A stretch of DNA of 64,000 nucleotides. Source: Bacteroidales bacterium (GTDB lineage: Bacteria > Planctomycetota > Planctomycetia > Gemmatales > Gemmataceae). This document shows, in pieces, positions 1 to 64,000 of this stretch. Both the position numbers and the translations under genes were made by a program. Where the stretch lies: assembly GCA_026931725.1 (NCBI GenBank), contig JAIXLE010000155.1, forward strand, positions 1-64,000. Reading direction: 5' to 3'. Below the pieces are notes generated by a model. It saw nothing but the letters and a program-made list of their open reading frames with translations. It was not told where the DNA came from and searched no databases. Position 1 is the stretch's first letter. Each line of letters starts with the position of its first letter.

Positions 1-90
1 CTCGGCCTGGACAATCGCCTGTTCTGCATCCGAGAGTTTTACGCGAAACCATGCCCTCTCTGCTCCTCCGCCGGGTTTGCTGTTCCTCAT
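1..90 (-). CDS. Partial CDS, unknown protein (N-terminus only)
   Basis: A minus-strand reading frame opens with ATG at base 90 and runs off the left edge, giving 30 residues beginning MRNSKPGGGAERAWFRVKLS. The amphipathic, charged composition looks like real protein but no family can be named from 30 residues. A TATAAT-like word lies on the minus strand at 104-109, close enough that the transcript would have almost no leader. The gene belongs to the host side of the tmRNA integration site. It could also be a chance open frame. Confidence 0.35.
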   Translation of the reverse strand, partial: MRNSKPGGGAERAWFRVKLSDAEQAIVQAE

Positions 91-361
91 GGTTCAGTAG
101 GATATTATAGGAACCGAGATGCCAAACGGCTCATCTCTGGCCGGGGTGAGTATAAGGCGGGTTCAAGTCCGATCGTCGTCGCTTCCGGATTCCGGGGGTC
201 AGGGGGCGTTTCGGCCGGCAGGTCGACTGCCGGTGTATCACGGGCGATTTGTCTTCATTCTTTCAATTGGCTGATCGTTCCCGACTCCGTGATGAAATAT
301 TCGGGCTAAAGGCTGATTATCTGTGAGACATACTCCACAAGAATAGTGTCCATAAGTTCAC

Positions 362-389
362 TTGTTGTAGACAGAGGGGCTGCTATGAT
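362..389 (+). promoter_or_regulatory. Putative sigma-70 promoter of ssrA
   Basis: TTGTTG at 362-367 and TATGAT at 384-389 are separated by 16 bases, predicting a start near 396, about 35 bases before the mature tmRNA 5' end at 430. A short 5' leader removed by RNase P is normal for tmRNA. The rest of 91-429 shows no gene. Confidence 0.4.
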
Positions 390-429
390 AGGGAAAGTAC
401 ACAGAATTTATAGTGTGTATCATGTGTTC

Positions 430-832
430 GGGGGCGATTTGGTATCGACCGGGCAAATGAAGTACCAGGTTGCGTGTCGAGGTTGATCGGTTGGCCTCGT
501 AAAAAGCCGATCAAACAATAACTGCTGAACCGCAGTTTTCTTTGGCTGCGTAAGTCATTACCAGTCCCGAATCGTGGCCTTTGCCTGAGAGTTTGCGATT
601 CGGACGCTAATTCAGGATCGTGGGTTCTTGAGGTTTGGGGCAACTCGAACCGTCTCGGTGGCCGAACCTGCTAAACTTTCTGACCGATAGTCTGGCGTGA
701 GCCCTGCCTGTTGGGATCATATCAGATAAACAGGGGGCAGTCATTCGATAGGCTCCCGGAATGAATAGGCTACACACGTAGAAACCGGCACGGAAGTGCC
801 ACGGGACGCGGGTTCGATTCCCGCCGCCTCCA
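430..832 (+). ncRNA. ssrA: tmRNA (transfer-messenger RNA)
   Basis: tmRNA rescues stalled ribosomes by acting first as alanyl-tRNA and then as a short mRNA that appends a degradation tag. The 5' end GGGGGCG (430-436) pairs with CGCCTCC (825-831) to form the acceptor stem, and A832 is the discriminator base. The T-arm with TTCGATT is at about 811-822. The tag frame starts at GCC 506 and stops at TAA 551-553, giving ADQTITAEPQFSLAA, which ends in the LAA expected of tags recognised by ClpXP. CCA is not encoded (CTA follows). The gene is intact although a mobile element begins immediately downstream, as expected when integration rebuilds the 3' end. Confidence 0.95.
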
Positions 833-837
833 CTAAG

Positions 838-872
838 GCCAATTTGCGATTTGATCGCAAGTTGGCTTTTTT
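838..872 (+). terminator. Rho-independent terminator of ssrA
   Basis: A 13-bp stem (838-850 with 854-866, one G-T pair) with a TTG loop is followed by six T residues (867-872). It lies directly after the tmRNA 3' end. If the integration crossover lies in the tmRNA 3' end, this terminator is carried by the element. Confidence 0.85.
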
Positions 873-891
873 CATGCGCTTGTGCTAAAAT
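862..891 (+). promoter_or_regulatory. Putative promoter of the integrase gene
   Basis: TTGGCT (862-867) and TAAAAT (886-891) are 18 bases apart, with an upstream TG that makes an extended -10. The -35 overlaps the distal arm of the ssrA terminator. A start near 898 gives a leader of about 90 bases before ATG 986. Confidence 0.4.
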
Positions 892-985
892 CGGGTGTTT
901 TCAAGGCTTTGCGTTTCGCATGGGTGGCCATTTTGGTGGCCAAATACCTGCGAGGCGGTGGCCAATTAGGGATGAGGACACCTCC

Positions 986-2782
986 ATGAATATCAAGGTA
1001 ATCCGCCGTCACAAGAACCGGATCGACGACGGCAAAGGATATCGGCGCATGATCGCCGGTCGGAGATTTCGGCTACCTGCTGGCCTGATTGAGCGAGACG
1101 CAGAGCTTCGGTTCGGCTGGATCGAGGAACTCTGGTTGGACAACGAAAAGTTCTGCCGGAAGGTCGGTCGAGAGCCTCTCTGGACCGACATTGCTCTCTG
1201 GGCGTCCGACTGCTTCCGGCAGGGCGAGCGGCGAGTTTCGCTCCCCCCAGTCGATCACATTCTCGCCAGCTATGAAGGTTGTGAATGGCCAGCGTGCATC
1301 CAAACCATCGTAGATCACTATACGGACGACCGGGCAGCCTGCCATTACCCGCCCACGGTAGATCAGTTCGACGACTGGGGCTTCGCCAAGGACATCTACG
1401 ATGTCGTTTGCAAAGCCTTTCCGTCTGTTCCGTGGAGTTTGCCCGAGTTCCATCGAACCAGTGTCGAAGCGTCAATCGAGAAGAACGCCCGCTACCAGAT
1501 CGAAGAACTCGCCAAGCTCAAGGGGAAGGCTCCACCTGATCGCAACACCCCGCTCGTCTCTGGCTCGCTTCACAAGGCGTTCAACGAGTACGAGAAGAAA
1601 CGTACCGCAGACTTCACGCTCGACGATGGCAGCTTTGATGGCAGCGGCCATCACATGATCGGTCTCGTCCGAGGGTTTCGGGATCACCACGCCAACTTCC
1701 CACTCGCCGAACTCGACTTCACCCGATGTCAGGAGTTGGTCGATTATTGGCGTTTTCGGCCATCAAGCAAACACACGAAGGAGACGCTGGCTCGGAAAAC
1801 CTGCATGAACCATATCGGTGAGATGATCCGATTCTTCAATTGGCTCCACGTCACGTCAAAGTTCGGCTGGAGACGCCCTACCGACCTGCTGACGGACCTT
1901 AAGACCGAAGTGAAGAAGCTTCCATCCGACAGGAAGTCGCTGAAGAAGCTGGAGATCGACAGGTTCAGCATCGAAGAACTTACCCTGCTCTACAAGCACG
2001 CCATTCGCTTCGAGCGACTGCTCTTGGTCTGGTGTCTCAACTGCGCTCACGGTGCCGCCGAAGTGGGACGGCTGGAATGGGAAGACCTGTACCTACACGC
2101 TCCGCATCCGTGGGCCAAGGAGGGCCTGAGTATCCAGACTTCCGATGAAGACAGTTGGTGTGGGTTTTTGCGTCCCAAAACCGACGTGTTGGGCTGGTGG
2201 TATCTGTGGCCCGAAACAGTCACGTTGCTCGAATGGTGGCAGGCCGAGCCAGTAAAAAAGAAGCGGCGGGAGTCGAAAGCTGGCGAGCGGGTGCTTCTCA
2301 CAGACAAAGGCGAGCCACTGTACCGGGACGGGACAAGGAATGCCCAAACGGGATTCGCCAACGCATGGACTCGCCTTCTCAAGCGAATCGACAAACGTGA
2401 GGGCGAATGCAAAGTTCGCCACCTCCCATTTGGCACTCTTCGGGATCAACTATCCGATTGGCTGGGCGGGGACCAAAACAAGGCAGTTGTCGCCAGCGTT
2501 GCACTAGCGCACGGAATCCCGCATCGAGGAGACAAGCTGCTTTATCGCCACTACTCGAACCGGCCTTGGAACGCCCTCTTCGAGAGCCAGAAGGCGTACC
2601 GAGAGCATCTTGCCCCCATGTTCAAGGCCGTCAGCAATCCATTGCAGGAGTACGATCCGCTCACCGAGAAGCTGACGGAACTCTGGGCTGCGGGGATTCG
2701 GGACGAAACGCAACTGGCGACAGAACTTGACGTTTCCAAGACGACTATTCAGCGTCGAATCAGGCAACTTCGGCTGAACTGA
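986..2782 (+). CDS. Tyrosine recombinase/integrase, planctomycete type
   Basis: Protein of 598 aa, probably the site-specific recombinase that integrates the element at ssrA. The start at ATG 986 is chosen because GAGG lies about 10 bases upstream; the frame is open further upstream but that stretch does not look like protein. The catalytic part is C-terminal: an LRD motif near residue 486, AHGIPHRG near 508 and LYRHYSN near 522 match the R, H and nucleophilic Y region of tyrosine recombinases. The motif-I box reads CAHGAAEVGRLEW, where the usual catalytic Arg is Ala, a trait I recall from divergent planctomycete integrases. The last 40 residues form a helix-turn-helix-like tail (TQLATELDVSKTTIQRRI). 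The N-terminal 250 residues are unrecognised. Confidence 0.75.
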   Translation: MNIKVIRRHKNRIDDGKGYRRMIAGRRFRLPAGLIERDAELRFGWIEELWLDNEKFCRKVGREPLWTDIALWASDCFRQGERRVSLPPVDHILASYEGCEWPACIQTIVDHYTDDRAACHYPPTVDQFDDWGFAKDIYDVVCKAFPSVPWSLPEFHRTSVEASIEKNARYQIEELAKLKGKAPPDRNTPLVSGSLHKAFNEYEKKRTADFTLDDGSFDGSGHHMIGLVRGFRDHHANFPLAELDFTRCQELVDYWRFRPSSKHTKETLARKTCMNHIGEMIRFFNWLHVTSKFGWRRPTDLLTDLKTEVKKLPSDRKSLKKLEIDRFSIEELTLLYKHAIRFERLLLVWCLNCAHGAAEVGRLEWEDLYLHAPHPWAKEGLSIQTSDEDSWCGFLRPKTDVLGWWYLWPETVTLLEWWQAEPVKKKRRESKAGERVLLTDKGEPLYRDGTRNAQTGFANAWTRLLKRIDKREGECKVRHLPFGTLRDQLSDWLGGDQNKAVVASVALAHGIPHRGDKLLYRHYSNRPWNALFESQKAYREHLAPMFKAVSNPLQEYDPLTEKLTELWAAGIRDETQLATELDVSKTTIQRRIRQLRLN

Positions 2783-3105
2783 ATGAACAGGTGACTGCTG
2801 GGGTGTGGCTGCTCGGCAAGTGCCCCGGCAATCCTTGCCCTCCGTCCCCTCCCGATGCTGACGCTACTCAACTCCCGAAAATGAAGCGGCGATTCGCCGA
2901 GGCACCTGCTACACCGACGCCGGGTATTGCCGTCTCTGAGTGATCCAGCATATTTTCGGCCCAAAAAGTAGATGCCAGCAAGGCAACTGCTGATCTGCGT
3001 GGGGGTTTCGTCTTTCGCTGACAGACCGCCCTAAGCAGCCCGCTCACGAGAAGTCTGGTGCCTGTGGACTGCGGCGTGTAGGATTCTCCGCAAGGAGACC
3101 AGCAC
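2783..3105 (+). other. Intergenic gap with one 12-mer repeat
   Basis: No convincing gene. A copy of AGGCACCTGCTA is at 2900-2911. A 50-codon frame opens with GTG 2791 and stops at 2943, reading through the repeat, but it lacks a ribosome site and a recognisable family, so it is not called. AAGGAG at about 3093-3098 is the ribosome site of the next gene. Confidence 0.5.
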
Positions 3106-4440
3106 ATGCAGATCACCACCGTTGCCATTGACGACATCCAAATCGGCCAGCGTCACCGGAAAGAACTCGGCGACATCGATGGCCTCGCCCAGTCCATCTC
3201 TGACGACGGCCTGCTCCAACCCATCGGCGTCACGCCCGATCACCGTCTAGTCTTCGGCTACCGCCGCCTTGTCGCCTGCCGGGACAATCTGGGCTGGGCC
3301 GAGATTCCCGCCGTGGTCATCAGCATCGAGAACCTGACGAAAGCCGAATGGATCGAGAACACGATCCGCAAGAACCTGACCGCCTCGGAGATGGTGGCCA
3401 TAACTGACACCCTCCGCTCCTTCTATCGAGGCGGCGACCGCTGTTCCGAGCAGTACCGGAAAAACGGTACTGGTGTGACCAAAAAGGAGGCGTGTGAGAT
3501 CGCCGGGTGGAAGCTCGACAAATACGACGATGCCAAAAAGGTCGTCGAGCAGGCGATCCCAGAACTGGTGCAGTTGATGGACGAGGAAAAAGTCTCGCTC
3601 CACGCCGCCGCTCAACTGGCCAACGAGCCGAAGTCCATTCAGCGGGAAGCAGTGAAGAGGCTGGAGCAGGCGACAACCGCCGCCGAGAGGCGAGCCATCG
3701 TGCGAACCGTCAGGCGGATCAAGAACGCCAAGATGTTGGCGGCACGTCGCCGGGCGGAACTGAATGCCCCCAAGAGTTCGGACTCAGTACGGCTGTACCA
3801 CTGCCGATTCCAGCAATTGCGGAAGATTGCCAGCCTGAAGCCCGAGTCGGCCCAGTGCGTCCTAACGGACATCCCCTATGACGGCGAGTTTCTCAACCAG
3901 CTTGGAGAATTGGCACGGTTCGCTGCGGACCTGCTGGTGGTGGGGGGCGTGTTCGTGTGCTACGTCGGTCAGCACCGGCTCAACGAGAAGCTCCGCATCT
4001 TTGACGAGTTCTTGACCTATCAATGGATGGGCACGTCCCGGTGGGTCGGGCAGGCCAACGAGATGCACACGGTCAAAGTCGTGAGCAACTCGACGCCGTT
4101 CCTCGTCTACACCAAGGGCGAGCGGAGCAAGGATGAGTGGACGAAGTGGCTGGACACTCTGGAGTTCGACCAGAAGGAAAAGGACTACCACCCGTGGCAG
4201 AAGCCGCTGGCCGAGATCGAGTGCCTGCTTCGCTACTTCACCAAGCCGGGCGATCTCGTCATCGACCCGTGCGGCGGCGGCTTCACCACGGCAGTCGCCT
4301 GCCTGCGGCTGGGTCGCCGCTGTGTCTCATGCGATATTGAGAAGGCGTTCGTCGTCCGGGGGCTGGAGCGTCTGGCCGAAGAAGACGTTTCGAGTGTCGA
4401 GGAGGAGGCCGATCTCATTCTGGCCGAGGCAGTCGCCTGA
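3106..4440 (+). CDS. ParB-like N domain fused to DNA methyltransferase
   Basis: A 444-aa protein. Residues 1-95 form a ParB/sulfiredoxin-like domain with the pattern IGQRHRKE, an internal LVFGYRRLVAC box and the ENTIRKNLT helix typical of ParB N-termini, followed by a ParB-like helix-turn-helix region to about residue 200. The C-terminal half is an amino-methyltransferase of the N4/N6 type: TDIPYD near residue 255 is the DPPY-like catalytic motif and DPCGGGFTT near 387 is the AdoMet-binding motif. Such fusions are common in phages and integrative elements, where the methylase is usually an orphan without a restriction partner. AAGGAG stands 8 bases before ATG. A strong terminator follows at 4476. 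Confidence 0.85.
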   Translation: MQITTVAIDDIQIGQRHRKELGDIDGLAQSISDDGLLQPIGVTPDHRLVFGYRRLVACRDNLGWAEIPAVVISIENLTKAEWIENTIRKNLTASEMVAITDTLRSFYRGGDRCSEQYRKNGTGVTKKEACEIAGWKLDKYDDAKKVVEQAIPELVQLMDEEKVSLHAAAQLANEPKSIQREAVKRLEQATTAAERRAIVRTVRRIKNAKMLAARRRAELNAPKSSDSVRLYHCRFQQLRKIASLKPESAQCVLTDIPYDGEFLNQLGELARFAADLLVVGGVFVCYVGQHRLNEKLRIFDEFLTYQWMGTSRWVGQANEMHTVKVVSNSTPFLVYTKGERSKDEWTKWLDTLEFDQKEKDYHPWQKPLAEIECLLRYFTKPGDLVIDPCGGGFTTAVACLRLGRRCVSCDIEKAFVVRGLERLAEEDVSSVEEEADLILAEAVA

Positions 4441-4475
4441 CGATCAGCCCATCCCCACACATCTGACTCGCCGCA

Positions 4476-4512
4476 CGGCTGCGTTCCCCTTGGACCGCAG
4501 CCGTTTTCTTTT
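4476..4512 (+). terminator. Rho-independent terminator
   Basis: CGGCTGCG (4476-4483) pairs with CGCAGCCG (4496-4503), followed by TTTTCTTTT. It ends the ParB-methyltransferase transcript. Confidence 0.85.
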
Positions 4513-4622
4513 GGGCGGCACTCCACTTTCCAGTTTTCCATAGCCACGGTGCGGGCGGAAACCGCCCATCTTGCCGTGTCTATCGGCGATTTGCCGCTCT
4601 TTGGGGCAAAACGGACGGTTCT

Positions 4623-4801
4623 AGGCACCTGCTAGATCGGCGTGCCCGAGATCGCTGCTCTTGAGGCCAGACTGACGATCAGTAGGCACCTCTAAGAAAG
4701 GAACCAAAGCAAACCCCGAAAACAGAAAGGAGCAAGTTCAACACACGCATCCTACCAGACGTGTCAAGCGTCCATGGCCTCGGGCGACTTGGCACGTCTG
4801 G
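4623..4801 (+). repeat. Two 12-mer copies plus a 14-bp inverted repeat
   Basis: The gene-free stretch 4513-4870 holds AGGCACCTGCTA at 4623-4634, a one-base-deleted copy AGGCACCTCTA at 4684-4694, and a near-perfect inverted repeat CCAGACGTGTCAAG (4755-4768) with CTTGGCACGTCTGG (4788-4801), 13 of 14 positions paired plus one G-T. No T-run follows, so it is not an ordinary terminator; it could be a protein-binding site or an mRNA leader hairpin for the gene at 4871. CTGACGATCAG at 4672-4682 is also found at 4437 and 5257. Confidence 0.6.
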
Positions 4802-4870
4802 ACCGACCACCGGCAGAGACGGGGCGTCCGTTTCTGCACAACCACCACTCGAAAACCGGAGACCTAACAC

Positions 4871-5260
4871 ATGGCGAAGAAACGATTCCCCGAAGACCTG
4901 AAGTTCGCTGGTGAGACCATTCGCTACGCATTCAATAGCTGGCAGCCCGGAACCCTCGGCGAGTTGCAAAGCCGATTGGAAGAGGTGCGAGACGAGATGG
5001 AGAGCTTCGACAGTGATGACCTGATTGCGGATCACTGGGACGAACTCACTGTCGCCGCCGATTACGTCCTTCTCTTCGGCGACATGACCGAGCAGGTTGA
5101 AGAATTGGACTTGCCTCTCGACTTCGACTACCGCCTCGCCAACGTCGAAGAGGACATCCTTCATGTCGAGGAACTGATCGAGGGTCTCGGCGAGTCCTTC
5201 AAGTTCGCCAATCTGCCGAAGCCCAAATACATGCAAAAGAAGAAGACGAAGGCTGCCTGA
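4871..5260 (+). CDS. Hypothetical acidic protein
   Basis: A 129-aa protein of no recognised family. It is strongly acidic in the middle (clusters of E and D, with ELQSRLEEVRDEMESFDSDD suggesting helices) and ends in a lysine-rich tail, KYMQKKKTKAA. No signal peptide, membrane segment or cysteine motif is visible. GGAG about 8 bases before ATG 4871 supports the start, and a terminator at 5291 closes the unit. The stop codon lies inside the palindrome CTGACGATCAG, as does that of the upstream ParB-methyltransferase gene. Confidence 0.7.
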   Translation: MAKKRFPEDLKFAGETIRYAFNSWQPGTLGELQSRLEEVRDEMESFDSDDLIADHWDELTVAADYVLLFGDMTEQVEELDLPLDFDYRLANVEEDILHVEELIEGLGESFKFANLPKPKYMQKKKTKAA

Positions 5261-5290
5261 CGATCAGGCCGCTGACCCAACTGCTGTGAC

Positions 5291-5317
5291 ACCCGGCGCA
5301 AACACGCCGGGTTTTTT
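5291..5317 (+). terminator. Rho-independent terminator
   Basis: ACCCGGCG (5291-5298) pairs with CGCCGGGT (5305-5312) around a CAAACA loop and runs into six T residues. Confidence 0.9.
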
Positions 5318-5353
5318 GTTGTCCTTTCCCAACCAACAACAGGAGACCATGCC

Positions 5354-5806
5354 ATGCCCAACCGAAAACCTGAGATCGCCCCCGCAGAATACTACGACTT
5401 CATCATCGACCTGCTGTCGTGTAACGACGGCGTGTTGCCCATGACCAAGGTGTTCGACGCCATCGAGCGCTTCTACGGGCGGCACTTTTCCTCCGCCGAC
5501 AAACGAATGATGACGATGCGACAAGGTGGCGAACGACCGAAGTGGAAGAACAACGTCGATTGGGCCAAGGCCATCGGTGCGAAGCAAGGCGTGCTGGCCA
5601 CGGTGACGCACAAAGGGCAGAAGTGGCTCGTCCGACTCGAAGAGGCCGACGACTTCTGGGTGAAGAAGGCCCAGAAGAAAAAGAAGAAGCGGTCCTTCAA
5701 GAAGAAGTGCCCGAACTGCAATTTCTGGTGCAAGCTCGGGGATAAGAAATGTGAGTCTTGCGGATTCGAGTTCCCGCCTGTGCCTGAGAAGCGACTGATC
5801 GACTGA
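5354..5806 (+). CDS. Hypothetical zinc-ribbon protein
   Basis: A 150-aa protein with a helical N-terminal half (residues 8-60, possibly a winged-helix fold), a very lysine-rich linker near residues 98-117, and a C-terminal zinc ribbon with two cysteine pairs, CPNC and CESC, separated by about 14 residues. Nucleic-acid binding is likely from the basic linker plus ribbon; the exact role is unknown. AACAGGAGACC gives a clear ribosome site before ATG 5354. Confidence 0.7.
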   Translation: MPNRKPEIAPAEYYDFIIDLLSCNDGVLPMTKVFDAIERFYGRHFSSADKRMMTMRQGGERPKWKNNVDWAKAIGAKQGVLATVTHKGQKWLVRLEEADDFWVKKAQKKKKKRSFKKKCPNCNFWCKLGDKKCESCGFEFPPVPEKRLID

Positions 5807-5859
5807 CAGCAATTCTCACGACCATCTTAAACACCCACTTCTCACACGGGAGTTCACAC

Positions 5860-6696
5860 ATGAGTAAGAACACGAAAATCCAATGGTGCGACAGCACCGT
5901 CAATCCGACGATGGGCTGCGATGGCTGCGAACTTTGGGACCGAAATCGCAAATCCTGTTACGCCGGGATTCTGCACATGCGGTTCGGCGGTGCGACCAAG
6001 GGATACGCCCCGAGCTTCGAGGAGGTGACGCTGTTTCCGGGGCGCATGGCCGAGGCTACTCGCTGGTCCGACCGGCGGGGGAAGAACCGATCCGACAAGC
6101 CGTGGCTCGACGGTCTGCCCCGCCTGATCTTCGTCAGTGACATGTCCGATGCACTCTCGAAGGTGGTGTCGTTCGACTACCTCAAGGACGAAGTGATCGC
6201 CAATGTCACCAGCGAGCAGGGTCGGCGGCATCATTGGCTCTGGCTGACCAAACGCCCGAAGCGGATGGCTGAGTTCTCGGCGTGGCTCAAAGACCGTGGC
6301 ATCGAGTGGCCCAGCAACGTGTGGGCAGGCACGAGCATCACGAACCAGAGGACGATCAGTCGAATCAAGCATCTGCTCAACGTCGGAGATGAGGAGACGA
6401 TCCGATTCCTCTCGGTCGAACCGCAGGTCGAGGAGATCGATCTCGATGAGTGGTTGCCGAAGGCGGACTGGATCATTCACGGTGGGGAGTCCGGTCACGG
6501 GGCACGGCCATTCGATCTGCGATGGGCGACCAGTCTGATCGAACGATGCCGGAATCACGACCTGCCCTACTTCCTCAAGCAACTAGGCAGCCAAGTCGTC
6601 GATGGCTCGGGCTGGCTGTCGTTCGAGGACAACCACGCAGGCGACTGGGAGGAGTGGCCCAAGAGCGTGCGGGTGAGGGAGTTGCCGAGAGTCTGA
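5860..6696 (+). CDS. DUF5131 (phage Gp37/Gp68-like) protein
   Basis: A 278-aa protein matching the DUF5131 family by its pattern: N-terminal IQWCDSTVNPTMGC with cysteines near residues 10, 20, 23 and 33, then HWLWLTKRPKRM, NVWAGTSITNQ, RFLSVEPQ and WIIHGGESG. The ordered beta-strand motifs suggest a TIM-barrel fold, and the cysteine cluster suggests a metal centre. The biochemical function is not established. Family members are frequent in phages and integrative elements next to methylases and ParB-like genes, as here. GGGAG about 9 bases before ATG supports the start. Confidence 0.85.
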   Translation: MSKNTKIQWCDSTVNPTMGCDGCELWDRNRKSCYAGILHMRFGGATKGYAPSFEEVTLFPGRMAEATRWSDRRGKNRSDKPWLDGLPRLIFVSDMSDALSKVVSFDYLKDEVIANVTSEQGRRHHWLWLTKRPKRMAEFSAWLKDRGIEWPSNVWAGTSITNQRTISRIKHLLNVGDEETIRFLSVEPQVEEIDLDEWLPKADWIIHGGESGHGARPFDLRWATSLIERCRNHDLPYFLKQLGSQVVDGSGWLSFEDNHAGDWEEWPKSVRVRELPRV

Positions 6697-6697
6697 T

Positions 6698-6723
6698 TTC
6701 AACGTCGCAGTTGCGACGTTGAA
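6698..6723. repeat. 26-bp near-perfect palindrome
   Basis: TTCAACGTCGCA (6698-6709) and TGCGACGTTGAA (6712-6723) are perfect inverted arms separated by two bases. It begins just after the stop codon of the DUF5131 gene. It could end that transcript, though no T-run follows, or be a dimeric protein operator for the promoter at 6755. Confidence 0.8.
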
Positions 6724-6754
6724 GGCTTGTGAGGAATCTCAAGAGATTGTCTCA

Positions 6755-6782
6755 TTACAAGCGAAAAATGCTGCCGTAGAAT
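6755..6782 (+). promoter_or_regulatory. Putative promoter of the structured RNA
   Basis: TTACAA (6755-6760) and TAGAAT (6777-6782) are 16 bases apart, giving a start near 6789, exactly where the foldable region begins. Three of six -35 bases and five of six -10 bases match the consensus. Confidence 0.45.
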
Positions 6783-6788
6783 TCTTGT

Positions 6789-6995
6789 GAAGGGTAAGCG
6801 TTCCTGCGGCATCCGCAGCGAGTTCCCCCTCGACCATTAGTCGAAACGCTGCCGGGAGACCGGCAAAAAACGGGGGAGGCAATAAGACGATCCTCGGTAG
6901 GCCATCGCCCTATGTAAGCCAGAGAGGATCGTCAATGGCCCCTGCCTGAAACGATGGGGCCGCATGACTTCATTCATGCGGTCTCGTTTCAAGCT
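6789..6995 (+). ncRNA. Candidate structured noncoding RNA
   Basis: A stretch of about 207 bases without a protein gene folds by eye into an ordered set of stems. P1 AGCGTT (6797-6802) with AACGCT (6845-6850) encloses P2 (6804-6809 with 6813-6818) and P3 (6830-6834 with 6840-6844), forming a three-way junction. P4 is GCCGG with CCGGC closing a GAGA tetraloop of the GNRA class (6851-6864). P5 is GACGATCCTC with GAGGATCGTC (6886-6895 with 6924-6933). P6 joins 6948-6954 with 6984-6990 and 6960-6967 with 6974-6981, about 15-17 bp in all. It does not match tmRNA, 6S, SRP or RNase P RNA as I know them. A promoter candidate precedes it. It could alternatively be a long leader for the gene at 7181 or part of an origin. 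Confidence 0.55.
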
Positions 6996-7180
6996 GGGGT
7001 TTCATTATGCACTTTGCTCGTGGGCCTCCCTTGTGGGAGCCATCTGTAACCAACTCCTAGTTTACTTCTGCGCCATCGTTGCGACCTAAAGGCGCACCGG
7101 CGCATGTTGGCAACGGACTGCCACTTGGATTTTCACACCATTCATACCTCTACGACATCACGACAGAAAGGACACGAATC

Positions 7181-7567
7181 ATGACACACACAAGCCGCAA
7201 GGGGACATTCACGAACAGACTGGCAATGGAAGTCGCACGCAGGCGATGGAAAACGTACAGCAACAAAAAGGTCTCGTATCAGATCGAGGAATCCCTTTTC
7301 AACGAGATGATGGCCTTACTCCACAAGATTCCGCCACAAGTCGGAATGGTTGTCCTACCCGACGCAGCATTCGCCCAGCTTTACGAACTTATCGGAAGGT
7401 TCCTGAGAGATGAGATTAAGCCGCAGCTTCAAGCAACTCATGCTCGGGGATACGAGGTGGCGATGCAGGAGTCTCACATCACGAAGCCGTTCAGAATTAC
7501 GATTCACTACTTGAGTGACGGAGAGACGGTGTACATCACTCGTAAGGAAATGCTGCCATACGCTTGA
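7181..7567 (+). CDS. Hypothetical protein
   Basis: A 128-aa protein of unknown family starting MTHTSRKGTFTNRLAMEVAR. The frame is open upstream with a TTG start at 7079, but ATG 7181 is chosen because AAAGGA lies about 9 bases before it. The basic N-terminus is followed by a helical middle (residues 30-85) and a strand-rich C-terminus. There are no cysteines or membrane segments. It follows the structured region 6789-6995 and a small hairpin at 7023-7041, which may control it. Confidence 0.65.
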   Translation: MTHTSRKGTFTNRLAMEVARRRWKTYSNKKVSYQIEESLFNEMMALLHKIPPQVGMVVLPDAAFAQLYELIGRFLRDEIKPQLQATHARGYEVAMQESHITKPFRITIHYLSDGETVYITRKEMLPYA

Positions 7568-7596
7568 GATAGACATTGAATGCTGCTGCTTCCAGC

Positions 7597-7634
7597 TTCC
7601 AGCTTCCAGTTTTCCAGAAAGCTGGAAGCTGGAA
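7597..7634. repeat. 13-bp inverted repeat before the AAA+ ATPase gene
   Basis: TTCCAGCTTCCAG (7597-7609) and CTGGAAGCTGGAA (7622-7634) form a stem with a 12-base loop. The left arm is embedded in a short tandem repeat of CTTCCAG. No T-run follows immediately, so termination is weak at best; a role as leader or operator is possible. Confidence 0.7.
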
Positions 7635-7736
7635 CGGCACGCCCTCAGAACAACTTTGAGGCCCAAATTTTTACAAGCCAAAAAAGCCGCCGTAGGATAC
7701 TGCTGCGAACATCGAACAAGCAGAAAGGACAACCGC

Positions 7737-8651
7737 ATGACAACGACAATCCGCAACGATCCCGAACCATTGAGCGCACTCGAATGCCGTATCGAACGCA
7801 TTCGTGACCGAGTGAAGAGTGTGGCGTTCGAGTATCACACGGCCTGCTATCTCGTGGGGCGGCCCGGCACTTCCAAGACGCACACGGTCATGGATGAACT
7901 GAAGCGGCTGGAGCAAGTTGGAAAACCACATGCCTACCGAAACGCTCGCATGACGCCGATGGGATTGTTCGACTTCATCGCCGAACATCCCGAGCATGTC
8001 ATCGTTCTCGACGACATCGGCACGCTGTTCAAGAACGATCAGGCCATGCAGATTTTGATGGCAGCGACCGGAGGTGATCCCGGCAAGCCTCGGAAAGTCA
8101 CCTACAAGTCGAAAGATAAGCAGGAGGACGTGGACTTCTCAGGTGGCATCATCGCCATCAGCAACGTCGCTCTCAGGCATGACCCGCTGGCCCGAGCGTT
8201 CGGAAGCCGGGTTGTGGTCCTCGAACATGAGCCGACCGATGAGGAGATCGCCGCCTTCATGCTGCATCTGGCGGCTCGTGGTCACGAAGACATGTCACCA
8301 GAGGAGTGCCTTGAAGTCGCTGAATTCGTAATCGCTGAGTCCCGAGACTACGGCCAGCGCCTTGATCTCAGGCATCTCACGAAGGCATGGCAGGACTTCC
8401 GCCAAGACCGAGACGGACGAACTGCTCGCCCGTGGCAAGAGCTTGTCAGAACCAGCCTCCAGAAGACGGTCGTTGTCGAAGCGGAGACGATCTCCAAGCG
8501 TGAACGGATTGAACTGGACCGAGAACGAGTGCGGGAAGCAATGGACCTGTTTCCCGACGACACCACGAAGCAGATTGCCCATTCGGGCCTTCGCAAGTCC
8601 ACGTTCTACAAGCGTCGGGCTGAGCTTGAGACCGACGCTCTGACCGGCTGA
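7737..8651 (+). CDS. AAA+ ATPase
   Basis: A 304-aa P-loop ATPase. Walker A is GRPGTSKT near residues 41-48, Walker B is VIVLDDIG near 87-94, and SNVALRHDPLARAFGSR resembles a sensor and arginine-finger region of AAA+ proteins. The C-terminus (DDTTKQIAHSGLRKSTFYKR) has a helix-turn-helix look. ATG 7737 is supported by AGAAAGGAC upstream; the frame continues further upstream but through repeats. By context it probably acts in replication, partition or DNA loading of the element; the exact family is not recognised. Confidence 0.75.
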   Translation: MTTTIRNDPEPLSALECRIERIRDRVKSVAFEYHTACYLVGRPGTSKTHTVMDELKRLEQVGKPHAYRNARMTPMGLFDFIAEHPEHVIVLDDIGTLFKNDQAMQILMAATGGDPGKPRKVTYKSKDKQEDVDFSGGIIAISNVALRHDPLARAFGSRVVVLEHEPTDEEIAAFMLHLAARGHEDMSPEECLEVAEFVIAESRDYGQRLDLRHLTKAWQDFRQDRDGRTARPWQELVRTSLQKTVVVEAETISKRERIELDRERVREAMDLFPDDTTKQIAHSGLRKSTFYKRRAELETDALTG

Positions 8652-8763
8652 TCTCTCAGCCGCAATCTGCTGCTGAATTCAACTTTTGGACTGCGACTGC
8701 GCCCGAACTGCGCACTGAGCATGGTCGCAAACAGAACCCGTGCGCACTTGCGAGGAGAACGCC

Positions 8764-9762
8764 ATGAGAAAACCAAAGAAGATGACTGATCGGCAATACC
8801 ATGTGAACGAAGGCGAGGTGCTGGAGGTTCTCAGAACGATGCCAGCCAACACCTACCACGGGAGCCTCCTCGATCCGCCCTACGGCCTCGGCTTCATGGG
8901 CAAGGACTGGGACAAGAACGTGCCCGACGTTGCGGTTTGGCAGGAAATGCTGCGGGTCTGCAAGCCGGGGGCATACCTGATGACCTTTGGCAGCCCAAAG
9001 ACATTTCACCGGCTGATGTGTCACATCGAGGACGCCGGGTGGGAGATCAAGGACACGATCTGCTGGTTGTACGGCGAAGGATTTCCCAAGTCGAACAGCT
9101 TCAGCAAACGAATCCGTCGCTACGTCGGCAGCAAAGGAACGGCTCGACGGTCTCAAGGTCGTGGCACCTCCCTGAAACCGGCATGGGAGCCAATCGTGCT
9201 GGCCATGAAGCCCGTGTATGGAAGCTACGCCAAGAATAGCGTGGTCTACGGGTGCGGCGGCTTGAACATCGCCGAGTGCCGTGTTCAGGGAAGGAACGGT
9301 CGATGGCCAGCCAATCTCCTGCTCGACGAAGACGCTGCGGCTCTGCTCGACAAACAAAGTGGCTGGAGTCGGTCCACGAAGAGTCGGCGACTGAAGGCTC
9401 GGAGCTTGCCCGGCAACGGTCGAACGATGGGCTACTTCCGCCTGCGTCTGGACGGCGAGGGTGGTTACGACGACGAGGGAGGCGCATCCCGGTTCTTCTA
9501 TGTTGCCAAGGCGAAGGGGAGGGAGCGTGACGGCAATGAGCATCCTGCTGTGAAGCCGGTCGAACTCTGCGAGTACCTCGCCCGGTTGATCCTTCCGCCC
9601 AAGCGTGACAATGCCCCTCGATGCCTGCTTGTGCCGTTCTCAGGCAGCGGTTCCGAGATGATTGGTGCCGTCCAAGCCGGGTGGGATCACATCCGGGGAA
9701 TTGAGAAGAACAAAGAGTACATCGACATCGCTCGGGAGCGACTGCGAAAGAGTGAGTCCTAA
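8764..9762 (+). CDS. Site-specific DNA methyltransferase (orphan)
   Basis: A 332-aa DNA amino-methyltransferase. DPPYGLGFMGKDWD near residue 37 carries the catalytic DPPY with the FMGKxWD sequence often seen in phage N4-cytosine/N6-adenine methylases. FSGSGSE near residue 292 is the AdoMet-binding motif, so the motif order is the permuted beta type. No restriction endonuclease is adjacent, so it is likely an orphan that protects or marks the element. GAGGAGAA stands 5 bases before ATG 8764; an in-frame upstream ATG at 8740 is less well supported. It is followed by a strong terminator. Confidence 0.85.
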   Translation: MRKPKKMTDRQYHVNEGEVLEVLRTMPANTYHGSLLDPPYGLGFMGKDWDKNVPDVAVWQEMLRVCKPGAYLMTFGSPKTFHRLMCHIEDAGWEIKDTICWLYGEGFPKSNSFSKRIRRYVGSKGTARRSQGRGTSLKPAWEPIVLAMKPVYGSYAKNSVVYGCGGLNIAECRVQGRNGRWPANLLLDEDAAALLDKQSGWSRSTKSRRLKARSLPGNGRTMGYFRLRLDGEGGYDDEGGASRFFYVAKAKGRERDGNEHPAVKPVELCEYLARLILPPKRDNAPRCLLVPFSGSGSEMIGAVQAGWDHIRGIEKNKEYIDIARERLRKSES

Positions 9763-10270
9763 TAGCGTTTGCTTTCCAGTCTCATAATAACAGGTCGCAC
9801 TATGTAAGAAGGAGATGTGATGTGATTGATAACGCCCGCTGGGTGTGCCAAGCCGAAGATGTGAGAAGAGCCGGGACTTCCCGGCTCTTCTCATTTCGGC
9901 GCAGGAGGTGTGATGGCGTCATGTAAGATGACCGGGCAGGTCTGTGTTCTTATCGGCCTCAGTGTGACATGAGGCCCGCCTGCATGATCTACAGATTTCG
10001 AGCCAAAACTCGTTATCAAGGTCGGCAGCACCTTTTCAGCAGCATGAGGCAACTCCGTCAGGCTGTAAGCACAACTACTCCAGTCAAACGATGCTCGCCG
10101 GATTTTGGCCCCAAATCACGCTCCCGTACATTCCGCATTCAGATTGGCTGTTCGCTGACGCTCTTGATCCTATTAGGCTCAGGTCTACGATGTGGAAGCG
10201 ATGAACCTGACGGCGGCTCACGGTGGTCCGCACAGCTTATTGCAGTAGGCGACATAGAAGGAGTCACAAC
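9763..10270 (+). other. Intergenic region with a strong terminator
   Basis: This 508-base gap contains the perfect terminator hairpin described separately at 9863-9892. After it, 9900-10256 shows no gene I would support; a 131-codon frame from 9969 has no ribosome site and an arginine- and serine-rich composition typical of chance translation. GAAGGAG at 10257-10263 is the ribosome site of the next gene. Confidence 0.5.
9863..9892 (+). terminator. Rho-independent terminator (13-bp perfect stem)
   Basis: GAGAAGAGCCGGG (9863-9875), an ACTT loop and CCCGGCTCTTCTC (9880-9892), followed by ATTTC. The T-run is short but the stem is strong. Confidence 0.75.
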
Positions 10271-10552
10271 ATGGCAACCAAAACAACTCCGCAGACGAGG
10301 CCGATCATCGCTCTTCAGATTGACAGAGAGTGCTATGACGAACTGGCAATTGATGGGTTCGTAATGCCGCCTAGCGAAACGCCGATGGAGGAAGCACTCG
10401 ACTTGCTCGAAGAACTCTCGGAGCGGTACAGGCAGTTCCGTGACGAAAATGAAGAGTCGAATGAGTCTCTCATCGACTTTGTAATACGCCACGGATTCAC
10501 CGAAGTCGAGGATGGCGGGGCGGGCTGGTTCATCTTTCGAGATCGAGAATAG
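10271..10552 (+). CDS. Hypothetical acidic protein
   Basis: A 93-aa acidic protein; the segment MEEALDLLEELSERYRQF predicts a helix. The N-terminal strand RPIIALQIDRECYDELAIDG and the C-terminal EDGGAGWFIFRD suggest a small alpha/beta fold. No family recognised. GAAGGAG lies 7 bases before ATG 10271, a stronger start than the upstream in-frame alternatives. It opens a row of three small genes. Confidence 0.65.
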   Translation: MATKTTPQTRPIIALQIDRECYDELAIDGFVMPPSETPMEEALDLLEELSERYRQFRDENEESNESLIDFVIRHGFTEVEDGGAGWFIFRDRE

Positions 10553-10639
10553 TCCTTCGAGGCGAACACATACCAGATGAGTGAGGCTGCTCGCAGTGGG
10601 CCGCCAGTACAACGTGTGAACTGAGAGAGGAGGACGACG

Positions 10640-10927
10640 ATGAGTGTTTATTTCAGGACTATTCCGCCAATCACGATGCAACAGCTAAGAGAAAATCCAC
10701 CGCATCAGGGGATGCTTCATGACACGCCCGAGAACACTGAGACGGAGCAGTGCCTCACTGATGGAAAAACCTATCTGTGGGCTTTCGGAAGCGACGTACT
10801 CACGTTCGGACAATTCGGGAGCAATCAGTCCGCCGACATTCCGGCAGCACTTGGGGAGGATTACGGGGTGAGAATTGTCAATGAGTGGGAAGATGAGTTT
10901 CACGCCACATCCGAGGCAACGGACTGA
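10640..10927 (+). CDS. Hypothetical protein
   Basis: A 95-aa protein with no recognised family. GAGAGGAGGACGACG before ATG 10640 is an excellent ribosome site. The sequence is polar and slightly acidic, with no cysteine motif beyond one Cys and no membrane segment. It ends 12 bases before the next gene, so the two are probably cotranscribed. Confidence 0.65.
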   Translation: MSVYFRTIPPITMQQLRENPPHQGMLHDTPENTETEQCLTDGKTYLWAFGSDVLTFGQFGSNQSADIPAALGEDYGVRIVNEWEDEFHATSEATD

Positions 10928-10939
10928 AAGGAGTCGAAG

Positions 10940-11392
10940 ATGACGATGACGAACAGTTGTCCCGACTGCGGAGTAGCCGTGGGCCAGCCGCACATCATCG
11001 AATGTGACATCGAACGCTGCTCGGTTTGCGGAGGCCAGCGGGCTTCGTGCGACTGTGAGGGCCACGAGCCGATGGCGTCGGCGTGGAAAGGCGACTGGCC
11101 AAGGCAGGACGAAAGTTTCGATCAAATGCTAGAACAATTTGCTGAACAGTCGATGGACGACGAAACAGCCACAAAGATGCGAGCATTCCGGGTCGCAATC
11201 GGCGAGGACACCGAAGCTGACGCCTTTCATTTCCTCGACCGTGACTTTGACCGCCTGCAAGGCGATGCTCGAATTCTCCAGCGGCGGGCGACGAGCGAGA
11301 CAGCGCAAGAGTTTGCGAGAGGTGTTGAAAGTCTCATGACTGGACTCAGGGCGGTCAGTTCGGCGATTCAGGAAGCCGGGGAACGACAATGA
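10940..11392 (+). CDS. Hypothetical protein with N-terminal zinc-finger-like cysteines
   Basis: A 150-aa protein whose first 45 residues hold seven cysteines in [13 protein letters not shown] and CDC patterns, suggesting one or two zinc-binding knuckles. The rest is helical and acidic, with a coiled-coil-like C-terminal half (residues 85-150). GGAG lies 7-8 bases before ATG. Similar small Cys-rich plus helical proteins occur in planctomycete accessory DNA, but I cannot name a function. Confidence 0.65.
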
Positions 11393-11450
11393 TCTAACAC
11401 ACGATAACAAAGCCGTCGTGGATGTCGTCGGCAAACGTTAAAATGGCCGC

Positions 11451-11981
11451 ATGAACCTTCTCCCTGTCCTTAACGCCATCCTCGAAGACTACGCCCTGCC
11501 GCTCGGCGGCGACCACGGCGTGGCGCACTGGGCCAGAGTCCTCGAAAACGGCTGGCGACTGGCAGAGGAAACCGGGGCGAACGCCGAAGTCGTTTCCCTA
11601 TTCGCCGTCCTCCACGACTCACGCCGGATCAACGAAGTCACCGATCCCGAACATGGCCCGAGGGCTGCCGAGTTCGCCACCATACTTCGAGGCAACGTGT
11701 TTGATCTTGACGACCACGAGTTCCGGCTGCTCTTCCGAGCCTGCGAGGGCCACACTCACGAACGGAATCACCCCGACGTGACAATCCAGACCTGTTGGGA
11801 CTCGGATCGCCTCGATCTCGGGCGAGTCGGCATCATGCCCCATCCCAGCCGTCTCTGCACCGAGTTTGCCAAGCGGCCCGAGACGATCAAGTGGGCGGAT
11901 GGCCGGGCCAGCTTTCGTGTCGTTCCACCTTTTGTACTGGAGGAGTGGGGGATCGACGTGACGAAGGAGCGGGCGTGGTGA
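11451..11981 (+). CDS. HD-domain hydrolase-like protein
   Basis: A 176-aa protein with an HD phosphohydrolase signature: GDHGVAHWARV near residue 20, LHDSRR near 54 (the His-Asp pair) and CEGHTH plus TCWDSDRLDL in the C-terminal half, which supplies the further His and Asp ligands. HD proteins hydrolyse phosphate bonds of nucleotides or cyclic nucleotides using divalent metals. Its substrate is unknown. It lies 58 bases after the previous gene with a weak ribosome site, and an inverted repeat at 12020 follows its stop codon. Confidence 0.75.
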   Translation: MNLLPVLNAILEDYALPLGGDHGVAHWARVLENGWRLAEETGANAEVVSLFAVLHDSRRINEVTDPEHGPRAAEFATILRGNVFDLDDHEFRLLFRACEGHTHERNHPDVTIQTCWDSDRLDLGRVGIMPHPSRLCTEFAKRPETIKWADGRASFRVVPPFVLEEWGIDVTKERAW

Positions 11982-12019
11982 GCTTGGCTTTACAGCCAAA
12001 ACCCCAACCCCAAAAAGAA

Positions 12020-12059
12020 ATCCGCCGCTCAAATTCGTCTCCGAAAATAAGCGGCGGAT
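12020..12059. repeat. 10-bp GC-rich inverted repeat
   Basis: ATCCGCCGCT (12020-12029) pairs with AGCGGCGGAT (12050-12059) across a 20-base A-rich loop. It follows the HD hydrolase gene and directly abuts the next inverted repeat. It may terminate the upstream transcript or bind a regulator. Confidence 0.7.
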
Positions 12060-12060
12060 A

Positions 12061-12101
12061 ACTACAATACTTCAGGACTTAAGTATCATGAGTATTGTAG
12101 T
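12061..12101 (+). promoter_or_regulatory. Inverted repeat enclosing the start site of the primase-like gene
   Basis: ACTACAATACT (12061-12071) and AGTATTGTAGT (12091-12101) are perfect 11-bp arms. The loop holds the ribosome site AGGA (12074-12077) and the start codon ATG (12088-12090). As RNA, the hairpin would hold the start region in a closed loop; as DNA, it is a good dimer operator. Either fits autoregulation of a replication gene. Confidence 0.55.
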
Positions 12102-13914
12102 AACCAAGCCACGAAAAGCGCAACGGAAAAATCCGAGGTTCACGGAAGAAGACCAACAATTCGCCCGTGACACTTTCGAGACGTTCGCCCCGTATATCAG
12201 CCACGTCTGCTGGGGAATCAACAAACGGCACACGATCACCAAAGCCGAGTTCGTCGCCTTCAACCAGTGGTGTGAACAACGCAACTCTGGCATTGAAAAG
12301 CCCAAGATCGTTATTCGAGACGAACGGGGTGAGCCGTGGCTGGATGAACACGACCAGCCGATCTTCTTTAACTACTACTGGAACTACAAACGCAATCTGT
12401 GGACGCCCGATGCTCCATCGCCTGCTCTCAACGGCGAGGAACTGCATTACTACATGTCACCGGCTCGGGCTGGCAAGAAGCTGGTCTACGTTGATCTGGA
12501 CGTTCACGAAGACTGGCAGGACGATCTGCCGGAAGCCATCGCTCTACTCAAGGACATCTTCAAGCACTGGCCGTTCTACCGCTACTCCCACGGCGGCTAC
12601 AACGCTTGGCTCAAGATCGGTGATGCCCCGACCGCCGAAAAATACAACACTGGACTGGCTCGCATGGAGCGAGTGCTGAAAGATGTGTTCGCCCAACAGC
12701 GGATCAAGACCAGCATCGAGATCAAAGGGCGAAGTGTCTGGGGCGAGATGAAGACGTTCGACGACCGGCGTTCCCATCTGGCCAAACTGCCCTACTGGAA
12801 TCATCGGTATCCGTGCCATCGCAAGGACCACGATGACCACTGGAACTACCCACGAATGAAGGAGTTCAACGACAAGCCGGACATCCGGTGGAAATCGTTG
12901 CTGGCGGCGGTGGACCAGTTGGAGCAGATGCTCGATCCAGTCAAGGTGGTGGAAGGCAAGCGGTATCTGGAATCGCTGAGGAATGGTGGCAAGATTGTTC
13001 TCCCTCAAGAACCCGTTCCAACACCCGAACCTGTTGTCAAAGAACTCGATCCAGCACCGCCTGTGAAAGAACCTGAAGTCACTCCACCGTCAGTGACCCT
13101 GCGGGTCAAGAGTGCCCCGCTGGGGCGGGGCACAGATGGTGATTTGGGGCTGACGCCGGATTCTCCCAGAACGCTCGACCAGATTCGCCAGATCACCGAC
13201 GCTTTCGCCCGTAATCGGGAGTTCGCCCTCTACGCCGCTCGTCTGTCTCGACGCCCTTTGACGGCAGGCGAACTGCTCGAACAGGATCGCCTGCATCACA
13301 TCCACAACGGCGAGTGGGAAGATGGTCTGGCCCAGCGGAAACGACGCTACCGCCAGATTGCTCCGTATGTGGCTCGCACCTTTGATCCAGAGAAGTGCGG
13401 CATGTCTGAAAGCGAACGTCCCAAGTTGGATGCCAACCTGCGGGAGTGGAGAGCCAAAGCCTACCTCTTTCCAAAAGTTGCACTGGGTCACGTCGGCCAG
13501 CGTGCCAAGCAGATCGAACGTCCTGTCCTGATCGCACTGACCGCCATCATCCAGACGGCCAGCAAGCCAGACGGCGACTGCCCTCGGGACTCGATTCAGG
13601 GCTGGTGGGAGGAAATGGCTGCCGAGGACAAGTTGCCTGCTTGGGATACGGACATCTACACGGCAGCACGCAGCATTCTCGTCCGATACAAGATCATCTG
13701 CATCGACCATCACCGCTATCAGTATGTGCCCGATGCGAAGGGCCAGTGCAAGGGCATCTGGATCAGGGAGCAAGAACTCGTGGGAGAAAGGAACTACAGC
13801 TTCCCTTCAGATGTTCTTCCACTTGTTCCTCCTTGCATAAGGGTTATGACGTTAGTAATCGACACGAGAAGTGACTGGAGCAGCCAGATCAGAGAGTCGA
13901 AGCCCCCTCCATGA
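12088..13914 (+). CDS. Putative primase/replication protein (AEP-like)
   Basis: A 608-aa protein. LVYVDLDVHEDW near residue 135 has the hhhDxD form of archaeo-eukaryotic primase motif I, YRYSHGGYNAWLKI near residue 165 resembles motif II, and SIEIKGRSVWGEMKT near residue 210 could carry motif III. The middle (about 310-350) is proline-rich and probably a linker, and the C-terminal 230 residues are helical. Such proteins start replication of plasmids and integrative elements, fitting the RepA-like helicase gene at 52026. The assignment rests on motif shape only; it could be another replication-associated family. Its start lies inside an inverted repeat. Confidence 0.45.
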   Translation: MSIVVTKPRKAQRKNPRFTEEDQQFARDTFETFAPYISHVCWGINKRHTITKAEFVAFNQWCEQRNSGIEKPKIVIRDERGEPWLDEHDQPIFFNYYWNYKRNLWTPDAPSPALNGEELHYYMSPARAGKKLVYVDLDVHEDWQDDLPEAIALLKDIFKHWPFYRYSHGGYNAWLKIGDAPTAEKYNTGLARMERVLKDVFAQQRIKTSIEIKGRSVWGEMKTFDDRRSHLAKLPYWNHRYPCHRKDHDDHWNYPRMKEFNDKPDIRWKSLLAAVDQLEQMLDPVKVVEGKRYLESLRNGGKIVLPQEPVPTPEPVVKELDPAPPVKEPEVTPPSVTLRVKSAPLGRGTDGDLGLTPDSPRTLDQIRQITDAFARNREFALYAARLSRRPLTAGELLEQDRLHHIHNGEWEDGLAQRKRRYRQIAPYVARTFDPEKCGMSESERPKLDANLREWRAKAYLFPKVALGHVGQRAKQIERPVLIALTAIIQTASKPDGDCPRDSIQGWWEEMAAEDKLPAWDTDIYTAARSILVRYKIICIDHHRYQYVPDAKGQCKGIWIREQELVGERNYSFPSDVLPLVPPCIRVMTLVIDTRSDWSSQIRESKPPP

Positions 13915-14043
13915 CCGAGATCATCAGAAATCACCATCGAAACCACGAAAACTCGCCAGAATCCGGGGACGAGAACGAGGAAGGACTGCCTGCTGCTGGG
14001 AAGAGACCATGCACAACCAGCCGTCAGGCCCACAATCACATGT

Positions 14044-14087
14044 CCACCGCCGCAGGCGGTGGCATTTCACCGGCGTCAGCCGGTGAA
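14044..14087 (+). repeat. Two tandem hairpins
   Basis: CCACCGCC/GGCGGTGG (14044-14051 with 14055-14062, 3-base loop) is followed after three bases by TTCACCGGC/GCCGGTGAA (14066-14074 with 14079-14087, GTCA loop). Both stems are perfect. They fill the 13915-14137 gap between the primase-like gene and the DUF3820 gene. No T-run follows. Confidence 0.8.
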
Positions 14088-14137
14088 CCAGATCAATGGA
14101 GGACACTGCCAGCCAAGCTCAAGGAAGATGACCACCA

Positions 14138-14365
14138 ATGAAGATGCCCTTCGGAATGTACAAGGGTAAGGAGATTCACACGCTGCCCCACGACTACCTG
14201 CAATGGTTCAAAAACAACATCACGAACCTCCACGGCGATCTGCTCCGAGCCGTCGTTGCCGGATTGGAACACAAGCCCTTTGAGCCGCCGACGATCAGGG
14301 AACGAGTGGACGAGGCCAGACTGAGAATGACAGAACGATTGAGAAGTCGGGAGACTGCGTGCTGA
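14138..14365 (+). CDS. DUF3820 family protein
   Basis: A 75-aa protein with the family signature MPFGMYKGKEIHTLPHDYLQWF at the N-terminus. DUF3820 proteins are short, often phage-borne, and sometimes part of larger nuclease or helicase-associated proteins; no firm function is known. Its stop codon overlaps the next start by one base (TGATG), so the two genes are probably translationally coupled. AAGGAAG about 10 bases upstream is the ribosome site. Confidence 0.7.
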   Translation: MKMPFGMYKGKEIHTLPHDYLQWFKNNITNLHGDLLRAVVAGLEHKPFEPPTIRERVDEARLRMTERLRSRETAC

Positions 14366-14934
14366 TGAAGAAGCCAATTCACGATCTCGACGATTACACC
14401 AATTTCATGGAGAAGCAGCTTCGCACCCTGCGTCACTTTGAGCGGTGCTTGTTTGCCATGTGGTGCGTGGACCATCTGCTGGCTACCCATGTCGATCTCC
14501 TCGCTGAAAATCTGCCGAAGTCTGACCTGCAAACAATACAGCAGATTGTGAATGAGCTTTGGGAGACGCTGCTGGAGGGCATCATCCCCGACAAGGATCA
14601 ACTGAACGCACTCGACATGGATTTCATGGAAGCCGACGCCAGATGGGGCGATCCAGCGAGTGACGTTCATCCGGTGGCAACCATCGTCCAGCAGAGCGTG
14701 GGGATGTGCATTCTCGGTTGCCGCAGAAATGATGTGGATGTGGCCCTGACGGTAGCCCAAGCGGTGATCGATTGTCTGGACTGCAAGCTGGAAGAAGATC
14801 ATCCAAGCTATTCCCCGGACGACTTGTGCCAGCGTCCCGAGTTCCAGAACGAACTCGATGCACAATCCGCCATGATGAAGCACCTGCGAGGGGAGTACGA
14901 ATTGACGCTGAAGCTGAGGACGATGTTTCGGTAG
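14365..14934 (+). CDS. DUF416 family protein
   Basis: A 189-aa protein resembling DUF416 (YjaG family): RHFERCLFAMWCVDHLL near the N-terminus, an acidic middle and the DVDVALTVAQAVIDCLDCKL segment. These helical proteins have no established enzymatic role; related families have been proposed as immunity proteins of polymorphic toxins. ATG 14365 overlaps the preceding stop codon; an in-frame GTG 14359 is an alternative. It ends convergently, 32 bases before the minus-strand cupin gene. Confidence 0.7.
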   Translation: MKKPIHDLDDYTNFMEKQLRTLRHFERCLFAMWCVDHLLATHVDLLAENLPKSDLQTIQQIVNELWETLLEGIIPDKDQLNALDMDFMEADARWGDPASDVHPVATIVQQSVGMCILGCRRNDVDVALTVAQAVIDCLDCKLEEDHPSYSPDDLCQRPEFQNELDAQSAMMKHLRGEYELTLKLRTMFR

Positions 14935-14966
14935 GATGCCGCTGGCTGGTTGTTGGTCGCCTTGTT

Positions 14967-15287
14967 TCAGTCTCGGTAGAACACCGCCAGCCAGACGGTC
15001 GGCTGGTTCGGCGTCGTCCAATCCACCCGATGCTTTAGTTGCGCCGGAATCAGGACATGATCGCCGGGCCGCATCGTGATCGGTTCATCGTCGCCCTCGA
15101 AGAGCAGCTTGGCTTCACCCTTCAACACGACCACCCACTCATTCTCTTCCTGATCGTACCAGAAGCTTTCGGGCGAAGCGTGGCCCGTGGAAACGATCCG
15201 CTCGATGCGGACGTACTGGTTCTCGGCGAGGATCATGACCAGTTCCTCGGGCATGGTGGTCGGAAGATCAGAGAAGAGGTTGTTCAT
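14967..15287 (-). CDS. Cupin-domain protein
   Basis: A 106-aa single-domain cupin. Motif 1 appears as WYDQEENEWVVVLKGEAKL and motif 2 as PGDHVLIPAQLKHRVDW, with glutamate and histidine residues placed to bind a metal, though motif 1 lacks the usual histidine pair. Small cupins of this type are often annotated as phosphoribosylaminoimidazole carboxylase-like or plain cupin 2 proteins; substrate unknown. The start at 15287 (MNNLF) overlaps the stop of the upstream gene by 4 bases, indicating a two-gene operon with 15284-15622. Confidence 0.75.
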   Translation of the reverse strand: MNNLFSDLPTTMPEELVMILAENQYVRIERIVSTGHASPESFWYDQEENEWVVVLKGEAKLLFEGDDEPITMRPGDHVLIPAQLKHRVDWTTPNQPTVWLAVFYRD

Positions 15288-15622
15288 GCCTTGTTTTGTT
15301 TCGCTTTGAATCCTGACTCGTCGCCCTGATGGAAGAAGATCATCCCTTCGAGCGTGTTGCCTTCGAGGACTGCCCATCCTCGACCTGACGTGGGCGTCAT
15401 CTCGTCCATGCCATCGAACGAGAACTCGGCTGCCTGTTGGCCGTCACGCTCGGTGGTTCGCCAATCGATTCCGCACCGGACGTAACCGAACTGGAACTCG
15501 CCAAGGCCATCCTTCGTGAACTCAAAGTAGCCGGGAACTTCCTCGTCCACGAAGTCTTGATCCCACTCCGTCATCGAGGTGATGCGCCACCGGCCAACGA
15601 ACTGCGGTTTCTTCTTCGCCAT
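15284..15622 (-). CDS. Hypothetical protein (lipocalin-like beta-rich)
   Basis: A 112-aa protein beginning MAKKKPQFVGRWRITSM, a pattern of small beta-barrel, lipocalin-like proteins in which GxW near the start begins the barrel. Alternating hydrophobic strands continue to the end (GYFEFTKDGLGEFQFGYV, GRGWAVLEGNTLEGMIFF). Function unknown. ATG 15622 is taken; GTG 15625 is one codon upstream. It overlaps the cupin gene by 4 bases. Confidence 0.65.
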   Translation of the reverse strand: MAKKKPQFVGRWRITSMTEWDQDFVDEEVPGYFEFTKDGLGEFQFGYVRCGIDWRTTERDGQQAAEFSFDGMDEMTPTSGRGWAVLEGNTLEGMIFFHQGDESGFKAKQNKA

Positions 15623-15719
15623 CACATGATCCCCAGAAACCAGCCTTTGAAATCAGCGACCTTTCGCTCCTTGTCGGTCGGAATAATACTGCTCTGGGCA
15701 ACTTGCGGCTTCATTTCCC

Positions 15720-17687
15720 TCAACCCACTCTTCGCATCACGCAGGTTTGTGCATCTGAGTCAACTGACACCACTTCCCACATAGCCCTCTTCAAATCAAT
15801 AAGGCTCCCTTCTCCAAGACGTAACACAGTCTCGCCGTGGCGAAATACACCGCACACTCCCACCTGCTGAGTTCCATCGGGCAACGAATACTCGCCCTCC
15901 CTGATCTCCTCCAGTCGTACACTTTCACCGTTGATTCTCTGCTCAACGGCGACAGCTACCGTAATGGGCTGCGTCCAATACACTTCGTAGAGAGGCCCTG
16001 TTGAGTCTGGCTTGTGGGACGGTTGATGAATTCGGATTGAAAGGGGGACCGGGATATCCACTCCAATCACGATGGCCTCACCCGGACCAAGTGTTGGTAA
16101 AAATGCCGCCGCAGAACGGTCAATTTCGCCAGACGCTCGTTCAACTACACGTCGATCAACGTCGTTAATCAAGCGATGCACGATCAAAGTTCCCATTTGG
16201 CTCAGCACGTCGTCTGGGATATCTCGGGGTCTTTGCGTGGCAATGCAGATGTTTAATCCGTGCTTCCGTCCCTCCTTTGCGATCAATCCAAACGCATCGA
16301 GGTGTACCCGGAACGCCTCGTCACCGATGGACTTGTTGAGAAACTGATGGGCTTCGTCAACAATGACAATCACCGGACACTCCTTGAAACGTTCCTGTCG
16401 AGCCTTCTCCAGTAAACACCGCCCGATTGCGTTTGCGACGATTTCACGAGCATTGTGAGCGAAGGGGACATGTTGCAGAGAGACTCGAAGAATCGAGCAG
16501 GAGTCATCATCCAAGAAGCTGTCAATTGCACTTGGAATTGTCTGATGGCCGGTCGGTGCAAATACACACGCAAGACTTGATGACTGCACGATGTTTTCAA
16601 TTCTCATTTGCAGCGACACACAATAGGTCCGCTCTTGGCTCGGGTCTCCCCATTTTGAATAATCTGGCTCCCTAAAATTGCCACCGCTTGGGAATACACA
16701 CTCGGACTCCACCTGCTTTGACAGACAACGGATGTCAAAGTCGGCATGTGGGCCTTCGATAACAGTCAGATGTTCCTCGTAAGCGTCAAAGAATGGCTTC
16801 TTTGGCTTCTGTGCCTTTATTACTACTCCCGCAGTAGCCAGCGCTGGTTTGAGGCGTGCGAGTTTCAGGCTCTTGATGGCCTCTCGTAGTTTCGGCCCTT
16901 GTGACTGGCCGCTTGGACTGAAGATGCCAAATAGGTCGATCTCGGTGAGCAAAGTGTACGGGAACTCGACGGGGGTGGCTGTTGAAGGACGAAGCTGTCC
17001 TTGCCCAACGGAGCAGTGCTTCACCCGTGGCGAATTGAGCGTGTAGAACTCACCAGTCGCATCCAAAAGGATGACCTTGGAGCGATAACGCATCGCCTGT
17101 TCAGCCAATCGTGCTACAGTCCAGCTTTTTCCACCGCCTGTGGCTCCCAGTACGGCGCAATGTCTCCCAAACAGTTGTTGAGGCGAAAGTGAAATCCCGA
17201 TATCTGCCGCATCAGGGAGTGACGCAAGGTCGATGACCACTTCGTCGTGTCGGTTCTCTTGATAACGGGCCGAGGCAAGCCAACGAACAAAATCAGGATG
17301 TGCCGAGTAGATGCGACTTCCAAGCCGAGGGTAGCGTGAAAGGCCCGGCTGAATTGAGTGACTTGAGATATCCACTGTGGCGAGAAGTTGGATCACTCCA
17401 ACTGGATGCAATTCAGGTTGGTCCCCAAGATCAGGCTCAACGCTCAGTCGCTCTCGTTCAGGAAGCCGCACCTCTAGCACTCGGCCAAAAAGAGCCAATT
17501 CATCGCAGGCAATCAGAACGAACTCTCCCACCTCGCCACCAGCGACACGATGGCCGTGGTGCAATTTGTTGCCGGATCGTCCTGCAAGCGGAAGATTCGC
17601 ACGAACGGATGATGGCCCGACTTGAGTGACCGTGCCGATGTATCGCTCATTCTCAAACGGATAGGGTGGTCGTGCCGTTGTGTTCAC
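15720..17687 (-). CDS. herA: HerA-family ATPase of a SIR2-HerA defence pair
   Basis: A 655-aa hexameric DNA-translocase-type ATPase. The N-terminal 130 residues form a HAS-like beta-barrel, Walker A is GATGGGKS near residue 186 and Walker B is VIVDEAHQFLN near 442, followed by HGLNICIATQRP, the sensor segment of HerA/FtsK-type enzymes. HerA forms an anti-phage complex with SIR2 proteins that depletes NAD or cuts DNA during infection. The GTG start at 17687 overlaps the sir2 stop by 4 bases, so both come from one transcript. It is the last gene of the BREX operon; 94 bases follow before the next gene with no clear terminator. Confidence 0.85.
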   Translation of the reverse strand: MNTTARPPYPFENERYIGTVTQVGPSSVRANLPLAGRSGNKLHHGHRVAGGEVGEFVLIACDELALFGRVLEVRLPERERLSVEPDLGDQPELHPVGVIQLLATVDISSHSIQPGLSRYPRLGSRIYSAHPDFVRWLASARYQENRHDEVVIDLASLPDAADIGISLSPQQLFGRHCAVLGATGGGKSWTVARLAEQAMRYRSKVILLDATGEFYTLNSPRVKHCSVGQGQLRPSTATPVEFPYTLLTEIDLFGIFSPSGQSQGPKLREAIKSLKLARLKPALATAGVVIKAQKPKKPFFDAYEEHLTVIEGPHADFDIRCLSKQVESECVFPSGGNFREPDYSKWGDPSQERTYCVSLQMRIENIVQSSSLACVFAPTGHQTIPSAIDSFLDDDSCSILRVSLQHVPFAHNAREIVANAIGRCLLEKARQERFKECPVIVIVDEAHQFLNKSIGDEAFRVHLDAFGLIAKEGRKHGLNICIATQRPRDIPDDVLSQMGTLIVHRLINDVDRRVVERASGEIDRSAAAFLPTLGPGEAIVIGVDIPVPLSIRIHQPSHKPDSTGPLYEVYWTQPITVAVAVEQRINGESVRLEEIREGEYSLPDGTQQVGVCGVFRHGETVLRLGEGSLIDLKRAMWEVVSVDSDAQTCVMRRVG

Positions 17688-18868
17688 AAGTCGATTCTCC
17701 GCAGTCTGGCGTGGTGTCGTTCTTGTTCAGTTTCAGACACAAGGTCAGGTAGGAGAGGGACGAACTTCTCGAATGGCGAAGAAATAAGAGTGATGCGAGG
17801 ATCACCTTGTGCGATCAACGAAGCCATCACGGATGATGCTTCGCTTGGTGACTGTTGAACAAACGGATCGACAATGACAACTTTCAGACCAACGTTTGAG
17901 CGAATCGCCGAAAGGACCGGCTGTGTGATGTGCTTGTCATTGAATCCGAATCCGACAATCAGCAGCGATGTCTTGGGCTGTCGAATGGCGGCTTGGAAGC
18001 GTGACATCAGTTCGATGAAGGGATGCTCGTATGACGACTCGAACTTGCTGTGTCGTGGGTATATCAGAACTGGCTCATCTGTGTCCTGCCGTTTTCTAAT
18101 GCGTTCAGTGGATCGCTCCCAATCCACGGAGCCGTGCAGCTTGTAAAGATGGCAGACGTTCGGAATGAAGTCTGGGGCACTTCCGTCTTCTTCCCGTCGC
18201 ACTAGATCGTAAGCGAAGTATTCGCCATCGAACTCTTGGGGAATTGAGTGCGAAAACCCATCCACAACGACCATGTGGATACGGCTGGCCGCCGTCTCAA
18301 AACACAAATCGTAGTTCGTTGTGAAAATGCGTGTGCGTGGCGCAGTTGTAGGACGGCGTGCGATTCTACGAAGAAAGGACTCATGCTGAGGAAGGTCGAG
18401 GTTATCACTGATGAAGCGACAGCGATGGGCAATCGTTTTCTCTGCCACTCTGATGAAGTCTCGAATCAGTTGCGATGGCTCGAATGCTTCGGCTGTTTGG
18501 CAACGAGACAAAAGCAATTCAATGTTGTGGTCACCATCTGGGTGGCGTACTGCTTTGAGAATTGCCTCGAAGGATTCTATTCCAACCGCACCACGGACAG
18601 CATTCCAAAGATCAGACATCGTTGGTGCAGGCTTGTTTCCGGCCCTATCGATGACGCACAGGGACGTGCCAAGCCCCGTCAAGACGACGAGATGCTCGCT
18701 GCGCAGAAACTCAACAAGGTTTGAGTGGAGCGAGTCCTTGCAGCCCTTTGCAGTGTCTTCGGCGCTCTGAGCGAAGATGTCTGCCCATTGACCACTCGTA
18801 AACGTTGCCAATGCTCGCATTGGCGGTAGTGCGTTGGCAACGTCTTCCGATTCAGGTGTTCCATCCAT
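17684..18868 (-). CDS. SIR2-family NADase-like protein
   Basis: A 394-aa SIR2-fold protein. The NAD-binding segment LVVLTGLGTSL lies near residue 60, TTNYD near 186 supplies the catalytic Asn-Asp region, and YKLHGSVDW near 246 supplies the catalytic His. LLIVGFGFNDKHI near 300 is a typical defence-SIR2 segment. Paired with HerA this forms the SIR2-HerA (Nezha) anti-phage system, in which SIR2 hydrolyses NAD on infection. ATG 18868 is chosen because GGGGAG precedes it; a TTG at 18907 would overlap brxHI. It starts 25 bases after the brxHI stop codon, so it continues the BREX transcript. Confidence 0.85.
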   Translation of the reverse strand: MDGTPESEDVANALPPMRALATFTSGQWADIFAQSAEDTAKGCKDSLHSNLVEFLRSEHLVVLTGLGTSLCVIDRAGNKPAPTMSDLWNAVRGAVGIESFEAILKAVRHPDGDHNIELLLSRCQTAEAFEPSQLIRDFIRVAEKTIAHRCRFISDNLDLPQHESFLRRIARRPTTAPRTRIFTTNYDLCFETAASRIHMVVVDGFSHSIPQEFDGEYFAYDLVRREEDGSAPDFIPNVCHLYKLHGSVDWERSTERIRKRQDTDEPVLIYPRHSKFESSYEHPFIELMSRFQAAIRQPKTSLLIVGFGFNDKHITQPVLSAIRSNVGLKVVIVDPFVQQSPSEASSVMASLIAQGDPRITLISSPFEKFVPLLPDLVSETEQERHHARLRRIDL

Positions 18869-18893
18869 CAAAATGTCTCCCCGTTCATTCCTG

Positions 18894-20984
18894 TCAGTTA
18901 TGAGCAACGATTCTCTTTCGTTCCTCTAGCGCTTGTGCTACCCCCACTCGATCATCAAACCGAGACACGAACACCTCAGCAGCAATTCCGGGGGAGAGGC
19001 ATTCGGAGAACTTGAGGTTCTCCATGGCGTCGGTGTTTGGGAACGGCCTGATCGTCTCGGGCTGGATGCCATTGATGTATTCGACAACCGTGTCCAGCGA
19101 TGATGCCGTGGGGAAGCTCAGCGAGAGGTTGTCGCTCTTCACGTCACAATGTGGTTTCAGTGCATCAGCGAGCAACGTGTTCGCCACGCCTCCTGCGAAT
19201 GTCCACCAGCGGACCTGACCGTTGGGCATCTGCACGAGGCTCGTGGCATCCGGTGAGACCCACGGGTGTTCGTCACGCAGTTCGGTGAACTGCTGCACGG
19301 CCCGGCGTGACCAAGCTGGTTCATCTTCATCGGAGGCGAGGATACGGCGGATGCTTTGGCAGACAGCGTGACTGAGCATCTGGCCTTCACCGAGCCAGCG
19401 TGATCGACCCTTTTCGTCAGTTGGCTCGACGTGAGCGATCCGGCGTTTCCAGTCCAAATGCTTGGTTTTCCAGCTTCGTCCAGCCAGCACCAAGATCGCC
19501 GGGCCTTCCTCTCGCTTGTAGAACGTCGATTCATGGACGTTGCCCAGTTCCTTCTGCCCGGACATCACTGTGAACAGCGGCGGCGAGGTGAAGACCGACA
19601 GGATGTCCATGAAGTTCTGACGCCCGAAGGTGTTTTCTCCTTCGGGGGCGAATGCCAAGATGCCGTTGTCGCTCCACAGAATGCCCTTGGCAATCATGAA
19701 CTCCACGAGTTCGGCAACCCGCTCTGGCGGCATCTGAGCGAAGCCGGGCACTCGCTCGATCCACGAGAACCACTGAGACTTGCCGATCCCTCGTTCCTGA
19801 AGGATCAACGCCATCAACTGCTGAGCCAGTATGTGGTAGGGGCAAGGAGGGGCCTGAACCGGCTCGACGTAACCCCGCTGCCACAATTCGATCAAGGCCG
19901 CTCCCCGTAACAGCCCTTCATCATTCGTGGCCAGAAAGAGGCAGTTGCGGGTTGTGTGTGACCTTCGGCCTGTGCGCCCCATGCGTTGCAGGAAGGATGA
20001 CACCGTACCGGGAGCATCTATCTGGATCACCCGGTCGAGATCACCTACGTCCAAGCCGAGTTCCAGCGAACTGGTGGCCACGATCACACAGTTCTGGCGC
20101 TGGGCGAACGCTTCTTCGGCCTGACGACGTTCATCCAGTCCGAGTGAACTGTGGGAGACGAACGTATCCACACCGTACTGTCGTAGCGACACCGCCAACT
20201 GCTCAACTCGGGAGCGACTGTCGCAGAACACCAAGCGTTTCTCGCCTTGGTTCAGCAGGCTGATGACCTTAGCGGCATTCGCCAACGATCCCACATAGTC
20301 CAGTTGAACATCGGGTGGCTTCGAGTCGCTCCCCTTCGGCCAGACGACCTGCTGGGGACGCTCGGAACCCGATGATAGCCAGCCGAGCATCTCTGTGGGG
20401 TTGCCGACTGTGGCCGAGAGGCCGATCCGTTGAATGTCCCGGCCTGCGATCTTGCCGATCCGGGCAAAGACGGACAGCAGATGCCAGCCACGGTCGTCAC
20501 CAGCAAAGGCGTGAAGCTCGTCGATGACCACCACACGCACGTTACTGAAGAACTGGTGATGATCGACCTTCTGCGAGACAAGCAGAACCTCCAGCGACTC
20601 TGGAGTGGTCAGGAGGCAGTCTGGTTGTTCCGCAATAATCCGTCGCCGTTCGCCCTGCGGAGTATCTCCATGCCACAACGCCGCCTGCCGTCCAACGAGA
20701 CGCAGGTACTTGTCAAGACGCTGTTCCTGATTGTTGAGCAACGCCTTGATCGGACTGACGTAGAGAATTGAGATGCCCGACCACGATTCTTCGAGCATCT
20801 GGGAGATCACGGGAAAGAACGCTGACTCGGTTTTCCCGCCAGCCGTGGGTGCAAGAATGACGAGATTGGCCCCGGTCAGGAATGCGTCGATGGACAACGA
20901 CTGCACTTCTCGCAACTCTCTCCACCCGAGAGAATTAACGATGTGATGTTGGAGTGCAGGATGTAGTCGGTCGAAGGCATTCAC
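18894..20984 (-). CDS. brxHI: BREX type 2 helicase BrxHI (Lhr-like)
   Basis: A 696-aa superfamily 2 DNA/RNA helicase. Motif I LAPTAGGKTES is near residue 45, motif II VIDELHAF near 155, motif III SATVGN near 185, and motif VI QRMGRTGRRS near 333, all intact. The C-terminal half resembles Lhr-type helicases. BrxHI is one of the six core genes of type 2 BREX. The GTG start at 20984 overlaps the brxD stop (GTGA), so expression is coupled. Confidence 0.9.
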   Translation of the reverse strand: MNAFDRLHPALQHHIVNSLGWRELREVQSLSIDAFLTGANLVILAPTAGGKTESAFFPVISQMLEESWSGISILYVSPIKALLNNQEQRLDKYLRLVGRQAALWHGDTPQGERRRIIAEQPDCLLTTPESLEVLLVSQKVDHHQFFSNVRVVVIDELHAFAGDDRGWHLLSVFARIGKIAGRDIQRIGLSATVGNPTEMLGWLSSGSERPQQVVWPKGSDSKPPDVQLDYVGSLANAAKVISLLNQGEKRLVFCDSRSRVEQLAVSLRQYGVDTFVSHSSLGLDERRQAEEAFAQRQNCVIVATSSLELGLDVGDLDRVIQIDAPGTVSSFLQRMGRTGRRSHTTRNCLFLATNDEGLLRGAALIELWQRGYVEPVQAPPCPYHILAQQLMALILQERGIGKSQWFSWIERVPGFAQMPPERVAELVEFMIAKGILWSDNGILAFAPEGENTFGRQNFMDILSVFTSPPLFTVMSGQKELGNVHESTFYKREEGPAILVLAGRSWKTKHLDWKRRIAHVEPTDEKGRSRWLGEGQMLSHAVCQSIRRILASDEDEPAWSRRAVQQFTELRDEHPWVSPDATSLVQMPNGQVRWWTFAGGVANTLLADALKPHCDVKSDNLSLSFPTASSLDTVVEYINGIQPETIRPFPNTDAMENLKFSECLSPGIAAEVFVSRFDDRVGVAQALEERKRIVAHN

Positions 20985-22297
20985 ACGTCTAACTCGATGT
21001 CGTCCACGTTTTGGGCCTGTGCTTCTCGTTCCACGTTCGTCATCTCATTGCTCGTCACGGTCAACTGGTAATGCTGTCGAGGATCGAAGTCGTCGTACTG
21101 GTCGATCCGGTCTAGCACGTCGGCGACCAGCTTCTTCAGGAACAGTCGAGGGGCGATGCCGACCTTGCCACCCAGCTTCCCGGCCAGCGACCGTGCCAGT
21201 GAGTCGATGTAGTCGTTTCCCGCCAGTGATCGCACTCGGTTCGGAGCCTTGCAGTCGGCAGCAAACAGGTCACGCACCTTTGTTCCGACTTCCACCAGCC
21301 GGTCGTGATCGAACGTCGTCAGGCGCAACTGCACCGCTCGGGGGTTGTCGAAGCGAGCGTCGGTCTGGAAGTCCACATGCAATCGTTGAGCGAGAGGTTC
21401 CAGCCGTTGAATGCCTTGTGGCCCGTCGTAGAAGGCGGGCGTCCCCGTGATGGCCAAGTACAAGCCGGGGAACCGTCCGCCATCAATGTCGTCGATCAAC
21501 TGCCGCAGTGCGTTGAGTCCCTTCTCACGCACGTCGGATCGGACTCGCTGAATGGTCTCGATTTCGTCCAGCACCAGCACCAGCCCTGAGTAACCGGAGT
21601 CTTTCAGGATGAGCAGCAGTCCTCGCAGGAAGCTGAGAGCGGCAAAGTGGTCCACATCGCCTTTGATCCCGGCTTCTCGTTTGATGGCGGCGGCAATGTG
21701 CGGTTGCCCGGCCAGCCAACCGGCCAGACCTTCCGCTGTCGCATGATCTCCTGCCCGTTGTGACGTTCGATACGCTCGCAGGGCCGATGCAAACTGGGGA
21801 GTCGCCCGAGTTATCTCGCCGAGGCGCTGCTCCAAGAGTTCGTCAGCCCGGTTCGCCAATGCTTTCTCATCTTGAGGATCGACAGTGCTCTCGGCCAGAA
21901 CGTCCTCTTCGAGTCCGTAGAACCAGCCGTCGATCACCGACCGGAACGCTCCGAGGAAACAGTCAGGAGTCGAAAGCTGCTCCATGGCTCGGCGGTAGAC
22001 GGTCTCCAGTCGATGCAACGGAGTCTCTGTCTCGGAGATTTGGACTTCAGCAGTCGCAAAGCCTTTCTTCTTGGCGTACTCCTGCACCCAGCGAGCGAAG
22101 AACGTCTTGCCGCAGCCGTACTCGCCTCGCACGGCCTTGAAGATCGCACTCCCCTGAGCCACGTCATCGAGTTCTTCGGAGATCACGTTCTCAAAGCGTT
22201 GCAGGCCGACAGCGAGGAAATCGAGTCCACGCTGGGGCACCGTGCCTTTCCGCAAGGCAGCGATGATTTCTCGGCGTCGTTCGGGGCTAATTTCCAT
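20981..22297 (-). CDS. brxD: BREX type 2 ATP-binding protein BrxD
   Basis: A 438-aa P-loop ATPase of the DUF2791 family. RRREIIAALRKGTVPQRGLD at the N-terminus is characteristic; Walker A is GEYGCGKTFF near residue 62 and Walker B LVLVLDEIETI near 242. BrxD is a core component of type 2 BREX with unknown exact activity. ATG 22297 follows the pglZ stop by 7 bases; an earlier TTG at 22318 is possible but less likely. It overlaps brxHI by 4 bases. Confidence 0.9.
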   Translation of the reverse strand: MEISPERRREIIAALRKGTVPQRGLDFLAVGLQRFENVISEELDDVAQGSAIFKAVRGEYGCGKTFFARWVQEYAKKKGFATAEVQISETETPLHRLETVYRRAMEQLSTPDCFLGAFRSVIDGWFYGLEEDVLAESTVDPQDEKALANRADELLEQRLGEITRATPQFASALRAYRTSQRAGDHATAEGLAGWLAGQPHIAAAIKREAGIKGDVDHFAALSFLRGLLLILKDSGYSGLVLVLDEIETIQRVRSDVREKGLNALRQLIDDIDGGRFPGLYLAITGTPAFYDGPQGIQRLEPLAQRLHVDFQTDARFDNPRAVQLRLTTFDHDRLVEVGTKVRDLFAADCKAPNRVRSLAGNDYIDSLARSLAGKLGGKVGIAPRLFLKKLVADVLDRIDQYDDFDPRQHYQLTVTSNEMTNVEREAQAQNVDDIELDV

Positions 22298-22304
22298 GGT
22301 TCGC

Positions 22305-25007
22305 TTAGTCCAGATCAAACTGGCGTTTCAATTTGGCGACGTTTAGTTCCACACGGTTCTCGGTGCGATCTAGCGTCAGAATCTCGTATCCATCAACGTT
22401 CAGCACTCGCTGCATCTTGACGACCAGACCGTCGAGCCGGGCCATCGGGACATCGGCGGCTTTGGCAAAGGCCGCAGGGGTCATGATGCCACCACTGGAA
22501 TCGAGTGCCGACAGACACATCTGCAACACTTCGTCTTCGACCGGGTGGCGACGGATCATCGTCTTCTGATCCTTGTATGCCTGAGACTTGAAGAGTGCAG
22601 CGATCCAGTCGGCACCAGCCTTCGTTCCCTTCTTCTCCTCTTTCGTCGGTTTGGCGACCGGCTTCTCGTCCGACTCCATGTCGAACAGCGTCGGTGGACC
22701 AACCTTGACGGGAACCGTGATCGTGACCTGCGCTTCTTCGACTTCGGGTGAGGCAACCGGAGCCGCCGACCACCAGTCAGGCTTCGGGTACTCGCATCGA
22801 TAAAGGCCAGAATAGGCGCTGGTCTTGTCAGTCAGCAGGATGAGCGGACAGAGCATTTCCTGCGGGGTCGCCCCACCGTGATAGCCGTTCTGCTGGCGAC
22901 CGTAGTACACCTTCTCGGTCCACGGGACGATCACTGACTTGTCGCCAGCGATGACTCGACTGCCAGTCAGGACCATCTCGTCGTCACCGCACTTGCCGTC
23001 ATTGCTGCGCCACCGGCTGCTCTCTTCGTAAGGACGGTACGTTCCATCCGGGCGATGCCAGACATGACCATGATCGCTGGCGAGGATCACGACTCGGCCT
23101 GAGTCACGAGCCAGTCGCAGCAACGCACGCAGCGGACTGATCCGGCTGATCGACCAATGTTCGATGACCTGCTGGGCATTGCTCAGTCGATCATCGATGG
23201 CATTGATGACGACGCCCACCACCTTGTGCTGAGGAGATGTGAGCTTTGCCGAAAGCTCGGCAGAGATCGCTCCCCGGTTGCCTTCGGTCAACTGCTGCTT
23301 GTGGAACAGAATCGGGGGATACTTCTTCTCGCAAACTTCCACGAGAGCCTTGTTCGCTTCGAAGTTCTTCCGTTCTAGGTTCTGGTCTCCCTTGGCGAGC
23401 GCCCCGGACAGCAGACTGGCCCGAGAAAAGTTGGTGACGCTGGGGATCGTGGCGATGACCGGCGCTGGTAGTACGTTGGACTCGTCGAGTGTCGATTCGA
23501 ACCAGTGATCCTGCCGGATGTCCTCCAGCAGTTCGTGGCAGATCGCCCAACTCATGCCGTCCAGAACCACCAGCAACACTTTGTTGCCAGCTTCCACGAC
23601 CTTGCTGACGACTTTGTTCAGCACGTCCTCGACGCCGAGGACGCCAGCATCCTTCGAACCGACCGACGACCAGTCAGCCAGCGACTTCGCAAAGGAGTGG
23701 CTGATCTCTTCTCGACGCTGAAGCACGGTCTGGTCGAGAAGCTGATATGCCGACGACAGGTCCGCCACGTCTTCGCCTCGGCACAGCGGTTCCCGTGCCC
23801 AATCGACGAATGACATCTCTCGCACATGGTAACTCGCTCGATCTGCAAACGAGGTAGGAGCAGTGTTCGGAGTCTTCAACCAGCGGATCAACCGCACGGC
23901 CATCTCAGCTTTGGAGACCTGATCCTTGTTACGCCCCAGCTTGGCGAAGCGATGTTCGGCAATGTCTTCCAAGCGAGACTCACAAGCGGTGATGTTCTCG
24001 ACCGTGGTCTTCTTCACGGCTGCTTGGATGGCGTGGCCCAGTCGTCCCAGTCGTTGCTCGAATGAAAGGCGGGTGAGCGTGCTGCGGTAGGCGTACTCCT
24101 CGCAGATGAACTGCTTCAGCAACTCGTCGGCCCGCTGCAAGTGTTGCTGAGCGATGCGGGGATCATCATGTCTGTCGAGATCGGCAATCGCATCGACGGC
24201 CACTTTCCCCAACGTCCGCCCAATGGCCTTGGGTAGCGGCTTGTTGCCGTGGTACTGCTCCATGCGGGCAGCAGCAGCGTCCAGCGTCGAGTCATCGCCC
24301 GAACCGAAGACCACCTGACAGGCTACAGCCAACGCCAGTGCGGCCGGTCCTGAATCACTTTCAAGGAACCGCAGAATCGAATCGGCAGCATCTCCAAGGT
24401 TGTGGATCAACCGACGCCGCAGACTGGCACACACCTCGTCACCGGCCTTCTGGTATCGCTTCGTCCCTTTTTCCGAAGACGCCCAGAGCAGCAGCGACAC
24501 CAGATCGGGTTCCCGTTCTCCCATGTCGAAGACATGACGACAGATCGCTCGCCAGACAGTTCCGGCATCCAGCAAACCGGCTGAGACTGGGGGGTAGCCG
24601 TCTGGCGGTGCGTACTCCATCAACGCTTGGGCGATAGCAGGATCAAGGATCGCACGATCCAGTTCCTTGGCCTTGAACAGCGAACACAAGCTGGCCCAGT
24701 GATCGACGGCGAACAGCCGACTGCGAGCCAAGCGGCCCACGACATCATGGCCCAGGTCGTTCTGCTGAAGTCCGGTCAGCAGGACAAGGCGGCGTTTCTC
24801 TTTCTCGGCGGACAGCAGGGCTTCACGCACTTCGAACACCGTGTCGGCCCGGACGACCTTGGCCTTGCCGAACTCGAAATCGACTTCACTCGGTCCCACC
24901 AACGACGGAGCAACGTGCAGACCGACAGCCAGAGCATCGATGTCTCGCTGCCACTTGTCTTCCACGAGGGAACGAACCTGCTGAGGACTCAACATGCCGA
25001 CGCTCAT
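22305..25007 (-). CDS. pglZ: BREX phosphatase-like protein PglZ
   Basis: A 900-aa protein with a central PglZ (alkaline phosphatase-like) domain. LLVVLDGMSWAICHELL near residue 482 and VVILASDHGHVWH near 644 contain the metal-binding Asp and His positions of the fold, and IPSVTNFSRASLLSG fits the active-site threonine/serine loop. PglZ is required in all BREX types and is thought to counter or complement the kinase and methylase. The ATG at 25007 overlaps the pglY stop (ATGA). The N-terminal 400 residues are helical and the C-terminus (from about 790) looks like a winged-helix region. Confidence 0.92.
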   Translation of the reverse strand: MSVGMLSPQQVRSLVEDKWQRDIDALAVGLHVAPSLVGPSEVDFEFGKAKVVRADTVFEVREALLSAEKEKRRLVLLTGLQQNDLGHDVVGRLARSRLFAVDHWASLCSLFKAKELDRAILDPAIAQALMEYAPPDGYPPVSAGLLDAGTVWRAICRHVFDMGEREPDLVSLLLWASSEKGTKRYQKAGDEVCASLRRRLIHNLGDAADSILRFLESDSGPAALALAVACQVVFGSGDDSTLDAAAARMEQYHGNKPLPKAIGRTLGKVAVDAIADLDRHDDPRIAQQHLQRADELLKQFICEEYAYRSTLTRLSFEQRLGRLGHAIQAAVKKTTVENITACESRLEDIAEHRFAKLGRNKDQVSKAEMAVRLIRWLKTPNTAPTSFADRASYHVREMSFVDWAREPLCRGEDVADLSSAYQLLDQTVLQRREEISHSFAKSLADWSSVGSKDAGVLGVEDVLNKVVSKVVEAGNKVLLVVLDGMSWAICHELLEDIRQDHWFESTLDESNVLPAPVIATIPSVTNFSRASLLSGALAKGDQNLERKNFEANKALVEVCEKKYPPILFHKQQLTEGNRGAISAELSAKLTSPQHKVVGVVINAIDDRLSNAQQVIEHWSISRISPLRALLRLARDSGRVVILASDHGHVWHRPDGTYRPYEESSRWRSNDGKCGDDEMVLTGSRVIAGDKSVIVPWTEKVYYGRQQNGYHGGATPQEMLCPLILLTDKTSAYSGLYRCEYPKPDWWSAAPVASPEVEEAQVTITVPVKVGPPTLFDMESDEKPVAKPTKEEKKGTKAGADWIAALFKSQAYKDQKTMIRRHPVEDEVLQMCLSALDSSGGIMTPAAFAKAADVPMARLDGLVVKMQRVLNVDGYEILTLDRTENRVELNVAKLKRQFDLD

Positions 25008-28000
25008 TCAGACTCCTCCTCCAAGGTCCAATGGATCGTGAGTCGGAGCTTCGGGTTCTGTTCCAACTTTTGGACCAGTCCTTGCGCCTCAGTCAGAGAC
25101 TCATCATGGTTCAGCCGAGACCGGCTGCCGGTGCCGACTTGCTTCCAGCCCTTCTTCGGTGGTGGCGGTGGGGGAATCGGATCGTCGGGCTTCGGTTTGG
25201 GTGGCGTCAGCAGCTTGATCGCTCGATTCTCTGCCTCCGACAGTTTGGAGGCCAGTCCACCAGCCAAAGCCAACTCATCGGCACACAACGCCGACCGCAC
25301 ATCCTGAATCAGCAGGTCGGCCTGAGTCTTCCGTTCGTCACCCAGATGTGAGACGCCGTTGAACAAGTCCCACTTCGTGTTCCGCAGGCAATCCAAGATC
25401 GAAGTCGCCGACTTGAAACTGCGCCCCATGGCTGTGCCCGAGGTGTCCATCTTGGCCGAGGCGATCATACCCACCAGCGCCGTGGCTTCTTTGCCTTCAC
25501 AATCACCCAGCAGCTTCCGCATAGCCTTGGCGGTCCTCACCCGGTCGGCCTTTTCGATGTCGCCGTCCGCAACACTCAGGTTCTTCAGGATCAGTTGCAG
25601 GCGATCCGGCAGACTTTCGCAGTCGGCCTTCAAGCTCGTCACGCTCTCCTTCACCTTCGAGGCCAGCGTCGTCAAGTTTCCGGCGTTGAGCAGTCGAGAG
25701 ATCGCATGGCCGAAGACTTCCGAGACTCGCTGCACGGCAGTCTCCCAATCCTTCACGTCGGGAAGTTGCTGCTCGACAAGCTCCAGATCGTTCGGCATGT
25801 CGTCCAGCGACGGGACGTAGTTGCCGCCGTAGCGGACGAACGACCGATTCGTCTGGTCGGCGTAGACCAGCACCAGTAGATGCTCGATCTCCCGAGGCAG
25901 TCCCCGTTCATCCGGCTGTTCCATCCAGCGCTTCAGATCGGCGACCGTGGGATGAGTCTGATCCGACTGCGACAACATCCGGTTGAAGTGGTTCTTCCAG
26001 AACGCTCCCAGCACGAAATGCGTTTCGGACATCTGCCCAAGATCGAGCGGGTTGCAGATGTTGCGGAGCTTGAGTCGCACCGCCTTGTCTTCCACGAACA
26101 CCCGGCCATCCTGAGTCCGGGCCGCTTCTTGGCAGACTTCAAGCACCTGCTTCAAGTCCTTGCCGAGCTTGATCTCCTGAGCAAACTTCGGATGCTTCGG
26201 ATACTGGTGCGACAACGCCTGATCGAGCAAATGCTCCATCGCTTCGCCAAGAGTCGCTCCCACGGGCCGCTGCATCAGCAGCGACGGGAACAACGACTGG
26301 AAGTGCGAGTCCGACATGTCGTAGGCGCTGTCGAGCGATCCCGGCGTCGGTTCACTGCGAATCGCATACGCAGCTTCGACCACCTGAGTCAGTCGGGATT
26401 GCAACGCACTCTGCTGGTTCTTGAGCAGCAGCCGAGCCGTCTCCCGATCCTGAAGCGAGAGGTGCTTGGCGTACTGGTCGAGGTTACTGCCCCGCAGCAG
26501 GTGATCGATGATGACCAGCTTGCCGAGTTCGGCCTGTGTGCGAGTCGAGAAGAACGACGGCAGCCAGACAATGGTGCGATGGGCTTCGTTCTTGTCACGG
26601 AACTTGTTCAGGCGGTCTAAGTCCTCGACAGGCGTGTGCCCTTCGGAGTCGAACGGGAAGTCGAGGATCAGTTTCCACTCGTCCTGTGATCGCAGCGATT
26701 CATCGGGTAGCGCCCGGACGTTCGTGAACAGGACATCGCACGAGCGGCGGCTGCCTCGCCACAGGAAGTTGTAGCCAATGAACATCTCGTCCTGATCGGG
26801 AATGCCGAGCGACTGGAACAGCATTCCCCGGATGCGTGACTGCCGGTTGCCGGGGTTGTCGAAGACTCGGGCCGCTTCGATCAGTCCTTCGGTATCGACC
26901 CCTTCCAGTTCCAGCGACACCGTGGGGTTGGCCGGATCACCTTCGACACGCAGTTCGCCGCAGATACCTGCCCATGTGCGGAGCTTCTGGGCGACGACCT
27001 GATGTTCCCGGCCCGGAATACGAGACCGGATCGTGCCGTGGTTGAGTGCGGCCAGCCGGGTGCAGGTCATGTTCTTGAGTGTGTCCACACCCTGCACGAG
27101 CGACGACAGCAGCAGGCTTTTGATGAGCCGGTCGTCGTTTTCGAAGCGAGACAGTCGGCCTTCGATATCTTCGTTGTCCTTGGCTCTCTGCTTGTCCACC
27201 TCGTAGTCGATCTCGTGCTGCTGCTCCAACATCGGACGCAGCCGGTTCTGGTACAGCTTCTTGGCGTTCTCGAAGCGGACCCGCATCACATCCGTAAAGG
27301 CTTCATCGCCGTGAGCCACTACGTCCCACAGATCGCCGAGCGGAATCACATCGCCCAGTCGCAGCGTGTCACGCCGATTGACCAGCAGTTGCAGCATGAT
27401 CTTCAGGGCTGTCCGTTCTCGCTGGAGCGCACTCGATACGGCCACCAGTGCTTGGATCAACGCCGGGCTGAACGGGTAGACCTGCTTGAACATCGCCCGG
27501 TCAGCTTCCCGAGTCAGCAGGACTTCCATGATCTCCTGTCGCACCTTGGCCGTCTGCTCGAATGCCTGTTCAAGCTCAGCCCGACACGCATCGTTCTTCG
27601 GCTTCAAGACACGCTTCTGGGCGATCACCGGCAGGTTGCGGTCTTCGAGAGTGATCGTGTGGAAGCGACCTTCCCAGTGCGACAGCACATCGGAGAAGTT
27701 CAACTGCTGCACGCCAGCGACGTTATCCCCAATCAGATCACGCAGGTCTCGCTGACGAGCCACGAAGCTGACAATCGGCACCGGACGTTCGGCCTTGCGG
27801 GACTCGACCAGCTTGGCCAGCTTGTTTCCTTCCATCTGCACGAAGTTCAGATCGCCCGAGTGTGTGGCCAGCCAGAGGATCAGTTCGTCGAGGAACAGGA
27901 TCAGGCCGTCGTAGCCCAGCGTCTTGGCGTGTTCACTGATGATCGCCAAGCCCTCGTCCAGATCGACGTAGGCTTCGTCCTTCCCCTGAGCGATGCCACG

Positions 28001-28684
28001 GAACGCCGGGAAGATGTTCTCCACCAGCTTGCCGACCAGTTGGCTCCGTTCCTTGCTCTTGGGTGGTGCTTCGAGGGCCGCTTCAAACCGGGCGGCGTTC
28101 CAGCCTTCGAGCTTGCCCCAGCCGCCACCACCTCCGCTGCCCCCTTTGTTCAAGTCTTCGAAGAATTTCTCGTCCCCAAGTCGATCTCGAAGCTGCTTGG
28201 CGTTGTCGAAGATTTCGTCGGCCAGATAGACGCCGGGGAGCGGGCAACCGGCGTGATGTTCCTGAACGTAATCGACGTACCCGCCGAGGATCGCCGATTC
28301 CATGCTGCGGGCACCGATCATGTGATACGGCACGAGCAGGAACTTCTTGTTCTCGACCCACTGGTTGTTGTCGCACACCTTCGCCAGTTCGGGGATCGAC
28401 CGCACGGCGGAATTGTGCTGGAGCAGCAGGTGCAGCACGGCCATGAAGTGCGACTTACCGGAGCCGAAGCTGCCGTGCAGGTAACACGCCTTGCTGTTGG
28501 AGGCTTCCACGGCGCTGCGGATGAACCCGAGGGCGTCATCGAAACAGGCCACAAGCTGCGGCGTGACGACGTACTGTTCGAGCGTCTTTTCCGGCTCGGT
28601 GACGCCTTTGGACAGGTTCAGGACGAAATCGCCCTTCCGCACCCGTTCCGGCAGATCGAGGATGTCGGCAATGAGTTTGTCCAT
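25004..28684 (-). CDS. pglY: BREX type 2 large ATPase PglY
   Basis: A 1226-aa protein of the PglY/BrxC family (DUF6079). Walker A is HGSFGSGKSHF near residue 75 and Walker B LILFLDELILWL near 264; the remaining 900 residues are helical with a basic, proline-rich tail (PKPKPDDPIPPPPPPKKG). It probably forms an ATP-driven assembly on DNA with PglX and PglZ. ATG 28684 shares one base with the pglX stop (TAATG) and has GAGGAAG upstream, which favours it over a start 51 bases earlier. Confidence 0.92.
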   Translation of the reverse strand: MDKLIADILDLPERVRKGDFVLNLSKGVTEPEKTLEQYVVTPQLVACFDDALGFIRSAVEASNSKACYLHGSFGSGKSHFMAVLHLLLQHNSAVRSIPELAKVCDNNQWVENKKFLLVPYHMIGARSMESAILGGYVDYVQEHHAGCPLPGVYLADEIFDNAKQLRDRLGDEKFFEDLNKGGSGGGGGWGKLEGWNAARFEAALEAPPKSKERSQLVGKLVENIFPAFRGIAQGKDEAYVDLDEGLAIISEHAKTLGYDGLILFLDELILWLATHSGDLNFVQMEGNKLAKLVESRKAERPVPIVSFVARQRDLRDLIGDNVAGVQQLNFSDVLSHWEGRFHTITLEDRNLPVIAQKRVLKPKNDACRAELEQAFEQTAKVRQEIMEVLLTREADRAMFKQVYPFSPALIQALVAVSSALQRERTALKIMLQLLVNRRDTLRLGDVIPLGDLWDVVAHGDEAFTDVMRVRFENAKKLYQNRLRPMLEQQHEIDYEVDKQRAKDNEDIEGRLSRFENDDRLIKSLLLSSLVQGVDTLKNMTCTRLAALNHGTIRSRIPGREHQVVAQKLRTWAGICGELRVEGDPANPTVSLELEGVDTEGLIEAARVFDNPGNRQSRIRGMLFQSLGIPDQDEMFIGYNFLWRGSRRSCDVLFTNVRALPDESLRSQDEWKLILDFPFDSEGHTPVEDLDRLNKFRDKNEAHRTIVWLPSFFSTRTQAELGKLVIIDHLLRGSNLDQYAKHLSLQDRETARLLLKNQQSALQSRLTQVVEAAYAIRSEPTPGSLDSAYDMSDSHFQSLFPSLLMQRPVGATLGEAMEHLLDQALSHQYPKHPKFAQEIKLGKDLKQVLEVCQEAARTQDGRVFVEDKAVRLKLRNICNPLDLGQMSETHFVLGAFWKNHFNRMLSQSDQTHPTVADLKRWMEQPDERGLPREIEHLLVLVYADQTNRSFVRYGGNYVPSLDDMPNDLELVEQQLPDVKDWETAVQRVSEVFGHAISRLLNAGNLTTLASKVKESVTSLKADCESLPDRLQLILKNLSVADGDIEKADRVRTAKAMRKLLGDCEGKEATALVGMIASAKMDTSGTAMGRSFKSATSILDCLRNTKWDLFNGVSHLGDERKTQADLLIQDVRSALCADELALAGGLASKLSEAENRAIKLLTPPKPKPDDPIPPPPPPKKGWKQVGTGSRSRLNHDESLTEAQGLVQKLEQNPKLRLTIHWTLEEESE

Positions 28685-31600
28685 TAGTTCGTCTTCCTCT
28701 TGCGACGGGTCGTTGTCTTCTGGGGTGGCTCCCACGCTCGGATGTCTTCCAGTGTGAGGCCGAGTTCGTGGGCGTCAGCTTTGAGCATCGCTTCGTAGGA
28801 TTGACCTAATGTTTCCCCGAACTCGGCGTCGATTTCTGGGTGCCATTGGTGAATCCACGGGAGCAGTTGATCGAGACCGGCCAGCAGCGGCGTCAGCCGC
28901 TTGGCGTCCCAGCCTTCCCGCTTGCGGGCGTCGTAGTAGGCGATCAGGGCCGTCGCCTGCTCAAAGTGATTCCATCCGGCCCAGCCGACCACGAGCGTCG
29001 GGTCGCTGTCGGTCGAGCAATGTGAGTAGCTGACCCAGCGTTCCTTGGGCACATCGAGCTTGCCCCGCAGCCGCCAGTAGTCGGTCTTGAGAAAGTCCGC
29101 CGTGGCGTACTTCGGCGGAACCGGAATGTCGCCCACGTCTTTCCCGGCGTCCTGCTGCCGTTGCAAGTCCCACGTTCGCTCCCAGACTTCACGCTTCCGC
29201 AGGCCCGCTGGTTTGTAGCGCAGGATCGGCAGCAGCGGGACCGCCTCGGCTTCGACCAGTTCAGCCACGAGTGCGGCCACGTCGAAGTCGGGTCGGCCCC
29301 GGTAGATAGCGGCGACTTGCAGGAACTCCGGATCGGCACTGGCCACGTCCGCCATCTGTGCCGTCGTGGTCAGTTCAGGATGATCCTTGGTTCCCTTGCG
29401 ATACTTCGGGTTTTCGAGTCGGTCGAGCAGCCAGTTCTTGAGCGCCCGCTGTTCCTGTGCTTCCCACGACTCGGTGTTCCAGCGCCGCTTGTACTCCGGC
29501 TTCTCAATGAGTGCGATTTCCTTGTTCGTCTCGATCAGCTTGATGCGGCATTCGACCAACTTGCGGTAGGCGGCGGGCCAGTGGGCCGGAATCTCGGTGA
29601 GGGGAGTGGACCCGTGCCGCTGAAACCATGTTGTTTCGAGTTCTCCCTTGGCCATCTGCCGAGCCATGACAATCTCAAAAGCCCGCTGCCCCAGAGCCAG
29701 TTCCGGCAAGTCTTCACCGGAGTAACGAAGGTCGTCAGGCAGCAATCCGTAAAGCTGGTAGCAATGCCAGTCGAGTTCCTCTTGCAGGGCAATCATCTTT
29801 CGCCAAACTAAACCAGCTTGCGCATGAGCGTTACTGAGGCTATCAATTGAAGGCACCGCCCGCTCGCAAGCAAATCTCGGCAGGGATGAACTATATTCCC
29901 TGCCAAGGCAGTGCAATGTCTCCGCATAATTCCCAGCTTGGCTGGTCGGTACAGGGAACTTCGAGAATCCTGTTCCTGTGAACTCGAAGAAGTGCTCCCA
30001 CATCTCTTGCGCAATCCCGCCGCCGATTCCTCCGCCTCCCTTATCGTGAAATGTCTGTTTCGTCCAGAAACATGCAACCGATGAGTTCAGCAGTTCCAAC
30101 ACAGCAATATGGTCCTGATGGCCACATTCTGCTGGGAACTTCATGATCGGCGCATGACTGTCAAACAGGGTCATGCAGTCATCGAAGATGAAATGGTTGT
30201 GGGTTGCGACGTTGCTGAATGCGATGGCACGAGGCGAGTACATCTTGCTGGTCAGCAAGATTGCGAACTCTCGCCAATCCATTCCACGCTGTTCTCTGGT
30301 CTTTCCGAAGTAAAGTGACTTTCGGAGAATCGAACGGTACTTCCAAAAGTGTTTGTCTGCGGCATGTTCAGCGGTAAATGTTCCATCCGGGCCATACGGG
30401 TAAATGCAACCTTCAGACGATGAATGATGCCAGTCTCGGATACCGTCCCCGGTTACCATTTCTCGAATCCCGGCAATGCCAAGTCGCCTCCAAACACGCA
30501 CGTCATCGGCTACAAACACGTCTTCATCACCGGGGATTGAAAGGAAACCCACAGAAGACAAAGAATCGCCAAGTGTCGCTTCTGACTCTTCCAGTACCTC
30601 CTTTAGTTCCGCAGCGCCTCCACCACCGATGCTCCAAGGGTGCCTTGCGAAAGTGGATCGGATGGCGTCAGCACTTGACGTGTACTCGCTTGCCCCATCA
30701 GTGGAGTCAACTCCCGAAAGCACCGAGGCCCAAACGGGGCCGAGTGCGGCATCGTCTACAGCCGGTGGGTCACCCTTAATTCCAAAAATTGCCCTCAGTG
30801 TTTCAGAAACCGGATTTTGATTGCGCCCGAACAGTATCACGGTCGGCGTTCCGTGACCTGTAAGACGCATTCCAGAAGTGTCGATGATGTGCGTCAGATC
30901 ACGTTTTGCAAGAAACTCCTCAATTAGTTTTTTCCCGAACTCTCGTTTCATGAACGAGTTCGCCGAGAGCATTCCGACATAGCCAGTTCCCTGCCCGGTT
31001 TCGTCTCGGCCGACAGCAAGTTCCCAGAATCTCTGTGTGAACGGCACGCCAAGTGAATATTTCCTATGGCAAGTGCTGTAGAGTTGCCGATACGCTTCGT
31101 TCTGGGCTTTGTCCTTTACCGTGATATAGGGCGGGTTGCCAACAACGACGTGGTAGCCTTGGCCGAGAATTTCTTGCAGCGTCTTGCGATCTTCCACGGC
31201 GTAGATGGCCGGAACCTCGAAGAGATTCAGTTGCTGTGCAATGCCGACCCGCTGGCCTCCAAAGCTCGGCTTGCTGCCAAACAGCAGGCTGTCGCCGCTG
31301 GCCAAATGGATGTTCCAGCCCGGTGCCTGCTTGAGCCGTTTGATCCCGCAGGCTTGCACGGCGGCGACGATTAGCCGAAAGCGGGCAATCGCCACGGCGA
31401 ACGGGTTAATGTCCACGCCCCAGACGCCATCGAACGCCTTCTGTGCCGCCTTGATTTCGTTGCTCTCCCGCTGGCTCCACAGGTCGAACAGCCGGGCGAA
31501 CCCGCCGAGGAGGAAGTGACCCGATCCGCAGGTCGGGTCGATCATGCGGACCTTCTCCAACCCAAACTCGGCAAGGGCAGGCGTGAGGGTGCGGTCGAGG

Positions 31601-32235
31601 ATGAACTCTTCCACGAACACCGGCGTTTGCAGCAGAGCGAACTTCTTCTTGGCCCGCTCGGAAAGCTCCTGATACAGGTCGCCCAAGAAACGAGTGTCGC
31701 TGCTCTCGACTTGGAACGACCGCTTCAAGTGCCCGGTTTCGGCATCCATCTCCCGCCAGAACTTGAGCAGCTTCATCGCCGCATCGCCGCTGGGAGCCAC
31801 GGCCCAGAGTGGTGTCTTCCCCTCAGCGAACAAATCCTTGGCGGCAGGAATCTGGCCCACTTCCTTGAAGACGTGCTGGAAATACTCCCGGTCAGTGTCG
31901 TGCGGATTCTTTCGGAAGAAGAGTTCGTGCGTGTCCTCGGCCAAGCGGCGGCGCTCGCCTTCCCCGGCCAACCAGCATTCGTCGATCAGTCCGTTGTCTT
32001 CCATGAACCGCACGAAGACGCAGGCCAGCACCCATGCCACAGCGACTTGATCGAGATAATCCTCTCGCCAGACTTCAAACGCCTGAGCGGTGCGGCCACC
32101 CTTTTCAATCTGCTGGAAGGCCTCCTTCAACCCGGCACCGATCTTGGCATCGCCGGTGGAGCGGGCGAGCAAGTCCTCGGCCAGTTCGCTGACGAGCCGT
32201 CGAAGATCGGGAAGTTGCGTCTTAATGGTCAGCAT
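28684..32235 (-). CDS. pglX: BREX adenine-specific DNA methyltransferase PglX
   Basis: A 1183-aa N6-adenine methyltransferase. DPTCGSGHFLLG near residue 232 is the AdoMet-binding motif and VVVGNPPYITV near 368 the catalytic NPPY. PglX methylates one strand of a short non-palindromic site, marking self and enabling phage exclusion. The specificity part (about residues 430-810, bases 29800-30950) appears more AT-rich than its flanks, consistent with exchange of target-recognition domains. It starts 3 bases after the pglW stop codon. The gene is full length with no frame break, so the system looks functional. Confidence 0.92.
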   Translation of the reverse strand: MLTIKTQLPDLRRLVSELAEDLLARSTGDAKIGAGLKEAFQQIEKGGRTAQAFEVWREDYLDQVAVAWVLACVFVRFMEDNGLIDECWLAGEGERRRLAEDTHELFFRKNPHDTDREYFQHVFKEVGQIPAAKDLFAEGKTPLWAVAPSGDAAMKLLKFWREMDAETGHLKRSFQVESSDTRFLGDLYQELSERAKKKFALLQTPVFVEEFILDRTLTPALAEFGLEKVRMIDPTCGSGHFLLGGFARLFDLWSQRESNEIKAAQKAFDGVWGVDINPFAVAIARFRLIVAAVQACGIKRLKQAPGWNIHLASGDSLLFGSKPSFGGQRVGIAQQLNLFEVPAIYAVEDRKTLQEILGQGYHVVVGNPPYITVKDKAQNEAYRQLYSTCHRKYSLGVPFTQRFWELAVGRDETGQGTGYVGMLSANSFMKREFGKKLIEEFLAKRDLTHIIDTSGMRLTGHGTPTVILFGRNQNPVSETLRAIFGIKGDPPAVDDAALGPVWASVLSGVDSTDGASEYTSSADAIRSTFARHPWSIGGGGAAELKEVLEESEATLGDSLSSVGFLSIPGDEDVFVADDVRVWRRLGIAGIREMVTGDGIRDWHHSSSEGCIYPYGPDGTFTAEHAADKHFWKYRSILRKSLYFGKTREQRGMDWREFAILLTSKMYSPRAIAFSNVATHNHFIFDDCMTLFDSHAPIMKFPAECGHQDHIAVLELLNSSVACFWTKQTFHDKGGGGIGGGIAQEMWEHFFEFTGTGFSKFPVPTSQAGNYAETLHCLGREYSSSLPRFACERAVPSIDSLSNAHAQAGLVWRKMIALQEELDWHCYQLYGLLPDDLRYSGEDLPELALGQRAFEIVMARQMAKGELETTWFQRHGSTPLTEIPAHWPAAYRKLVECRIKLIETNKEIALIEKPEYKRRWNTESWEAQEQRALKNWLLDRLENPKYRKGTKDHPELTTTAQMADVASADPEFLQVAAIYRGRPDFDVAALVAELVEAEAVPLLPILRYKPAGLRKREVWERTWDLQRQQDAGKDVGDIPVPPKYATADFLKTDYWRLRGKLDVPKERWVSYSHCSTDSDPTLVVGWAGWNHFEQATALIAYYDARKREGWDAKRLTPLLAGLDQLLPWIHQWHPEIDAEFGETLGQSYEAMLKADAHELGLTLEDIRAWEPPQKTTTRRKRKTN

Positions 32236-32238
32236 TCG

Positions 32239-35200
32239 TTATTTCCCACCCGCTTCAGTGATTTCCGTTGTGGCCAGCTTGGGAGACCGTCCCCGGTGCA
32301 GGTTGTCGATCCACGGCTCGGAGACCTTGGCTCGTTGTCCCGGTGAGATCAGCGGAATCTCCGCATCATCAAGGAACGGCATGTCGTTCTGTTCGTCAGT
32401 CGCTACCAGCACCCAGACACCGGGACAGGCCGCATCGTGGCCGGTGCGATCCCGCAGGGTTTCCAGCAGCGACATCATGTCGTAGCGAGCGATCAGCCCC
32501 GGATGCACCAGCAGCAGATGGTCTTTCCGATCTAAGAGGTTCTCTTCGATCTTGGGCTGAGCCACGCTCACCAGATGCAACAGGTTCTTCCAATCCTGAC
32601 TCCCTTTGTCCGTTCCGTCCGCCTGTTCGACGACCTTCCAGTCCACATCGAGTTCCTGAGCCTCGGCTCGCAGACCATCGAACAGGAGATCATCGAACGA
32701 GACCCGTTCGAGTGTGCAGCCGTTGTCGTTGAACCGCTTGAGCAGGTTGGCTTCGCAGGCCCGCATCCGGCTGGGCCGCACGGTAAGGACGAGGAAGCCC
32801 CCTTCGTCGTAGGCGTGCTGAAGTCGCTCCTCGAACTGCCGGGCATCGGCCATGTCGGGCGTAACTTCTACCTGCCGAGTGCTGGTAGCCGTGGTGCGAC
32901 GACGTGGCATCGATGAACCCGACGTGAACATCACCGAGACTTCCCGGCGATGGTACGTCGTGGTCTCGGGGTTCCACCGCACATCGAGACCGACACGCTC
33001 CAGCAGGGCATCGAGTTCTGGGCGATCCGGCAGTCGTTCGGCCTCGGGATACCGGCTCTCGACACGGGCACGAATCTGAGTGATCGAGAACCCGCCTTCG
33101 TTGTCACCGAGTCCCAACCCAGTGAGTGCGCCGATCCCCAGCCGCAACGCACGCTCGGCAGCCATCCCCTTGGGATAAAGTTCCTGTTTGGCCGACACCG
33201 CCGCCATGCTGCTCATCGACGCCGCCAGTCGCAGCAGCCGCTCGTTGTTGAACGGCTGGCAACCTTCCGGCAGTGAAGGCTGAGGGACATCGAACAGTTC
33301 TTGGAAGACTCGCAGCGGAGGCAACAGCGGATCGGCTAGAGCCAACTCGTCGGCCACTTGACCGAGCTTCTCGGCGTAGACCGCCAGATCACGAGTGCAG
33401 GCGATGAGTGTCTTGCCGCTGATTCGCCGCAGTTGAAACCGAGGTTCGGCCAGTGATGATTCGGTCTCGACCAAGGCACGAGCGATGGCAGACGCCATCT
33501 GTTGCTGCTTGGTGGTATCGAGCGTATCGACAGCAGGTCGTCGCAGGAGGACGAACTCTGTGACTTCGGGCACGGTCATCACACCGCCGAGTCGAAGAAT
33601 CTCTTCACACAGATCGGCACGCAGACTGTTGAGTGAAGACTCTTTGGCCCACCGCTTCCTGTCGGCGCTCAAGACCTGATTGATCTTCACCGGCGTCGTC
33701 TTGAGCGCTGCGGCCACATCGGTCTGGCTGGGCCAAACCAAGTCAGACGAGGAATCTTCCGAGACCGTTGGCTTGAGCAGTGCCGACCGAATGCTCCATT
33801 CCGATTCCTTCTTCGAATTGCGAGCGCCGAAGACTCGTTGCTCCAGCAACTCCAGCGAAGTGAGTTCGTCTTCGTCGTGAACGGACTCGTCCTTGCGAGT
33901 GCCAACTTCTTCACGGACATCGGGGAAGCGATCCCGAAGCTCGGCGACGAACTCAGTGATTTCTCGTCGAGTCTGGTTGCCGACTCCACGCATCGTGTGG
34001 AGTTGAATGATCGGCGTCAGCAACAGATCACGCACCGTGAGGATGTTGGCTCGCTCCAGTGCGTTCCGGGCACGAGTGCTGAGGCCGAGGGCGGCAATCG
34101 GGGTCTTAAGATCGACCTGATCGAGCGTAACGCTGAGATCGACTTCCTCACCGCTGGGCGTGCGGACCTTGCGCTGCTCGGCCTCCTTGAAGACCTGCTG
34201 CCACGCCCACTTCATCTCCTCGGCGTTGTCGAACCGCTTCTTCGAATCACGATGCAGAGCGGTATGGAAGAACTCGACCAGTCCTTCCCTCACGCTGGCG
34301 TCGAACTTCTCGGCATCGACGACCAGTTCCGCATCGGTGACAGCCGGATCGGACTTGCCATCTCCCCAGCACGGCAAGACGCCGAAACCCGCCGACATCT
34401 CGTACAACGTGACGGCAGCAGAGTAGCGTTCCGCCGACAAGTCCCAACGCAGCGGCTTGCGGTTGGGAAGAAAGGGATCGATGTAGCCGGGGGTGCCGAC
34501 TCGAATGTTGTCGAGCGGGGCACCCGTGAGCGAGAAGTCGAACAGGATCAGTTGGTTTCGCTGCTTGGTGAGGGAGCGGATGCCGATGTTGTCCGGCTTG
34601 ATGTCTCGATGAGTGACGCCGTGGCGTTCCAGCGAAGCGACCGCCGACATCAGGTCGTCGCCGTAGCGACCAAGCAGTTCCAAACCGGGGACGCCCTCCT
34701 TCCGCAGCAGACCGGCCAGTGTTTCATCGCCAGCCTTTTGAAGCACCAGCACCGTGCGGCCAGACATCTCCAGTTCGTCATGGATGGCGACGATGAACTC
34801 GCTGTGGATCGTGCGGAGAGCTTCGGCTTCATCATGGAGACGAGTGTTGTCGTCATCGGTGAGAGCGACCTTCAACACAAACTGCTGATCGTCCTTCGTG
34901 ACAAGCAGGGCTTTGGCTGTGGCTCCTTGGCCGAGTTCCTTTTCAACGATGTAGCTCCCTTCGAGCCTGTCGCCACGTTTGGCCTGTAACGGATCGGGAA
35001 CGAAGGTTTCTTCAGGAGCAGTGAGTTCGTCTTCAACATCATCCAGCAGGGCGAGGAAATCTTCGACGGAACCGACTCGGGTGTTCACATCGGGGTGAGT
35101 ACACCACTGGATCATCTCTTCCAGCTTTGGCCCGACACCATCAACCACGGCGGACAGGCTAAGTCCCTTCTTCTCCCGCAGAATCTTAGCCAACTCAGAC

Positions 35201-36498
35201 GGACTGCCAGCCGGTGGCCGGGAGGCGAACAGGTGGTAGGCGATGGCACCCAGTGAGAACACGTCCGAGGCTTCCGTAACCTTCCGCTGGTCGGCGATGG
35301 CCTCGGGGGACATGTAGACGAACGACTGCGCTTCCACCAAGTCTTCGACGTTGGTGACTCGGCCCGAAGTCGTGCTGGTATCACGCACGCCGACCTGCCA
35401 GTTGTAGACCTGAAGCGAAGGCGTCTTCGACTCGGCGTCGTTGACCAGAATGCTCTGCGGCCCGAGTGCCCGGTGGATCACTCGTTTGCGATGAGCGTAG
35501 CGAATGGCATCGGCCACTTGCCGCAGCATGTCGAGCCGCTGCTCAGTGGTCAGCTTGTGGCAATTCGTGGCGAGGTAATGATCGAATCGAACCGAGTTCG
35601 GATCGAGGTAGCGGAACAGCAGGGCTGGGCCGAGTTCATGTTCCTTGTAATCCAGCACCGGCAGGATGTTCGGATGGTTGAGCGACTGGATGATCTGGAA
35701 CTCACGAGCCGCCGCTCGCTTCCGTCGCTGACGCTCTTCCTCGGAGTCAGCCTGCGCCACCGTGTACTGGCGGACTCGACAAAAGACGTTTTCGAATGAG
35801 GCGTGCTTGGCCAATCGGTCTTGGTAGCCCGGACCATCGGCCAGCAGTTCACCGAGAACATAGTCACCGACTCGACGTGACTTCTGCGAGGGACGAATGC
35901 CTGCCTGTTCCATCGCCCGAGAGAGGGCCTTGGCAACCTTGCTGTCGATCAGACTGCGATTGTCCGGCTCGATCCCCGGTCCCTGACGATTGAGCAGCGC
36001 TGCAAGGATGCCCTTGCGTTCGGGAGTCGAATCCTTCGGCTGGCGATCCTGAAGCAGAACACGATTGAGGGCGGGGCCGCTCAGTTCACACTGGAGATCA
36101 TCTGCGGAGAGAAAGACGACCGCTTCCATCCATGGCACTCGGATGTTGCGAGTGGCCTGCTGGGACTTGAGCAACGAGACGAGAGCTTTGGCTTTGCGGT
36201 TAGCGAGGAGAACCGGGTTGTCTTCGGTGATCGTTTTGCCGTCGTGCGTGCGAGTCCACGTCGCCACATCGCCACGGACTTTTCCGGGCCAGCTTTTGAT
36301 CTCGACGAGCCAGAAGCCTTGCTTCGTCAGGACGAGCAGATCGACTTCGTAGATGGCCCCGTCAGCAGTCTGGAACTCGAAATTGGCCCACGCCCGGTAC
36401 GGGTCGTGATTGGGCAGACCCGCCCGGATGAAGTCCAACCCACGGCGCTCCCATTCGTATTGGGACGGCGTGATGATGTTCCAGAATGGTGGTTCCAT
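32239..36498 (-). CDS. pglW: BREX type 2 protein kinase PglW
   Basis: A 1419-aa multidomain protein. A NERD nuclease-related domain opens it (YEVDLLVLTKQGFWLVEIKS, residues 50-70, D...ExK). A first kinase-like domain (about 215-490) has HRALGPQS near 344 instead of HRD and no DFG, so it looks inactive. A second kinase domain (about 510-790) has a glycine loop GQGATAK near 524, VLKVA, HRDIKPDNI near 631 and FDFSLTG, so it looks active. Residues near 790-860 (LGLSTRARNALERANILTV) resemble the RNA polymerase alpha C-terminal domain. PglW is the signature of type 2 (Pgl) BREX. It is the first large gene of the operon. Confidence 0.9.
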   Translation of the reverse strand: MEPPFWNIITPSQYEWERRGLDFIRAGLPNHDPYRAWANFEFQTADGAIYEVDLLVLTKQGFWLVEIKSWPGKVRGDVATWTRTHDGKTITEDNPVLLANRKAKALVSLLKSQQATRNIRVPWMEAVVFLSADDLQCELSGPALNRVLLQDRQPKDSTPERKGILAALLNRQGPGIEPDNRSLIDSKVAKALSRAMEQAGIRPSQKSRRVGDYVLGELLADGPGYQDRLAKHASFENVFCRVRQYTVAQADSEEERQRRKRAAAREFQIIQSLNHPNILPVLDYKEHELGPALLFRYLDPNSVRFDHYLATNCHKLTTEQRLDMLRQVADAIRYAHRKRVIHRALGPQSILVNDAESKTPSLQVYNWQVGVRDTSTTSGRVTNVEDLVEAQSFVYMSPEAIADQRKVTEASDVFSLGAIAYHLFASRPPAGSPSELAKILREKKGLSLSAVVDGVGPKLEEMIQWCTHPDVNTRVGSVEDFLALLDDVEDELTAPEETFVPDPLQAKRGDRLEGSYIVEKELGQGATAKALLVTKDDQQFVLKVALTDDDNTRLHDEAEALRTIHSEFIVAIHDELEMSGRTVLVLQKAGDETLAGLLRKEGVPGLELLGRYGDDLMSAVASLERHGVTHRDIKPDNIGIRSLTKQRNQLILFDFSLTGAPLDNIRVGTPGYIDPFLPNRKPLRWDLSAERYSAAVTLYEMSAGFGVLPCWGDGKSDPAVTDAELVVDAEKFDASVREGLVEFFHTALHRDSKKRFDNAEEMKWAWQQVFKEAEQRKVRTPSGEEVDLSVTLDQVDLKTPIAALGLSTRARNALERANILTVRDLLLTPIIQLHTMRGVGNQTRREITEFVAELRDRFPDVREEVGTRKDESVHDEDELTSLELLEQRVFGARNSKKESEWSIRSALLKPTVSEDSSSDLVWPSQTDVAAALKTTPVKINQVLSADRKRWAKESSLNSLRADLCEEILRLGGVMTVPEVTEFVLLRRPAVDTLDTTKQQQMASAIARALVETESSLAEPRFQLRRISGKTLIACTRDLAVYAEKLGQVADELALADPLLPPLRVFQELFDVPQPSLPEGCQPFNNERLLRLAASMSSMAAVSAKQELYPKGMAAERALRLGIGALTGLGLGDNEGGFSITQIRARVESRYPEAERLPDRPELDALLERVGLDVRWNPETTTYHRREVSVMFTSGSSMPRRRTTATSTRQVEVTPDMADARQFEERLQHAYDEGGFLVLTVRPSRMRACEANLLKRFNDNGCTLERVSFDDLLFDGLRAEAQELDVDWKVVEQADGTDKGSQDWKNLLHLVSVAQPKIEENLLDRKDHLLLVHPGLIARYDMMSLLETLRDRTGHDAACPGVWVLVATDEQNDMPFLDDAEIPLISPGQRAKVSEPWIDNLHRGRSPKLATTEITEAGGK

Positions 36499-36534
36499 TG
36501 TTCCCTGACCCTCAATCCACGAATTCCCGTTCGA

Positions 36535-36741
36535 TCAGCCCTTCTTGGGTGCTGGCCGAGGCTCCTGCAACTGCTTGAGCAAGGCGTCCAGTTCTTCCTG
36601 CTTGAAGAGCCGGTAGCCGTTCACCGGATGTCGGTGAGCGGCGATCTTGCCAGCGTTTTCCCAGTTACGAAGCGTGTTCGGCGAGACCCCGAGATACTCG
36701 GCTGCTTCCGAGATTCGCAGGAAGTCCCGAAGGTTTTCCAC
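36535..36741 (-). CDS. MerR/excisionase-type HTH regulator
   Basis: A 68-aa DNA-binding protein with the pattern FLRISEAAEYLGVSPNTLRNW and NGYRLF, the helix-turn-helix plus wing of the HTH_17/MerR class. GTG 36741 is chosen because GGAG lies 7 bases before it and the domain begins there; an upstream in-frame ATG would add 22 unsupported residues and cross the operator. It is the first gene of the BREX operon, 36 bases before pglW, and probably binds the palindrome at 36791-36807 to control it. The C-terminus is rich in proline and lysine. Confidence 0.75.
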   Translation of the reverse strand: MENLRDFLRISEAAEYLGVSPNTLRNWENAGKIAAHRHPVNGYRLFKQEELDALLKQLQEPRPAPKKG

Positions 36742-36790
36742 AGACGGTCTCCAAAAACGAGTGCGGCCCACTGGATCGGCGGGGACAGCA

Positions 36791-36807
36791 TTGGTAAACC
36801 TTACCAA
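36791..36807. promoter_or_regulatory. Palindromic operator between BREX operon and nuclease gene
   Basis: TTGGTAA (36791-36797) and TTACCAA (36801-36807) are perfect arms around ACC. The site lies 50 bases upstream of the HTH gene start and overlaps the -35 of the divergent promoter, an ideal place for the HTH protein to control both directions. Confidence 0.65.
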
Positions 36808-36820
36808 ACTGCGTTATGAT
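36791..36820 (+). promoter_or_regulatory. Putative promoter of the nuclease gene
   Basis: TTGGTA (36791-36796) and TATGAT (36815-36820) are 18 bases apart, predicting a start near 36827 and a leader of about 105 bases. The -35 is part of the palindrome, so a bound repressor would block it. Confidence 0.45.
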
Positions 36821-36931
36821 TGTCGAACGGGTGGAAGTATTTTGTACTCACATTCTTTGGCACAACCGTACTGTTACTCGCTTGTGTGTCGGCATTGGCG
36901 GTAAGGGAGTCCGAGCAGAAGGAGAGTCCCG

Positions 36932-38797
36932 ATGACAGATGCACTCTTGGCCGCATCATTTGATCGAAGTGTTCAGATCGACGAATTTCACTCTCGTGTG
37001 TCGAAGATTCTATTTGCGCATGGAATGCAAGTCACGACACAGTTGAGTTGTCACCACGACTGGATTCCTGATACACGAGACGCTCGGCGAATCATTAACT
37101 CAGTTAATCTGTCGTTCCTCGCAAAAGCTTTTGCCTTGTGGGGGTCGCCAGACGGACGGCCAATGAGAATCACCCAAGATGCGTCGTCAGAGGAATTATG
37201 GTTCTTGCGTGCTGCCAACTCACTTCCTTGGTATTCCAGAGAAGACGCTCAAGGTGATCTTAATGCAACGATGATCGCCTATCTCGTCCGACAGGCGTAT
37301 CTGATTACTGTTGTTAACGATCCTGTCGATGGGCTGATCGCTCGCAACTTCCTGATGTTCTATCGACTCGTGCAGAATGAGGACGTTCCCGTCAAAGATA
37401 TCTCAGGTGAGTTTTCAAGAGTCTTCGGCGTCGGTCTCGAAGACCTTTGGGTCGTGATGTACGCCGTATATGCGTATTATTTTTTGTTGGCACGACAAGA
37501 TTCGAGAAAGTGGTTGCTCTCTCCACATTTCTTTTCCGATACCCCACGCAACGATCACTTTAATGAAACGCTTGCCGCCATCCTGCGAAAGCTTGGGCGA
37601 ACACAAGACGAACTCCTGCATCTATACGAGAATGACGCAAAATACCGGGACAGCAGTGGGCAAGTGGGAAACTGGGTTTCGGAGTTCAACATCCTTCGGG
37701 ATTTTCCGTTTGTTCAGCTTGGCCCTGACAGATATTGCAGTCCGTTTCCCGTGTTTGTTATACGACGGGCCATTCCCGGCTTCTACTATGATTTACTGGA
37801 GGATTACGCAAACCAAGAACGAGAACGAGGCAATAAGCAGCCGTATCGCAACGACATGCGAACGACTTTTCAGCGTCTCTTTCAACGCTATGTTGGACTT
37901 CAGCTTGAGCAACTACATGACGCCGACAACTGTTTGTCTCCAGAGTTTGAATACGGGACAAAAAGGCAAAAAGCAGACAGCCCGGATTGGATTCTCATGC
38001 GGCCCAACGTGCTTCCAATCTTCTTTGAATGTAAAGCACGGCAGCCCGCTCTCGCATGGCAGAGCGGTGGGACTCCCGATCAAATCGACAGTGATATTAA
38101 ACAGACTGTCACACATGCCCTGACGCAAATTACAAAGTTTCTGAAAAGGGTTGATTCAAAAGACGTTGGTACGGATAGAGTTCATGGGATAGAAACAATC
38201 ATCTACGCACTCGTTATGCACGATCCGTTTCCTTTTCATGCGCTTCCTGATCTTGCTGATAGAATCGATGAAATTGCATCGTCAGACATCGCAAACTGGA
38301 AAGATTTCAAGAATCGCATTGTGTTTGTGCCAATGTCGATTCGAGAACTAGAGACGGCCATTGGGCTTGAGTTAAAGCATGGAATTCCATTGGAGAAACA
38401 GTTCAGTGAGTATGCCAACTACCGCTCAAGTGTCACGTCACGATTCCAAGTGGATGGGGGAACGATTCAGTTTCCACGACACTTGGAAGAGTATCTACAA
38501 GAAGAGTTCAATGGGTCCCATCGAATTGAGAATCCATTGATTATGAAGGCATGGGATGAGTTCTCGGATTTTGTTCACCAGTATATGTACAACGAGACTT
38601 GCTCGGATTACGAAGCAGAAATGCGTTTTAATTGGATCGAAGAGAACGCATATTTTCGTTGGGTTGAAGATGACTACCGGCACGGCCAACACGAACACCA
38701 CTGGCGGGAGGCTGTGGCACATTACGATGCCTTAGAGAAGGAATCTGGTGAACCCCCTTGGATGGTGGATCGTCTCTCGAAATACCATCGCAGCTAA
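36932..38797 (+). CDS. Putative PD-(D/E)xK nuclease with DUF2934-like tail
   Basis: A 621-aa protein divergent from the BREX operon. SPDWILMRPNVLPIFFECKA (residues about 350-367) has the D...ExK form of PD-(D/E)xK nucleases; the flanking 300 residues on each side are unrecognised and helical. Near the C-terminus, EENAYFRWVEDDYRHGQHEH followed by HWREA resembles the DUF2934 pattern. The gene is clearly more AT-rich than the BREX core, suggesting separate acquisition. A restriction-like or abortive-infection function is inferred from position beside BREX. GAAGGAGAG gives a good ribosome site. Confidence 0.55.
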   Translation: MTDALLAASFDRSVQIDEFHSRVSKILFAHGMQVTTQLSCHHDWIPDTRDARRIINSVNLSFLAKAFALWGSPDGRPMRITQDASSEELWFLRAANSLPWYSREDAQGDLNATMIAYLVRQAYLITVVNDPVDGLIARNFLMFYRLVQNEDVPVKDISGEFSRVFGVGLEDLWVVMYAVYAYYFLLARQDSRKWLLSPHFFSDTPRNDHFNETLAAILRKLGRTQDELLHLYENDAKYRDSSGQVGNWVSEFNILRDFPFVQLGPDRYCSPFPVFVIRRAIPGFYYDLLEDYANQERERGNKQPYRNDMRTTFQRLFQRYVGLQLEQLHDADNCLSPEFEYGTKRQKADSPDWILMRPNVLPIFFECKARQPALAWQSGGTPDQIDSDIKQTVTHALTQITKFLKRVDSKDVGTDRVHGIETIIYALVMHDPFPFHALPDLADRIDEIASSDIANWKDFKNRIVFVPMSIRELETAIGLELKHGIPLEKQFSEYANYRSSVTSRFQVDGGTIQFPRHLEEYLQEEFNGSHRIENPLIMKAWDEFSDFVHQYMYNETCSDYEAEMRFNWIEENAYFRWVEDDYRHGQHEHHWREAVAHYDALEKESGEPPWMVDRLSKYHRS

Positions 38798-38837
38798 TAA
38801 TGTGGCGAAGCCCCCCTAATTGAGCAGGTAACCCAGC

Positions 38838-39185
38838 ATGATCCGCCTCAAGCGAGTCTACGACGAACCGTCCAAGCAGGATGGTCTACGCATCCTCGTA
38901 GAACGGTTGTGGCCGAGGGGAGTGAGCAAGGAGAAGGCAGCGGTTGATCTCTGGCTGAAAGACCTTGCCCCCAGCACCGAACTGCGGAAGTGGTACGGCC
39001 ACGACCCGGAGAAATGGGACGAGTTCCGCAAACGCTACTGGTTGGAACTCAGCGAGAAAGGCGATCTGCTGACGCTGCTCAAGCACCGCACGACGGAGGG
39101 AAACGTCACCTTCGTCTTCGCCGCCAGCGATGTCGAGCAGAACAGCACCGTGGCGTTGAAGGAGTATCTCGAAGAGAAGCTGTGA
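38838..39185 (+). CDS. DUF488 family protein
   Basis: A 115-aa protein that matches DUF488 throughout: IRLKRVYDEP at the start, ILVERLWPRGVSKEKA, WLKDLAPSTELRKWYGHDPEKW and FVFAASDVEQNSTVAL. The function is unproven; members are common small cytosolic proteins of bacteria. It lies 40 bases after the nuclease gene in the same direction and could be cotranscribed. Its 3' end is convergent with the DUF6933 gene. Confidence 0.9.
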   Translation: MIRLKRVYDEPSKQDGLRILVERLWPRGVSKEKAAVDLWLKDLAPSTELRKWYGHDPEKWDEFRKRYWLELSEKGDLLTLLKHRTTEGNVTFVFAASDVEQNSTVALKEYLEEKL

Positions 39186-39198
39186 GCCACGGCGAAGT

Positions 39199-39711
39199 TC
39201 ATTCCCCCTCCATTGACAACCTCTTGAAAGCGTCTTTCGGTCTTCCGTAGCCCCGATCCTCTTCGGAGGTGATTGCCGACAACAGGAGATTGTTCAGACC
39301 GAACCCCACATCGTGTGGAGCAACTTCGCCGGACTCCAGTGAGGAAGTCGCCGCCATCACCAGTTCATTCATCGATCCAGTGACTTTGCGATTCAGGGCC
39401 TTGGCGAAACTAACCGTCGATGATGCCGGAGCGATGAACTTCTGGTAGACGAATGCCTGCCCATCGTCTTCCATGAACTCACGGATCGTGCTGAGGGCAC
39501 GTTCGATGAACCGGCTGTCGGCGGTGATCCCTTTGCCGTACATGACACACGAATACAGCGAAGCCGTGTTGCTCAGAAGGATGTACTGCGTGCGGTCGGC
39601 TGTGAAAAGGTGGCATGACCAATCTGCATACGGGTTCTCGTCGAGCGGCATCTCAGCCAGCTTGCCCGCTTTGATCTTCGTGTTGAGATTTTGAGAAAGT
39701 CGAAAGATCAT
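39199..39711 (-). CDS. DUF6933-like protein
   Basis: A 170-aa protein starting MIFRLSQNLNTKIKAG, with WSCHLFTADRTQYILLSNT and MYGKGITADSRFIERAL, as in DUF6933 proteins. The function is unknown. The start is at 39711, where ATG overlaps the tspO stop (ATGA), so the gene is coupled to tspO. The much longer open frame upstream is the antisense of tspO and the HEAT gene and is not used. Confidence 0.7.
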   Translation of the reverse strand: MIFRLSQNLNTKIKAGKLAEMPLDENPYADWSCHLFTADRTQYILLSNTASLYSCVMYGKGITADSRFIERALSTIREFMEDDGQAFVYQKFIAPASSTVSFAKALNRKVTGSMNELVMAATSSLESGEVAPHDVGFGLNNLLLSAITSEEDRGYGRPKDAFKRLSMEGE

Positions 39712-40109
39712 TTTTCCCAGTTCCATACTGTGATTGACATTTGCAGCACGGTCGCAATCGACACCCACACGAAATATGGCACTTGTGCCACGGCGATCCA
39801 CTTGTAGTGCTTCCAGACTGCAATCATCATCCAGATGATCGTTCCCCAGACGATCAGGATGTCCACAGCCGCCAACGGCAGGTTCCTCAGTCCAAACTGA
39901 ATCGGCGTGAAGATCAGGTTCGCCACGAGGTTGATGGCAAACGGCAGGGCCACCTTCCACGGCACTTTCTTGCGGATCGCCTGCACGAACACGAAGCCAA
40001 ACGTGACGAGGATGATTGGGTAGAGAATCTGCCAAATCAGCCCGATGGTGGCCGGTTCTGGTGTCCACGACGGCTTGGCTAATGAGTCGTACCAATCTCT
40101 CCACGTCAT
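39708..40109 (-). CDS. tspO: TspO/MBR family membrane protein
   Basis: A 133-aa integral membrane protein with five hydrophobic segments and the TspO features KPSWTPEPATIGLIWQILY, FTPIQFGLRNLPLAAVDI and PYFVWVSIATVLQ. TspO proteins bind tetrapyrroles and act in stress signalling. The start at 40109 overlaps the stop codon of the HEAT gene by 4 bases, and its own stop overlaps the DUF6933 gene, so the three form one operon. Confidence 0.9.
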   Translation of the reverse strand: MTWRDWYDSLAKPSWTPEPATIGLIWQILYPIILVTFGFVFVQAIRKKVPWKVALPFAINLVANLIFTPIQFGLRNLPLAAVDILIVWGTIIWMMIAVWKHYKWIAVAQVPYFVWVSIATVLQMSITVWNWEK

Positions 40110-40603
40110 TCGTCGGCCTCCTCCAGATACCCTTTCGCCATTTCTGCCATCGGCGATCCTTCCAGAGCCGCTTCTCGCCGAAGCACGACGAGGGCATCTT
40201 CCGAACGGCAGATGCGCCACAGATTCGCCGCCGCACAGAGTCGCTCGAAGTCGTAATCCGATTCGAGCCGTGGAGTCAGGAGCGGAATCAGGTCTTCGAT
40301 CGAATCGCCCATCACGTTGGCAGTGTTGATCGCCGTCACCCGCACGAGCCGGTCCTCGTCGTCGGAGATCAAGGCACGCATGGCAGGCAACGCACGCTCG
40401 GCGTCGGAGTAATGCTCCTGAAGCAGTTGCAGGCCGAGCAACTTCAGATCGATGTCGTCCTGCTGAAGCGCCCACATCAGCCCGTCCACGACCGCTTCGC
40501 CGAAGTCTTTCAGATTGGCATACGCCTCATCCACCTGCGATGGATGCTGCTGGTGGGTGCTGTAGAGCCACAGCGTGTCTTTGATCTCATCGAGGGTTGG
40601 CAT
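40106..40603 (-). CDS. HEAT-repeat protein
   Basis: A 165-aa all-helical protein with HEAT-like repeats: VDGLMWALQQDDIDLKLLG, LPAMRALISDDEDRLVRVTA and LIPLLTPRLESDYDFERLC. HEAT repeats mediate protein binding; the partner is unknown. It shares the ESDxDFER repeat with the protein encoded at 54223-54720, so the two are probably paralogs. First gene of the HEAT-tspO-DUF6933 operon. Confidence 0.75.
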   Translation of the reverse strand: MPTLDEIKDTLWLYSTHQQHPSQVDEAYANLKDFGEAVVDGLMWALQQDDIDLKLLGLQLLQEHYSDAERALPAMRALISDDEDRLVRVTAINTANVMGDSIEDLIPLLTPRLESDYDFERLCAAANLWRICRSEDALVVLRREAALEGSPMAEMAKGYLEEADE

Positions 40604-40658
40604 TGGGGTATCTACATCTGCTCCATGTTGATTCTCGCCACTTATGTCGCACGATTTC

Positions 40659-41747
40659 TCAGGTCTGCTGGTAGTGGGTTGCCGCTACACGGCAGTCACG
40701 GCACACAAAAGCGTAGTAGATGCCCTCGGCGGCTGCGTAGTCCTCGTTGCTGAGTTGAGCGATGAAGACCATTCTTTGCTGGCACGACGGACAGCGAGGG
40801 TATTCGGCATCCTGTTCCCACGATGGATGTCCACCAACCTGTGAAAACGAGATCGGCATGTTTCGGTCAGCAGACTCGGTGATGGGACGTTGCTGGCCGC
40901 TCAGAACCAATGCGTCAGCTTTCGGAAAGTCCCAGTCGGCTGCATCATCAGGCAGGTAGTCGGGACGAACGTTCGCCGGATGCCACGATACTCCTCCACT
41001 CCAGTCAACCTGCGTGAAGACCATTCCGTAGCAAGTACACACGTCACAGGTCTCGATCCGCAGGCGACTCCCTTCGATCCCGAGAGAGGCAAGCAACGCA
41101 TTGCTCAAGTCAAAGTCGAAAAGGGCAGTCATTCTGCGTCCGCACCACTGGCACGACGATTCGCTGGGAGCATTGGTCTGAACTGCGCTGGGGACGGCAT
41201 CGGGATGATCGTGCGTAACAAGTGGGTAGGACTCGTTGAGGAGCAATCCTCGCCTTTCTCCGTTCTCTGTAAGTTCCCAGCCCGCTGAGTCGGCGTATTC
41301 GTGAGGCGGGACGTGAAGGGATTTGGACCACGAAGGCGGGGTGGCTCGCCAACTGTGAAAGGCTTGTTGCACGTCGGAGTTGTCGGCCCACGCAAGAGCC
41401 AGCAGCGACAGATTTACGTTCTCGGCTTCGCCATTATCGAGTTGTTGGATCAGGAGGTTCGTCGCTTGTTGGTCAGCGCCGTGAAAGATCACTGGAGGGT
41501 AAAGCACGCCCTTCTGCGCCAGTTCGAGATGCAGACCAGAAAGGCTACCCGGCTGGAAGCAGGCGAGATGAGAAAGGATGTCACCATTGCCGCTTTCCAC
41601 GGCGAACCGAGCAAGCGTGCCGCACTCGTCCGATGAAAGCGAACGATAAGCTGCTGCGACATTTCGCTGGGCCGTGCGTAGCTTGTCCGCCGTGCCGAAG
41701 TTTCGGCATTCGTGAAATGCCTTGATCGTCTCGATTCGTTCGTTCAT
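40659..41747 (-). CDS. DUF1963-like protein with zinc knuckles
   Basis: A 362-aa protein. The C-terminal 200 residues resemble DUF1963/YwqG proteins (SFSQVGGHPSWEQDAEYPRC, MVFIAQLSNEDY), with extra cysteine pairs CQWC, CDVCTC, CPSC and CRDC likely to bind zinc. Related families have been proposed as immunity proteins. The first 130 residues are helical. The start at 41747 (MNERIETIK) is preferred because AAAGGA precedes it by 8 bases; an earlier in-frame start at 41780 is possible. Confidence 0.65.
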   Translation of the reverse strand: MNERIETIKAFHECRNFGTADKLRTAQRNVAAAYRSLSSDECGTLARFAVESGNGDILSHLACFQPGSLSGLHLELAQKGVLYPPVIFHGADQQATNLLIQQLDNGEAENVNLSLLALAWADNSDVQQAFHSWRATPPSWSKSLHVPPHEYADSAGWELTENGERRGLLLNESYPLVTHDHPDAVPSAVQTNAPSESSCQWCGRRMTALFDFDLSNALLASLGIEGSRLRIETCDVCTCYGMVFTQVDWSGGVSWHPANVRPDYLPDDAADWDFPKADALVLSGQQRPITESADRNMPISFSQVGGHPSWEQDAEYPRCPSCQQRMVFIAQLSNEDYAAAEGIYYAFVCRDCRVAATHYQQT

Positions 41748-41800
41748 CGCTTTGTCCTTTTTCTGGGCCATTATCGCCAAATGATTGCGTCCTTCCTACT

Positions 41801-41814
41801 GCGAGGTGCCTCGC
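41801..41814. repeat. Short palindrome resembling a minus-strand 12-mer
   Basis: GCGAGG and CCTCGC are perfect arms around TG. On the minus strand it contains AGGCACC, the first seven bases of the repeated 12-mer, about 53 bases before the start of the DUF1963-like gene. It may be a degenerate, leftward copy. Confidence 0.35.
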
Positions 41815-41916
41815 TGCGCCGCTGCCAATCGAAAAGTTGTATTCGCCTTTTCAGAAGGAGGCCGAGGCACCCGCTATCGCCGTCGTTCCCACTCACAACC
41901 ACAAAGGAGCGACGAA

Positions 41917-42819
41917 ATGAACGCAAACGACATCCGCAGCACCATCACCAGCACGATCATCGAGAGTTTGGAGGCCGGTGGCCTTCCGGCATGGCGCAAG
42001 CCGTGGGCAGCCGACCCAAACGGCCTCGGGCTGGCCACGTCGTTGTCAACGGGCCGTGCCTATCAGGGCATCAACCAGTTGTGCTTGCAAGTTGTGGCCG
42101 GAATGAAGCGTGGCTACCAGAGCAAGTGGTTCGGCACGTTCAACCAGATCAAGCAGGCCGGTGCCAGCGTGAAGAAGGGGGAGAAGGCCATTCAGATCGT
42201 GCTATGGAAACCGCTCAGCCGGGAACGCACGAACGAGATGGGCGAGCAGGTTGAGGACAAGTTCCTCGTGATGCGGAATTTCAGCGTGTTCAACGTTGAG
42301 CAGACCACCGGACTCGATCAATTCCGCATCGGGTTCGCCCAACCGTCCGACACGATCTTTGAACGGTTTGAGGCGATGGACCGCCTTGTCGCCGCTGTCG
42401 GGATCGATCTGCGGCATGGCGGCAACAAAGCGTTCTACTCGCCGGGCAGCGACTACATCCAGATGCCCCAACGTCATCAGTTCGAGTCGAGTGAGACGTA
42501 TTACCAAACGCTCGCCCACGAAATGACCCATTGGAGCGAGAAGCGGATCGGTTTCGACCGAGCGAAAGAGGAGAACGCCTACGCTCTGGGCGAACTGGTT
42601 GCCGAATTGGGGGCTTCGTTCCTGCTGGCCGAACTGGGCCTGCCTGCCAGCGAGAACATCGAGAACTGCACTCGGTATCTCGCCCATTGGATCAAAGCCA
42701 TGAAGGGCGACACGAGGTTCATTTTCCGTGCCGCAGCGACGGCTTCGAAAGCCGTTGACTACCTCCTCTCCCACGTCCGCACGCCGGAGTTCAACCCGTG
42801 CCCGTCCCCGACGAGGTAG
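41917..42819 (+). CDS. ArdC-like antirestriction protein
   Basis: A 300-aa two-domain protein. The N-terminal 130 residues are an ArdC-type single-strand DNA-binding domain (GLPAWRKPWAADPNGL, RAYQGINQLCL, WFGTFNQIKQAGASVKKGEK), and the C-terminal part is a zincin-type metallopeptidase-like domain with HEMTHW near residue 201 and GELVAELGASFLLAE. ArdC protects incoming DNA from restriction. AAAGGAG lies 8 bases before ATG 41917 and a 12-mer stands 40 bases before it. The TAG stop shares two bases with the next 12-mer. Confidence 0.9.
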   Translation: MNANDIRSTITSTIIESLEAGGLPAWRKPWAADPNGLGLATSLSTGRAYQGINQLCLQVVAGMKRGYQSKWFGTFNQIKQAGASVKKGEKAIQIVLWKPLSRERTNEMGEQVEDKFLVMRNFSVFNVEQTTGLDQFRIGFAQPSDTIFERFEAMDRLVAAVGIDLRHGGNKAFYSPGSDYIQMPQRHQFESSETYYQTLAHEMTHWSEKRIGFDRAKEENAYALGELVAELGASFLLAELGLPASENIENCTRYLAHWIKAMKGDTRFIFRAAATASKAVDYLLSHVRTPEFNPCPSPTR

Positions 42820-43043
42820 GCACCTGCTAGTGCCGTGTCCTTGAGGACAACCGAGCAGAGCCGCTCGGACGGTGATCGCACTGACGGTCAGGCTACGACG
42901 CCAAGCGAGCAACAGGACTGCCACCACGACTGGCCAGCGTGTGGCAGACACCACTGCGACAGCGAAGCCTCGACGCCTCTTGCAGATCACCCACGGGCGG
43001 CTCTCTCGGTCTCTTCCATTCCAAAAGTTGCACTGGAGGTTTC

Positions 43044-43394
43044 ATGTGTCAGGAGCAAGCGAAGCAGGAACACGACGACTACTGGCAGGCCGTTACCGAC
43101 GTGGCAGAGAACGTGGTCGCCGATCTCGAAGATGCCGACGACGAGGACGACCGTGACGAACTGATCTCTCGTCTGATCGCCGAGAAGTGCGACCAACACG
43201 AGTACGTCATCGGCGTCGATCTCTGCATCCACACGCTGAAGTATTCGGGCAGCGCCTGCGCCGGGTTCTTCGACGGCACGTTCGCCGCTAACCACTACGC
43301 CCGGAACGCCGAGTTCCCGTTCACCGCTCTCGCCGCCGACGCATTCGAAGCCGACGTGACCGACAAGGTGAAGGAACTCCTCGGCGACGAATGA
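43044..43394 (+). CDS. Hypothetical acidic protein
   Basis: A 116-aa acidic protein starting MCQEQAKQEHDDYWQAVTD, helical, with an ANHYARNAEFPF segment typical of small orphan proteins found on plasmids and integrative elements. GGAGG precedes ATG 43044 closely. The upstream region 42830-43043 is unusually long for this array; it carries TTCCAAAAGTTGCACTGG, identical to an 18-base stretch in the primase-like gene. A frame from GTG 42872 placed 42 bases after the 12-mer exists but looks like chance translation. Confidence 0.7.
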   Translation: MCQEQAKQEHDDYWQAVTDVAENVVADLEDADDEDDRDELISRLIAEKCDQHEYVIGVDLCIHTLKYSGSACAGFFDGTFAANHYARNAEFPFTALAADAFEADVTDKVKELLGDE

Positions 43395-43548
43395 GGCACC
43401 TGCTAGTCAAGTGCCGAGCAGGAATCAGCCGGTGAACATCGACGATCTGCGGTCTTCCTGCCCAACACTCGGAGACCGCAGCATCTCTTGCTGTCACCGC
43501 AGTCCTGCTCGGCACTTTCAGTCACCACCACTTCACAGGAGACACCTC

Positions 43549-44001
43549 ATGCTCGCCAACACCAAAGCTCTGCTCGCCAAAAGCTGGAAGAACGAAGCCG
43601 CCGATCTGCCGGTCGGAAAGCATGAAGTCAACGAGACGCTGATCGTGCGTGTCCGTGGAGAGATCGAGAAGCACGACGACCAGATGATTGCACCAACCGT
43701 CAGCATCCCGCTCGTCAGCGTCCTCGCCTACTTCTGGGAACGGGCAGGCATCGAGCGTGACGCCGCCATGTCGATGCTTCGAGAAGCCATCCACGAGGCG
43801 ATGACCAACGGCGAGAACGAGGACGCCGCTGTTCTGAAGCGGATCGAGGACGTGAACGCTGCCATCCAAGCGGTGAAGACGGACTTGATTGCTACGTTGC
43901 CCAAGATGCCCCGCAATGGAAAGCTCGACACCAGCCGTCTAACCATCGACGTGCTGGCCCTGTCTGCCGAAGACGAGCCGCTGGCAGTCGAAGCGGCGTG
44001 A
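43549..44001 (+). CDS. Hypothetical DUF6908/phage-like protein of unknown function
   Basis: A 150-aa protein of no family I can name with confidence; the label in the call is only a guess at a class of plasmid and phage orphans. It is helical (FWERAGIERDAAMSMLREAI, KRIEDVNAAIQAVKTDLIA) with a strand-rich start. ATG 43549 has AGGAG 7 bases upstream. The 12-mer is 143 bases before the start here, one of the few exceptions to the usual spacing. Confidence 0.6.
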   Translation: MLANTKALLAKSWKNEAADLPVGKHEVNETLIVRVRGEIEKHDDQMIAPTVSIPLVSVLAYFWERAGIERDAAMSMLREAIHEAMTNGENEDAAVLKRIEDVNAAIQAVKTDLIATLPKMPRNGKLDTSRLTIDVLALSAEDEPLAVEAA

Positions 44002-44107
44002 CCGTGAGTGGTGGTGAGCAAGGACGGCAAAGGAGTGCCGCCCCTGCTTCTTCAAGGCACCTGCTAATCCGCCAGACAACCACTTACCCACTGACGGAGA
44101 CACGCAA

Positions 44108-44719
44108 ATGGCGAATCGACTCGGCGAACTCGATCTGGAAGAAGCGGCCCAGAGCATTGTGGGAAACTGGAAACGGTTTCAGTGCTTCATTTGGTATCGG
44201 GATGACATCGAAGACGCAGACAACTGGGCCATCGTCTACACGCACAATCGAGACAGCGGCCTGCTTGATCTGAGCAACGCAGGCGTAATCGCCAAGGCCC
44301 TCGAACCATTCACGGATGGCGACGATCCCGACGTGGTGTTCGAGTCTCATAATCACTGGGCTGTTGGCCATGTTGATGGGGTCAGCCTTCGAATATTCCG
44401 TGATGGCAAGATCACCGACGCCTTTCGCAAGTACCACGATCTGGCTGAGTCGATGGCCAACTATCCGATCCTCGATGAAGAGGACTACAGCAACCGTGAG
44501 TACGAGGCGACGGTCGAAAACATCGCCGACGCCGCTTGGCGACTCAAGGATGACTTCGATTTGCCGGAAGGTTGGGAATACGAAGTCTACGGATGGCTCT
44601 CCGACAACGATCCCGGCGAGATCGAGAATCGTGACGATCAGGGCGGGTATCCGTCCGAGGCGTCGTTGCGAGCCGCCTTCGAAGCTCTGGGCTTCCCACA
44701 AGTCGAGACCGCTTGCTGA
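44108..44719 (+). CDS. Hypothetical acidic protein
   Basis: A 203-aa acidic protein, MANRLGELDLEEAAQSIVGN, with FIWYRDDIEDADNWAIVYTH, HNHWAVGHVDGVSLRIF and a C-terminal YEVYGWLSDNDPGEI. The strand-rich first half followed by helices resembles proteins shared among accessory elements, but no function is known. GGAGACACGCAA precedes ATG 44108; the 12-mer ends 41 bases before it even though the upstream stop codon is 54 bases before the 12-mer. Confidence 0.7.
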   Translation: MANRLGELDLEEAAQSIVGNWKRFQCFIWYRDDIEDADNWAIVYTHNRDSGLLDLSNAGVIAKALEPFTDGDDPDVVFESHNHWAVGHVDGVSLRIFRDGKITDAFRKYHDLAESMANYPILDEEDYSNREYEATVENIADAAWRLKDDFDLPEGWEYEVYGWLSDNDPGEIENRDDQGGYPSEASLRAAFEALGFPQVETAC

Positions 44720-44765
44720 GGCACCCGCTAAGTCAGTGTCACCACCAACAGAAGGAGACCTGACG

Positions 44766-45071
44766 ATGGCTTGGGAAATCAGCATCACCGCTGAAGGCTG
44801 GCAGCAGATCAGGGACAAGCTCGACGACTGGGATCGGGCTGCCCTGATCGCCGCCATCACCGACGACACGTTCGAGCGGGTCGAGCAAGTCGCCGGGCAG
44901 CACCACGCCCAGCGTGCCGCCGATGCCGAACGGAAACGGCTAGAAGATGTGCCTCAAGATGTTCTCGCCGACCGAGCCTACGAACTGATCGAGCAGGCGA
45001 ACACCTGTGACAGCGGCGGCTTCGGCTACTGGGTGGATCGAGAGGGCTACCACAAGGTCTGGCTCGATTAG
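44766..45071 (+). CDS. Hypothetical protein
   Basis: A 101-aa protein, MAWEISITAEGWQQIRDKLD, helical and acidic, ending GGFGYWVDREGYHKVWLD. It has no recognised domain. AAGGAGACC lies 6 bases before ATG 44766. The preceding 12-mer variant (AGGCACCCGCTA) ends 35 bases before the start, and the TAG stop codon overlaps the next 12-mer. Confidence 0.7.
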   Translation: MAWEISITAEGWQQIRDKLDDWDRAALIAAITDDTFERVEQVAGQHHAQRAADAERKRLEDVPQDVLADRAYELIEQANTCDSGGFGYWVDREGYHKVWLD

Positions 45072-45119
45072 GCACCTGCTACAGCGGTGTCCAATCCAAC
45101 TTTTGTAACGGGGAAAGCC

Positions 45120-45398
45120 ATGAGCCAGATTCAGTATGCCGACGAGATTGTCGGCGAATACACACTGCACCGCCGTCCTGTGGCGAAGCGGGGAATGATG
45201 CAACTTGTTCCGGGGCAAGGAGCAGATGGTTATGGACGGAAGATCACGACCAACATCTGCTTGAAGTTCGCAGGCGAGAAGCGAGAGCGGCGGGTTTACT
45301 GTTGCTGCTTCTCAAACAGCGGGACGTGTTACGTCGTGGTCAACGGCCAGACGTTGTACTTGCGGACGCATTTTCAGGACGAGGTGCTGGACGACTGA
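45120..45398 (+). CDS. Hypothetical protein
   Basis: A 92-aa protein, MSQIQYADEIVGEYTLHRR, beta-rich, with RRVYCCCFSNSGTCYVVVNG near residue 60 containing four cysteines that could bind metal or form a ribbon. Function unknown. The leader holds CAACTTTTGTAACGG, which also precedes the gene at 48780. GGGGAAAG is the ribosome site; the 12-mer ends 38 bases before ATG. Confidence 0.65.
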   Translation: MSQIQYADEIVGEYTLHRRPVAKRGMMQLVPGQGADGYGRKITTNICLKFAGEKRERRVYCCCFSNSGTCYVVVNGQTLYLRTHFQDEVLDD

Positions 45399-45450
45399 GG
45401 CACCTGTAACTGAGACATCACCAATCCATTTTTTACTGGGAGCGATCATC

Positions 45451-46416
45451 GTGGATTTCGACGATCAGGAGAAAACGCCAACTGAACTGCGAGATGTGCG
45501 ACCTTCGAGCTTCTCGCACGTCATTGGTCAGGATCACGTCAAGCAAGCCTTGCAGATCGCCGTCGATGCGGGATTTCAAGAGGGCAAGCGGCTCGACGAG
45601 GTATTGCTGTGTGGCCCGCCCGGATTGGGCAAAACCGCTCTCGTGCAGGTCTTGGCTGACGAATGCTGCGTACCTTTCACTGAGGTACTCGCTCAAAGCA
45701 TCACGAATGCTGCCGAATTGAACTCAGCATTGTTGTCGTCTTCCGAGGGCATCCTGTTCCTCGACGAAATTCACCTGCTGCATCCCACTCAACAGCACGC
45801 CCTGTTGATCGTGCTGGATAAGCGGCGCATCTTCCTGAGCGGCGGCAAGTCCGTGCAATCGATCCCCGTTGCTCCCTTCACTTTGATCGGGGCAACCACC
45901 GATCCTGATGGTCTCATCAGTCCGCTCGTGGATCGCTTCAAGATGGTGCTGCATCTGGATTACTACAGCCACGATGAACTCGGCAAGATCGTCCAGCAGC
46001 GTTGTCTCGCTCTCCACTGGGAATACGAACCGGAACTGCTGGCAGAGATCGCCCAGCGTGGTCGTCAAACTCCCCGAATCGCCCTTCGTCTGCTCGGTGC
46101 GGCTCGCCGTGTGGCCGTGGCAGCGGGCGAAAACAGGATCGAAGTGAGGCACCTGCTACACGCATGTCAGATCGAACGCATTTCATCCCGTGGCTTGGAC
46201 AACTTTCAGCAGAAATACATCCGACTACTCAGGCCAGCGAGCCAGCGACTCAATGTTCTGGCGTCGATGATCGGGGTCAGCACCAAAGTTGTCACGGCGA
46301 CCATCGAACCCTTCCTGCTGCGCTCGGGACTCGTGGTCAAGTCGGACAACGGGCTGCGGCAGTTGAGTCAATCGGGGCGTGAACATCTCTCTGAGATCGA
46401 GTCAGAGACGGCCTGA
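45451..46416 (+). CDS. RuvB-like Holliday junction helicase
   Basis: A 321-aa AAA+ ATPase of the RuvB family: HVIGQDHVKQALQIAVDAG, Walker A GPPGLGKT near residue 56, Walker B LFLDEIHLL near 107, sensor GATTDPDG near 150 and the C-terminal winged helix (LRLLGAARRVAV). It lacks the 15-20 N-terminal residues of chromosomal RuvB and is divergent, and no ruvA or ruvC is adjacent. RuvB drives branch migration; here it may aid recombination or replication of the element. The GTG start has GGGAG 8 bases upstream. A 12-mer copy at 46147 lies inside the gene. Confidence 0.85.
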   Translation: MDFDDQEKTPTELRDVRPSSFSHVIGQDHVKQALQIAVDAGFQEGKRLDEVLLCGPPGLGKTALVQVLADECCVPFTEVLAQSITNAAELNSALLSSSEGILFLDEIHLLHPTQQHALLIVLDKRRIFLSGGKSVQSIPVAPFTLIGATTDPDGLISPLVDRFKMVLHLDYYSHDELGKIVQQRCLALHWEYEPELLAEIAQRGRQTPRIALRLLGAARRVAVAAGENRIEVRHLLHACQIERISSRGLDNFQQKYIRLLRPASQRLNVLASMIGVSTKVVTATIEPFLLRSGLVVKSDNGLRQLSQSGREHLSEIESETA

Positions 46417-46491
46417 AACCATCCTTCTTCCGCCCAACAAAGCACCTGAAACACGCCTGCATTCGCCCTGTTATTGTCGAGGAATCATCCC

Positions 46492-46929
46492 ATGAATATC
46501 CCAGAAAGGCCCACAAAAGCGGTTGTTTCTGTCGTGGAAATGGCCAGTTTGTGTCTTCTTTCACGATCACGTTTCTACTCGCTGATCCAGTTGGGTGCGT
46601 TTCCTGAACCGATCCGAAACGAGTCCTGTAAGCGTCCTGTTTACGACTTGGAATTGCAGCAAAAGTGTCTCGATATTCGCCGGTCTGGGATCGGCTTGAA
46701 TGGTCCTGTCCTGTTCAACCGGAAGAGCAAGACGACCGGCAAGAAGTCCCGGCCCAAGCTGACCAGCGATCACGCCGACCTGCTGGACGCCCTGAAGTCG
46801 CTGGGTTTGCAGACCACAGCCGAGATTGTCGATGGCGCATTGAATGAGTTGTTCCCGTCCGGCTGGGCCAACGTGGACGAGGGCCAGCGAGTCCGGCAGG
46901 TATTCCTGCATCTTCAGAAGAAGAAGTGA
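46492..46929 (+). CDS. AlpA/MerR-like HTH protein
   Basis: A 145-aa protein whose N-terminal half (SVVEMASLCLLSRSRFYSLI, GAFPEPIRNESCKRPVYDLE) matches the AlpA/phage excisionase helix-turn-helix with its wing. The C-terminal half is basic then helical (NRKSKTTGKKSRPKLTSDHA). Such proteins regulate or assist the recombinase of the element, and the XerC-like gene is directly downstream. ATG 46492 has GAGGAA upstream; the degenerate repeat at 46440 ends 40 bases before it. Confidence 0.75.
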   Translation: MNIPERPTKAVVSVVEMASLCLLSRSRFYSLIQLGAFPEPIRNESCKRPVYDLELQQKCLDIRRSGIGLNGPVLFNRKSKTTGKKSRPKLTSDHADLLDALKSLGLQTTAEIVDGALNELFPSGWANVDEGQRVRQVFLHLQKKK

Positions 46930-47002
46930 GGCACCTGCTATTTCGCAGAACACATGGTTCACGAAATAGAACCGCCCTTTTCACCCGCTGGAGTGTCCCA
47001 CA

Positions 47003-47728
47003 ATGGCCGAAACCGACGCCAACGGCGCATCACAAAACGGAAAAGCGAAATCCGAAATCGTCTCGCAGGTGGCCCGGATCGTCAGGAAGCACGGGCTGAC
47101 CTACGACGACTGGCGATATGTCAGCAAGCGAGTCCGGCAGGTTTGTGAACTGCGACCAGCCAAGAAGCCGAAGAAGCTGCCGAAGGTGCTGAATGCCGAC
47201 GACTTTCGCAGGTTCTACAAGATCGTGGATCAGGCCGACGACGTGCAGCACGCCTTGATGCTGCGACTGCTCTTCTACACCGGCGTCCGGGTCAGCGAAC
47301 TCTGCAACATGCAGAGCATCGACGTTGATCTGGAGAATTGCAAAATCAGGATCAATCAGGGGAAGGGATCGAAGGACCGTTACGTCCTGTTTGGGAAGAC
47401 GTTTGCCACGGCACTGCGAACACACATCGCCGCCCACCCGAAGAACCGATGGTTGTTCCAGACTCGACGCAACACGAAGTATTCCTCCCGTCGAGTCCAG
47501 CAGATCGTGAAGGACTACGCTGAGCAAGCGGGCGTGAAAGCGACTCCGCACACGTTCCGCCATCAAGCCATCACATGGCTGACTCGGCATTCAGGGCTGG
47601 CCGACGCCGAGTTGCAAATCCTCACAGGTCATGCCCGACGAGAGACGCTCTCGATCTACCAAAATGTCGCACTCGATGGCGACCTTGAGGCGAAGTATCA
47701 GGAAGCGATGAAGAAGGCCGATCTCTGA
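47003..47728 (+). CDS. Compact XerC-like tyrosine recombinase
   Basis: A 241-aa tyrosine recombinase with all catalytic positions: Arg in FYTGVRVSEL near residue 97, Lys in GKGSKDR near 122, HTFRH near 183, GHARRE near 210 and Tyr in LSIYQNV near 219. The N-terminal DNA-binding part is only about 75 residues, shorter than XerC/XerD (about 300 aa in all). It lies inside the small-gene array and is distinct from the divergent integrase at 986. Role may be multimer resolution or DNA inversion/excision of the element. The 12-mer is 62 bases before the start, the longest of the set. Confidence 0.9.
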   Translation: MAETDANGASQNGKAKSEIVSQVARIVRKHGLTYDDWRYVSKRVRQVCELRPAKKPKKLPKVLNADDFRRFYKIVDQADDVQHALMLRLLFYTGVRVSELCNMQSIDVDLENCKIRINQGKGSKDRYVLFGKTFATALRTHIAAHPKNRWLFQTRRNTKYSSRRVQQIVKDYAEQAGVKATPHTFRHQAITWLTRHSGLADAELQILTGHARRETLSIYQNVALDGDLEAKYQEAMKKADL

Positions 47729-47742
47729 CGCAAGCGAGGAAC

Positions 47743-48066
47743 ATGGAAATGGAAGACAAGACGAAGGCTCTGCACGTTGTGAGCGAGGTGCGTCGTGTCC
47801 TCGACGAAGGCGGTCTCACGCCGTATCGAGAGGCGCTGTTCTTTCGTCAGGTCTACGAATCCACCAACTGGAGAACGGGCAAGCAATTCACGGTGAAGGA
47901 GGCCGCTGCGGAGCTTGGCATCAACTACGGTCGATTCCGCAACGGCCTGATGCTGGTGATGCCATTGGTTCCTGCCTCGCTGACCGACGATGACAGGAAG
48001 GGCTTGCTGGAGGCACCTGCTGATCCGAGCAGAATCAGACGACTTCTATTCGGAGAACGCAGATGA
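47743..48066 (+). CDS. Hypothetical protein with HTH-like region
   Basis: A 107-aa protein, MEMEDKTKALHVVSEVRRVL. The middle (KQFTVKEAAAELGINYGRFR) looks like a helix-turn-helix, so DNA binding is possible. It starts 14 bases after the recombinase stop without its own 12-mer, so it depends on the upstream unit. The 12-mer at 48011 lies inside its 3' part (reading EAPADP) and serves the next gene. ATG 47749 is an alternative start. It overlaps the next gene by 4 bases. Confidence 0.65.
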   Translation: MEMEDKTKALHVVSEVRRVLDEGGLTPYREALFFRQVYESTNWRTGKQFTVKEAAAELGINYGRFRNGLMLVMPLVPASLTDDDRKGLLEAPADPSRIRRLLFGERR

Positions 48067-48314
48067 CCGCTGTTCAGCAGCACCGTCCCAACTTTGCCAC
48101 GCTCCAGAGCGCCTTTCAGAACGGCGACGAGGCCCTCTTGGAATGCCAACTCAAGTCAACCGGCGAGTCCGTGGCGGTAATCGTGGCCGTCAATCGAGAC
48201 GGTGAAGAGTTCGGCTTCGTTCCGTTCGCCATGATGTTCAACGGCAATCCCTACGAGATGTTGAACCCGCCTGATCCTGATGGTGGGTTCCACGACGCCG
48301 AGGTGTCTTGCTGA
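48063..48314 (+). CDS. DUF6117-like protein
   Basis: An 83-aa protein, NFATLQSAFQNGDEALLECQ, with VAVIVAVNRDGEEFGFVPFA and NPYEMLNPPDPDGGF, the pattern of short proteins annotated as DUF6117 on plasmids and integrative elements. Function unknown. ATG 48063 overlaps the previous stop (ATGA), and the 12-mer within the previous gene ends 40 bases before it, so it may have two routes of expression. Confidence 0.65.
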   Translation: MTAVQQHRPNFATLQSAFQNGDEALLECQLKSTGESVAVIVAVNRDGEEFGFVPFAMMFNGNPYEMLNPPDPDGGFHDAEVSC

Positions 48315-48380
48315 GACTGCGGCAGGCACCTGCTACGTCCTCCGACGAACAATCTCACCTTGCTTCCTCGGAGGACAGAC

Positions 48381-48686
48381 ATGAGCAGAACCGTCATTGC
48401 CCACGCCAACAATGAGATCGTCCAGCAAGCTTGCTCGGACGCCAGTGCAGTGCAGGATGCCGTGAATCTCATCGCCATCGTCGGATCATTTCACCGTCAA
48501 CTTCTGGCGCTTCGGCAAGCCGGTGTCTTCGGTGACGAACTGAACAACCACCCTGTCAGCTTGGCATTCATCAGCAAGCTCAACTCGCTCTGTCGGATGT
48601 CGCTGGACCGAGAGATCAAAGCATTCGAGGCCCTCGACCGGCTTCAGCGAGGCGAGGACGCTGAGTTCGAGGTTCTTCCGCTCTGA
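48381..48686 (+). CDS. Hypothetical helical protein
   Basis: A 101-aa helical protein, MSRTVIAHANNEIVQQACSD, ending in an acidic tail (RLQRGEDAEFEVLPL). No family recognised. GGAGGACAGAC precedes ATG 48381 as a strong ribosome site, and the 12-mer ends 45 bases upstream. It has one Cys pair spread over the chain, no membrane segment. Confidence 0.65.
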   Translation: MSRTVIAHANNEIVQQACSDASAVQDAVNLIAIVGSFHRQLLALRQAGVFGDELNNHPVSLAFISKLNSLCRMSLDREIKAFEALDRLQRGEDAEFEVLPL

Positions 48687-48779
48687 CCCATGCGGTTATG
48701 CCCTGTTTGATCGCCCGACTCTGGGCACCCGCTAAGTCTCCAGTTCGACCAATGCAACTTTTGTAACGGAGACTGGCGG

Positions 48780-49199
48780 ATGTCCCAGAAGATCACTGCA
48801 AGCTTTACGTTCCACGGCCACGACCTGACCGCCGATGTCGTCAACGCTGGCGATTGGTTTGGGAAGACGTGGCTGCTGGAGATCGGCGGCAGCTTCACCC
48901 CTCTCTTCTTGATCGTCGAGGCGGATTCCCCGACTGACGCAATCGATGAATTGAGCGATTCGGACAAGTACGGCCACCACATCGTGGTCGATGAAGCTGA
49001 TCTGGCCGACTATCCCGAAGACGAGCGGCACTACGGCCCGAGCGGTCAGGTCATCGACACGGACTGGCTCAGCGTCCACGGCTGCGAGGGATGCGCCGTG
49101 CCGTTCACTTGTCGGTATCACGGGGAAGGTCTCCCTGAAGAGGGAGTGCTGCCGACCGAGTTCTCGTGGGATGATTTCGACGCCGACGAGGACGAGTGA
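48780..49199 (+). CDS. Hypothetical acidic protein
   Basis: A 139-aa protein, MSQKITASFTFHGHDLTADV, beta-rich, with a cysteine/histidine cluster (HGCEGCAVPFTCRYHGEG, residues 99-116) that could bind a metal, and an acidic tail (DDFDADEDE). Function unknown. The leader contains CAACTTTTGTAACGGAGAC, shared in part with the gene at 45120; the 12-mer variant ends 45 bases before ATG. Confidence 0.65.
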   Translation: MSQKITASFTFHGHDLTADVVNAGDWFGKTWLLEIGGSFTPLFLIVEADSPTDAIDELSDSDKYGHHIVVDEADLADYPEDERHYGPSGQVIDTDWLSVHGCEGCAVPFTCRYHGEGLPEEGVLPTEFSWDDFDADEDE

Positions 49200-49256
49200 A
49201 GGCACCTGTTACTTGGGCGTCAGTCACATTCACTCAAGCAGCAGGAGACCAGAACG

Positions 49257-49679
49257 ATGGGATGGTATTACCCACACGGCGTGAACCGGAAGGAATTGAT
49301 TGCCCAGCGAGTCGAAGACTGGGAGCGAGACACCGGCGAGATGCTCGTCAAAAGCACCTGCCTCAAGCACTGCTATCGTGGCGGCGTCTTCTCGGGTGTT
49401 CTCTGGAGCGTCTGGGAGCGGACCTTCACGAAGGACGGCAGGGAAGTCCAGCCATCTCAGCGTTGGATCGGCGTGGACCTGCTCCACTGCTACCAAGGTG
49501 AATGGGGCTACAAGCCGCTTGAGGAATCAATGGGGCCGTACTACTTCAGTTGCCCGTTGAGCTACCTCTCGGATGTTCCCCTTGACCGCTACGGCGGCAA
49601 CCCCGAATGGCGTGAACTCGTGATCCAGCATCACCGCCGTCAGGCAGAGAAACGCAAGGGACGGGCCATCATCATCTGA
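49257..49679 (+). CDS. Hypothetical phage/ICE-associated protein
   Basis: A 140-aa protein, MGWYYPHGVNRKELIAQRVE, with VLWSVWERTF, GVDLLHCYQGEWGYKPLEES and YFSCPLSYLSDVP. This pattern occurs in small proteins encoded by phages and integrative elements; function unknown. The C-terminus is basic (HHRRQAEKRKGRAIII). CAGGAGACC lies before ATG 49257 and the 12-mer ends 45 bases upstream. Confidence 0.7.
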   Translation: MGWYYPHGVNRKELIAQRVEDWERDTGEMLVKSTCLKHCYRGGVFSGVLWSVWERTFTKDGREVQPSQRWIGVDLLHCYQGEWGYKPLEESMGPYYFSCPLSYLSDVPLDRYGGNPEWRELVIQHHRRQAEKRKGRAIII

Positions 49680-49746
49680 TCTGTCCCTGACAAGGCACCT
49701 GCTACCCGAATGCTGGAAGTCATCACCATCACTCGGGAGCAGCCTC

Positions 49747-49986
49747 ATGCCGCAGCAACAACTCTTCACCGTCGTCGAATACAGCAGCTTCTTCGCCGTC
49801 CGCCACAACTCGTCCGGCGACGAACATCCGATGGGCGATGGCGTGGACACGCTGTTCGACGAGGACGGCCACGCTCTCTGTCCCGGCACGCCGGGCTTCA
49901 TCGAGACGTGGGAAGAAGTTCTCAACGCTGACGAGGACTCGACCCTCGAAGCCTACTTCCCCCAGCACCTCGACGCCGCTGCCTGA
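49747..49986 (+). CDS. Hypothetical acidic protein
   Basis: A 79-aa acidic protein, MPQQQLFTVVEYSSFFAVRH, strand-rich at the start and acidic at the end (TWEEVLNADEDSTLEAYFPQ). No family recognised. GGGAG lies about 7 bases before ATG 49747 and the 12-mer ends 42 bases before it. Codon use matches its neighbours. Confidence 0.65.
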   Translation: MPQQQLFTVVEYSSFFAVRHNSSGDEHPMGDGVDTLFDEDGHALCPGTPGFIETWEEVLNADEDSTLEAYFPQHLDAAA

Positions 49987-50045
49987 TCTCGCAGGCACCT
50001 GCTACCGCAGCATCACATCACACCACTCGAACAACAGGAGTCATC

Positions 50046-50333
50046 ATGGTCACCGAACGCAAGCCGCTGTTCTCGCTTGGACAAATCGTCGCCACGCCGG
50101 GGGCATTGGAAGCTCTGGAGAAGGCACAACAAGCACCGATGGAGTTCCTCGCTCGTCATGTTCGTGGCGACTGGGGCGACGTTTGCGAGGAAGACGCCGA
50201 GGCTAACGAGCAGTCCCTCAAGGATGGAAGCCGCATCCTCAGTTCATATCGCACGAAGCTCGGCGAGAAACTCTGGGTCATCACGGAAGCGGATCGCTCT
50301 TCGACGTGCATCCTCTTGCCCGACGAATACTGA
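50046..50333 (+). CDS. Conserved plasmid/ICE protein
   Basis: A 95-aa protein, MVTERKPLFSLGQIVATPGA, with HVRGDWGDV, ANEQSLKDGSRILSSY and a C-terminal WVITEADRSSTCILLPDEY. I recall this pattern as very widespread on proteobacterial plasmids and integrative conjugative elements, where it is annotated as hypothetical. No catalytic motif is evident. ACAGGAG stands before ATG 50046 and the 12-mer ends 41 bases upstream. Confidence 0.8.
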   Translation: MVTERKPLFSLGQIVATPGALEALEKAQQAPMEFLARHVRGDWGDVCEEDAEANEQSLKDGSRILSSYRTKLGEKLWVITEADRSSTCILLPDEY

Positions 50334-50397
50334 CCGGGCCAGCAAGGCACCTGCTACCCGATTGTCAGAACAACCAACCCGAACACTGGAGATCAGT

Positions 50398-50643
50398 ATG
50401 GCTGACGAAATCGAAAGCCTTCGTCGGGAACGACTCGCCGAGATCAACTGTGAGCCGGGCAGTCGTGAGGCACTCGAAGCCCAACACGATCAAGTGTGGT
50501 CCACAGATCAGCTTCGTGAGGATTTCGAGGTGCTGGGCTTCATGGCTCCCTACGTCGTGGTCCGTCGCCGGTCGGACGGCGTGAAAGGGTCGCTGGAGTT
50601 CCAGCACAACCCTCGCTTCTTCTTCAACTGGCAGCCAGAGTGA
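50398..50643 (+). CDS. Conserved accessory-element protein
   Basis: An 81-aa protein, MADEIESLRRERLAEINCEP, with STDQLREDFEVLGFMAPYVV followed by a basic strand pair and RFFFNWQPE. The motif GFMAPYVVVRR is common in small element-encoded proteins. Function unknown. CTGGAGATC precedes ATG 50398, the 12-mer ends 41 bases before it, and a strong terminator follows at 50657. Confidence 0.75.
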   Translation: MADEIESLRRERLAEINCEPGSREALEAQHDQVWSTDQLREDFEVLGFMAPYVVVRRRSDGVKGSLEFQHNPRFFFNWQPE

Positions 50644-50656
50644 GAAGGTCTCAGGG

Positions 50657-50700
50657 CCAGCCTCGGTCCCGCTTTTCGTGGGATCGGGGCTGGTTTTTCT
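50657..50700 (+). terminator. Rho-independent terminator
   Basis: A 14-bp stem (50657-50670 with 50680-50693, two G-T pairs) and a 9-base loop followed by TTTTTCT. It ends the main run of the small-gene array. Confidence 0.9.
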
Positions 50701-50714
50701 CTTGGAACAAGCAC

Positions 50715-50924
50715 ATGCAGCGAGAGCAGGCACACGTCGGGTTGCTGGTCGTCTTCGGGATGCCGGGCGAGGAACAGACGCTCGGCCAGATCGTGAAGTT
50801 GAATCCAGCACGAGCCAAGATCGAAACGCTGGAGTCGAGAGCCGGTCGTCCAGTCGGGACGAGGTTCAACGTCCCGTATGCCCTCATGCTGCCGGTCAAG
50901 GAACAGCAGGCACCTGCTACTTGA
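50715..50924 (+). CDS. Hypothetical small protein
   Basis: A 69-aa protein, MQREQAHVGLLVVFGMPGEE, with QTLGQIVKLNPARAKIETLE, a pattern that looks like a small beta-barrel (SH3-like) protein. The ribosome site is weak. It starts just after a terminator, so its promoter is unclear, and no 12-mer precedes it. The 12-mer at 50908 overlaps its last codons (QQAPAT) and serves the next gene. Confidence 0.5.
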   Translation: MQREQAHVGLLVVFGMPGEEQTLGQIVKLNPARAKIETLESRAGRPVGTRFNVPYALMLPVKEQQAPAT

Positions 50925-50957
50925 ACAACGAGATCACACCAACCACGGAGAACTGCC

Positions 50958-51248
50958 ATGCCGGTTTACGAGATCGAGCAATATGAGTTGCACACCATGA
51001 CTTATCGTGTCGAGGCAGACGATCCCGCCGAGGCTATTGTCAAAGTCCTCGACGGTGAAGCCGATCCTGTGGACAACTCCCAAGAATACATCGAGATCGC
51101 CGACGAACGAGGACTGCTCGTGGCAGACCACCCCGAACTGGCTGAGAAGCTGCGGGTGCAGGGAGTGCCGGTCGATGACCGGATCATCCCTTCAATCAGA
51201 AGCGTGTCGGTGGTCGAGGAAGGAATAGAGACGCTTATGGAACGCTGA
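50958..51248 (+). CDS. Hypothetical acidic protein
   Basis: A 96-aa acidic protein, MPVYEIEQYELHTMTYRVEA, of the small alpha/beta kind (strand, then DDPAEAIVKVLDGEAD helix). Such proteins are frequent in planctomycete and phage accessory DNA; function unknown. ACGGAG precedes ATG 50958 and the 12-mer ends 38 bases before it. It is the last gene of the array. Confidence 0.65.
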   Translation: MPVYEIEQYELHTMTYRVEADDPAEAIVKVLDGEADPVDNSQEYIEIADERGLLVADHPELAEKLRVQGVPVDDRIIPSIRSVSVVEEGIETLMER

Positions 51249-52025
51249 CTGGGACATCTGCTTGGTGGACGTGGGAAGAACACGCCGCCGTGCTTGCCCC
51301 GAGGCCGTGGAAATCCTCGGGGCGGAACAGATCGTGTTACAAAAAATGAAACAAAAGAACTCTGGGTGAGGCACCCACGCTCCAAGCTACTGGCCCGGCC
51401 CACAGAATGACTTAACCCTCTGTTTCTTTTTATTTGCTCACTGCTGGTCTCAGTTTCCCAGTAGAACCGTATCCCGCTTCTCTTTTGCGAACTTGAAAAA
51501 ATCGCCGCCGCCGAAAATCTGCTGGCTGGCAAGGTCGCCCATGTACGGCTGTTGCAAAAGTTGTAATGATCTGACGAATGCTTTCTTGCTGGTGGGCTGA
51601 TCGTCGTGGTGGAATCATCGGACTCCTGCTGAAAACCGCCGCCGATCTTGGATTCAGAACCCCAGTTGTCGCCAGTCCAGCCAGTACGAATCTGCCCTTG
51701 GACCACTGGATGCTGTCCTCGCTTGTTCGCCTGAACTCATGCGGTTGTTCGCTCTCATTTGGCGCTCGATCTGTGCCAGTTCCAGAAGAAAGCATTGCCA
51801 AGCGGACTCGTCAGATCGAGTCTGGATTTCGCTCATTGTTTTCGTTTCCTTTCGTCACGCATCATTCAGGACGAGAGACGCTCAAGTGGAGATACACACC
51901 CCCTTCGGGGTGTGATCTCCTTGATGCGTCTCCCTGTGATGTCCTGTGAAAATGACCATTTTCTGGTACTTCTATTTCTAGGGGGGCAGAAAATGGAAAA
52001 CGCCCTGAACTCCTTGTTTTACTGG
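51249..52025. other. Convergent intergenic region with two inverted repeats
   Basis: No supported gene in 777 bases. A degenerate 12-mer (AGGCACCCACGC) is at 51369. A bulged 14-bp hairpin with a CTTC loop is at 51888-51920 and a 10-bp inverted repeat CCATTTTCTG/CAGAAAATGG is at 51956-51965 and 51987-51996. The region lies between the end of the array and the 3' end of the RepA-like gene and is more AT-rich than its surroundings. CAAAAGTTG at 51551 belongs to a small recurrent motif. Confidence 0.5.
51888..51920. terminator. Possible terminator hairpin
   Basis: GGAGAT and CACACCCC (51888-51893, 51895-51902) pair with GGGGTGTG and ATCTCC (51907-51914, 51915-51920) around CTTC, with one bulged A. 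No T-run follows on either strand, so its role as a terminator is uncertain. Confidence 0.45.
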
Positions 52026-53522
52026 TCAAAGTGATCGGTACAGCAAACTCCCAGCCTTTGACTCACAGGAAATGGTCTGGCCAACTTGTTCAGCAATCAA
52101 TTCTCGCATTTTGTCTCTGCCGGGTGATTTGCCGTTCCACCGTTCTTGCAACGCTTTCACCAGTTCTTGCTGGGTGTAGCACTCCTGCATCTGGAGCAGT
52201 CCACCGATCAGGCCAGCGACCTGCTCGCTCGTCCGCCCTTCCTGAGAATCGACGAATTGGCCGACGAGCGCCGTCACCTGCTCATCTTCAACATCACGTT
52301 CCGGTAAGCGCACCGTCTCGAACCGGGCCAGCACATCCGAGAACTCCTTCCCGAGCTTCTGCTTCTTGCAGACCAGCGTTGAGAAGTCGCCGTCCTTTTC
52401 GACAAGGATTGACGTGTCCACATTATCTCGGATTGCTCGACCACCTCGCTCCCGGTCGGTATTGCCCCAGCCGGTATGGTGCAACACGAGAACCGCTGCA
52501 TTGGTTTCCTCACGCAACCGTTCCATCTGGTTCAGAAACCGGCCCATGTCGGCGTTCTTGTCGGCATCGCCGTTGAAGTTCTTGGCGAGGGTGTCCAGCA
52601 CGATCAGGTCAGCGCCGCCAAGACGCTCATCAATGTGCCCGAGGCACGTTTGGACGGCATTGTCATCGTTGAAGTCGTAGGCACCGGGGTAATACGCAAG
52701 CTGGTCGATGGAGGGCAGATTTACCTTCCGGGTTTTGGCCCACGCTGCCGCCCGATCCTCGAAATCGTCAGCCCCTTCCGAAATGACGTAGAAGACTCTG
52801 CCTTGCTTCACCTTGAACTTGCCGAGGAAGTCCGTCTCCGTAGCCACGGATAAAGCCAGATCGATGGCCAGCCATGTCTTCCGACAACCTGACTCGCCGA
52901 ACATCGTTCCGATGGTGTTCTTGCGAAGAATCGGGCGGACCAGCCATTCCGGGCGGGTGGTTGCCGAGCGCTCCCCGAGAGCAAAGGTCTTGTTGTCCAG
53001 CATTCCAGCCGACCGCTGGGCGTGGGCCAGTGACTCGATGCAGGCTCCCAAGTCCAACGCCCCTTTGTGCATGTCGTCGATGCACTTGTTGAAGACTCGT
53101 CGCACGGCACACTGCAAAGCGAACTCCGTGATCTGGTTCTTGAACCATCCATGAGTGTGGAGCGCCGGTTCGATGTACTCGTAGACTGTTTCCAGTTCGA
53201 CGAGATGAATTGCCGGGTTGCTGTCACTCTTGGTTCGCCGCCGAAGCTCTTCCCTCAAGATGGACTTCGATGGCAACTGCTTGTGCTGCTCGTAGAAGGT
53301 GAAGGCAATCTCAGCAAGCAGCTTGTGTGTCCGTAGCTCAAAGCAGAGTGGATTCAATCTTTTGGAAGCGAAATGAAGGATGCCCAAGTCCTTCAGGATC
53401 ACCGCCATCAATTCCTTCTGGATGTCGTCCGTAAAGGGAAGCGTGGGTTCTGGCTCAAAGGCATCAGGGTCTTCCAGCCCATCAAGGTCTGGAAGGGGCT
53501 CGTTTACATGCGTCATACTCAT
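52026..53522 (-). CDS. RepA-like RecA-fold helicase (AAA_25)
   Basis: A 498-aa protein. The first 170 residues resemble a DnaB-type helical N-domain (LPFTDDIQKELMAVILKDLG, RLNPLCFELRTHKLLAEIAF). The core is a RecA-fold NTPase of the RepA/AAA_25 class: MFGESGCRKTWLAIDLALS near residue 210 (Walker A, with C and R in the loop), LIVLDTLAKNFNGDADKN near 311 (Walker B) and VLVLHHTGWGN near 345. Plasmid RepA-type helicases unwind replication origins. Together with the primase-like gene at 12088 it suggests autonomous replication after excision. The start could also be ATG 53516. Confidence 0.8.
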   Translation of the reverse strand: MSMTHVNEPLPDLDGLEDPDAFEPEPTLPFTDDIQKELMAVILKDLGILHFASKRLNPLCFELRTHKLLAEIAFTFYEQHKQLPSKSILREELRRRTKSDSNPAIHLVELETVYEYIEPALHTHGWFKNQITEFALQCAVRRVFNKCIDDMHKGALDLGACIESLAHAQRSAGMLDNKTFALGERSATTRPEWLVRPILRKNTIGTMFGESGCRKTWLAIDLALSVATETDFLGKFKVKQGRVFYVISEGADDFEDRAAAWAKTRKVNLPSIDQLAYYPGAYDFNDDNAVQTCLGHIDERLGGADLIVLDTLAKNFNGDADKNADMGRFLNQMERLREETNAAVLVLHHTGWGNTDRERGGRAIRDNVDTSILVEKDGDFSTLVCKKQKLGKEFSDVLARFETVRLPERDVEDEQVTALVGQFVDSQEGRTSEQVAGLIGGLLQMQECYTQQELVKALQERWNGKSPGRDKMRELIAEQVGQTISCESKAGSLLYRSL

Positions 53523-53730
53523 CTGTGTGTGGTTCTTGATCGTGCGTGCCGACCACCGACACGCAGCCCACGACTTTGGGCCTCAAATCTGAAACTGACG
53601 GACCACCAGTCCACCCTTCGCAAACGATTCCCAAACTCATGGCTTCCATAGAAGAGTGTGAACCTACTGCATTTTCTGGAATGCGCCAAAAAATGTTGGG
53701 AAGCCGTCAGATGGCCCCAGAAACAGGGTG

Positions 53731-53759
53731 TTGCGCTATTTCTTGATCTCGGGTAAAAT
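53731..53759 (+). promoter_or_regulatory. Putative sigma-70 promoter
   Basis: TTGCGC (53731-53736) and TAAAAT (53754-53759) are exactly 17 bases apart, predicting a start near 53766 and a leader of about 90 bases for the gene at 53858. The rest of 53523-53857 shows no gene. Confidence 0.6.
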
Positions 53760-53857
53760 ACCTCGATCTCGACGGGATTCTTGGGGTTTTGTGCGATGGA
53801 CTGCACGAATACCTCATCATCAATCTCGGAGAGACGATACTTCGAAGGATCGAAACA

Positions 53858-54139
53858 ATGTTTCTCATTGGAATTGAAAAGGAAAGAGTGGCCGAGCTTG
53901 CGGAAGGCACGGCTGTTCGCATCAACGGATTCAACACCACGCTACGGCGAGAAGGACGATATCTGGTCTACCACGACGAGGATGGCGTCGAGAACCGCTG
54001 TCGAATCCTCATGGAAGACGAGGACGAGATCGCCCTTAACTTTGCCTGTGCATCCCATGAGCAGGACGACGAGCGGCATGTGATCGTCACGCCGGATCGT
54101 GACTGTGAGTTCGAGAACGGCGAACTTGTGACACGGTAG
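53858..54139 (+). CDS. Hypothetical acidic protein
   Basis: A 93-aa protein, MFLIGIEKERVAELAEGTAV, mainly beta-strand with acidic turns (HDEDGVENRCRILMEDEDEI). No family recognised. ATG 53858 is preferred because GAAGGA lies 8-9 bases before it and a promoter stands at 53731; an upstream in-frame ATG at 53789 is possible. A terminator follows 27 bases after the stop. Confidence 0.6.
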   Translation: MFLIGIEKERVAELAEGTAVRINGFNTTLRREGRYLVYHDEDGVENRCRILMEDEDEIALNFACASHEQDDERHVIVTPDRDCEFENGELVTR

Positions 54140-54166
54140 TCTGCACGTTCCGTCAGCCAAGTGAAG

Positions 54167-54202
54167 AGGCACCTGCTGTCTTCGGACACAGGTGCCTTTT
54201 CT
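54167..54202 (+). terminator. UUCG terminator whose left arm is the 12-mer repeat
   Basis: AGGCACCTG, a bulged C and TGTC (54167-54180) pair with GACACAGGTGCCT (54185-54197) around TTCG, followed by TTTTCT. The left arm is a copy of the 12-mer (ending CTG). It terminates the gene at 53858 and at the same time stands 44 bases before ATG 54223, as the 12-mer does elsewhere. Confidence 0.85.
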
Positions 54203-54222
54203 ATTCCAAAACTTGGAACGCA

Positions 54223-54720
54223 ATGATGTCGAATGACGACTTCTCTGATCTCCAGCCCTGCCAACCCCAAACCGAAGAAGAGAGGATCGCCGTTTTGTTG
54301 GAACTGCTGAGCAGCGGGTTCGAGAACGACGCCGATCTCGACGCTGTTCGTGATGCAGCGCTCCACCATCTGCTTCAGTTCCCACGCCTTCCTGAGCGGA
54401 CCATCGGCATCATGCTGTCGATCCTTGCCGTCGAGAACGACAGCGATCTTGTTCTCAACCGGAAGGTGGCGGCGTGCGACGTTTTGGCTCACATCGGGCC
54501 GAAGGCCAAGCCCGCTTTTGCGACTTTGAACGACCTGTTGCCGCTCGTGGAGTCAGATAGTGACTTTGAGCGGTGGTTGGCCCTGCGAGCGGCAAGGGCC
54601 GTTTGGAAAATCACTGGGGACTCGTGGTTTGCGGTAGAAGTCGCTTCGATGGTGGCAGAAGACGAGGAAGCGTGGTTGAGGATTCACGCCAATGACCTGC
54701 TTGGTCAGATCAGCCGATGA
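54223..54720 (+). CDS. HEAT-repeat-like protein
   Basis: A 165-aa acidic helical protein with HEAT-like repeats (DAALHHLLQFPRLPERTIGI, KAKPAFATLNDLLPLVESDS, ALRAARAVWKITGD). It resembles the HEAT protein at 40106-40603, sharing the ESDxDFER segment. Partner unknown; small HEAT proteins sometimes act as immunity or scaffold proteins. ATG 54226 is an alternative start. It converges on sigZ. Confidence 0.7.
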   Translation: MMSNDDFSDLQPCQPQTEEERIAVLLELLSSGFENDADLDAVRDAALHHLLQFPRLPERTIGIMLSILAVENDSDLVLNRKVAACDVLAHIGPKAKPAFATLNDLLPLVESDSDFERWLALRAARAVWKITGDSWFAVEVASMVAEDEEAWLRIHANDLLGQISR

Positions 54721-54766
54721 ACACTCAGTGCAAGAGTTGGAACGCATTTCACCGACTTCATAGCTT

Positions 54767-55357
54767 TTACGAAGTTGGTGGAAGCTCCAAGTCGCCGCAG
54801 TCTCGGCAGACGGTTCGATCCGGCTTGGGATCACAGTCCATCACGTTACCCTGCCGGTCGAACTCGAACACGCAGCACTGGTCGAGAACTCCTCGAAGCA
54901 TGACTCGTCCCCGCTGGATGCGAGACTTGGCACCTGACACCGACAGCCTCAGCCGGTCAGCCACTTCATGCTGGGGCAAGCCCTCGATCTCAGAGAGTCT
55001 GACGGCCTCTTGGTAGGTCGGCGGAAGTTGGCCGATCAGTTCGTCGAGCCAAACGCCAGCACTGGCCTTGAGTTGGTCCTTGCCATCGTTCTCTTCGGCC
55101 ACGTCCATGTCCGCCAGCGACACGTTGCCGTTCTTCGCCCGGTAGTCGTCGTGGATTACGTTCCGAGCGATCTGGTAGACCCACGCCGCCAAGCGGTCGG
55201 AATCTTCGAGCCTGTCCACGTTGCGATGAATCCGCAGGAACGTCTCTTGGAGCAGATCGTCGGCCACATGCTCATCGGCGACCCTGCGACGGATGAACCG
55301 TCGCAGGGCGTCGCTGAGTTGTGACCAGATCGTCTCGGTGGCGGGGTTCGCAGTCAT
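54767..55357 (-). CDS. sigZ: RNA polymerase sigma factor SigZ
   Basis: A 196-aa ECF sigma factor. Region 2 is FIRRRVADEHVADDLLQETF and AAWVYQIARNVIHDDYR, region 4 is LPPTYQEAVRLSEIEGLPQH followed by LRLSVSGAKSRIQRGR. The tail with CCVFEFDRQGNVMDC and CRDCGD cysteines is characteristic of SigZ and may sense metals or redox state. ATG 55357 has GAGGAA upstream. It follows arsI by 17 bases in the same direction, suggesting control of, or by, metal stress. Confidence 0.85.
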   Translation of the reverse strand: MTANPATETIWSQLSDALRRFIRRRVADEHVADDLLQETFLRIHRNVDRLEDSDRLAAWVYQIARNVIHDDYRAKNGNVSLADMDVAEENDGKDQLKASAGVWLDELIGQLPPTYQEAVRLSEIEGLPQHEVADRLRLSVSGAKSRIQRGRVMLRGVLDQCCVFEFDRQGNVMDCDPKPDRTVCRDCGDLELPPTS

Positions 55358-55374
55358 CACATTCCTCGTACTGC

Positions 55375-55935
55375 TCATTTTCCCGCTTCACCCAGACAGG
55401 AGCAAGCTGTCATGCCGCCTGCCGCACGAAAGGCTTCCTGCGCCGCCACGAAGTCGCCTCGTTCCACGGCCTGCATGACGGAGGGAATCCCCGAGCAACA
55501 CGAGGAGTGGTTCGATGCGTGCTGCTGGGCTTCGTTGTCGAGGACGACGTACACCTCCCAGTTGTTGCCATCGGGATCGGAGACCCACACCTTGTCCTGC
55601 ACGGCGTAGCAGCAGGTCACGTTCTCCTCAGTCCTCGTCTCCAGCCCAGCCTGCTGGAGCCGGTCGGCGATCTGTTTGACGGCTTCACTCGACTTGACCT
55701 GAATGCCGAAGTGGGCGACGGGGTTGGTCTGGCCGGTCGCACCGCCGACTTCGTTCAGCGAGAGATTCACGGGCGGCTCGGCCACCTCGAACTTTGCGTA
55801 CCGTGGCCGAGTTTTGGTAGGGGGCTGGCCGAACAGGGACGTGTAGAAGGCGATGGACTTCTCCAAACTCTTGACCGCCAAGCCCATGTGGATGCGGCTC
55901 TCGGTCTCGAATTGGACTGCGGAATGCCTGTTCAT
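55375..55935 (-). CDS. arsI: ArsI/CadI-family dioxygenase (organoarsenical lyase)
   Basis: A 186-aa vicinal oxygen chelate protein: RIHMGLAVKSLEKSIAFYTS with the metal-binding His, NPVAHFGIQV, and TCCYAVQDKVWVSDPDGNNW with the vicinal cysteines that bind trivalent organoarsenicals in ArsI. ArsI cleaves the carbon-arsenic bond of methylated or aromatic arsenicals with Fe(II) and oxygen. Extra C-terminal cysteines (CCSG, CSC) are typical of ArsI/CadI. GAGGAGC is the ribosome site. CadI-type cadmium induction is an alternative role. Confidence 0.85.
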   Translation of the reverse strand: MNRHSAVQFETESRIHMGLAVKSLEKSIAFYTSLFGQPPTKTRPRYAKFEVAEPPVNLSLNEVGGATGQTNPVAHFGIQVKSSEAVKQIADRLQQAGLETRTEENVTCCYAVQDKVWVSDPDGNNWEVYVVLDNEAQQHASNHSSCCSGIPSVMQAVERGDFVAAQEAFRAAGGMTACSCLGEAGK

Positions 55936-56046
55936 GTTCTGCTCCTCGTTCGTGCTTCGACGGCTGCCAATCAGCCGCCTCTGAAAGTACAGACGGAGGT
56001 TCTCCGAAAAGGACGCAAGAATCTCGAAGCAGATGTTCGGGCCGAG

Positions 56047-57540
56047 TCATTCCTCGGGAGCGACTTCTGCTTGGAATCCGGCTCGACGTACCGAAGAAAG
56101 AACATCTTCAGCCGGGAACTTGCAGCAGGCAGGGCTTTGGATTGTGGCACGGCCCGTCCTGAAGTCCACATGGGCAGATGAGACACCGGGCACACTGCGA
56201 AGCGCCTCGGCAACAGCCGTTGCACAGCCTTCGCAGGTCATCCCCTCAATGTTCACCACGGTCTCTCTAACCATCTCACGGTTGAGGACTGCACCTTCGT
56301 TCGTATTGGCAGGCGTGATGGCCTGATCGTCGTCGGTCACGGTTGTTTCTTGGCGGACGACTTCACCGCTGTATCCAGCCTGTTTCAGTGCTGTGAAAAT
56401 CTCCTGCTCAGGGATGGGCTGGTCCGGGGCGACTCCGACAACCGCTTGCTTCTTCTCGTAGCTGACTTCGACGGCCATGACGCCGGGTACTTGGCGAATC
56501 GCTTGGGCGACCGTCGTGGCACAGCCTTCGCAGGTCATCCCCTCGATCTGGAAGACCGCCAGGTTCATGTTCTCGGTACCGACGGCATCATCTCCCGTGC
56601 CGAACAACACGCCGACGTAGCTGGGAAAGAACAGGAAGGCCACGGCCAGCACCGTCACGCCCCAGAGCATGACCTTGTTTAAGGCCATCATGTTGAAGCG
56701 ACGAATGCCGCTCGGCGGACAACAGTTTCCTGCCTCGGCTGGATCGGGGCTGCAACAGCCATGCCCCGCTGCGGCAGCCTTCTTGGGACGGTAGGTGAAA
56801 TAGAACGCCGCACCGAGAAACCCGAACGTCACCACGATGAACAACGGGCGATAGACTTCCAAACTGGCGGCGATCCCGGCCCCTGAGACCCCTACTGCGA
56901 GCAGCACGAGCGGCAGCCAGCAGCACGCCGAGGCCATGATCGCCGAAACGACCGTGCCGATCTTGGCGATGTTCTCACCACGATGCGATGATGACGTGGC
57001 CGGGGCCGAAAGCTTCTGGTTCGAGTCCTTCGACTCCAGTTCCTCCAGAGCGATCTGAATGCCTTTGGTCACACTTCCCAGACAACACGAACCGCTCGGA
57101 TTGGATGTCTCGCAGTGGCAGCCGGGGTCTTTCATCTTGACCCGGATGTCCTCCAAAGCATCGGAGCGGCCTTTCATGCGAACTTCGTCTTTGATGCTGG
57201 CGACCGAGTGGCCGAAGCAGTAGCAGAGTGGTCGCTCACCTGTGGTTTCCTTCACGCCGACCGGAACTTTGAGTTGCGACTTCGTGAAGCTGGTGTCGCC
57301 TTCCTCCGAGAAGTACACCACGTTGCAGTCGGTCGAGTCGCAGAATCGCCAGCCAGTGTCCTCGGAAATGGGGATGCAGCCCTCGCTGTTGGAATCGCAG
57401 CAAGCGTGGTCGCCGTCGCCGATCTCGGCAGCGAACTGGTCCTTGAGCAGCGCCCGTAACGTCACCGAGGAGACCCGCTTCGCTTTCTTGGCGCAGCCGG
57501 GACAAACCACTCGCTTGGCCGTCGTTGTTTCTGCGGTCAT
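56047..57540 (-). CDS. CopZ-like/MerT/HMA/HMA fusion protein
   Basis: A 497-aa fusion. The N-terminal 190 residues resemble the metal and [2Fe-2S]-binding part of archaeal-type CopZ (CPGCAKKAKRVSS, many cysteine pairs, CYCFGHSVASIKDEV, CHCETSNPSGSCC). The middle is MerT-like with a vicinal pair in a membrane helix (MASACCWLPLVLLAVG) and a second helix (LFIVVTFGFLGAAFYFTYRP), then a further membrane helix. Two heavy-metal-associated domains close it (GMTCEGCATTV and GMTCEGCATAV). It is probably a membrane metal importer or transfer protein for mercury or another soft metal. ATG 57540 follows AAAGGTGG. No merA is in the window. Confidence 0.8.
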   Translation of the reverse strand: MTAETTTAKRVVCPGCAKKAKRVSSVTLRALLKDQFAAEIGDGDHACCDSNSEGCIPISEDTGWRFCDSTDCNVVYFSEEGDTSFTKSQLKVPVGVKETTGERPLCYCFGHSVASIKDEVRMKGRSDALEDIRVKMKDPGCHCETSNPSGSCCLGSVTKGIQIALEELESKDSNQKLSAPATSSSHRGENIAKIGTVVSAIMASACCWLPLVLLAVGVSGAGIAASLEVYRPLFIVVTFGFLGAAFYFTYRPKKAAAAGHGCCSPDPAEAGNCCPPSGIRRFNMMALNKVMLWGVTVLAVAFLFFPSYVGVLFGTGDDAVGTENMNLAVFQIEGMTCEGCATTVAQAIRQVPGVMAVEVSYEKKQAVVGVAPDQPIPEQEIFTALKQAGYSGEVVRQETTVTDDDQAITPANTNEGAVLNREMVRETVVNIEGMTCEGCATAVAEALRSVPGVSSAHVDFRTGRATIQSPACCKFPAEDVLSSVRRAGFQAEVAPEE

Positions 57541-57603
57541 CGAACCACCTTTCCGTATCAACGGTGAGTGCAAGAACTCTTGTCGAAACCTCGTTCCACG
57601 TCT

Positions 57604-57635
57604 ATTATCGACATTACACCCAAGTACAAGGTCAA
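57604..57635 (-). promoter_or_regulatory. MerR-type promoter with long spacer
   Basis: On the minus strand TTGACC (57635-57630) and GATAAT (57609-57604) are separated by 20 bases, the elongated spacing that MerR-family activators correct by twisting DNA. CACCC and GGGTG arms (57617-57621, 57636-57640) flank the -35. It drives the CopZ-MerT-HMA gene; the MerR gene is divergent. Confidence 0.7.
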
Positions 57636-57711
57636 GGGTGTTCTGGAAGTTTTTTCTGACGATAGCGATTGGACCGCAACCACATGCAGGCACGCTGCTT
57701 ACGGAGTGGAA

Positions 57712-58122
57712 ATGGGAAAGCAGTTCACGATCAGCCAAGTGGCAAAAGCCGCTGATCTTCCGACGACGACCGTGCGCTACTACGAGCGGGTTGGACTGGT
57801 CGAGCCGGAAGACCGCAGTGCAGGCAACTACCGGCTATACAGCGAAGAGTCGCTCCGCAAGCTGAAGTTCATCCGGGCGGCACAGGCCATCGGCTTCACG
57901 CTGGACGACGTGAAGGCCCTACTCTCGACCACGAGCAGCACCGCAGCTTCGTGTCGAGATGTGCAGTCGCTCATCGAAGATCGACTGGCAGAAGTCGGCA
58001 GGCGGCTGAAGGATTTGCGGCACGTTCAACGAGTGCTGAAGTCATCATTGGAGAAGTGTCAGGAGACCGAGCAGGCCGACTGCTGCCACGTTATCGAGAC
58101 GCTGAGGGAGACGGCGAAGTGA
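57712..58122 (+). CDS. MerR-family metal-responsive regulator
   Basis: A 136-aa MerR regulator: FTISQVAKAADLPTTTVRYY, ERVGLVEPEDRSAGNYRLYS and the dimerisation helix with a cysteine in CRDVQSLIEDRL, plus C-terminal CQETEQADCCHVIE. The three-cysteine arrangement is like MerR proteins that bind soft metals. It is divergent from the CopZ-MerT-HMA gene and probably activates it via the 20-base-spacer promoter. ATG 57712 follows ACGGAG; upstream in-frame starts cross the operator. Confidence 0.85.
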   Translation: MGKQFTISQVAKAADLPTTTVRYYERVGLVEPEDRSAGNYRLYSEESLRKLKFIRAAQAIGFTLDDVKALLSTTSSTAASCRDVQSLIEDRLAEVGRRLKDLRHVQRVLKSSLEKCQETEQADCCHVIETLRETAK

Positions 58123-58160
58123 TGTCGATTCGCTCAACCGGCGCACAGCAAGGAACCTCA

Positions 58161-58499
58161 ATGACGACAATCGAATTGCTCCGCTCGTTGTTTCTGTTCA
58201 TTCTTGCTGGTTTGTGCGAAATCGCTGGCGGGTGGCTCGTCTGGCAATCCTTGCGTGAACACAAGCCCGCTTGGTGGGGAGTGGGTGGTGGCGTGGTTCT
58301 GATTCTCTACGGACTCATTCCCACGCTGCAAACAGCGCACTTCGGGCGAGTGTACGCTGTCTACGGTGGATTCTTCATCGTCTTGTCATTGCTGTGGGGC
58401 TGGTACTTCGACGGCGACCGCCCCGACCGCTTGGATGTGATCGGCGCAGCCATCGCACTCATCGGCGTGTGCGTGATGATGTACTGGCCTCGCCCTTGA
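58161..58499 (+). CDS. YnfA/UPF0060 small membrane protein
   Basis: A 112-aa protein with four membrane helices of the YnfA family: FLFILAGLCEIAGGWLVWQS, GGGVVLILYGLIPTLQ, FGRVYAVYGGFFIVLSLLWG, RPDRLDVIGAAIALIGVCVM. YnfA resembles small multidrug resistance transporters; metal or cation efflux is possible in this setting. ATG 58161 follows AAGGAACC; an ATG at 58122 overlapping merR would add 13 residues. Its stop codon overlaps the -35 of the ars promoter. Confidence 0.85.
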   Translation: MTTIELLRSLFLFILAGLCEIAGGWLVWQSLREHKPAWWGVGGGVVLILYGLIPTLQTAHFGRVYAVYGGFFIVLSLLWGWYFDGDRPDRLDVIGAAIALIGVCVMMYWPRP

Positions 58500-58524
58500 C
58501 CGCTTCGACAGCGAATGGCATAAT
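58496..58524 (+). promoter_or_regulatory. ars operon promoter
   Basis: TTGACC (58496-58501) and CATAAT (58519-58524) are exactly 17 bases apart. The predicted start near 58531 leaves only about 6 bases before the arsR ATG, so the transcript would be nearly leaderless. Confidence 0.7.
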
Positions 58525-58538
58525 GGCCATATTGCCAT
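58515..58538. promoter_or_regulatory. ArsR operator 1
   Basis: Symmetric 24-bp site: outer arms ATGGC (58515-58519) and GCCAT (58534-58538) and a palindromic core ATGGCCAT (58523-58530), each separated by 3 bases. It covers the -10 and the arsR start codon, so ArsR binding would block transcription directly. Confidence 0.75.
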
Positions 58539-58857
58539 GAAAGAGAAAACCCGCAAACAATACGAGGCCCGAGCGAAGATTGCCAAAGCCATGGCGCATC
58601 CGAGCCGGTTGCTGATGCTCGATCTCCTGCAAAAGCAGGAGATGTGCGTCAGCGAATTGACCGAGGAAGTCGAGGCCGACCAATCCACGGTCTCGAAGCA
58701 CCTCGCCATCCTGAAAGATGTGGGGCTGGTCGATGTCCGCAAGGAGGGTGCGCTGAGTTACTACCGAGTCGCCTGCGGCTGTCTCAGTGGGTTCTTCTCC
58801 TGCATTGAATCAGTCCTCCAGTCGGACGTGAAGGATCGTCAGGCCACCTTGAAGTAG
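58537..58857 (+). CDS. arsR: ArsR-family repressor
   Basis: A 106-aa winged-helix repressor: AMAHPSRLLMLDLLQKQEMC, ELTEEVEADQSTVSKHLAIL as recognition helix and LVDVRKEGALSYYRVACGCL as wing. Cysteines in EMCVSE and in ACGCLSGFFSC could bind As(III) or another metal to release DNA. It heads the ars operon. The start ATG 58537 lies inside operator 1 and has no ribosome site, consistent with a leaderless message. Confidence 0.85.
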   Translation: MKEKTRKQYEARAKIAKAMAHPSRLLMLDLLQKQEMCVSELTEEVEADQSTVSKHLAILKDVGLVDVRKEGALSYYRVACGCLSGFFSCIESVLQSDVKDRQATLK

Positions 58858-58873
58858 TTTTTTTGAGCAAGAC

Positions 58874-58897
58874 ATGGCGAAATGGCCAATCCGCCAT
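58874..58897. promoter_or_regulatory. ArsR operator 2
   Basis: Outer arms ATGGC (58874-58878) and GCCAT (58893-58897) with core ATGGCCAA (58882-58889) copy the layout of operator 1 exactly, 359 bases downstream, in the arsR-arsC gap. It could allow DNA looping or a second, internally regulated promoter. Confidence 0.75.
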
Positions 58898-58915
58898 GTT
58901 TAGCAAGGATCAATC

Positions 58916-59386
58916 GTGTCGAAGCCCGTCGTCCTATTCCTCTGTACCGGCAACTCGGCTCGCAGCCAGATGGCCGAGGCGTTCCTACGCAAGCATGGCG
59001 GGGATCGCTTCGAGGTTCACAGTGCCGGTCTGAATCCAACGGGGATCAACCCGTTGACGATTCAGGTGATGAACGAAGTGGGGATCGACATGGACGAGCA
59101 TCGCTCGAAGTCGGTCAGCGAGTACCTCGGCAAGCTCGCAGCCAACTACGTCATCTTCGTGTGCGCACAGGCTGAGAAGTCGTGTCCCCGAATCTGGCCT
59201 TTCGCTCTGCGGTCATTCTGCTGGCCGTTCGACGATCCGGCAGCGTGCAAAGGTGGCGAGGAATCGAGACTCCAGAAGTTTCGTGACGTGAGAGATCAGA
59301 TCGAACATCAGATTAAGGAATGGTTGGCGACCGAACCGGACTCCGTGGGAACGGCAGCCGGTGAGGAAAGTGGAACGGAGTCGTGA
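58916..59386 (+). CDS. arsC: Arsenate reductase, low-molecular-weight phosphatase type
   Basis: A 156-aa protein with the phosphate/arsenate-binding loop [20 protein letters not shown] and the C-terminal catalytic aspartate in WPFDDPAA. It reduces arsenate to arsenite with thioredoxin-type reductants. Resolving cysteines lie in [10 protein letters not shown]. The GTG start at 58916 has AAGGAT upstream; the TGA overlaps the next ATG (TGATG), coupling it to the aquaporin gene. Confidence 0.9.
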
Positions 59387-60084
59387 TGAAGAAGTATGTC
59401 GCCGAAGCCATCGGAACGTTTGCACTCGTGTTCGCCGGGACGGGGGCCATCGTCGTCAATGACGTTTCTCAGGGAGCGATCTCCCACGCTGGAATCGCTC
59501 TGACGTTCGGACTCGTCGTGATGGCGATGATCTACGCCATCGGTGATGTGTCTGGAGCGCACATCAATCCGGCTGTCACCATTGCCTTCTGGGTCGCCAA
59601 GCGATTCGATGGCAGGGAAGTTGTGCCTTACATCGTTGCCCAACTACTTGGTGCTTTTGCAGCGAGCGGCGTCCTGCGAGTTCTGTTCCTCGAACACGAC
59701 ACGTTGGGAGCAACACTTCCGGCTGGTCCGTGGTGGCAGTCGTTCGTGTTCGAGGTGCTGCTGACGTTCATCTTGATGTTCGTGATCCTGAACGTCTCCA
59801 CGGGGGCGAAGGAAAAGGGAATCATGGCAGGAGCCGCCATCGGTGGCGTCGTTGCATTCGAGGCGATGTTTGCAGGTCCGATCTGTGGGGCATCCATGAA
59901 CCCCGCTCGATCCATCGCCCCTGCTCTCATGAGCAGCAACTTGCAACACATGTGGTTGTACGTTGTGGCTCCTGTACTGGGCGCACTGCTCGCAGTTCCC
60001 GGCTGCCGCTGCATTCAAGAGGACGGGTGTTGCTCGGTGCGACTCGCCGACTCCACTGACTGTGAAACCCAAAACGTCGCATGA
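59386..60084 (+). CDS. Aquaglyceroporin (MIP family)
   Basis: A 232-aa channel with six membrane helices and both NPA half-helices (AHINPAVT near residue 65, ASMNPARS near 170). In some bacteria such as Sinorhizobium a similar AqpS encoded next to arsC lets arsenite leave the cell down its gradient; that role fits here. The C-terminus has a short Cys-rich extension. It starts on the arsC stop and precedes a second arsC by 11 bases. No arsB or acr3 is present in the window. Confidence 0.9.
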   Translation: MKKYVAEAIGTFALVFAGTGAIVVNDVSQGAISHAGIALTFGLVVMAMIYAIGDVSGAHINPAVTIAFWVAKRFDGREVVPYIVAQLLGAFAASGVLRVLFLEHDTLGATLPAGPWWQSFVFEVLLTFILMFVILNVSTGAKEKGIMAGAAIGGVVAFEAMFAGPICGASMNPARSIAPALMSSNLQHMWLYVVAPVLGALLAVPGCRCIQEDGCCSVRLADSTDCETQNVA

Positions 60085-60095
60085 GGACGAATAAC

Positions 60096-60524
60096 ATGAA
60101 ACGTGTGTTGATCCTGTGTACCGGCAATTCCTGTCGCTCCCAGATGGCCGAGACCCTCTGGGAATCGCTGGGAAATGGCGAGTGGGAATCGGAGTCGGCT
60201 GGCTCGAAACCGTCTGGCTATGTGCATCCTCTGGCAATCCGGGCCATGCAGGAGTTGGACATCGACATCTCACAGAACACCAGCAAGTCGCTGGAACAAT
60301 TCCGAGACCAGTCCTTTGATCTGGTCGTCACGGTCTGTGACAACGCCAAAGAGTCGTGCCCGGTCTTTCCCGGTGCGAAGGAGACGCTGCACTGGCCGTT
60401 CGATGACCCTGCCGACGCCACAGGAACGGACGACGAGAAGATGGTCGTCTTCCGGCGAGTCCGTGACGAGATCAAGGACACCATCCAGACCTATCTGTCC
60501 ACAGGGAAGGGACCGAACCAATGA
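60096..60524 (+). CDS. arsC: Second arsenate reductase
   Basis: A 142-aa LMW phosphatase-type arsenate reductase: LILCTGNSCRSQMAETLWES at the active site, VTVCDNAKESCPVFPGA with the resolving cysteines and HWPFDDPADA with the catalytic Asp. It is more canonical than the first copy (CTGNSCRS loop as in thioredoxin-linked ArsC). GAGGACG precedes ATG 60096. It lies within the operon, 11 bases after the aquaporin gene. Confidence 0.92.
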   Translation: MKRVLILCTGNSCRSQMAETLWESLGNGEWESESAGSKPSGYVHPLAIRAMQELDIDISQNTSKSLEQFRDQSFDLVVTVCDNAKESCPVFPGAKETLHWPFDDPADATGTDDEKMVVFRRVRDEIKDTIQTYLSTGKGPNQ

Positions 60525-60541
60525 GTGGAGTGGAGAAGAAC

Positions 60542-60931
60542 ATGACCACGGTACAAGTCTTTGACAAGCCGATGTGTTGTTCCAGCGGAGTGTGCGGGCC
60601 GGACGTTGACCCTGCACTCGTGGCGTTTTCAGCCGATCTTCAATGGCTGGAGCGTCATGGCGTAAAGGTTCAGCGGATCAACCCCGCACATCAACCGGCC
60701 CTGTTCGCAGGCAGCGAGCTTGTTCGACAGGAGTTGCAAAAGCACGGTGGCGATTGCTTGCCGGTCGTTGTTGTGAACGATGCCGTAGTCAGCCGGGGCG
60801 TCTTCCCCAAGCGTCAGCAGTTGGCGGATTGGACGGGCATCAGCGTTGATGAACTCCCGGTGATTTCGAGTGGTTGCTGCGGTGGCGACAAACCAACTGG
60901 TACTACATCCGGCTGTTGCGAACAGGCTTAG
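60542..60931 (+). CDS. arsD: ArsD arsenite metallochaperone
   Basis: A 129-aa protein beginning MTTVQVFDKPMCCSSGVCG, with the ArsD cysteines (a vicinal pair and a third five residues later) that bind As(III) and hand it to ArsA. Two further vicinal pairs lie at the C-terminus (SGCCGG, SGCCEQA). GGAGAAG precedes ATG 60542; an in-frame ATG at 60521 overlapping the arsC stop is possible. It is followed by arsA after 15 bases. Confidence 0.92.
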   Translation: MTTVQVFDKPMCCSSGVCGPDVDPALVAFSADLQWLERHGVKVQRINPAHQPALFAGSELVRQELQKHGGDCLPVVVVNDAVVSRGVFPKRQQLADWTGISVDELPVISSGCCGGDKPTGTTSGCCEQA

Positions 60932-60946
60932 ATCGAGAGTGATGCC

Positions 60947-62728
60947 ATGCGATTTCTGAAACAGCCCACACGACTTCTGTTCTTCACGGGCAAAGGTGGA
61001 GTTGGCAAAACCTCTTTGGCTTGTGCCACCGCAATCACCTTGGCGGATGAAGGGCGAAAGGTCTTGCTGGTCAGCACGGACCCGGCTTCCAATCTTGGGC
61101 AAGTCTTCGGAGTAACGATTGGGGAACACGAACCCACGCCGATCCCCGGCGTGACCGGCCTGTTCGCTCTGAACATCAACCCCGAAGCGGCTGCGCAGGC
61201 GTATCGAGATCGAATCGTCGGTCCCGTGCGTGACGTGTTGCCTGCGGAGACGGTCAAAGGAATGGAGGAGCAGTTGTCCGGGGCTTGTACCACGGAGATT
61301 GCAGCGTTTGACGAGTTCACCGGACTGCTGACCGATGGCGTGGCGACCGGGAACTACGATCACGTCATCTTCGACACGGCTCCCACCGGCCACACACTCA
61401 GGCTGCTCCAGTTGCCGACAGCATGGAGCAACTTCCTTGAGACCAATGAGTCCGGGGCTTCCTGCTTGGGGCCGCTTTCCGGCTTAGAGAAGCAACGGCA
61501 GCAGTACGCTCACGCTGTGGCAGAACTGGCGAATGCAGACACCACGACGGTTGTACTCGTCTCTCGACCCCAGAAGGCTTCATTGGCCGAAGCAGATCGC
61601 ACCAGTCATGAACTGGCGACATTGGGCATCGTAAACCAGCATCTCGTTATCAACGGAGTCATGCCGGAGAACGGCAGCGACGATCCTTTGGCGAATGCGC
61701 TGCGTGGGCGGGAAGAAGCCGCTATGTCCGAACTTCCAAAGTCGCTGGCTGCATTGCCCACGGTTCGTGTTCCACTCCAACCACGGAACATGGTTGGAAT
61801 CGCTGCTCTGCGGGACTTGCTCTCGGACTCGCCCGAATCATCTTCTCTTCCAGAGAATGCCGCATCACTTGGTCCGTTGTCTCTTCCCACATTGTCGGAG
61901 TTGATCGATGTGATCGAGGCGGATGGTCATGGACTTGTGATGGTGCTGGGCAAAGGTGGTGTTGGTAAAACGACTGTCGCCGCAGCGGTTGCCGTCGCTC
62001 TAGCTGCTCGTGGTCATGCGGTGCATCTGACAACAACCGATCCAGCGGCCCATCTGTCCATGACCGTGGAATCTTCGTTCCCGAACCTGACGGTGAGTCG
62101 CATCGACCCACAAGTCGAGCGAGATCGATACCGCCAGCACGTCATCGAGACGAAAGGCCAGAATCTCGATGAGGCGGGCCGCAAGCTGCTGGAAGAGGAT
62201 TTGCGTTCGCCTTGTACCGAGGAGATTGCGGTCTTTCAGGCGTTCTCACGGATCATGCGGGAGTCCAGAGAGAAGTTCGTGGTCGTGGACACCGCTCCCA
62301 CAGGCCACACACTTCTGCTGCTCGATGCCACAGGTTCGTATCACCGAGATGTTGTGCGTCACTTGAAGCCCGGAACCCAAGTGGTCACTCCCATGATGCG
62401 GCTCCAAGACCCCTCGCAGACCAAAATGCTCATCGTGACGCTGCCCGAAACGACTCCCGTTTCGGAAGCGGAATCGCTTCAGAATGATCTGCGTCGAGCA
62501 GGAATCGACCCTTGGGCATGGGTCATCAACTCGTCCTTGGCGGCGGCCTCGCCGAGCGATCCGCTGTTGGTCGCACGAGCCTCGGAAGAGCGGCAGCATA
62601 TCAAGCGAGTCCAAGAACATGTCGCACGAGTGGCAATCATTCCTTGGCTTGCACACGAGCCGGTTGGAGGCGAACGATTGCTCGAACTCGCTCGCCCCAA
62701 AGCTGGCACTTGCGACTCGGTACATTGA
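60947..62728 (+). CDS. arsA: ArsA arsenical pump-driving ATPase
   Basis: A 593-aa double-domain ATPase. Each half has a P-loop (FFTGKGGVGKTS and LGKGGVGKTT) and a DTAPTGHTL signature. The metalloid cysteines correspond to SGACTTEIA, GASCLGPLS and RSPCTEEIA, all conserved. ArsA normally energises the ArsB arsenite channel. It is full length. No arsB/acr3 is in the window, so the partner is either elsewhere or, less likely, the aquaporin. Confidence 0.95.
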   Translation: MRFLKQPTRLLFFTGKGGVGKTSLACATAITLADEGRKVLLVSTDPASNLGQVFGVTIGEHEPTPIPGVTGLFALNINPEAAAQAYRDRIVGPVRDVLPAETVKGMEEQLSGACTTEIAAFDEFTGLLTDGVATGNYDHVIFDTAPTGHTLRLLQLPTAWSNFLETNESGASCLGPLSGLEKQRQQYAHAVAELANADTTTVVLVSRPQKASLAEADRTSHELATLGIVNQHLVINGVMPENGSDDPLANALRGREEAAMSELPKSLAALPTVRVPLQPRNMVGIAALRDLLSDSPESSSLPENAASLGPLSLPTLSELIDVIEADGHGLVMVLGKGGVGKTTVAAAVAVALAARGHAVHLTTTDPAAHLSMTVESSFPNLTVSRIDPQVERDRYRQHVIETKGQNLDEAGRKLLEEDLRSPCTEEIAVFQAFSRIMRESREKFVVVDTAPTGHTLLLLDATGSYHRDVVRHLKPGTQVVTPMMRLQDPSQTKMLIVTLPETTPVSEAESLQNDLRRAGIDPWAWVINSSLAAASPSDPLLVARASEERQHIKRVQEHVARVAIIPWLAHEPVGGERLLELARPKAGTCDSVH

Positions 62729-62812
62729 CGGAAGGACTCCGAACTCGTGTTGACGGAGGCCATTGCGGGAGATAGAGTTAAGCTGGATTACTTTAAGCAG
62801 ATAGCGTGGCCG

Positions 62813-63283
62813 ATGTTCCGAGTTTTCACCATCTTGGCACTGACTTTTACCCAACTTCTCTCGTTGGGTACGGGGCCATTGTATCTCTGCATCGGAGAAG
62901 ATGGCTCTGTCTGCCTCGATGCAAACCCGGAAACCTGCACTTGCTGCGAGAGTTGCTCCGAATCTGAGTCAGCCGATGAGAGCGAAGAGAGTTGTTGCTC
63001 ATGTGGACATGCCCATGAGTCGAATAAAACTCTCCCCAATGCGAACATAACGGAGACAGACGATTGCCGTTGTACGCACTTCCTGTTGTCGAGCGGCCAA
63101 TCCATGCCGGTGGTTTCGGACTGCGATCATGTGCGCCACTTAACCAATGTTACATCGCTGTGCCTGCCCGTTCTGTCTCTTGATGGTGCATCCTCGGCTG
63201 AACGGCAAGTCGCTCCCGTAATGTCCGGCGAGCCACCTTCTTACGCACTCCTCTCTTTGAGTTGCGTAGTCTTGCGGTGCTAA
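62813..63283 (+). CDS. Cys-rich exported protein
   Basis: A 156-aa protein with a hydrophobic signal-like N-terminus (MFRVFTILALTFTQLLSLG) followed by CLDANPETCTCCESCSES and further cysteines and histidines (CCSCGHAHES, CRCTH), the look of a periplasmic metal-binding protein. ATG 62813 is chosen since the signal starts there; an upstream frame is open to 62747. It precedes an RND-type adaptor gene, as such proteins often do in planctomycete metal-efflux operons. Confidence 0.6.
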   Translation: MFRVFTILALTFTQLLSLGTGPLYLCIGEDGSVCLDANPETCTCCESCSESESADESEESCCSCGHAHESNKTLPNANITETDDCRCTHFLLSSGQSMPVVSDCDHVRHLTNVTSLCLPVLSLDGASSAERQVAPVMSGEPPSYALLSLSCVVLRC

Positions 63284-63437
63284 GCCGCTCTCTCTTCCCT
63301 GCTGCGTTGTGACACACGCTTAATGGACGACGATCTTCGTCCGACGCCGTGTGACTTGTCGCTGTCTTCTTCGCTCCTCGATGACTGGATGCGAAAGGGA
63401 CGGCTTATTCACAGCACTCTTGATGAGGAGCGGGCTT

Positions 63438-64000
63438 ATGTCTGCAACTGTCGAAAGTCCCGCACGTCCGGTGCGGTCTCCAGAAGTAGAAACGAACGAT
63501 CCGCAATCAACGAGACGATTTCCACGTCGGGTGGGACGAGCAATTCTCAGTTCACTCCCCTCGGTCGTCGTCTTTTCCTTGCTCGGGTGCGTGATGTATT
63601 TCGGGCATCACACCGGCTGGAAGATTCCACCGGCATCGGAGTTGTTCGGAAGCACGGTCGAGCAGGCTGACGACTGGTGTTCGGAACATCTCGTACCCGA
63701 ATCCCAGTGCATCGAGTGCAACCCGGACCTGTATTCCAAGCCGAAGGAGTTCGGCTTTTGCAGCGAACATGGCGTGGCTGAGTGCGTGCTATGTCATCCT
63801 GAACTTGCACAAGTGAAGGGAGAGCCGCAAGCGCCGCAATATGACACTACGAAGGCCATTGCACTACTTCCCCGATCCGAGAACAACAGTCGAAACACGC
63901 TCCACAACAGCCGCATCCAATTTGCCTCCATCGAGAGCGTCGAAAAGTACGGGATCGACATTGGCCTTGTTGAAGAACGAGCGATGTCGGATGAACTGAC
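63438..64000 (+). CDS. RND efflux periplasmic adaptor (CusB/CzcB-like), partial
   Basis: The frame starts at ATG 63438 with GAGGAG 8 bases upstream and runs off the right edge (187 codons seen). It has a basic start, one membrane anchor (ILSSLPSVVVFSLLGCVMYF) and then cysteine and histidine pairs (DDWCSEHLVPESQCIEC, CSEHGVAECVLC) typical of metal-binding N-terminal extensions of planctomycete RND adaptors. The adaptor domain itself has just begun at the edge (NTLHNSRIQFASIESVEKYG). A matching RND pump is expected to the right. Confidence 0.65.
   Translation, partial: MSATVESPARPVRSPEVETNDPQSTRRFPRRVGRAILSSLPSVVVFSLLGCVMYFGHHTGWKIPPASELFGSTVEQADDWCSEHLVPESQCIECNPDLYSKPKEFGFCSEHGVAECVLCHPELAQVKGEPQAPQYDTTKAIALLPRSENNSRNTLHNSRIQFASIESVEKYGIDIGLVEERAMSDEL

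Follow-up and report, generated by a model that had tools for sequence, protein, structure and literature searches.

A short word ahead of nearly every small gene suggests a shared, element-specific control tag in planctomycete integrative elements

Introduction

The attC sites of integrons, which lie between small genes and form hairpins, carry complementary conserved core boxes, R'' and R', and have a cognate IntI recombinase; the order of integron cassettes is shuffled. The ops element, recognised by the NusG paralogue RfaH, is a 12-nt word on operons of mobile or accessory genes and acts once per operon. In Shine-Dalgarno-sequestering 5' leaders of the riboswitch, thermosensor or translational-operator class, one arm pairs with the ribosome-binding site. 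To our knowledge, only a few plasmids are known to carry common regulatory sequences ahead of their establishment genes. Those of the pLS20 family are the establishment gene regulatory sequences EGeRS1 and EGeRS2: EGeRS1 spans 325-600 nt, has a multi-branched structure and precedes operons rather than each gene, whereas EGeRS2 is a promoter flanked by Reg operators (PMC8708921).

Here we describe a 12-nt word that precedes the genes of an array in the window, the whole 64-kb stretch of planctomycete DNA that was analysed. As with the EGeRS (PMC8708921), the regulon is defined by an element-specific sequence that recurs ahead of ardC and further variable small genes, an ArdC-like gene (domains PF08401 and PF18818) being the first in the array and carrying the word. 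Unlike the EGeRS, the word stands before nearly every gene, in a member of the Planctomycetota, and its leaders of about 55 nt match neither the long structured region of EGeRS1 nor the Reg-flanked promoter of EGeRS2. The locus also resembles Frpo and ssi, the single-stranded DNA promoters of leading regions, in that hairpin-bearing sequences lie ahead of mobile-element anti-restriction genes (PMC11541004).

Results

At up to two mismatches, AGGCACCTGCTA was matched 24 times in the 64 kb of the window, every time on the plus strand, against a mean of 2.68 and a maximum of 8 in dinucleotide shuffles of the window. All 17 exact copies in the genome of 5,406,586 bases lay on contig C203, 13 inside the window and 4 just outside. 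On other contigs, seven copies with one mismatch seem to be chance matches, as do the two-mismatch copies at 14878, 26141 and 36559. An earlier note on this DNA had counted about 20 copies, always on the plus strand; this holds inside the window but not outside it, where the four exact copies (70510, 72252, 74660 and 75180) are on the minus strand. Three of these four precede minus-strand genes, and the orientation of the word therefore follows the sense strand of the next gene. The exact copy within the RuvB-like gene is probably a coding coincidence, because near-copies are present in relatives where the protein has the same motif (RHLL).

For 13 array genes the end of the word and the start codon were separated by 40, 41, 35, 38, 41, 40, 45, 45, 45, 42, 41, 41 and 38 nt (Table 1). 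When the decayed copy ahead of the AlpA-like gene is counted, this bears out the 14 genes for which a spacing of 35-45 nt had been claimed, and the two further values (62 nt for gene 47003 and 44 nt for gene 54223) were found again. The distance from the preceding stop codon to the word was variable, from -56 at 48011 to +53 at 44055, while the start spacing was kept, even for the two copies that indeed lie inside the 3' end of the preceding gene (40 nt for 48011 and 38 nt for 50908). Over eight element loci, 73 starts gave a mean spacing of 42.4 nt, with most values between 36 and 46. The copies at 42818 and 43394 are followed by conserved non-coding stretches.

Table 1. Copies of the word and associated features in the window (spacing, from the end of the word to the start codon, in nt)
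Feature	Position	Strand	Spacing	Remarks
Exact word, non-coding region	2900..2911	+		Between integrase and ParB-methyltransferase gene
Exact word, non-coding region	4623..4634	+
Outward-facing partial inverted word AGGCACCT	41803..41810	-		Upstream of ArdC word
Word AGGCACCCGCTA and leader of ArdC-like anti-restriction gene	41865..41917	+	40	First in array; hairpin GTCGTTCC/GGAGCGAC
Exact word, then conserved ncRNA-like unit	42818..42829	+		Opens with GTCC..GGAC hairpin; no start codon nearby
Exact word, then conserved structured non-coding stretch	43394..43405	+		Stretch of ~125 nt; no start codon nearby
Word and leader of gene 44108-44719	44055..44107	+	41
Word and leader, gene start 44766	44719..44765	+	35
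Word and leader of gene 45120-45398	45070..45119	+	38
Word (2 mismatches) and leader of RuvB-like AAA gene 45451-46416	45398..45450	+		Left border of three-gene swap against G312
Exact word within RuvB-like gene	46147..46158	+		Probably coding coincidence
Decayed word AAGCACCTGAAA and leader of AlpA-like HTH gene 46492-46929	46440..46491	+	40
Word and leader of tyrosine recombinase gene 47003-47728	46929..47002	+	62
Word in 3' end of gene 47743-48066; leader of DUF6117 gene 48063-48314	48011..48062	+	40
Word and leader	48324..48380	+	45	Strong Shine-Dalgarno hairpin GTCCTCCGA/TCGGAGGAC; right border of three-gene swap
Word (2 mismatches) and leader	48723..48779	+	45	Hairpin AGTCTCC/GGAGACT
Word and leader of gene 49257-49679	49200..49256	+	45	Word bases CCTGTT pair with Shine-Dalgarno arm AGCAGG
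Word-to-word unit with gene 49747-49986	49693..49992	+	42
Word and leader of gene 50046-50333	49993..50045	+	41
Word and leader of gene 50398-50643	50345..50397	+	41
Word in 3' end of preceding gene; leader of gene 50958-51248	50908..50957	+	38
Word (1 mismatch) in terminator-like hairpin AGGCACCTG..CAGGTGCCT-TTTT, before gene 54223-54720	54167..54222	+	44

Relatives were found by pattern and protein searches; gapped-pattern scans of viral and genome collections were discarded as too loose, their hits being chance matches. The same word with the same spacing occurs in seven further element loci in six genomes. Homologous arrays of other planctomycetes have different words at the same place (TAACACCCGCTTG, AGGACACCGGCAA, CGGACACCAACTA and AGGCACCCCCTTG), again with a spacing of about 40 nt, and the words of different elements have only a CACC core in common. 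The central claim of the earlier note, that the word goes with downstream gene starts and marks out an element-wide regulon, finds support and extends to about 20 related elements with words of their own; the observation is real and reaches beyond the window. Among the carriers is a cultured organism, Planctomycetales bacterium 10988 (CP043547), which has two array loci. That nearly every small gene of an element is tagged about 40 bases upstream by the element's own word suggests a shared control tag that has not been described before. The family of gene 50046-50333 is present in all 22 array loci compared and on 188 plasmids; in three Gammaproteobacteria plasmid relatives of this gene no such word was found.

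Across elements, a second box, YRT(C/A)A, is seen 11 nt after the CACC; the spacing from word to box is invariant, and the information content in one word group is 0.6-1.1 bits per position. Word and box could together be a DNA site bound by an element-encoded regulator or an unusual sigma factor; transcription would then start at the YR step and give a leader of about 34 nt. The fixed 11-nt gap from CACC to YR is reminiscent of a bipartite DNA site or of a start-site dinucleotide, the conserved ncRNA unit opens with its hairpin near the YR, a CA-rich leader comes next, words stand ahead of the first genes in divergent units, and p576-type plasmids have element-specific operators that control ardC and other establishment genes (PMC8708921). 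Words are, however, also found within operon-like arrays and within upstream coding sequence. The boxes of common sigma promoters lie further apart than CACC and YRT(C/A)A, which would speak against a promoter of this kind, and a sigma54-like reading of GGCAC..TGC was rejected for its misfit in spacing and its absence from other words. Moreover, pairing of the gene's own Shine-Dalgarno region with the 7 nt that lie between word and YR would be pointless if these nt were not transcribed. We consider a promoter or operator rather unlikely.

Upstream of the word, no conserved promoter box was found. The partial inverted word ahead of the ArdC word recurs in the same arrangement in g164, g277, g312, g277b and L323, and the outward-facing words have between them a conserved non-coding tract that contains a quasi-palindromic motif. 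If the words are in transcripts, this tract is where the promoter would be expected.

In 128 leaders, the Shine-Dalgarno region pairs with the approximately 7 nt directly 3' of the word in the same leader well beyond the level obtained by swapping partners (z = 8.8). The first 16 nt after the word, set against the leader's own last 26 nt, gave z = 14.0 (0 of 400 swaps), whereas positions 8-20 gave z = -0.8. The signal appeared separately in own-word and other-word elements, and no such effect was seen in word-less control genes (z = 1.1 and 1.4). The mean MFE z-score was lower for word leaders, at -1.23, than for word-less control leaders, at -0.21 (P = 0.003). Given this pairing, an RNA that contains the leader would have to start at or before the end of the word. 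This disfavours a sigma promoter whose starts lie 5-15 bases further on, as the pairing arm would then be left untranscribed. Among the mechanisms that the earlier note had offered (a promoter of an unusual sigma factor, an activator box or an mRNA leader element), the leader element fits best, as the bases next to the word pair with the Shine-Dalgarno region of each gene and this effect is not seen in word-less genes.

The stems comprise 5-13 bp and a strong one is present in only about 40% of the leaders, the remainder being unusually unstructured. Orthologous fam40 leaders keep the hairpin with differing sequence (CCCCCAG..CTGGGAGG in the window's element, CTCCAAATTTTG..CAAAGTTTGGAG in G140 and GGCTCCAGTTT..AAAACTGGAGCC in G157), and in fam13 leaders of several elements the word bases themselves pair with the Shine-Dalgarno arm. 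Relative to A.C juxtapositions, G.U pairs showed only a mild excess in the stems (14 vs 16), and the comparison did not separate RNA from single-stranded DNA. The stems are equally possible in DNA, and hairpin and word might act on the strand transferred in conjugation, in early expression or priming, as Frpo and ssi do in leading regions. ArdC is first in the array, plasmid-borne small genes are present, and ardC-linked structured regulatory sequences are known (PMC8708921; PMC11541004). The leaders are, however, much shorter than Frpo and ssi (PMC11541004), their stems lack -35/-10 hexamers, and at about 55 nt they cannot fold into a -35/-10 duplex as Frpo does. Furthermore, there is one leader for every gene, a stem is missing from many, and the genes scanned included no recognisable relaxase or transfer gene. 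A single-stranded-DNA signal appears improbable.

Pairing of one arm with the leader's own Shine-Dalgarno region is what sequestering leaders have in common with those described here. The latter differ in that one short word is found in every leader of an element and changes between elements, and in that no Rfam family was matched: covariance models gave no match up to E = 1 in 41700-52000, the sole match in the window being tmRNA. We read the word, with somewhat better than even confidence, as an element-specific 5'-leader or translation-operator code of an establishment and anti-restriction regulon.

The earlier note had also held that the word is not linked to cassette ends. This was too strong, since words are the exact end points of many unit gains, losses and swaps between elements. 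Of 130 homology ends between arrays, 48 lay no more than 6 bp from a word in both elements; about 4% of positions are that close to one. Unit 49693-49992 is missing between matching genes of G140, G164 and G277, this unit (to 49993) and three gene-less mini-units of G140 being present or absent exactly from word to word, and the RuvB-AlpA-recombinase module is swapped between the window's element and G312 with both borders at words. The word might accordingly be a crossover site of an element recombinase that delimits gene cassettes, and homogeneous element-specific sites between small genes, with hairpins, do recall integron attC repeats. Gene order is, however, conserved in same-word elements (fam13/fam15 order differs between word types), and the words are linked to downstream starts and not matched to the array recombinase: the tyrosine recombinase and HTH protein of the G312 array are close matches to those of L315-L317, whose words are different. 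In the leaders examined, the word has no fixed complementary partner of the kind found in attC core sites, and some indels end within leaders (43524 in the window's element against G312). Word-bounded deletions can also be explained by slippage between direct repeats, and a conserved word is in any case a place where alignments tend to break off. In the absence of complementary R''/R' core boxes and of a cognate IntI recombinase, the integron reading was rejected, and we give little credence to a recombination site in general.

Discussion

In the leader-code reading, almost every gene of an establishment/anti-restriction type array would be marked by a short mRNA leader, with the word as its conserved 5' part, in a family of planctomycete integrative elements. 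The leader begins with a word of 12-13 nt (CACC core, the rest element-specific) and about 7 variable nt that often pair with its own Shine-Dalgarno region. Next come the box YRT(C/A)A, a loop rich in CA and the Shine-Dalgarno site, and the start codon lies about 40 nt after the word. The word, its spacing and element-specificity, the second box and the pairing of the first 7 nt are observed; we infer that the structure forms in RNA, that translation is controlled and that a trans-acting factor exists. In polycistronic or monocistronic RNA, the word may serve as docking site of this putative element-specific factor, a protein or an anti-word RNA, whose binding would determine if the adjacent hairpin masks the ribosome-binding site or leaves it open. 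The whole array could thereby be switched together.

As for a protein factor, the 12-nt word recalls ops and RfaH but stands before each gene and not once per operon. A search for NusG domains found one NusG in the genome, on another contig, and none in the element; without a NusG paralogue, the ops/RfaH reading was rejected. Neither the array HTH protein nor the recombinase tracks word type across elements, and the AlpA-like HTH protein was rejected as word-binding factor, as closely similar HTH proteins occur with different words. In G140 and G164, a word/anti-word pair with AAAGGAGGTG and a downstream terminator adjoins the integrase; no clear equivalent was found in the window's element, and a trans-acting anti-word RNA is kept only as a lead.

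More tentatively, and as a possibility that we hold to fall short of probable, each element may address its own genes by an RNA word that is read by a trans factor (a protein or an anti-word RNA) evolving along with it. Its establishment genes would then be switched as a group and insulated from any related elements that share the cell. Many planctomycete elements have the same gene families, and each puts a word of its own at the same place; this diversity of words is a natural experiment in the co-evolution of regulator and target. The word also offers a sequence handle for finding establishment genes, anti-restriction genes among them, the majority of which lack a known domain. Finally, genes appear to be gained and lost with the word as border, which would tie regulation to the modular evolution of these elements.

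The word in the array and in related elements

The earlier note had described a 12-nt word about 40 bases before start codons, and the word is real beyond chance: allowing up to two mismatches, the window has 24 matches, whereas shuffled sequence averages 2.7. The genome's 17 exact copies are confined to contig C203, of which the window forms the first 64 kb. At 14 array genes the distance from the end of the word to the start codon is 35-45 nt, once the decayed copy ahead of the AlpA-like gene is counted. The preceding stop varies in position: at one extreme it lies 53 nt ahead of the word, at the other the word falls 56 nt inside the preceding gene. That copies always lie on the plus strand holds inside the window but not beyond it, where all four copies are minus-strand and three of these stand before genes of that strand; the word therefore follows gene orientation.

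Among about 600 genomes searched, arrays with this word were found in G140, G164, G277 (two loci) and G312, and G116 and G157 hold two copies each. For 73 words with a downstream start and a Shine-Dalgarno site, from eight element loci, the mean distance was 42.4 nt, most being 36-46. These elements have a common gene order and differ by gains, losses and one three-gene swap. Of 130 homology-block ends, 48 had a word no more than 6 bp away in each of the two sequences, compared to 4% of positions that near; in part this reflects that the word is conserved and its surroundings are not. In G140 and G164, the region between the integrase and ParB-methyltransferase genes contains gene-less word units of 60-76 bp together with an inverted pair of word and anti-word with AAAGGAGGTG, after which comes a terminator.

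With the protein at 49257 as query, homologous arrays lacking this word were retrieved, whose leaders carry a different repeated word in the same place, again at a spacing of about 40. Common to all words is only CACC, followed by a loose NGCTWG. A second box, YRT(C/A)A, starts 11 nt after CACC in every word group large enough to judge.

Features of the element and of related loci (window positions unless another region is named; L, element loci)
Feature	Location	Remark
tmRNA gene	430-835	left end of window
Large, divergent integrase-like gene	851-2782	directly after tmRNA gene
Cargo defence genes	15720-36807	
Near-palindrome sites	41831-41850, 43022, 45096-45109, 48754-48767, 51551-51564; L001 region 70475	
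Decayed word copy AAGCACCTGAAA	46440	
Conserved stretch	51484-51646	right after array
Metal-resistance-like genes	54757-58500	adjoin array
Word copies past window	C203 70510, 72252, 74660, 75180	
Right end of C203	75313-75441	
Gene-less units and inverted pair	L259 9005-9317 (G140); L262 9163-9267 (G164)	
Word TAACACCCGCTTG	L315, L316, L318	
Word TGACACCCGCTTG	L317	
Word AGGACACCGGCAA	L319, L325	
Word CGGACACCAACTA	L321	
Word GACACCTGTTAG	L322	
Word AGGCACCCCCTTG/TAG	L323	
Word TAACACCCGCAAG	L326	

Pairing within the leader

Immediately downstream of the word, many leaders have bases complementary to the region containing the Shine-Dalgarno site. In a test designed to exclude composition effects, the 5' parts of leaders were matched with 3' parts drawn at random from other leaders; the own partner was far better than the swapped ones (first 16 nt, z = 14.0; first 7 nt, z = 8.8), with no effect for positions 8-20. 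The effect was seen separately in elements with the window's word (z = 11.3) and with other words (z = 8.3); word-less genes of the same elements showed no pairing effect (z = 1.1 and 1.4). Stems of at least six Watson-Crick pairs numbered 57 versus 24 expected, and a comparison of MFE values was in line with this result. The stem is kept across orthologous leaders despite changed sequence. In the 49257 family the Shine-Dalgarno arm (A)GCAGG pairs with word bases CCTGC(T) in several elements, and the arm is AGGAG or TAGG where the element's word reads CTCCT or CCTA.

A promoter, an activator box and a leader had been offered as mechanisms. If the pairing matters, the post-word bases belong to the functional single strand and transcription cannot start 5-15 nt after the word, which speaks against an ordinary promoter starting there and favours the word as part of a leader element. 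Such a leader would consist of word, sequestering arm, second box and CA-rich loop. As an alternative setting, the same structure may act in single-stranded DNA during transfer. At ArdC, two outward-facing words in several elements enclose ~45-55 bp that contain a quasi-palindromic motif, TTCCAAAAGTTGTATTGG, and a divergent promoter upstream of both words could lie in this interval.

A second element-enriched motif, CCAACTTTTGTAAC / TTCCAAAAGTTGTA, is a near-palindrome (TTCCAA-N3-TTGGAA) and a possible operator or promoter. It occurs between the divergent ArdC words, in some leaders and in a ~160-bp stretch 3' of the array. This stretch, with GTTGCAAAAGTTGT at its centre, is conserved in five other elements and is possibly a small RNA or regulatory site.

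The element and its genes

The integrase-like product showed no integrase domain at the Pfam threshold. Similar tmRNA-adjoining elements are present in several relatives, and since the right end of C203 matches the sequence beside the tmRNA gene of G140 and G164 (87.6%), both element ends may be present on this contig. The first array gene is an ArdC-like anti-restriction gene (PF08401/PF18818); a RuvB-like ATPase, an AlpA-like HTH protein and a tyrosine recombinase are also encoded, and many small array proteins have no Pfam domains. The small protein encoded at 50046 is found on 188 plasmids, of which 81 are typed as conjugative and 42 as mobilizable. The cargo includes a HerA plus SIR2-like pair and a BREX/Pgl-like cluster (DUF6079, DUF7008 methyltransferase, kinase with NERD domain, Lhr-like helicase), to which a G312 cluster is ~98% identical in protein. 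The metal-resistance-like genes, identified by reading translations only, comprise a SigZ-like sigma factor, heavy-metal-associated transport domains and a MerR-type regulator.

Known systems and a possible reader

Establishment gene regulatory sequences of pLS20-type plasmids, located ahead of ardC and other variable genes (PMC8708921), are the nearest published parallel we found in the searchable part of the literature, against which alone novelty is assessed. Those sequences are either long and structured or Reg-operated promoters (PMC8708921). Frpo promoters (PMC11541004) share the setting of the word leaders but not their anatomy, and Rfam gave no match.

The word is homogeneous within an element and changed between elements, which would point to a candidate co-evolving reader. 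The array HTH protein and recombinase were ruled out in this role, as close relatives of both occur with different words. Given the homologous arrays with different words, the word before orthologous genes goes with the element and not with the gene family.
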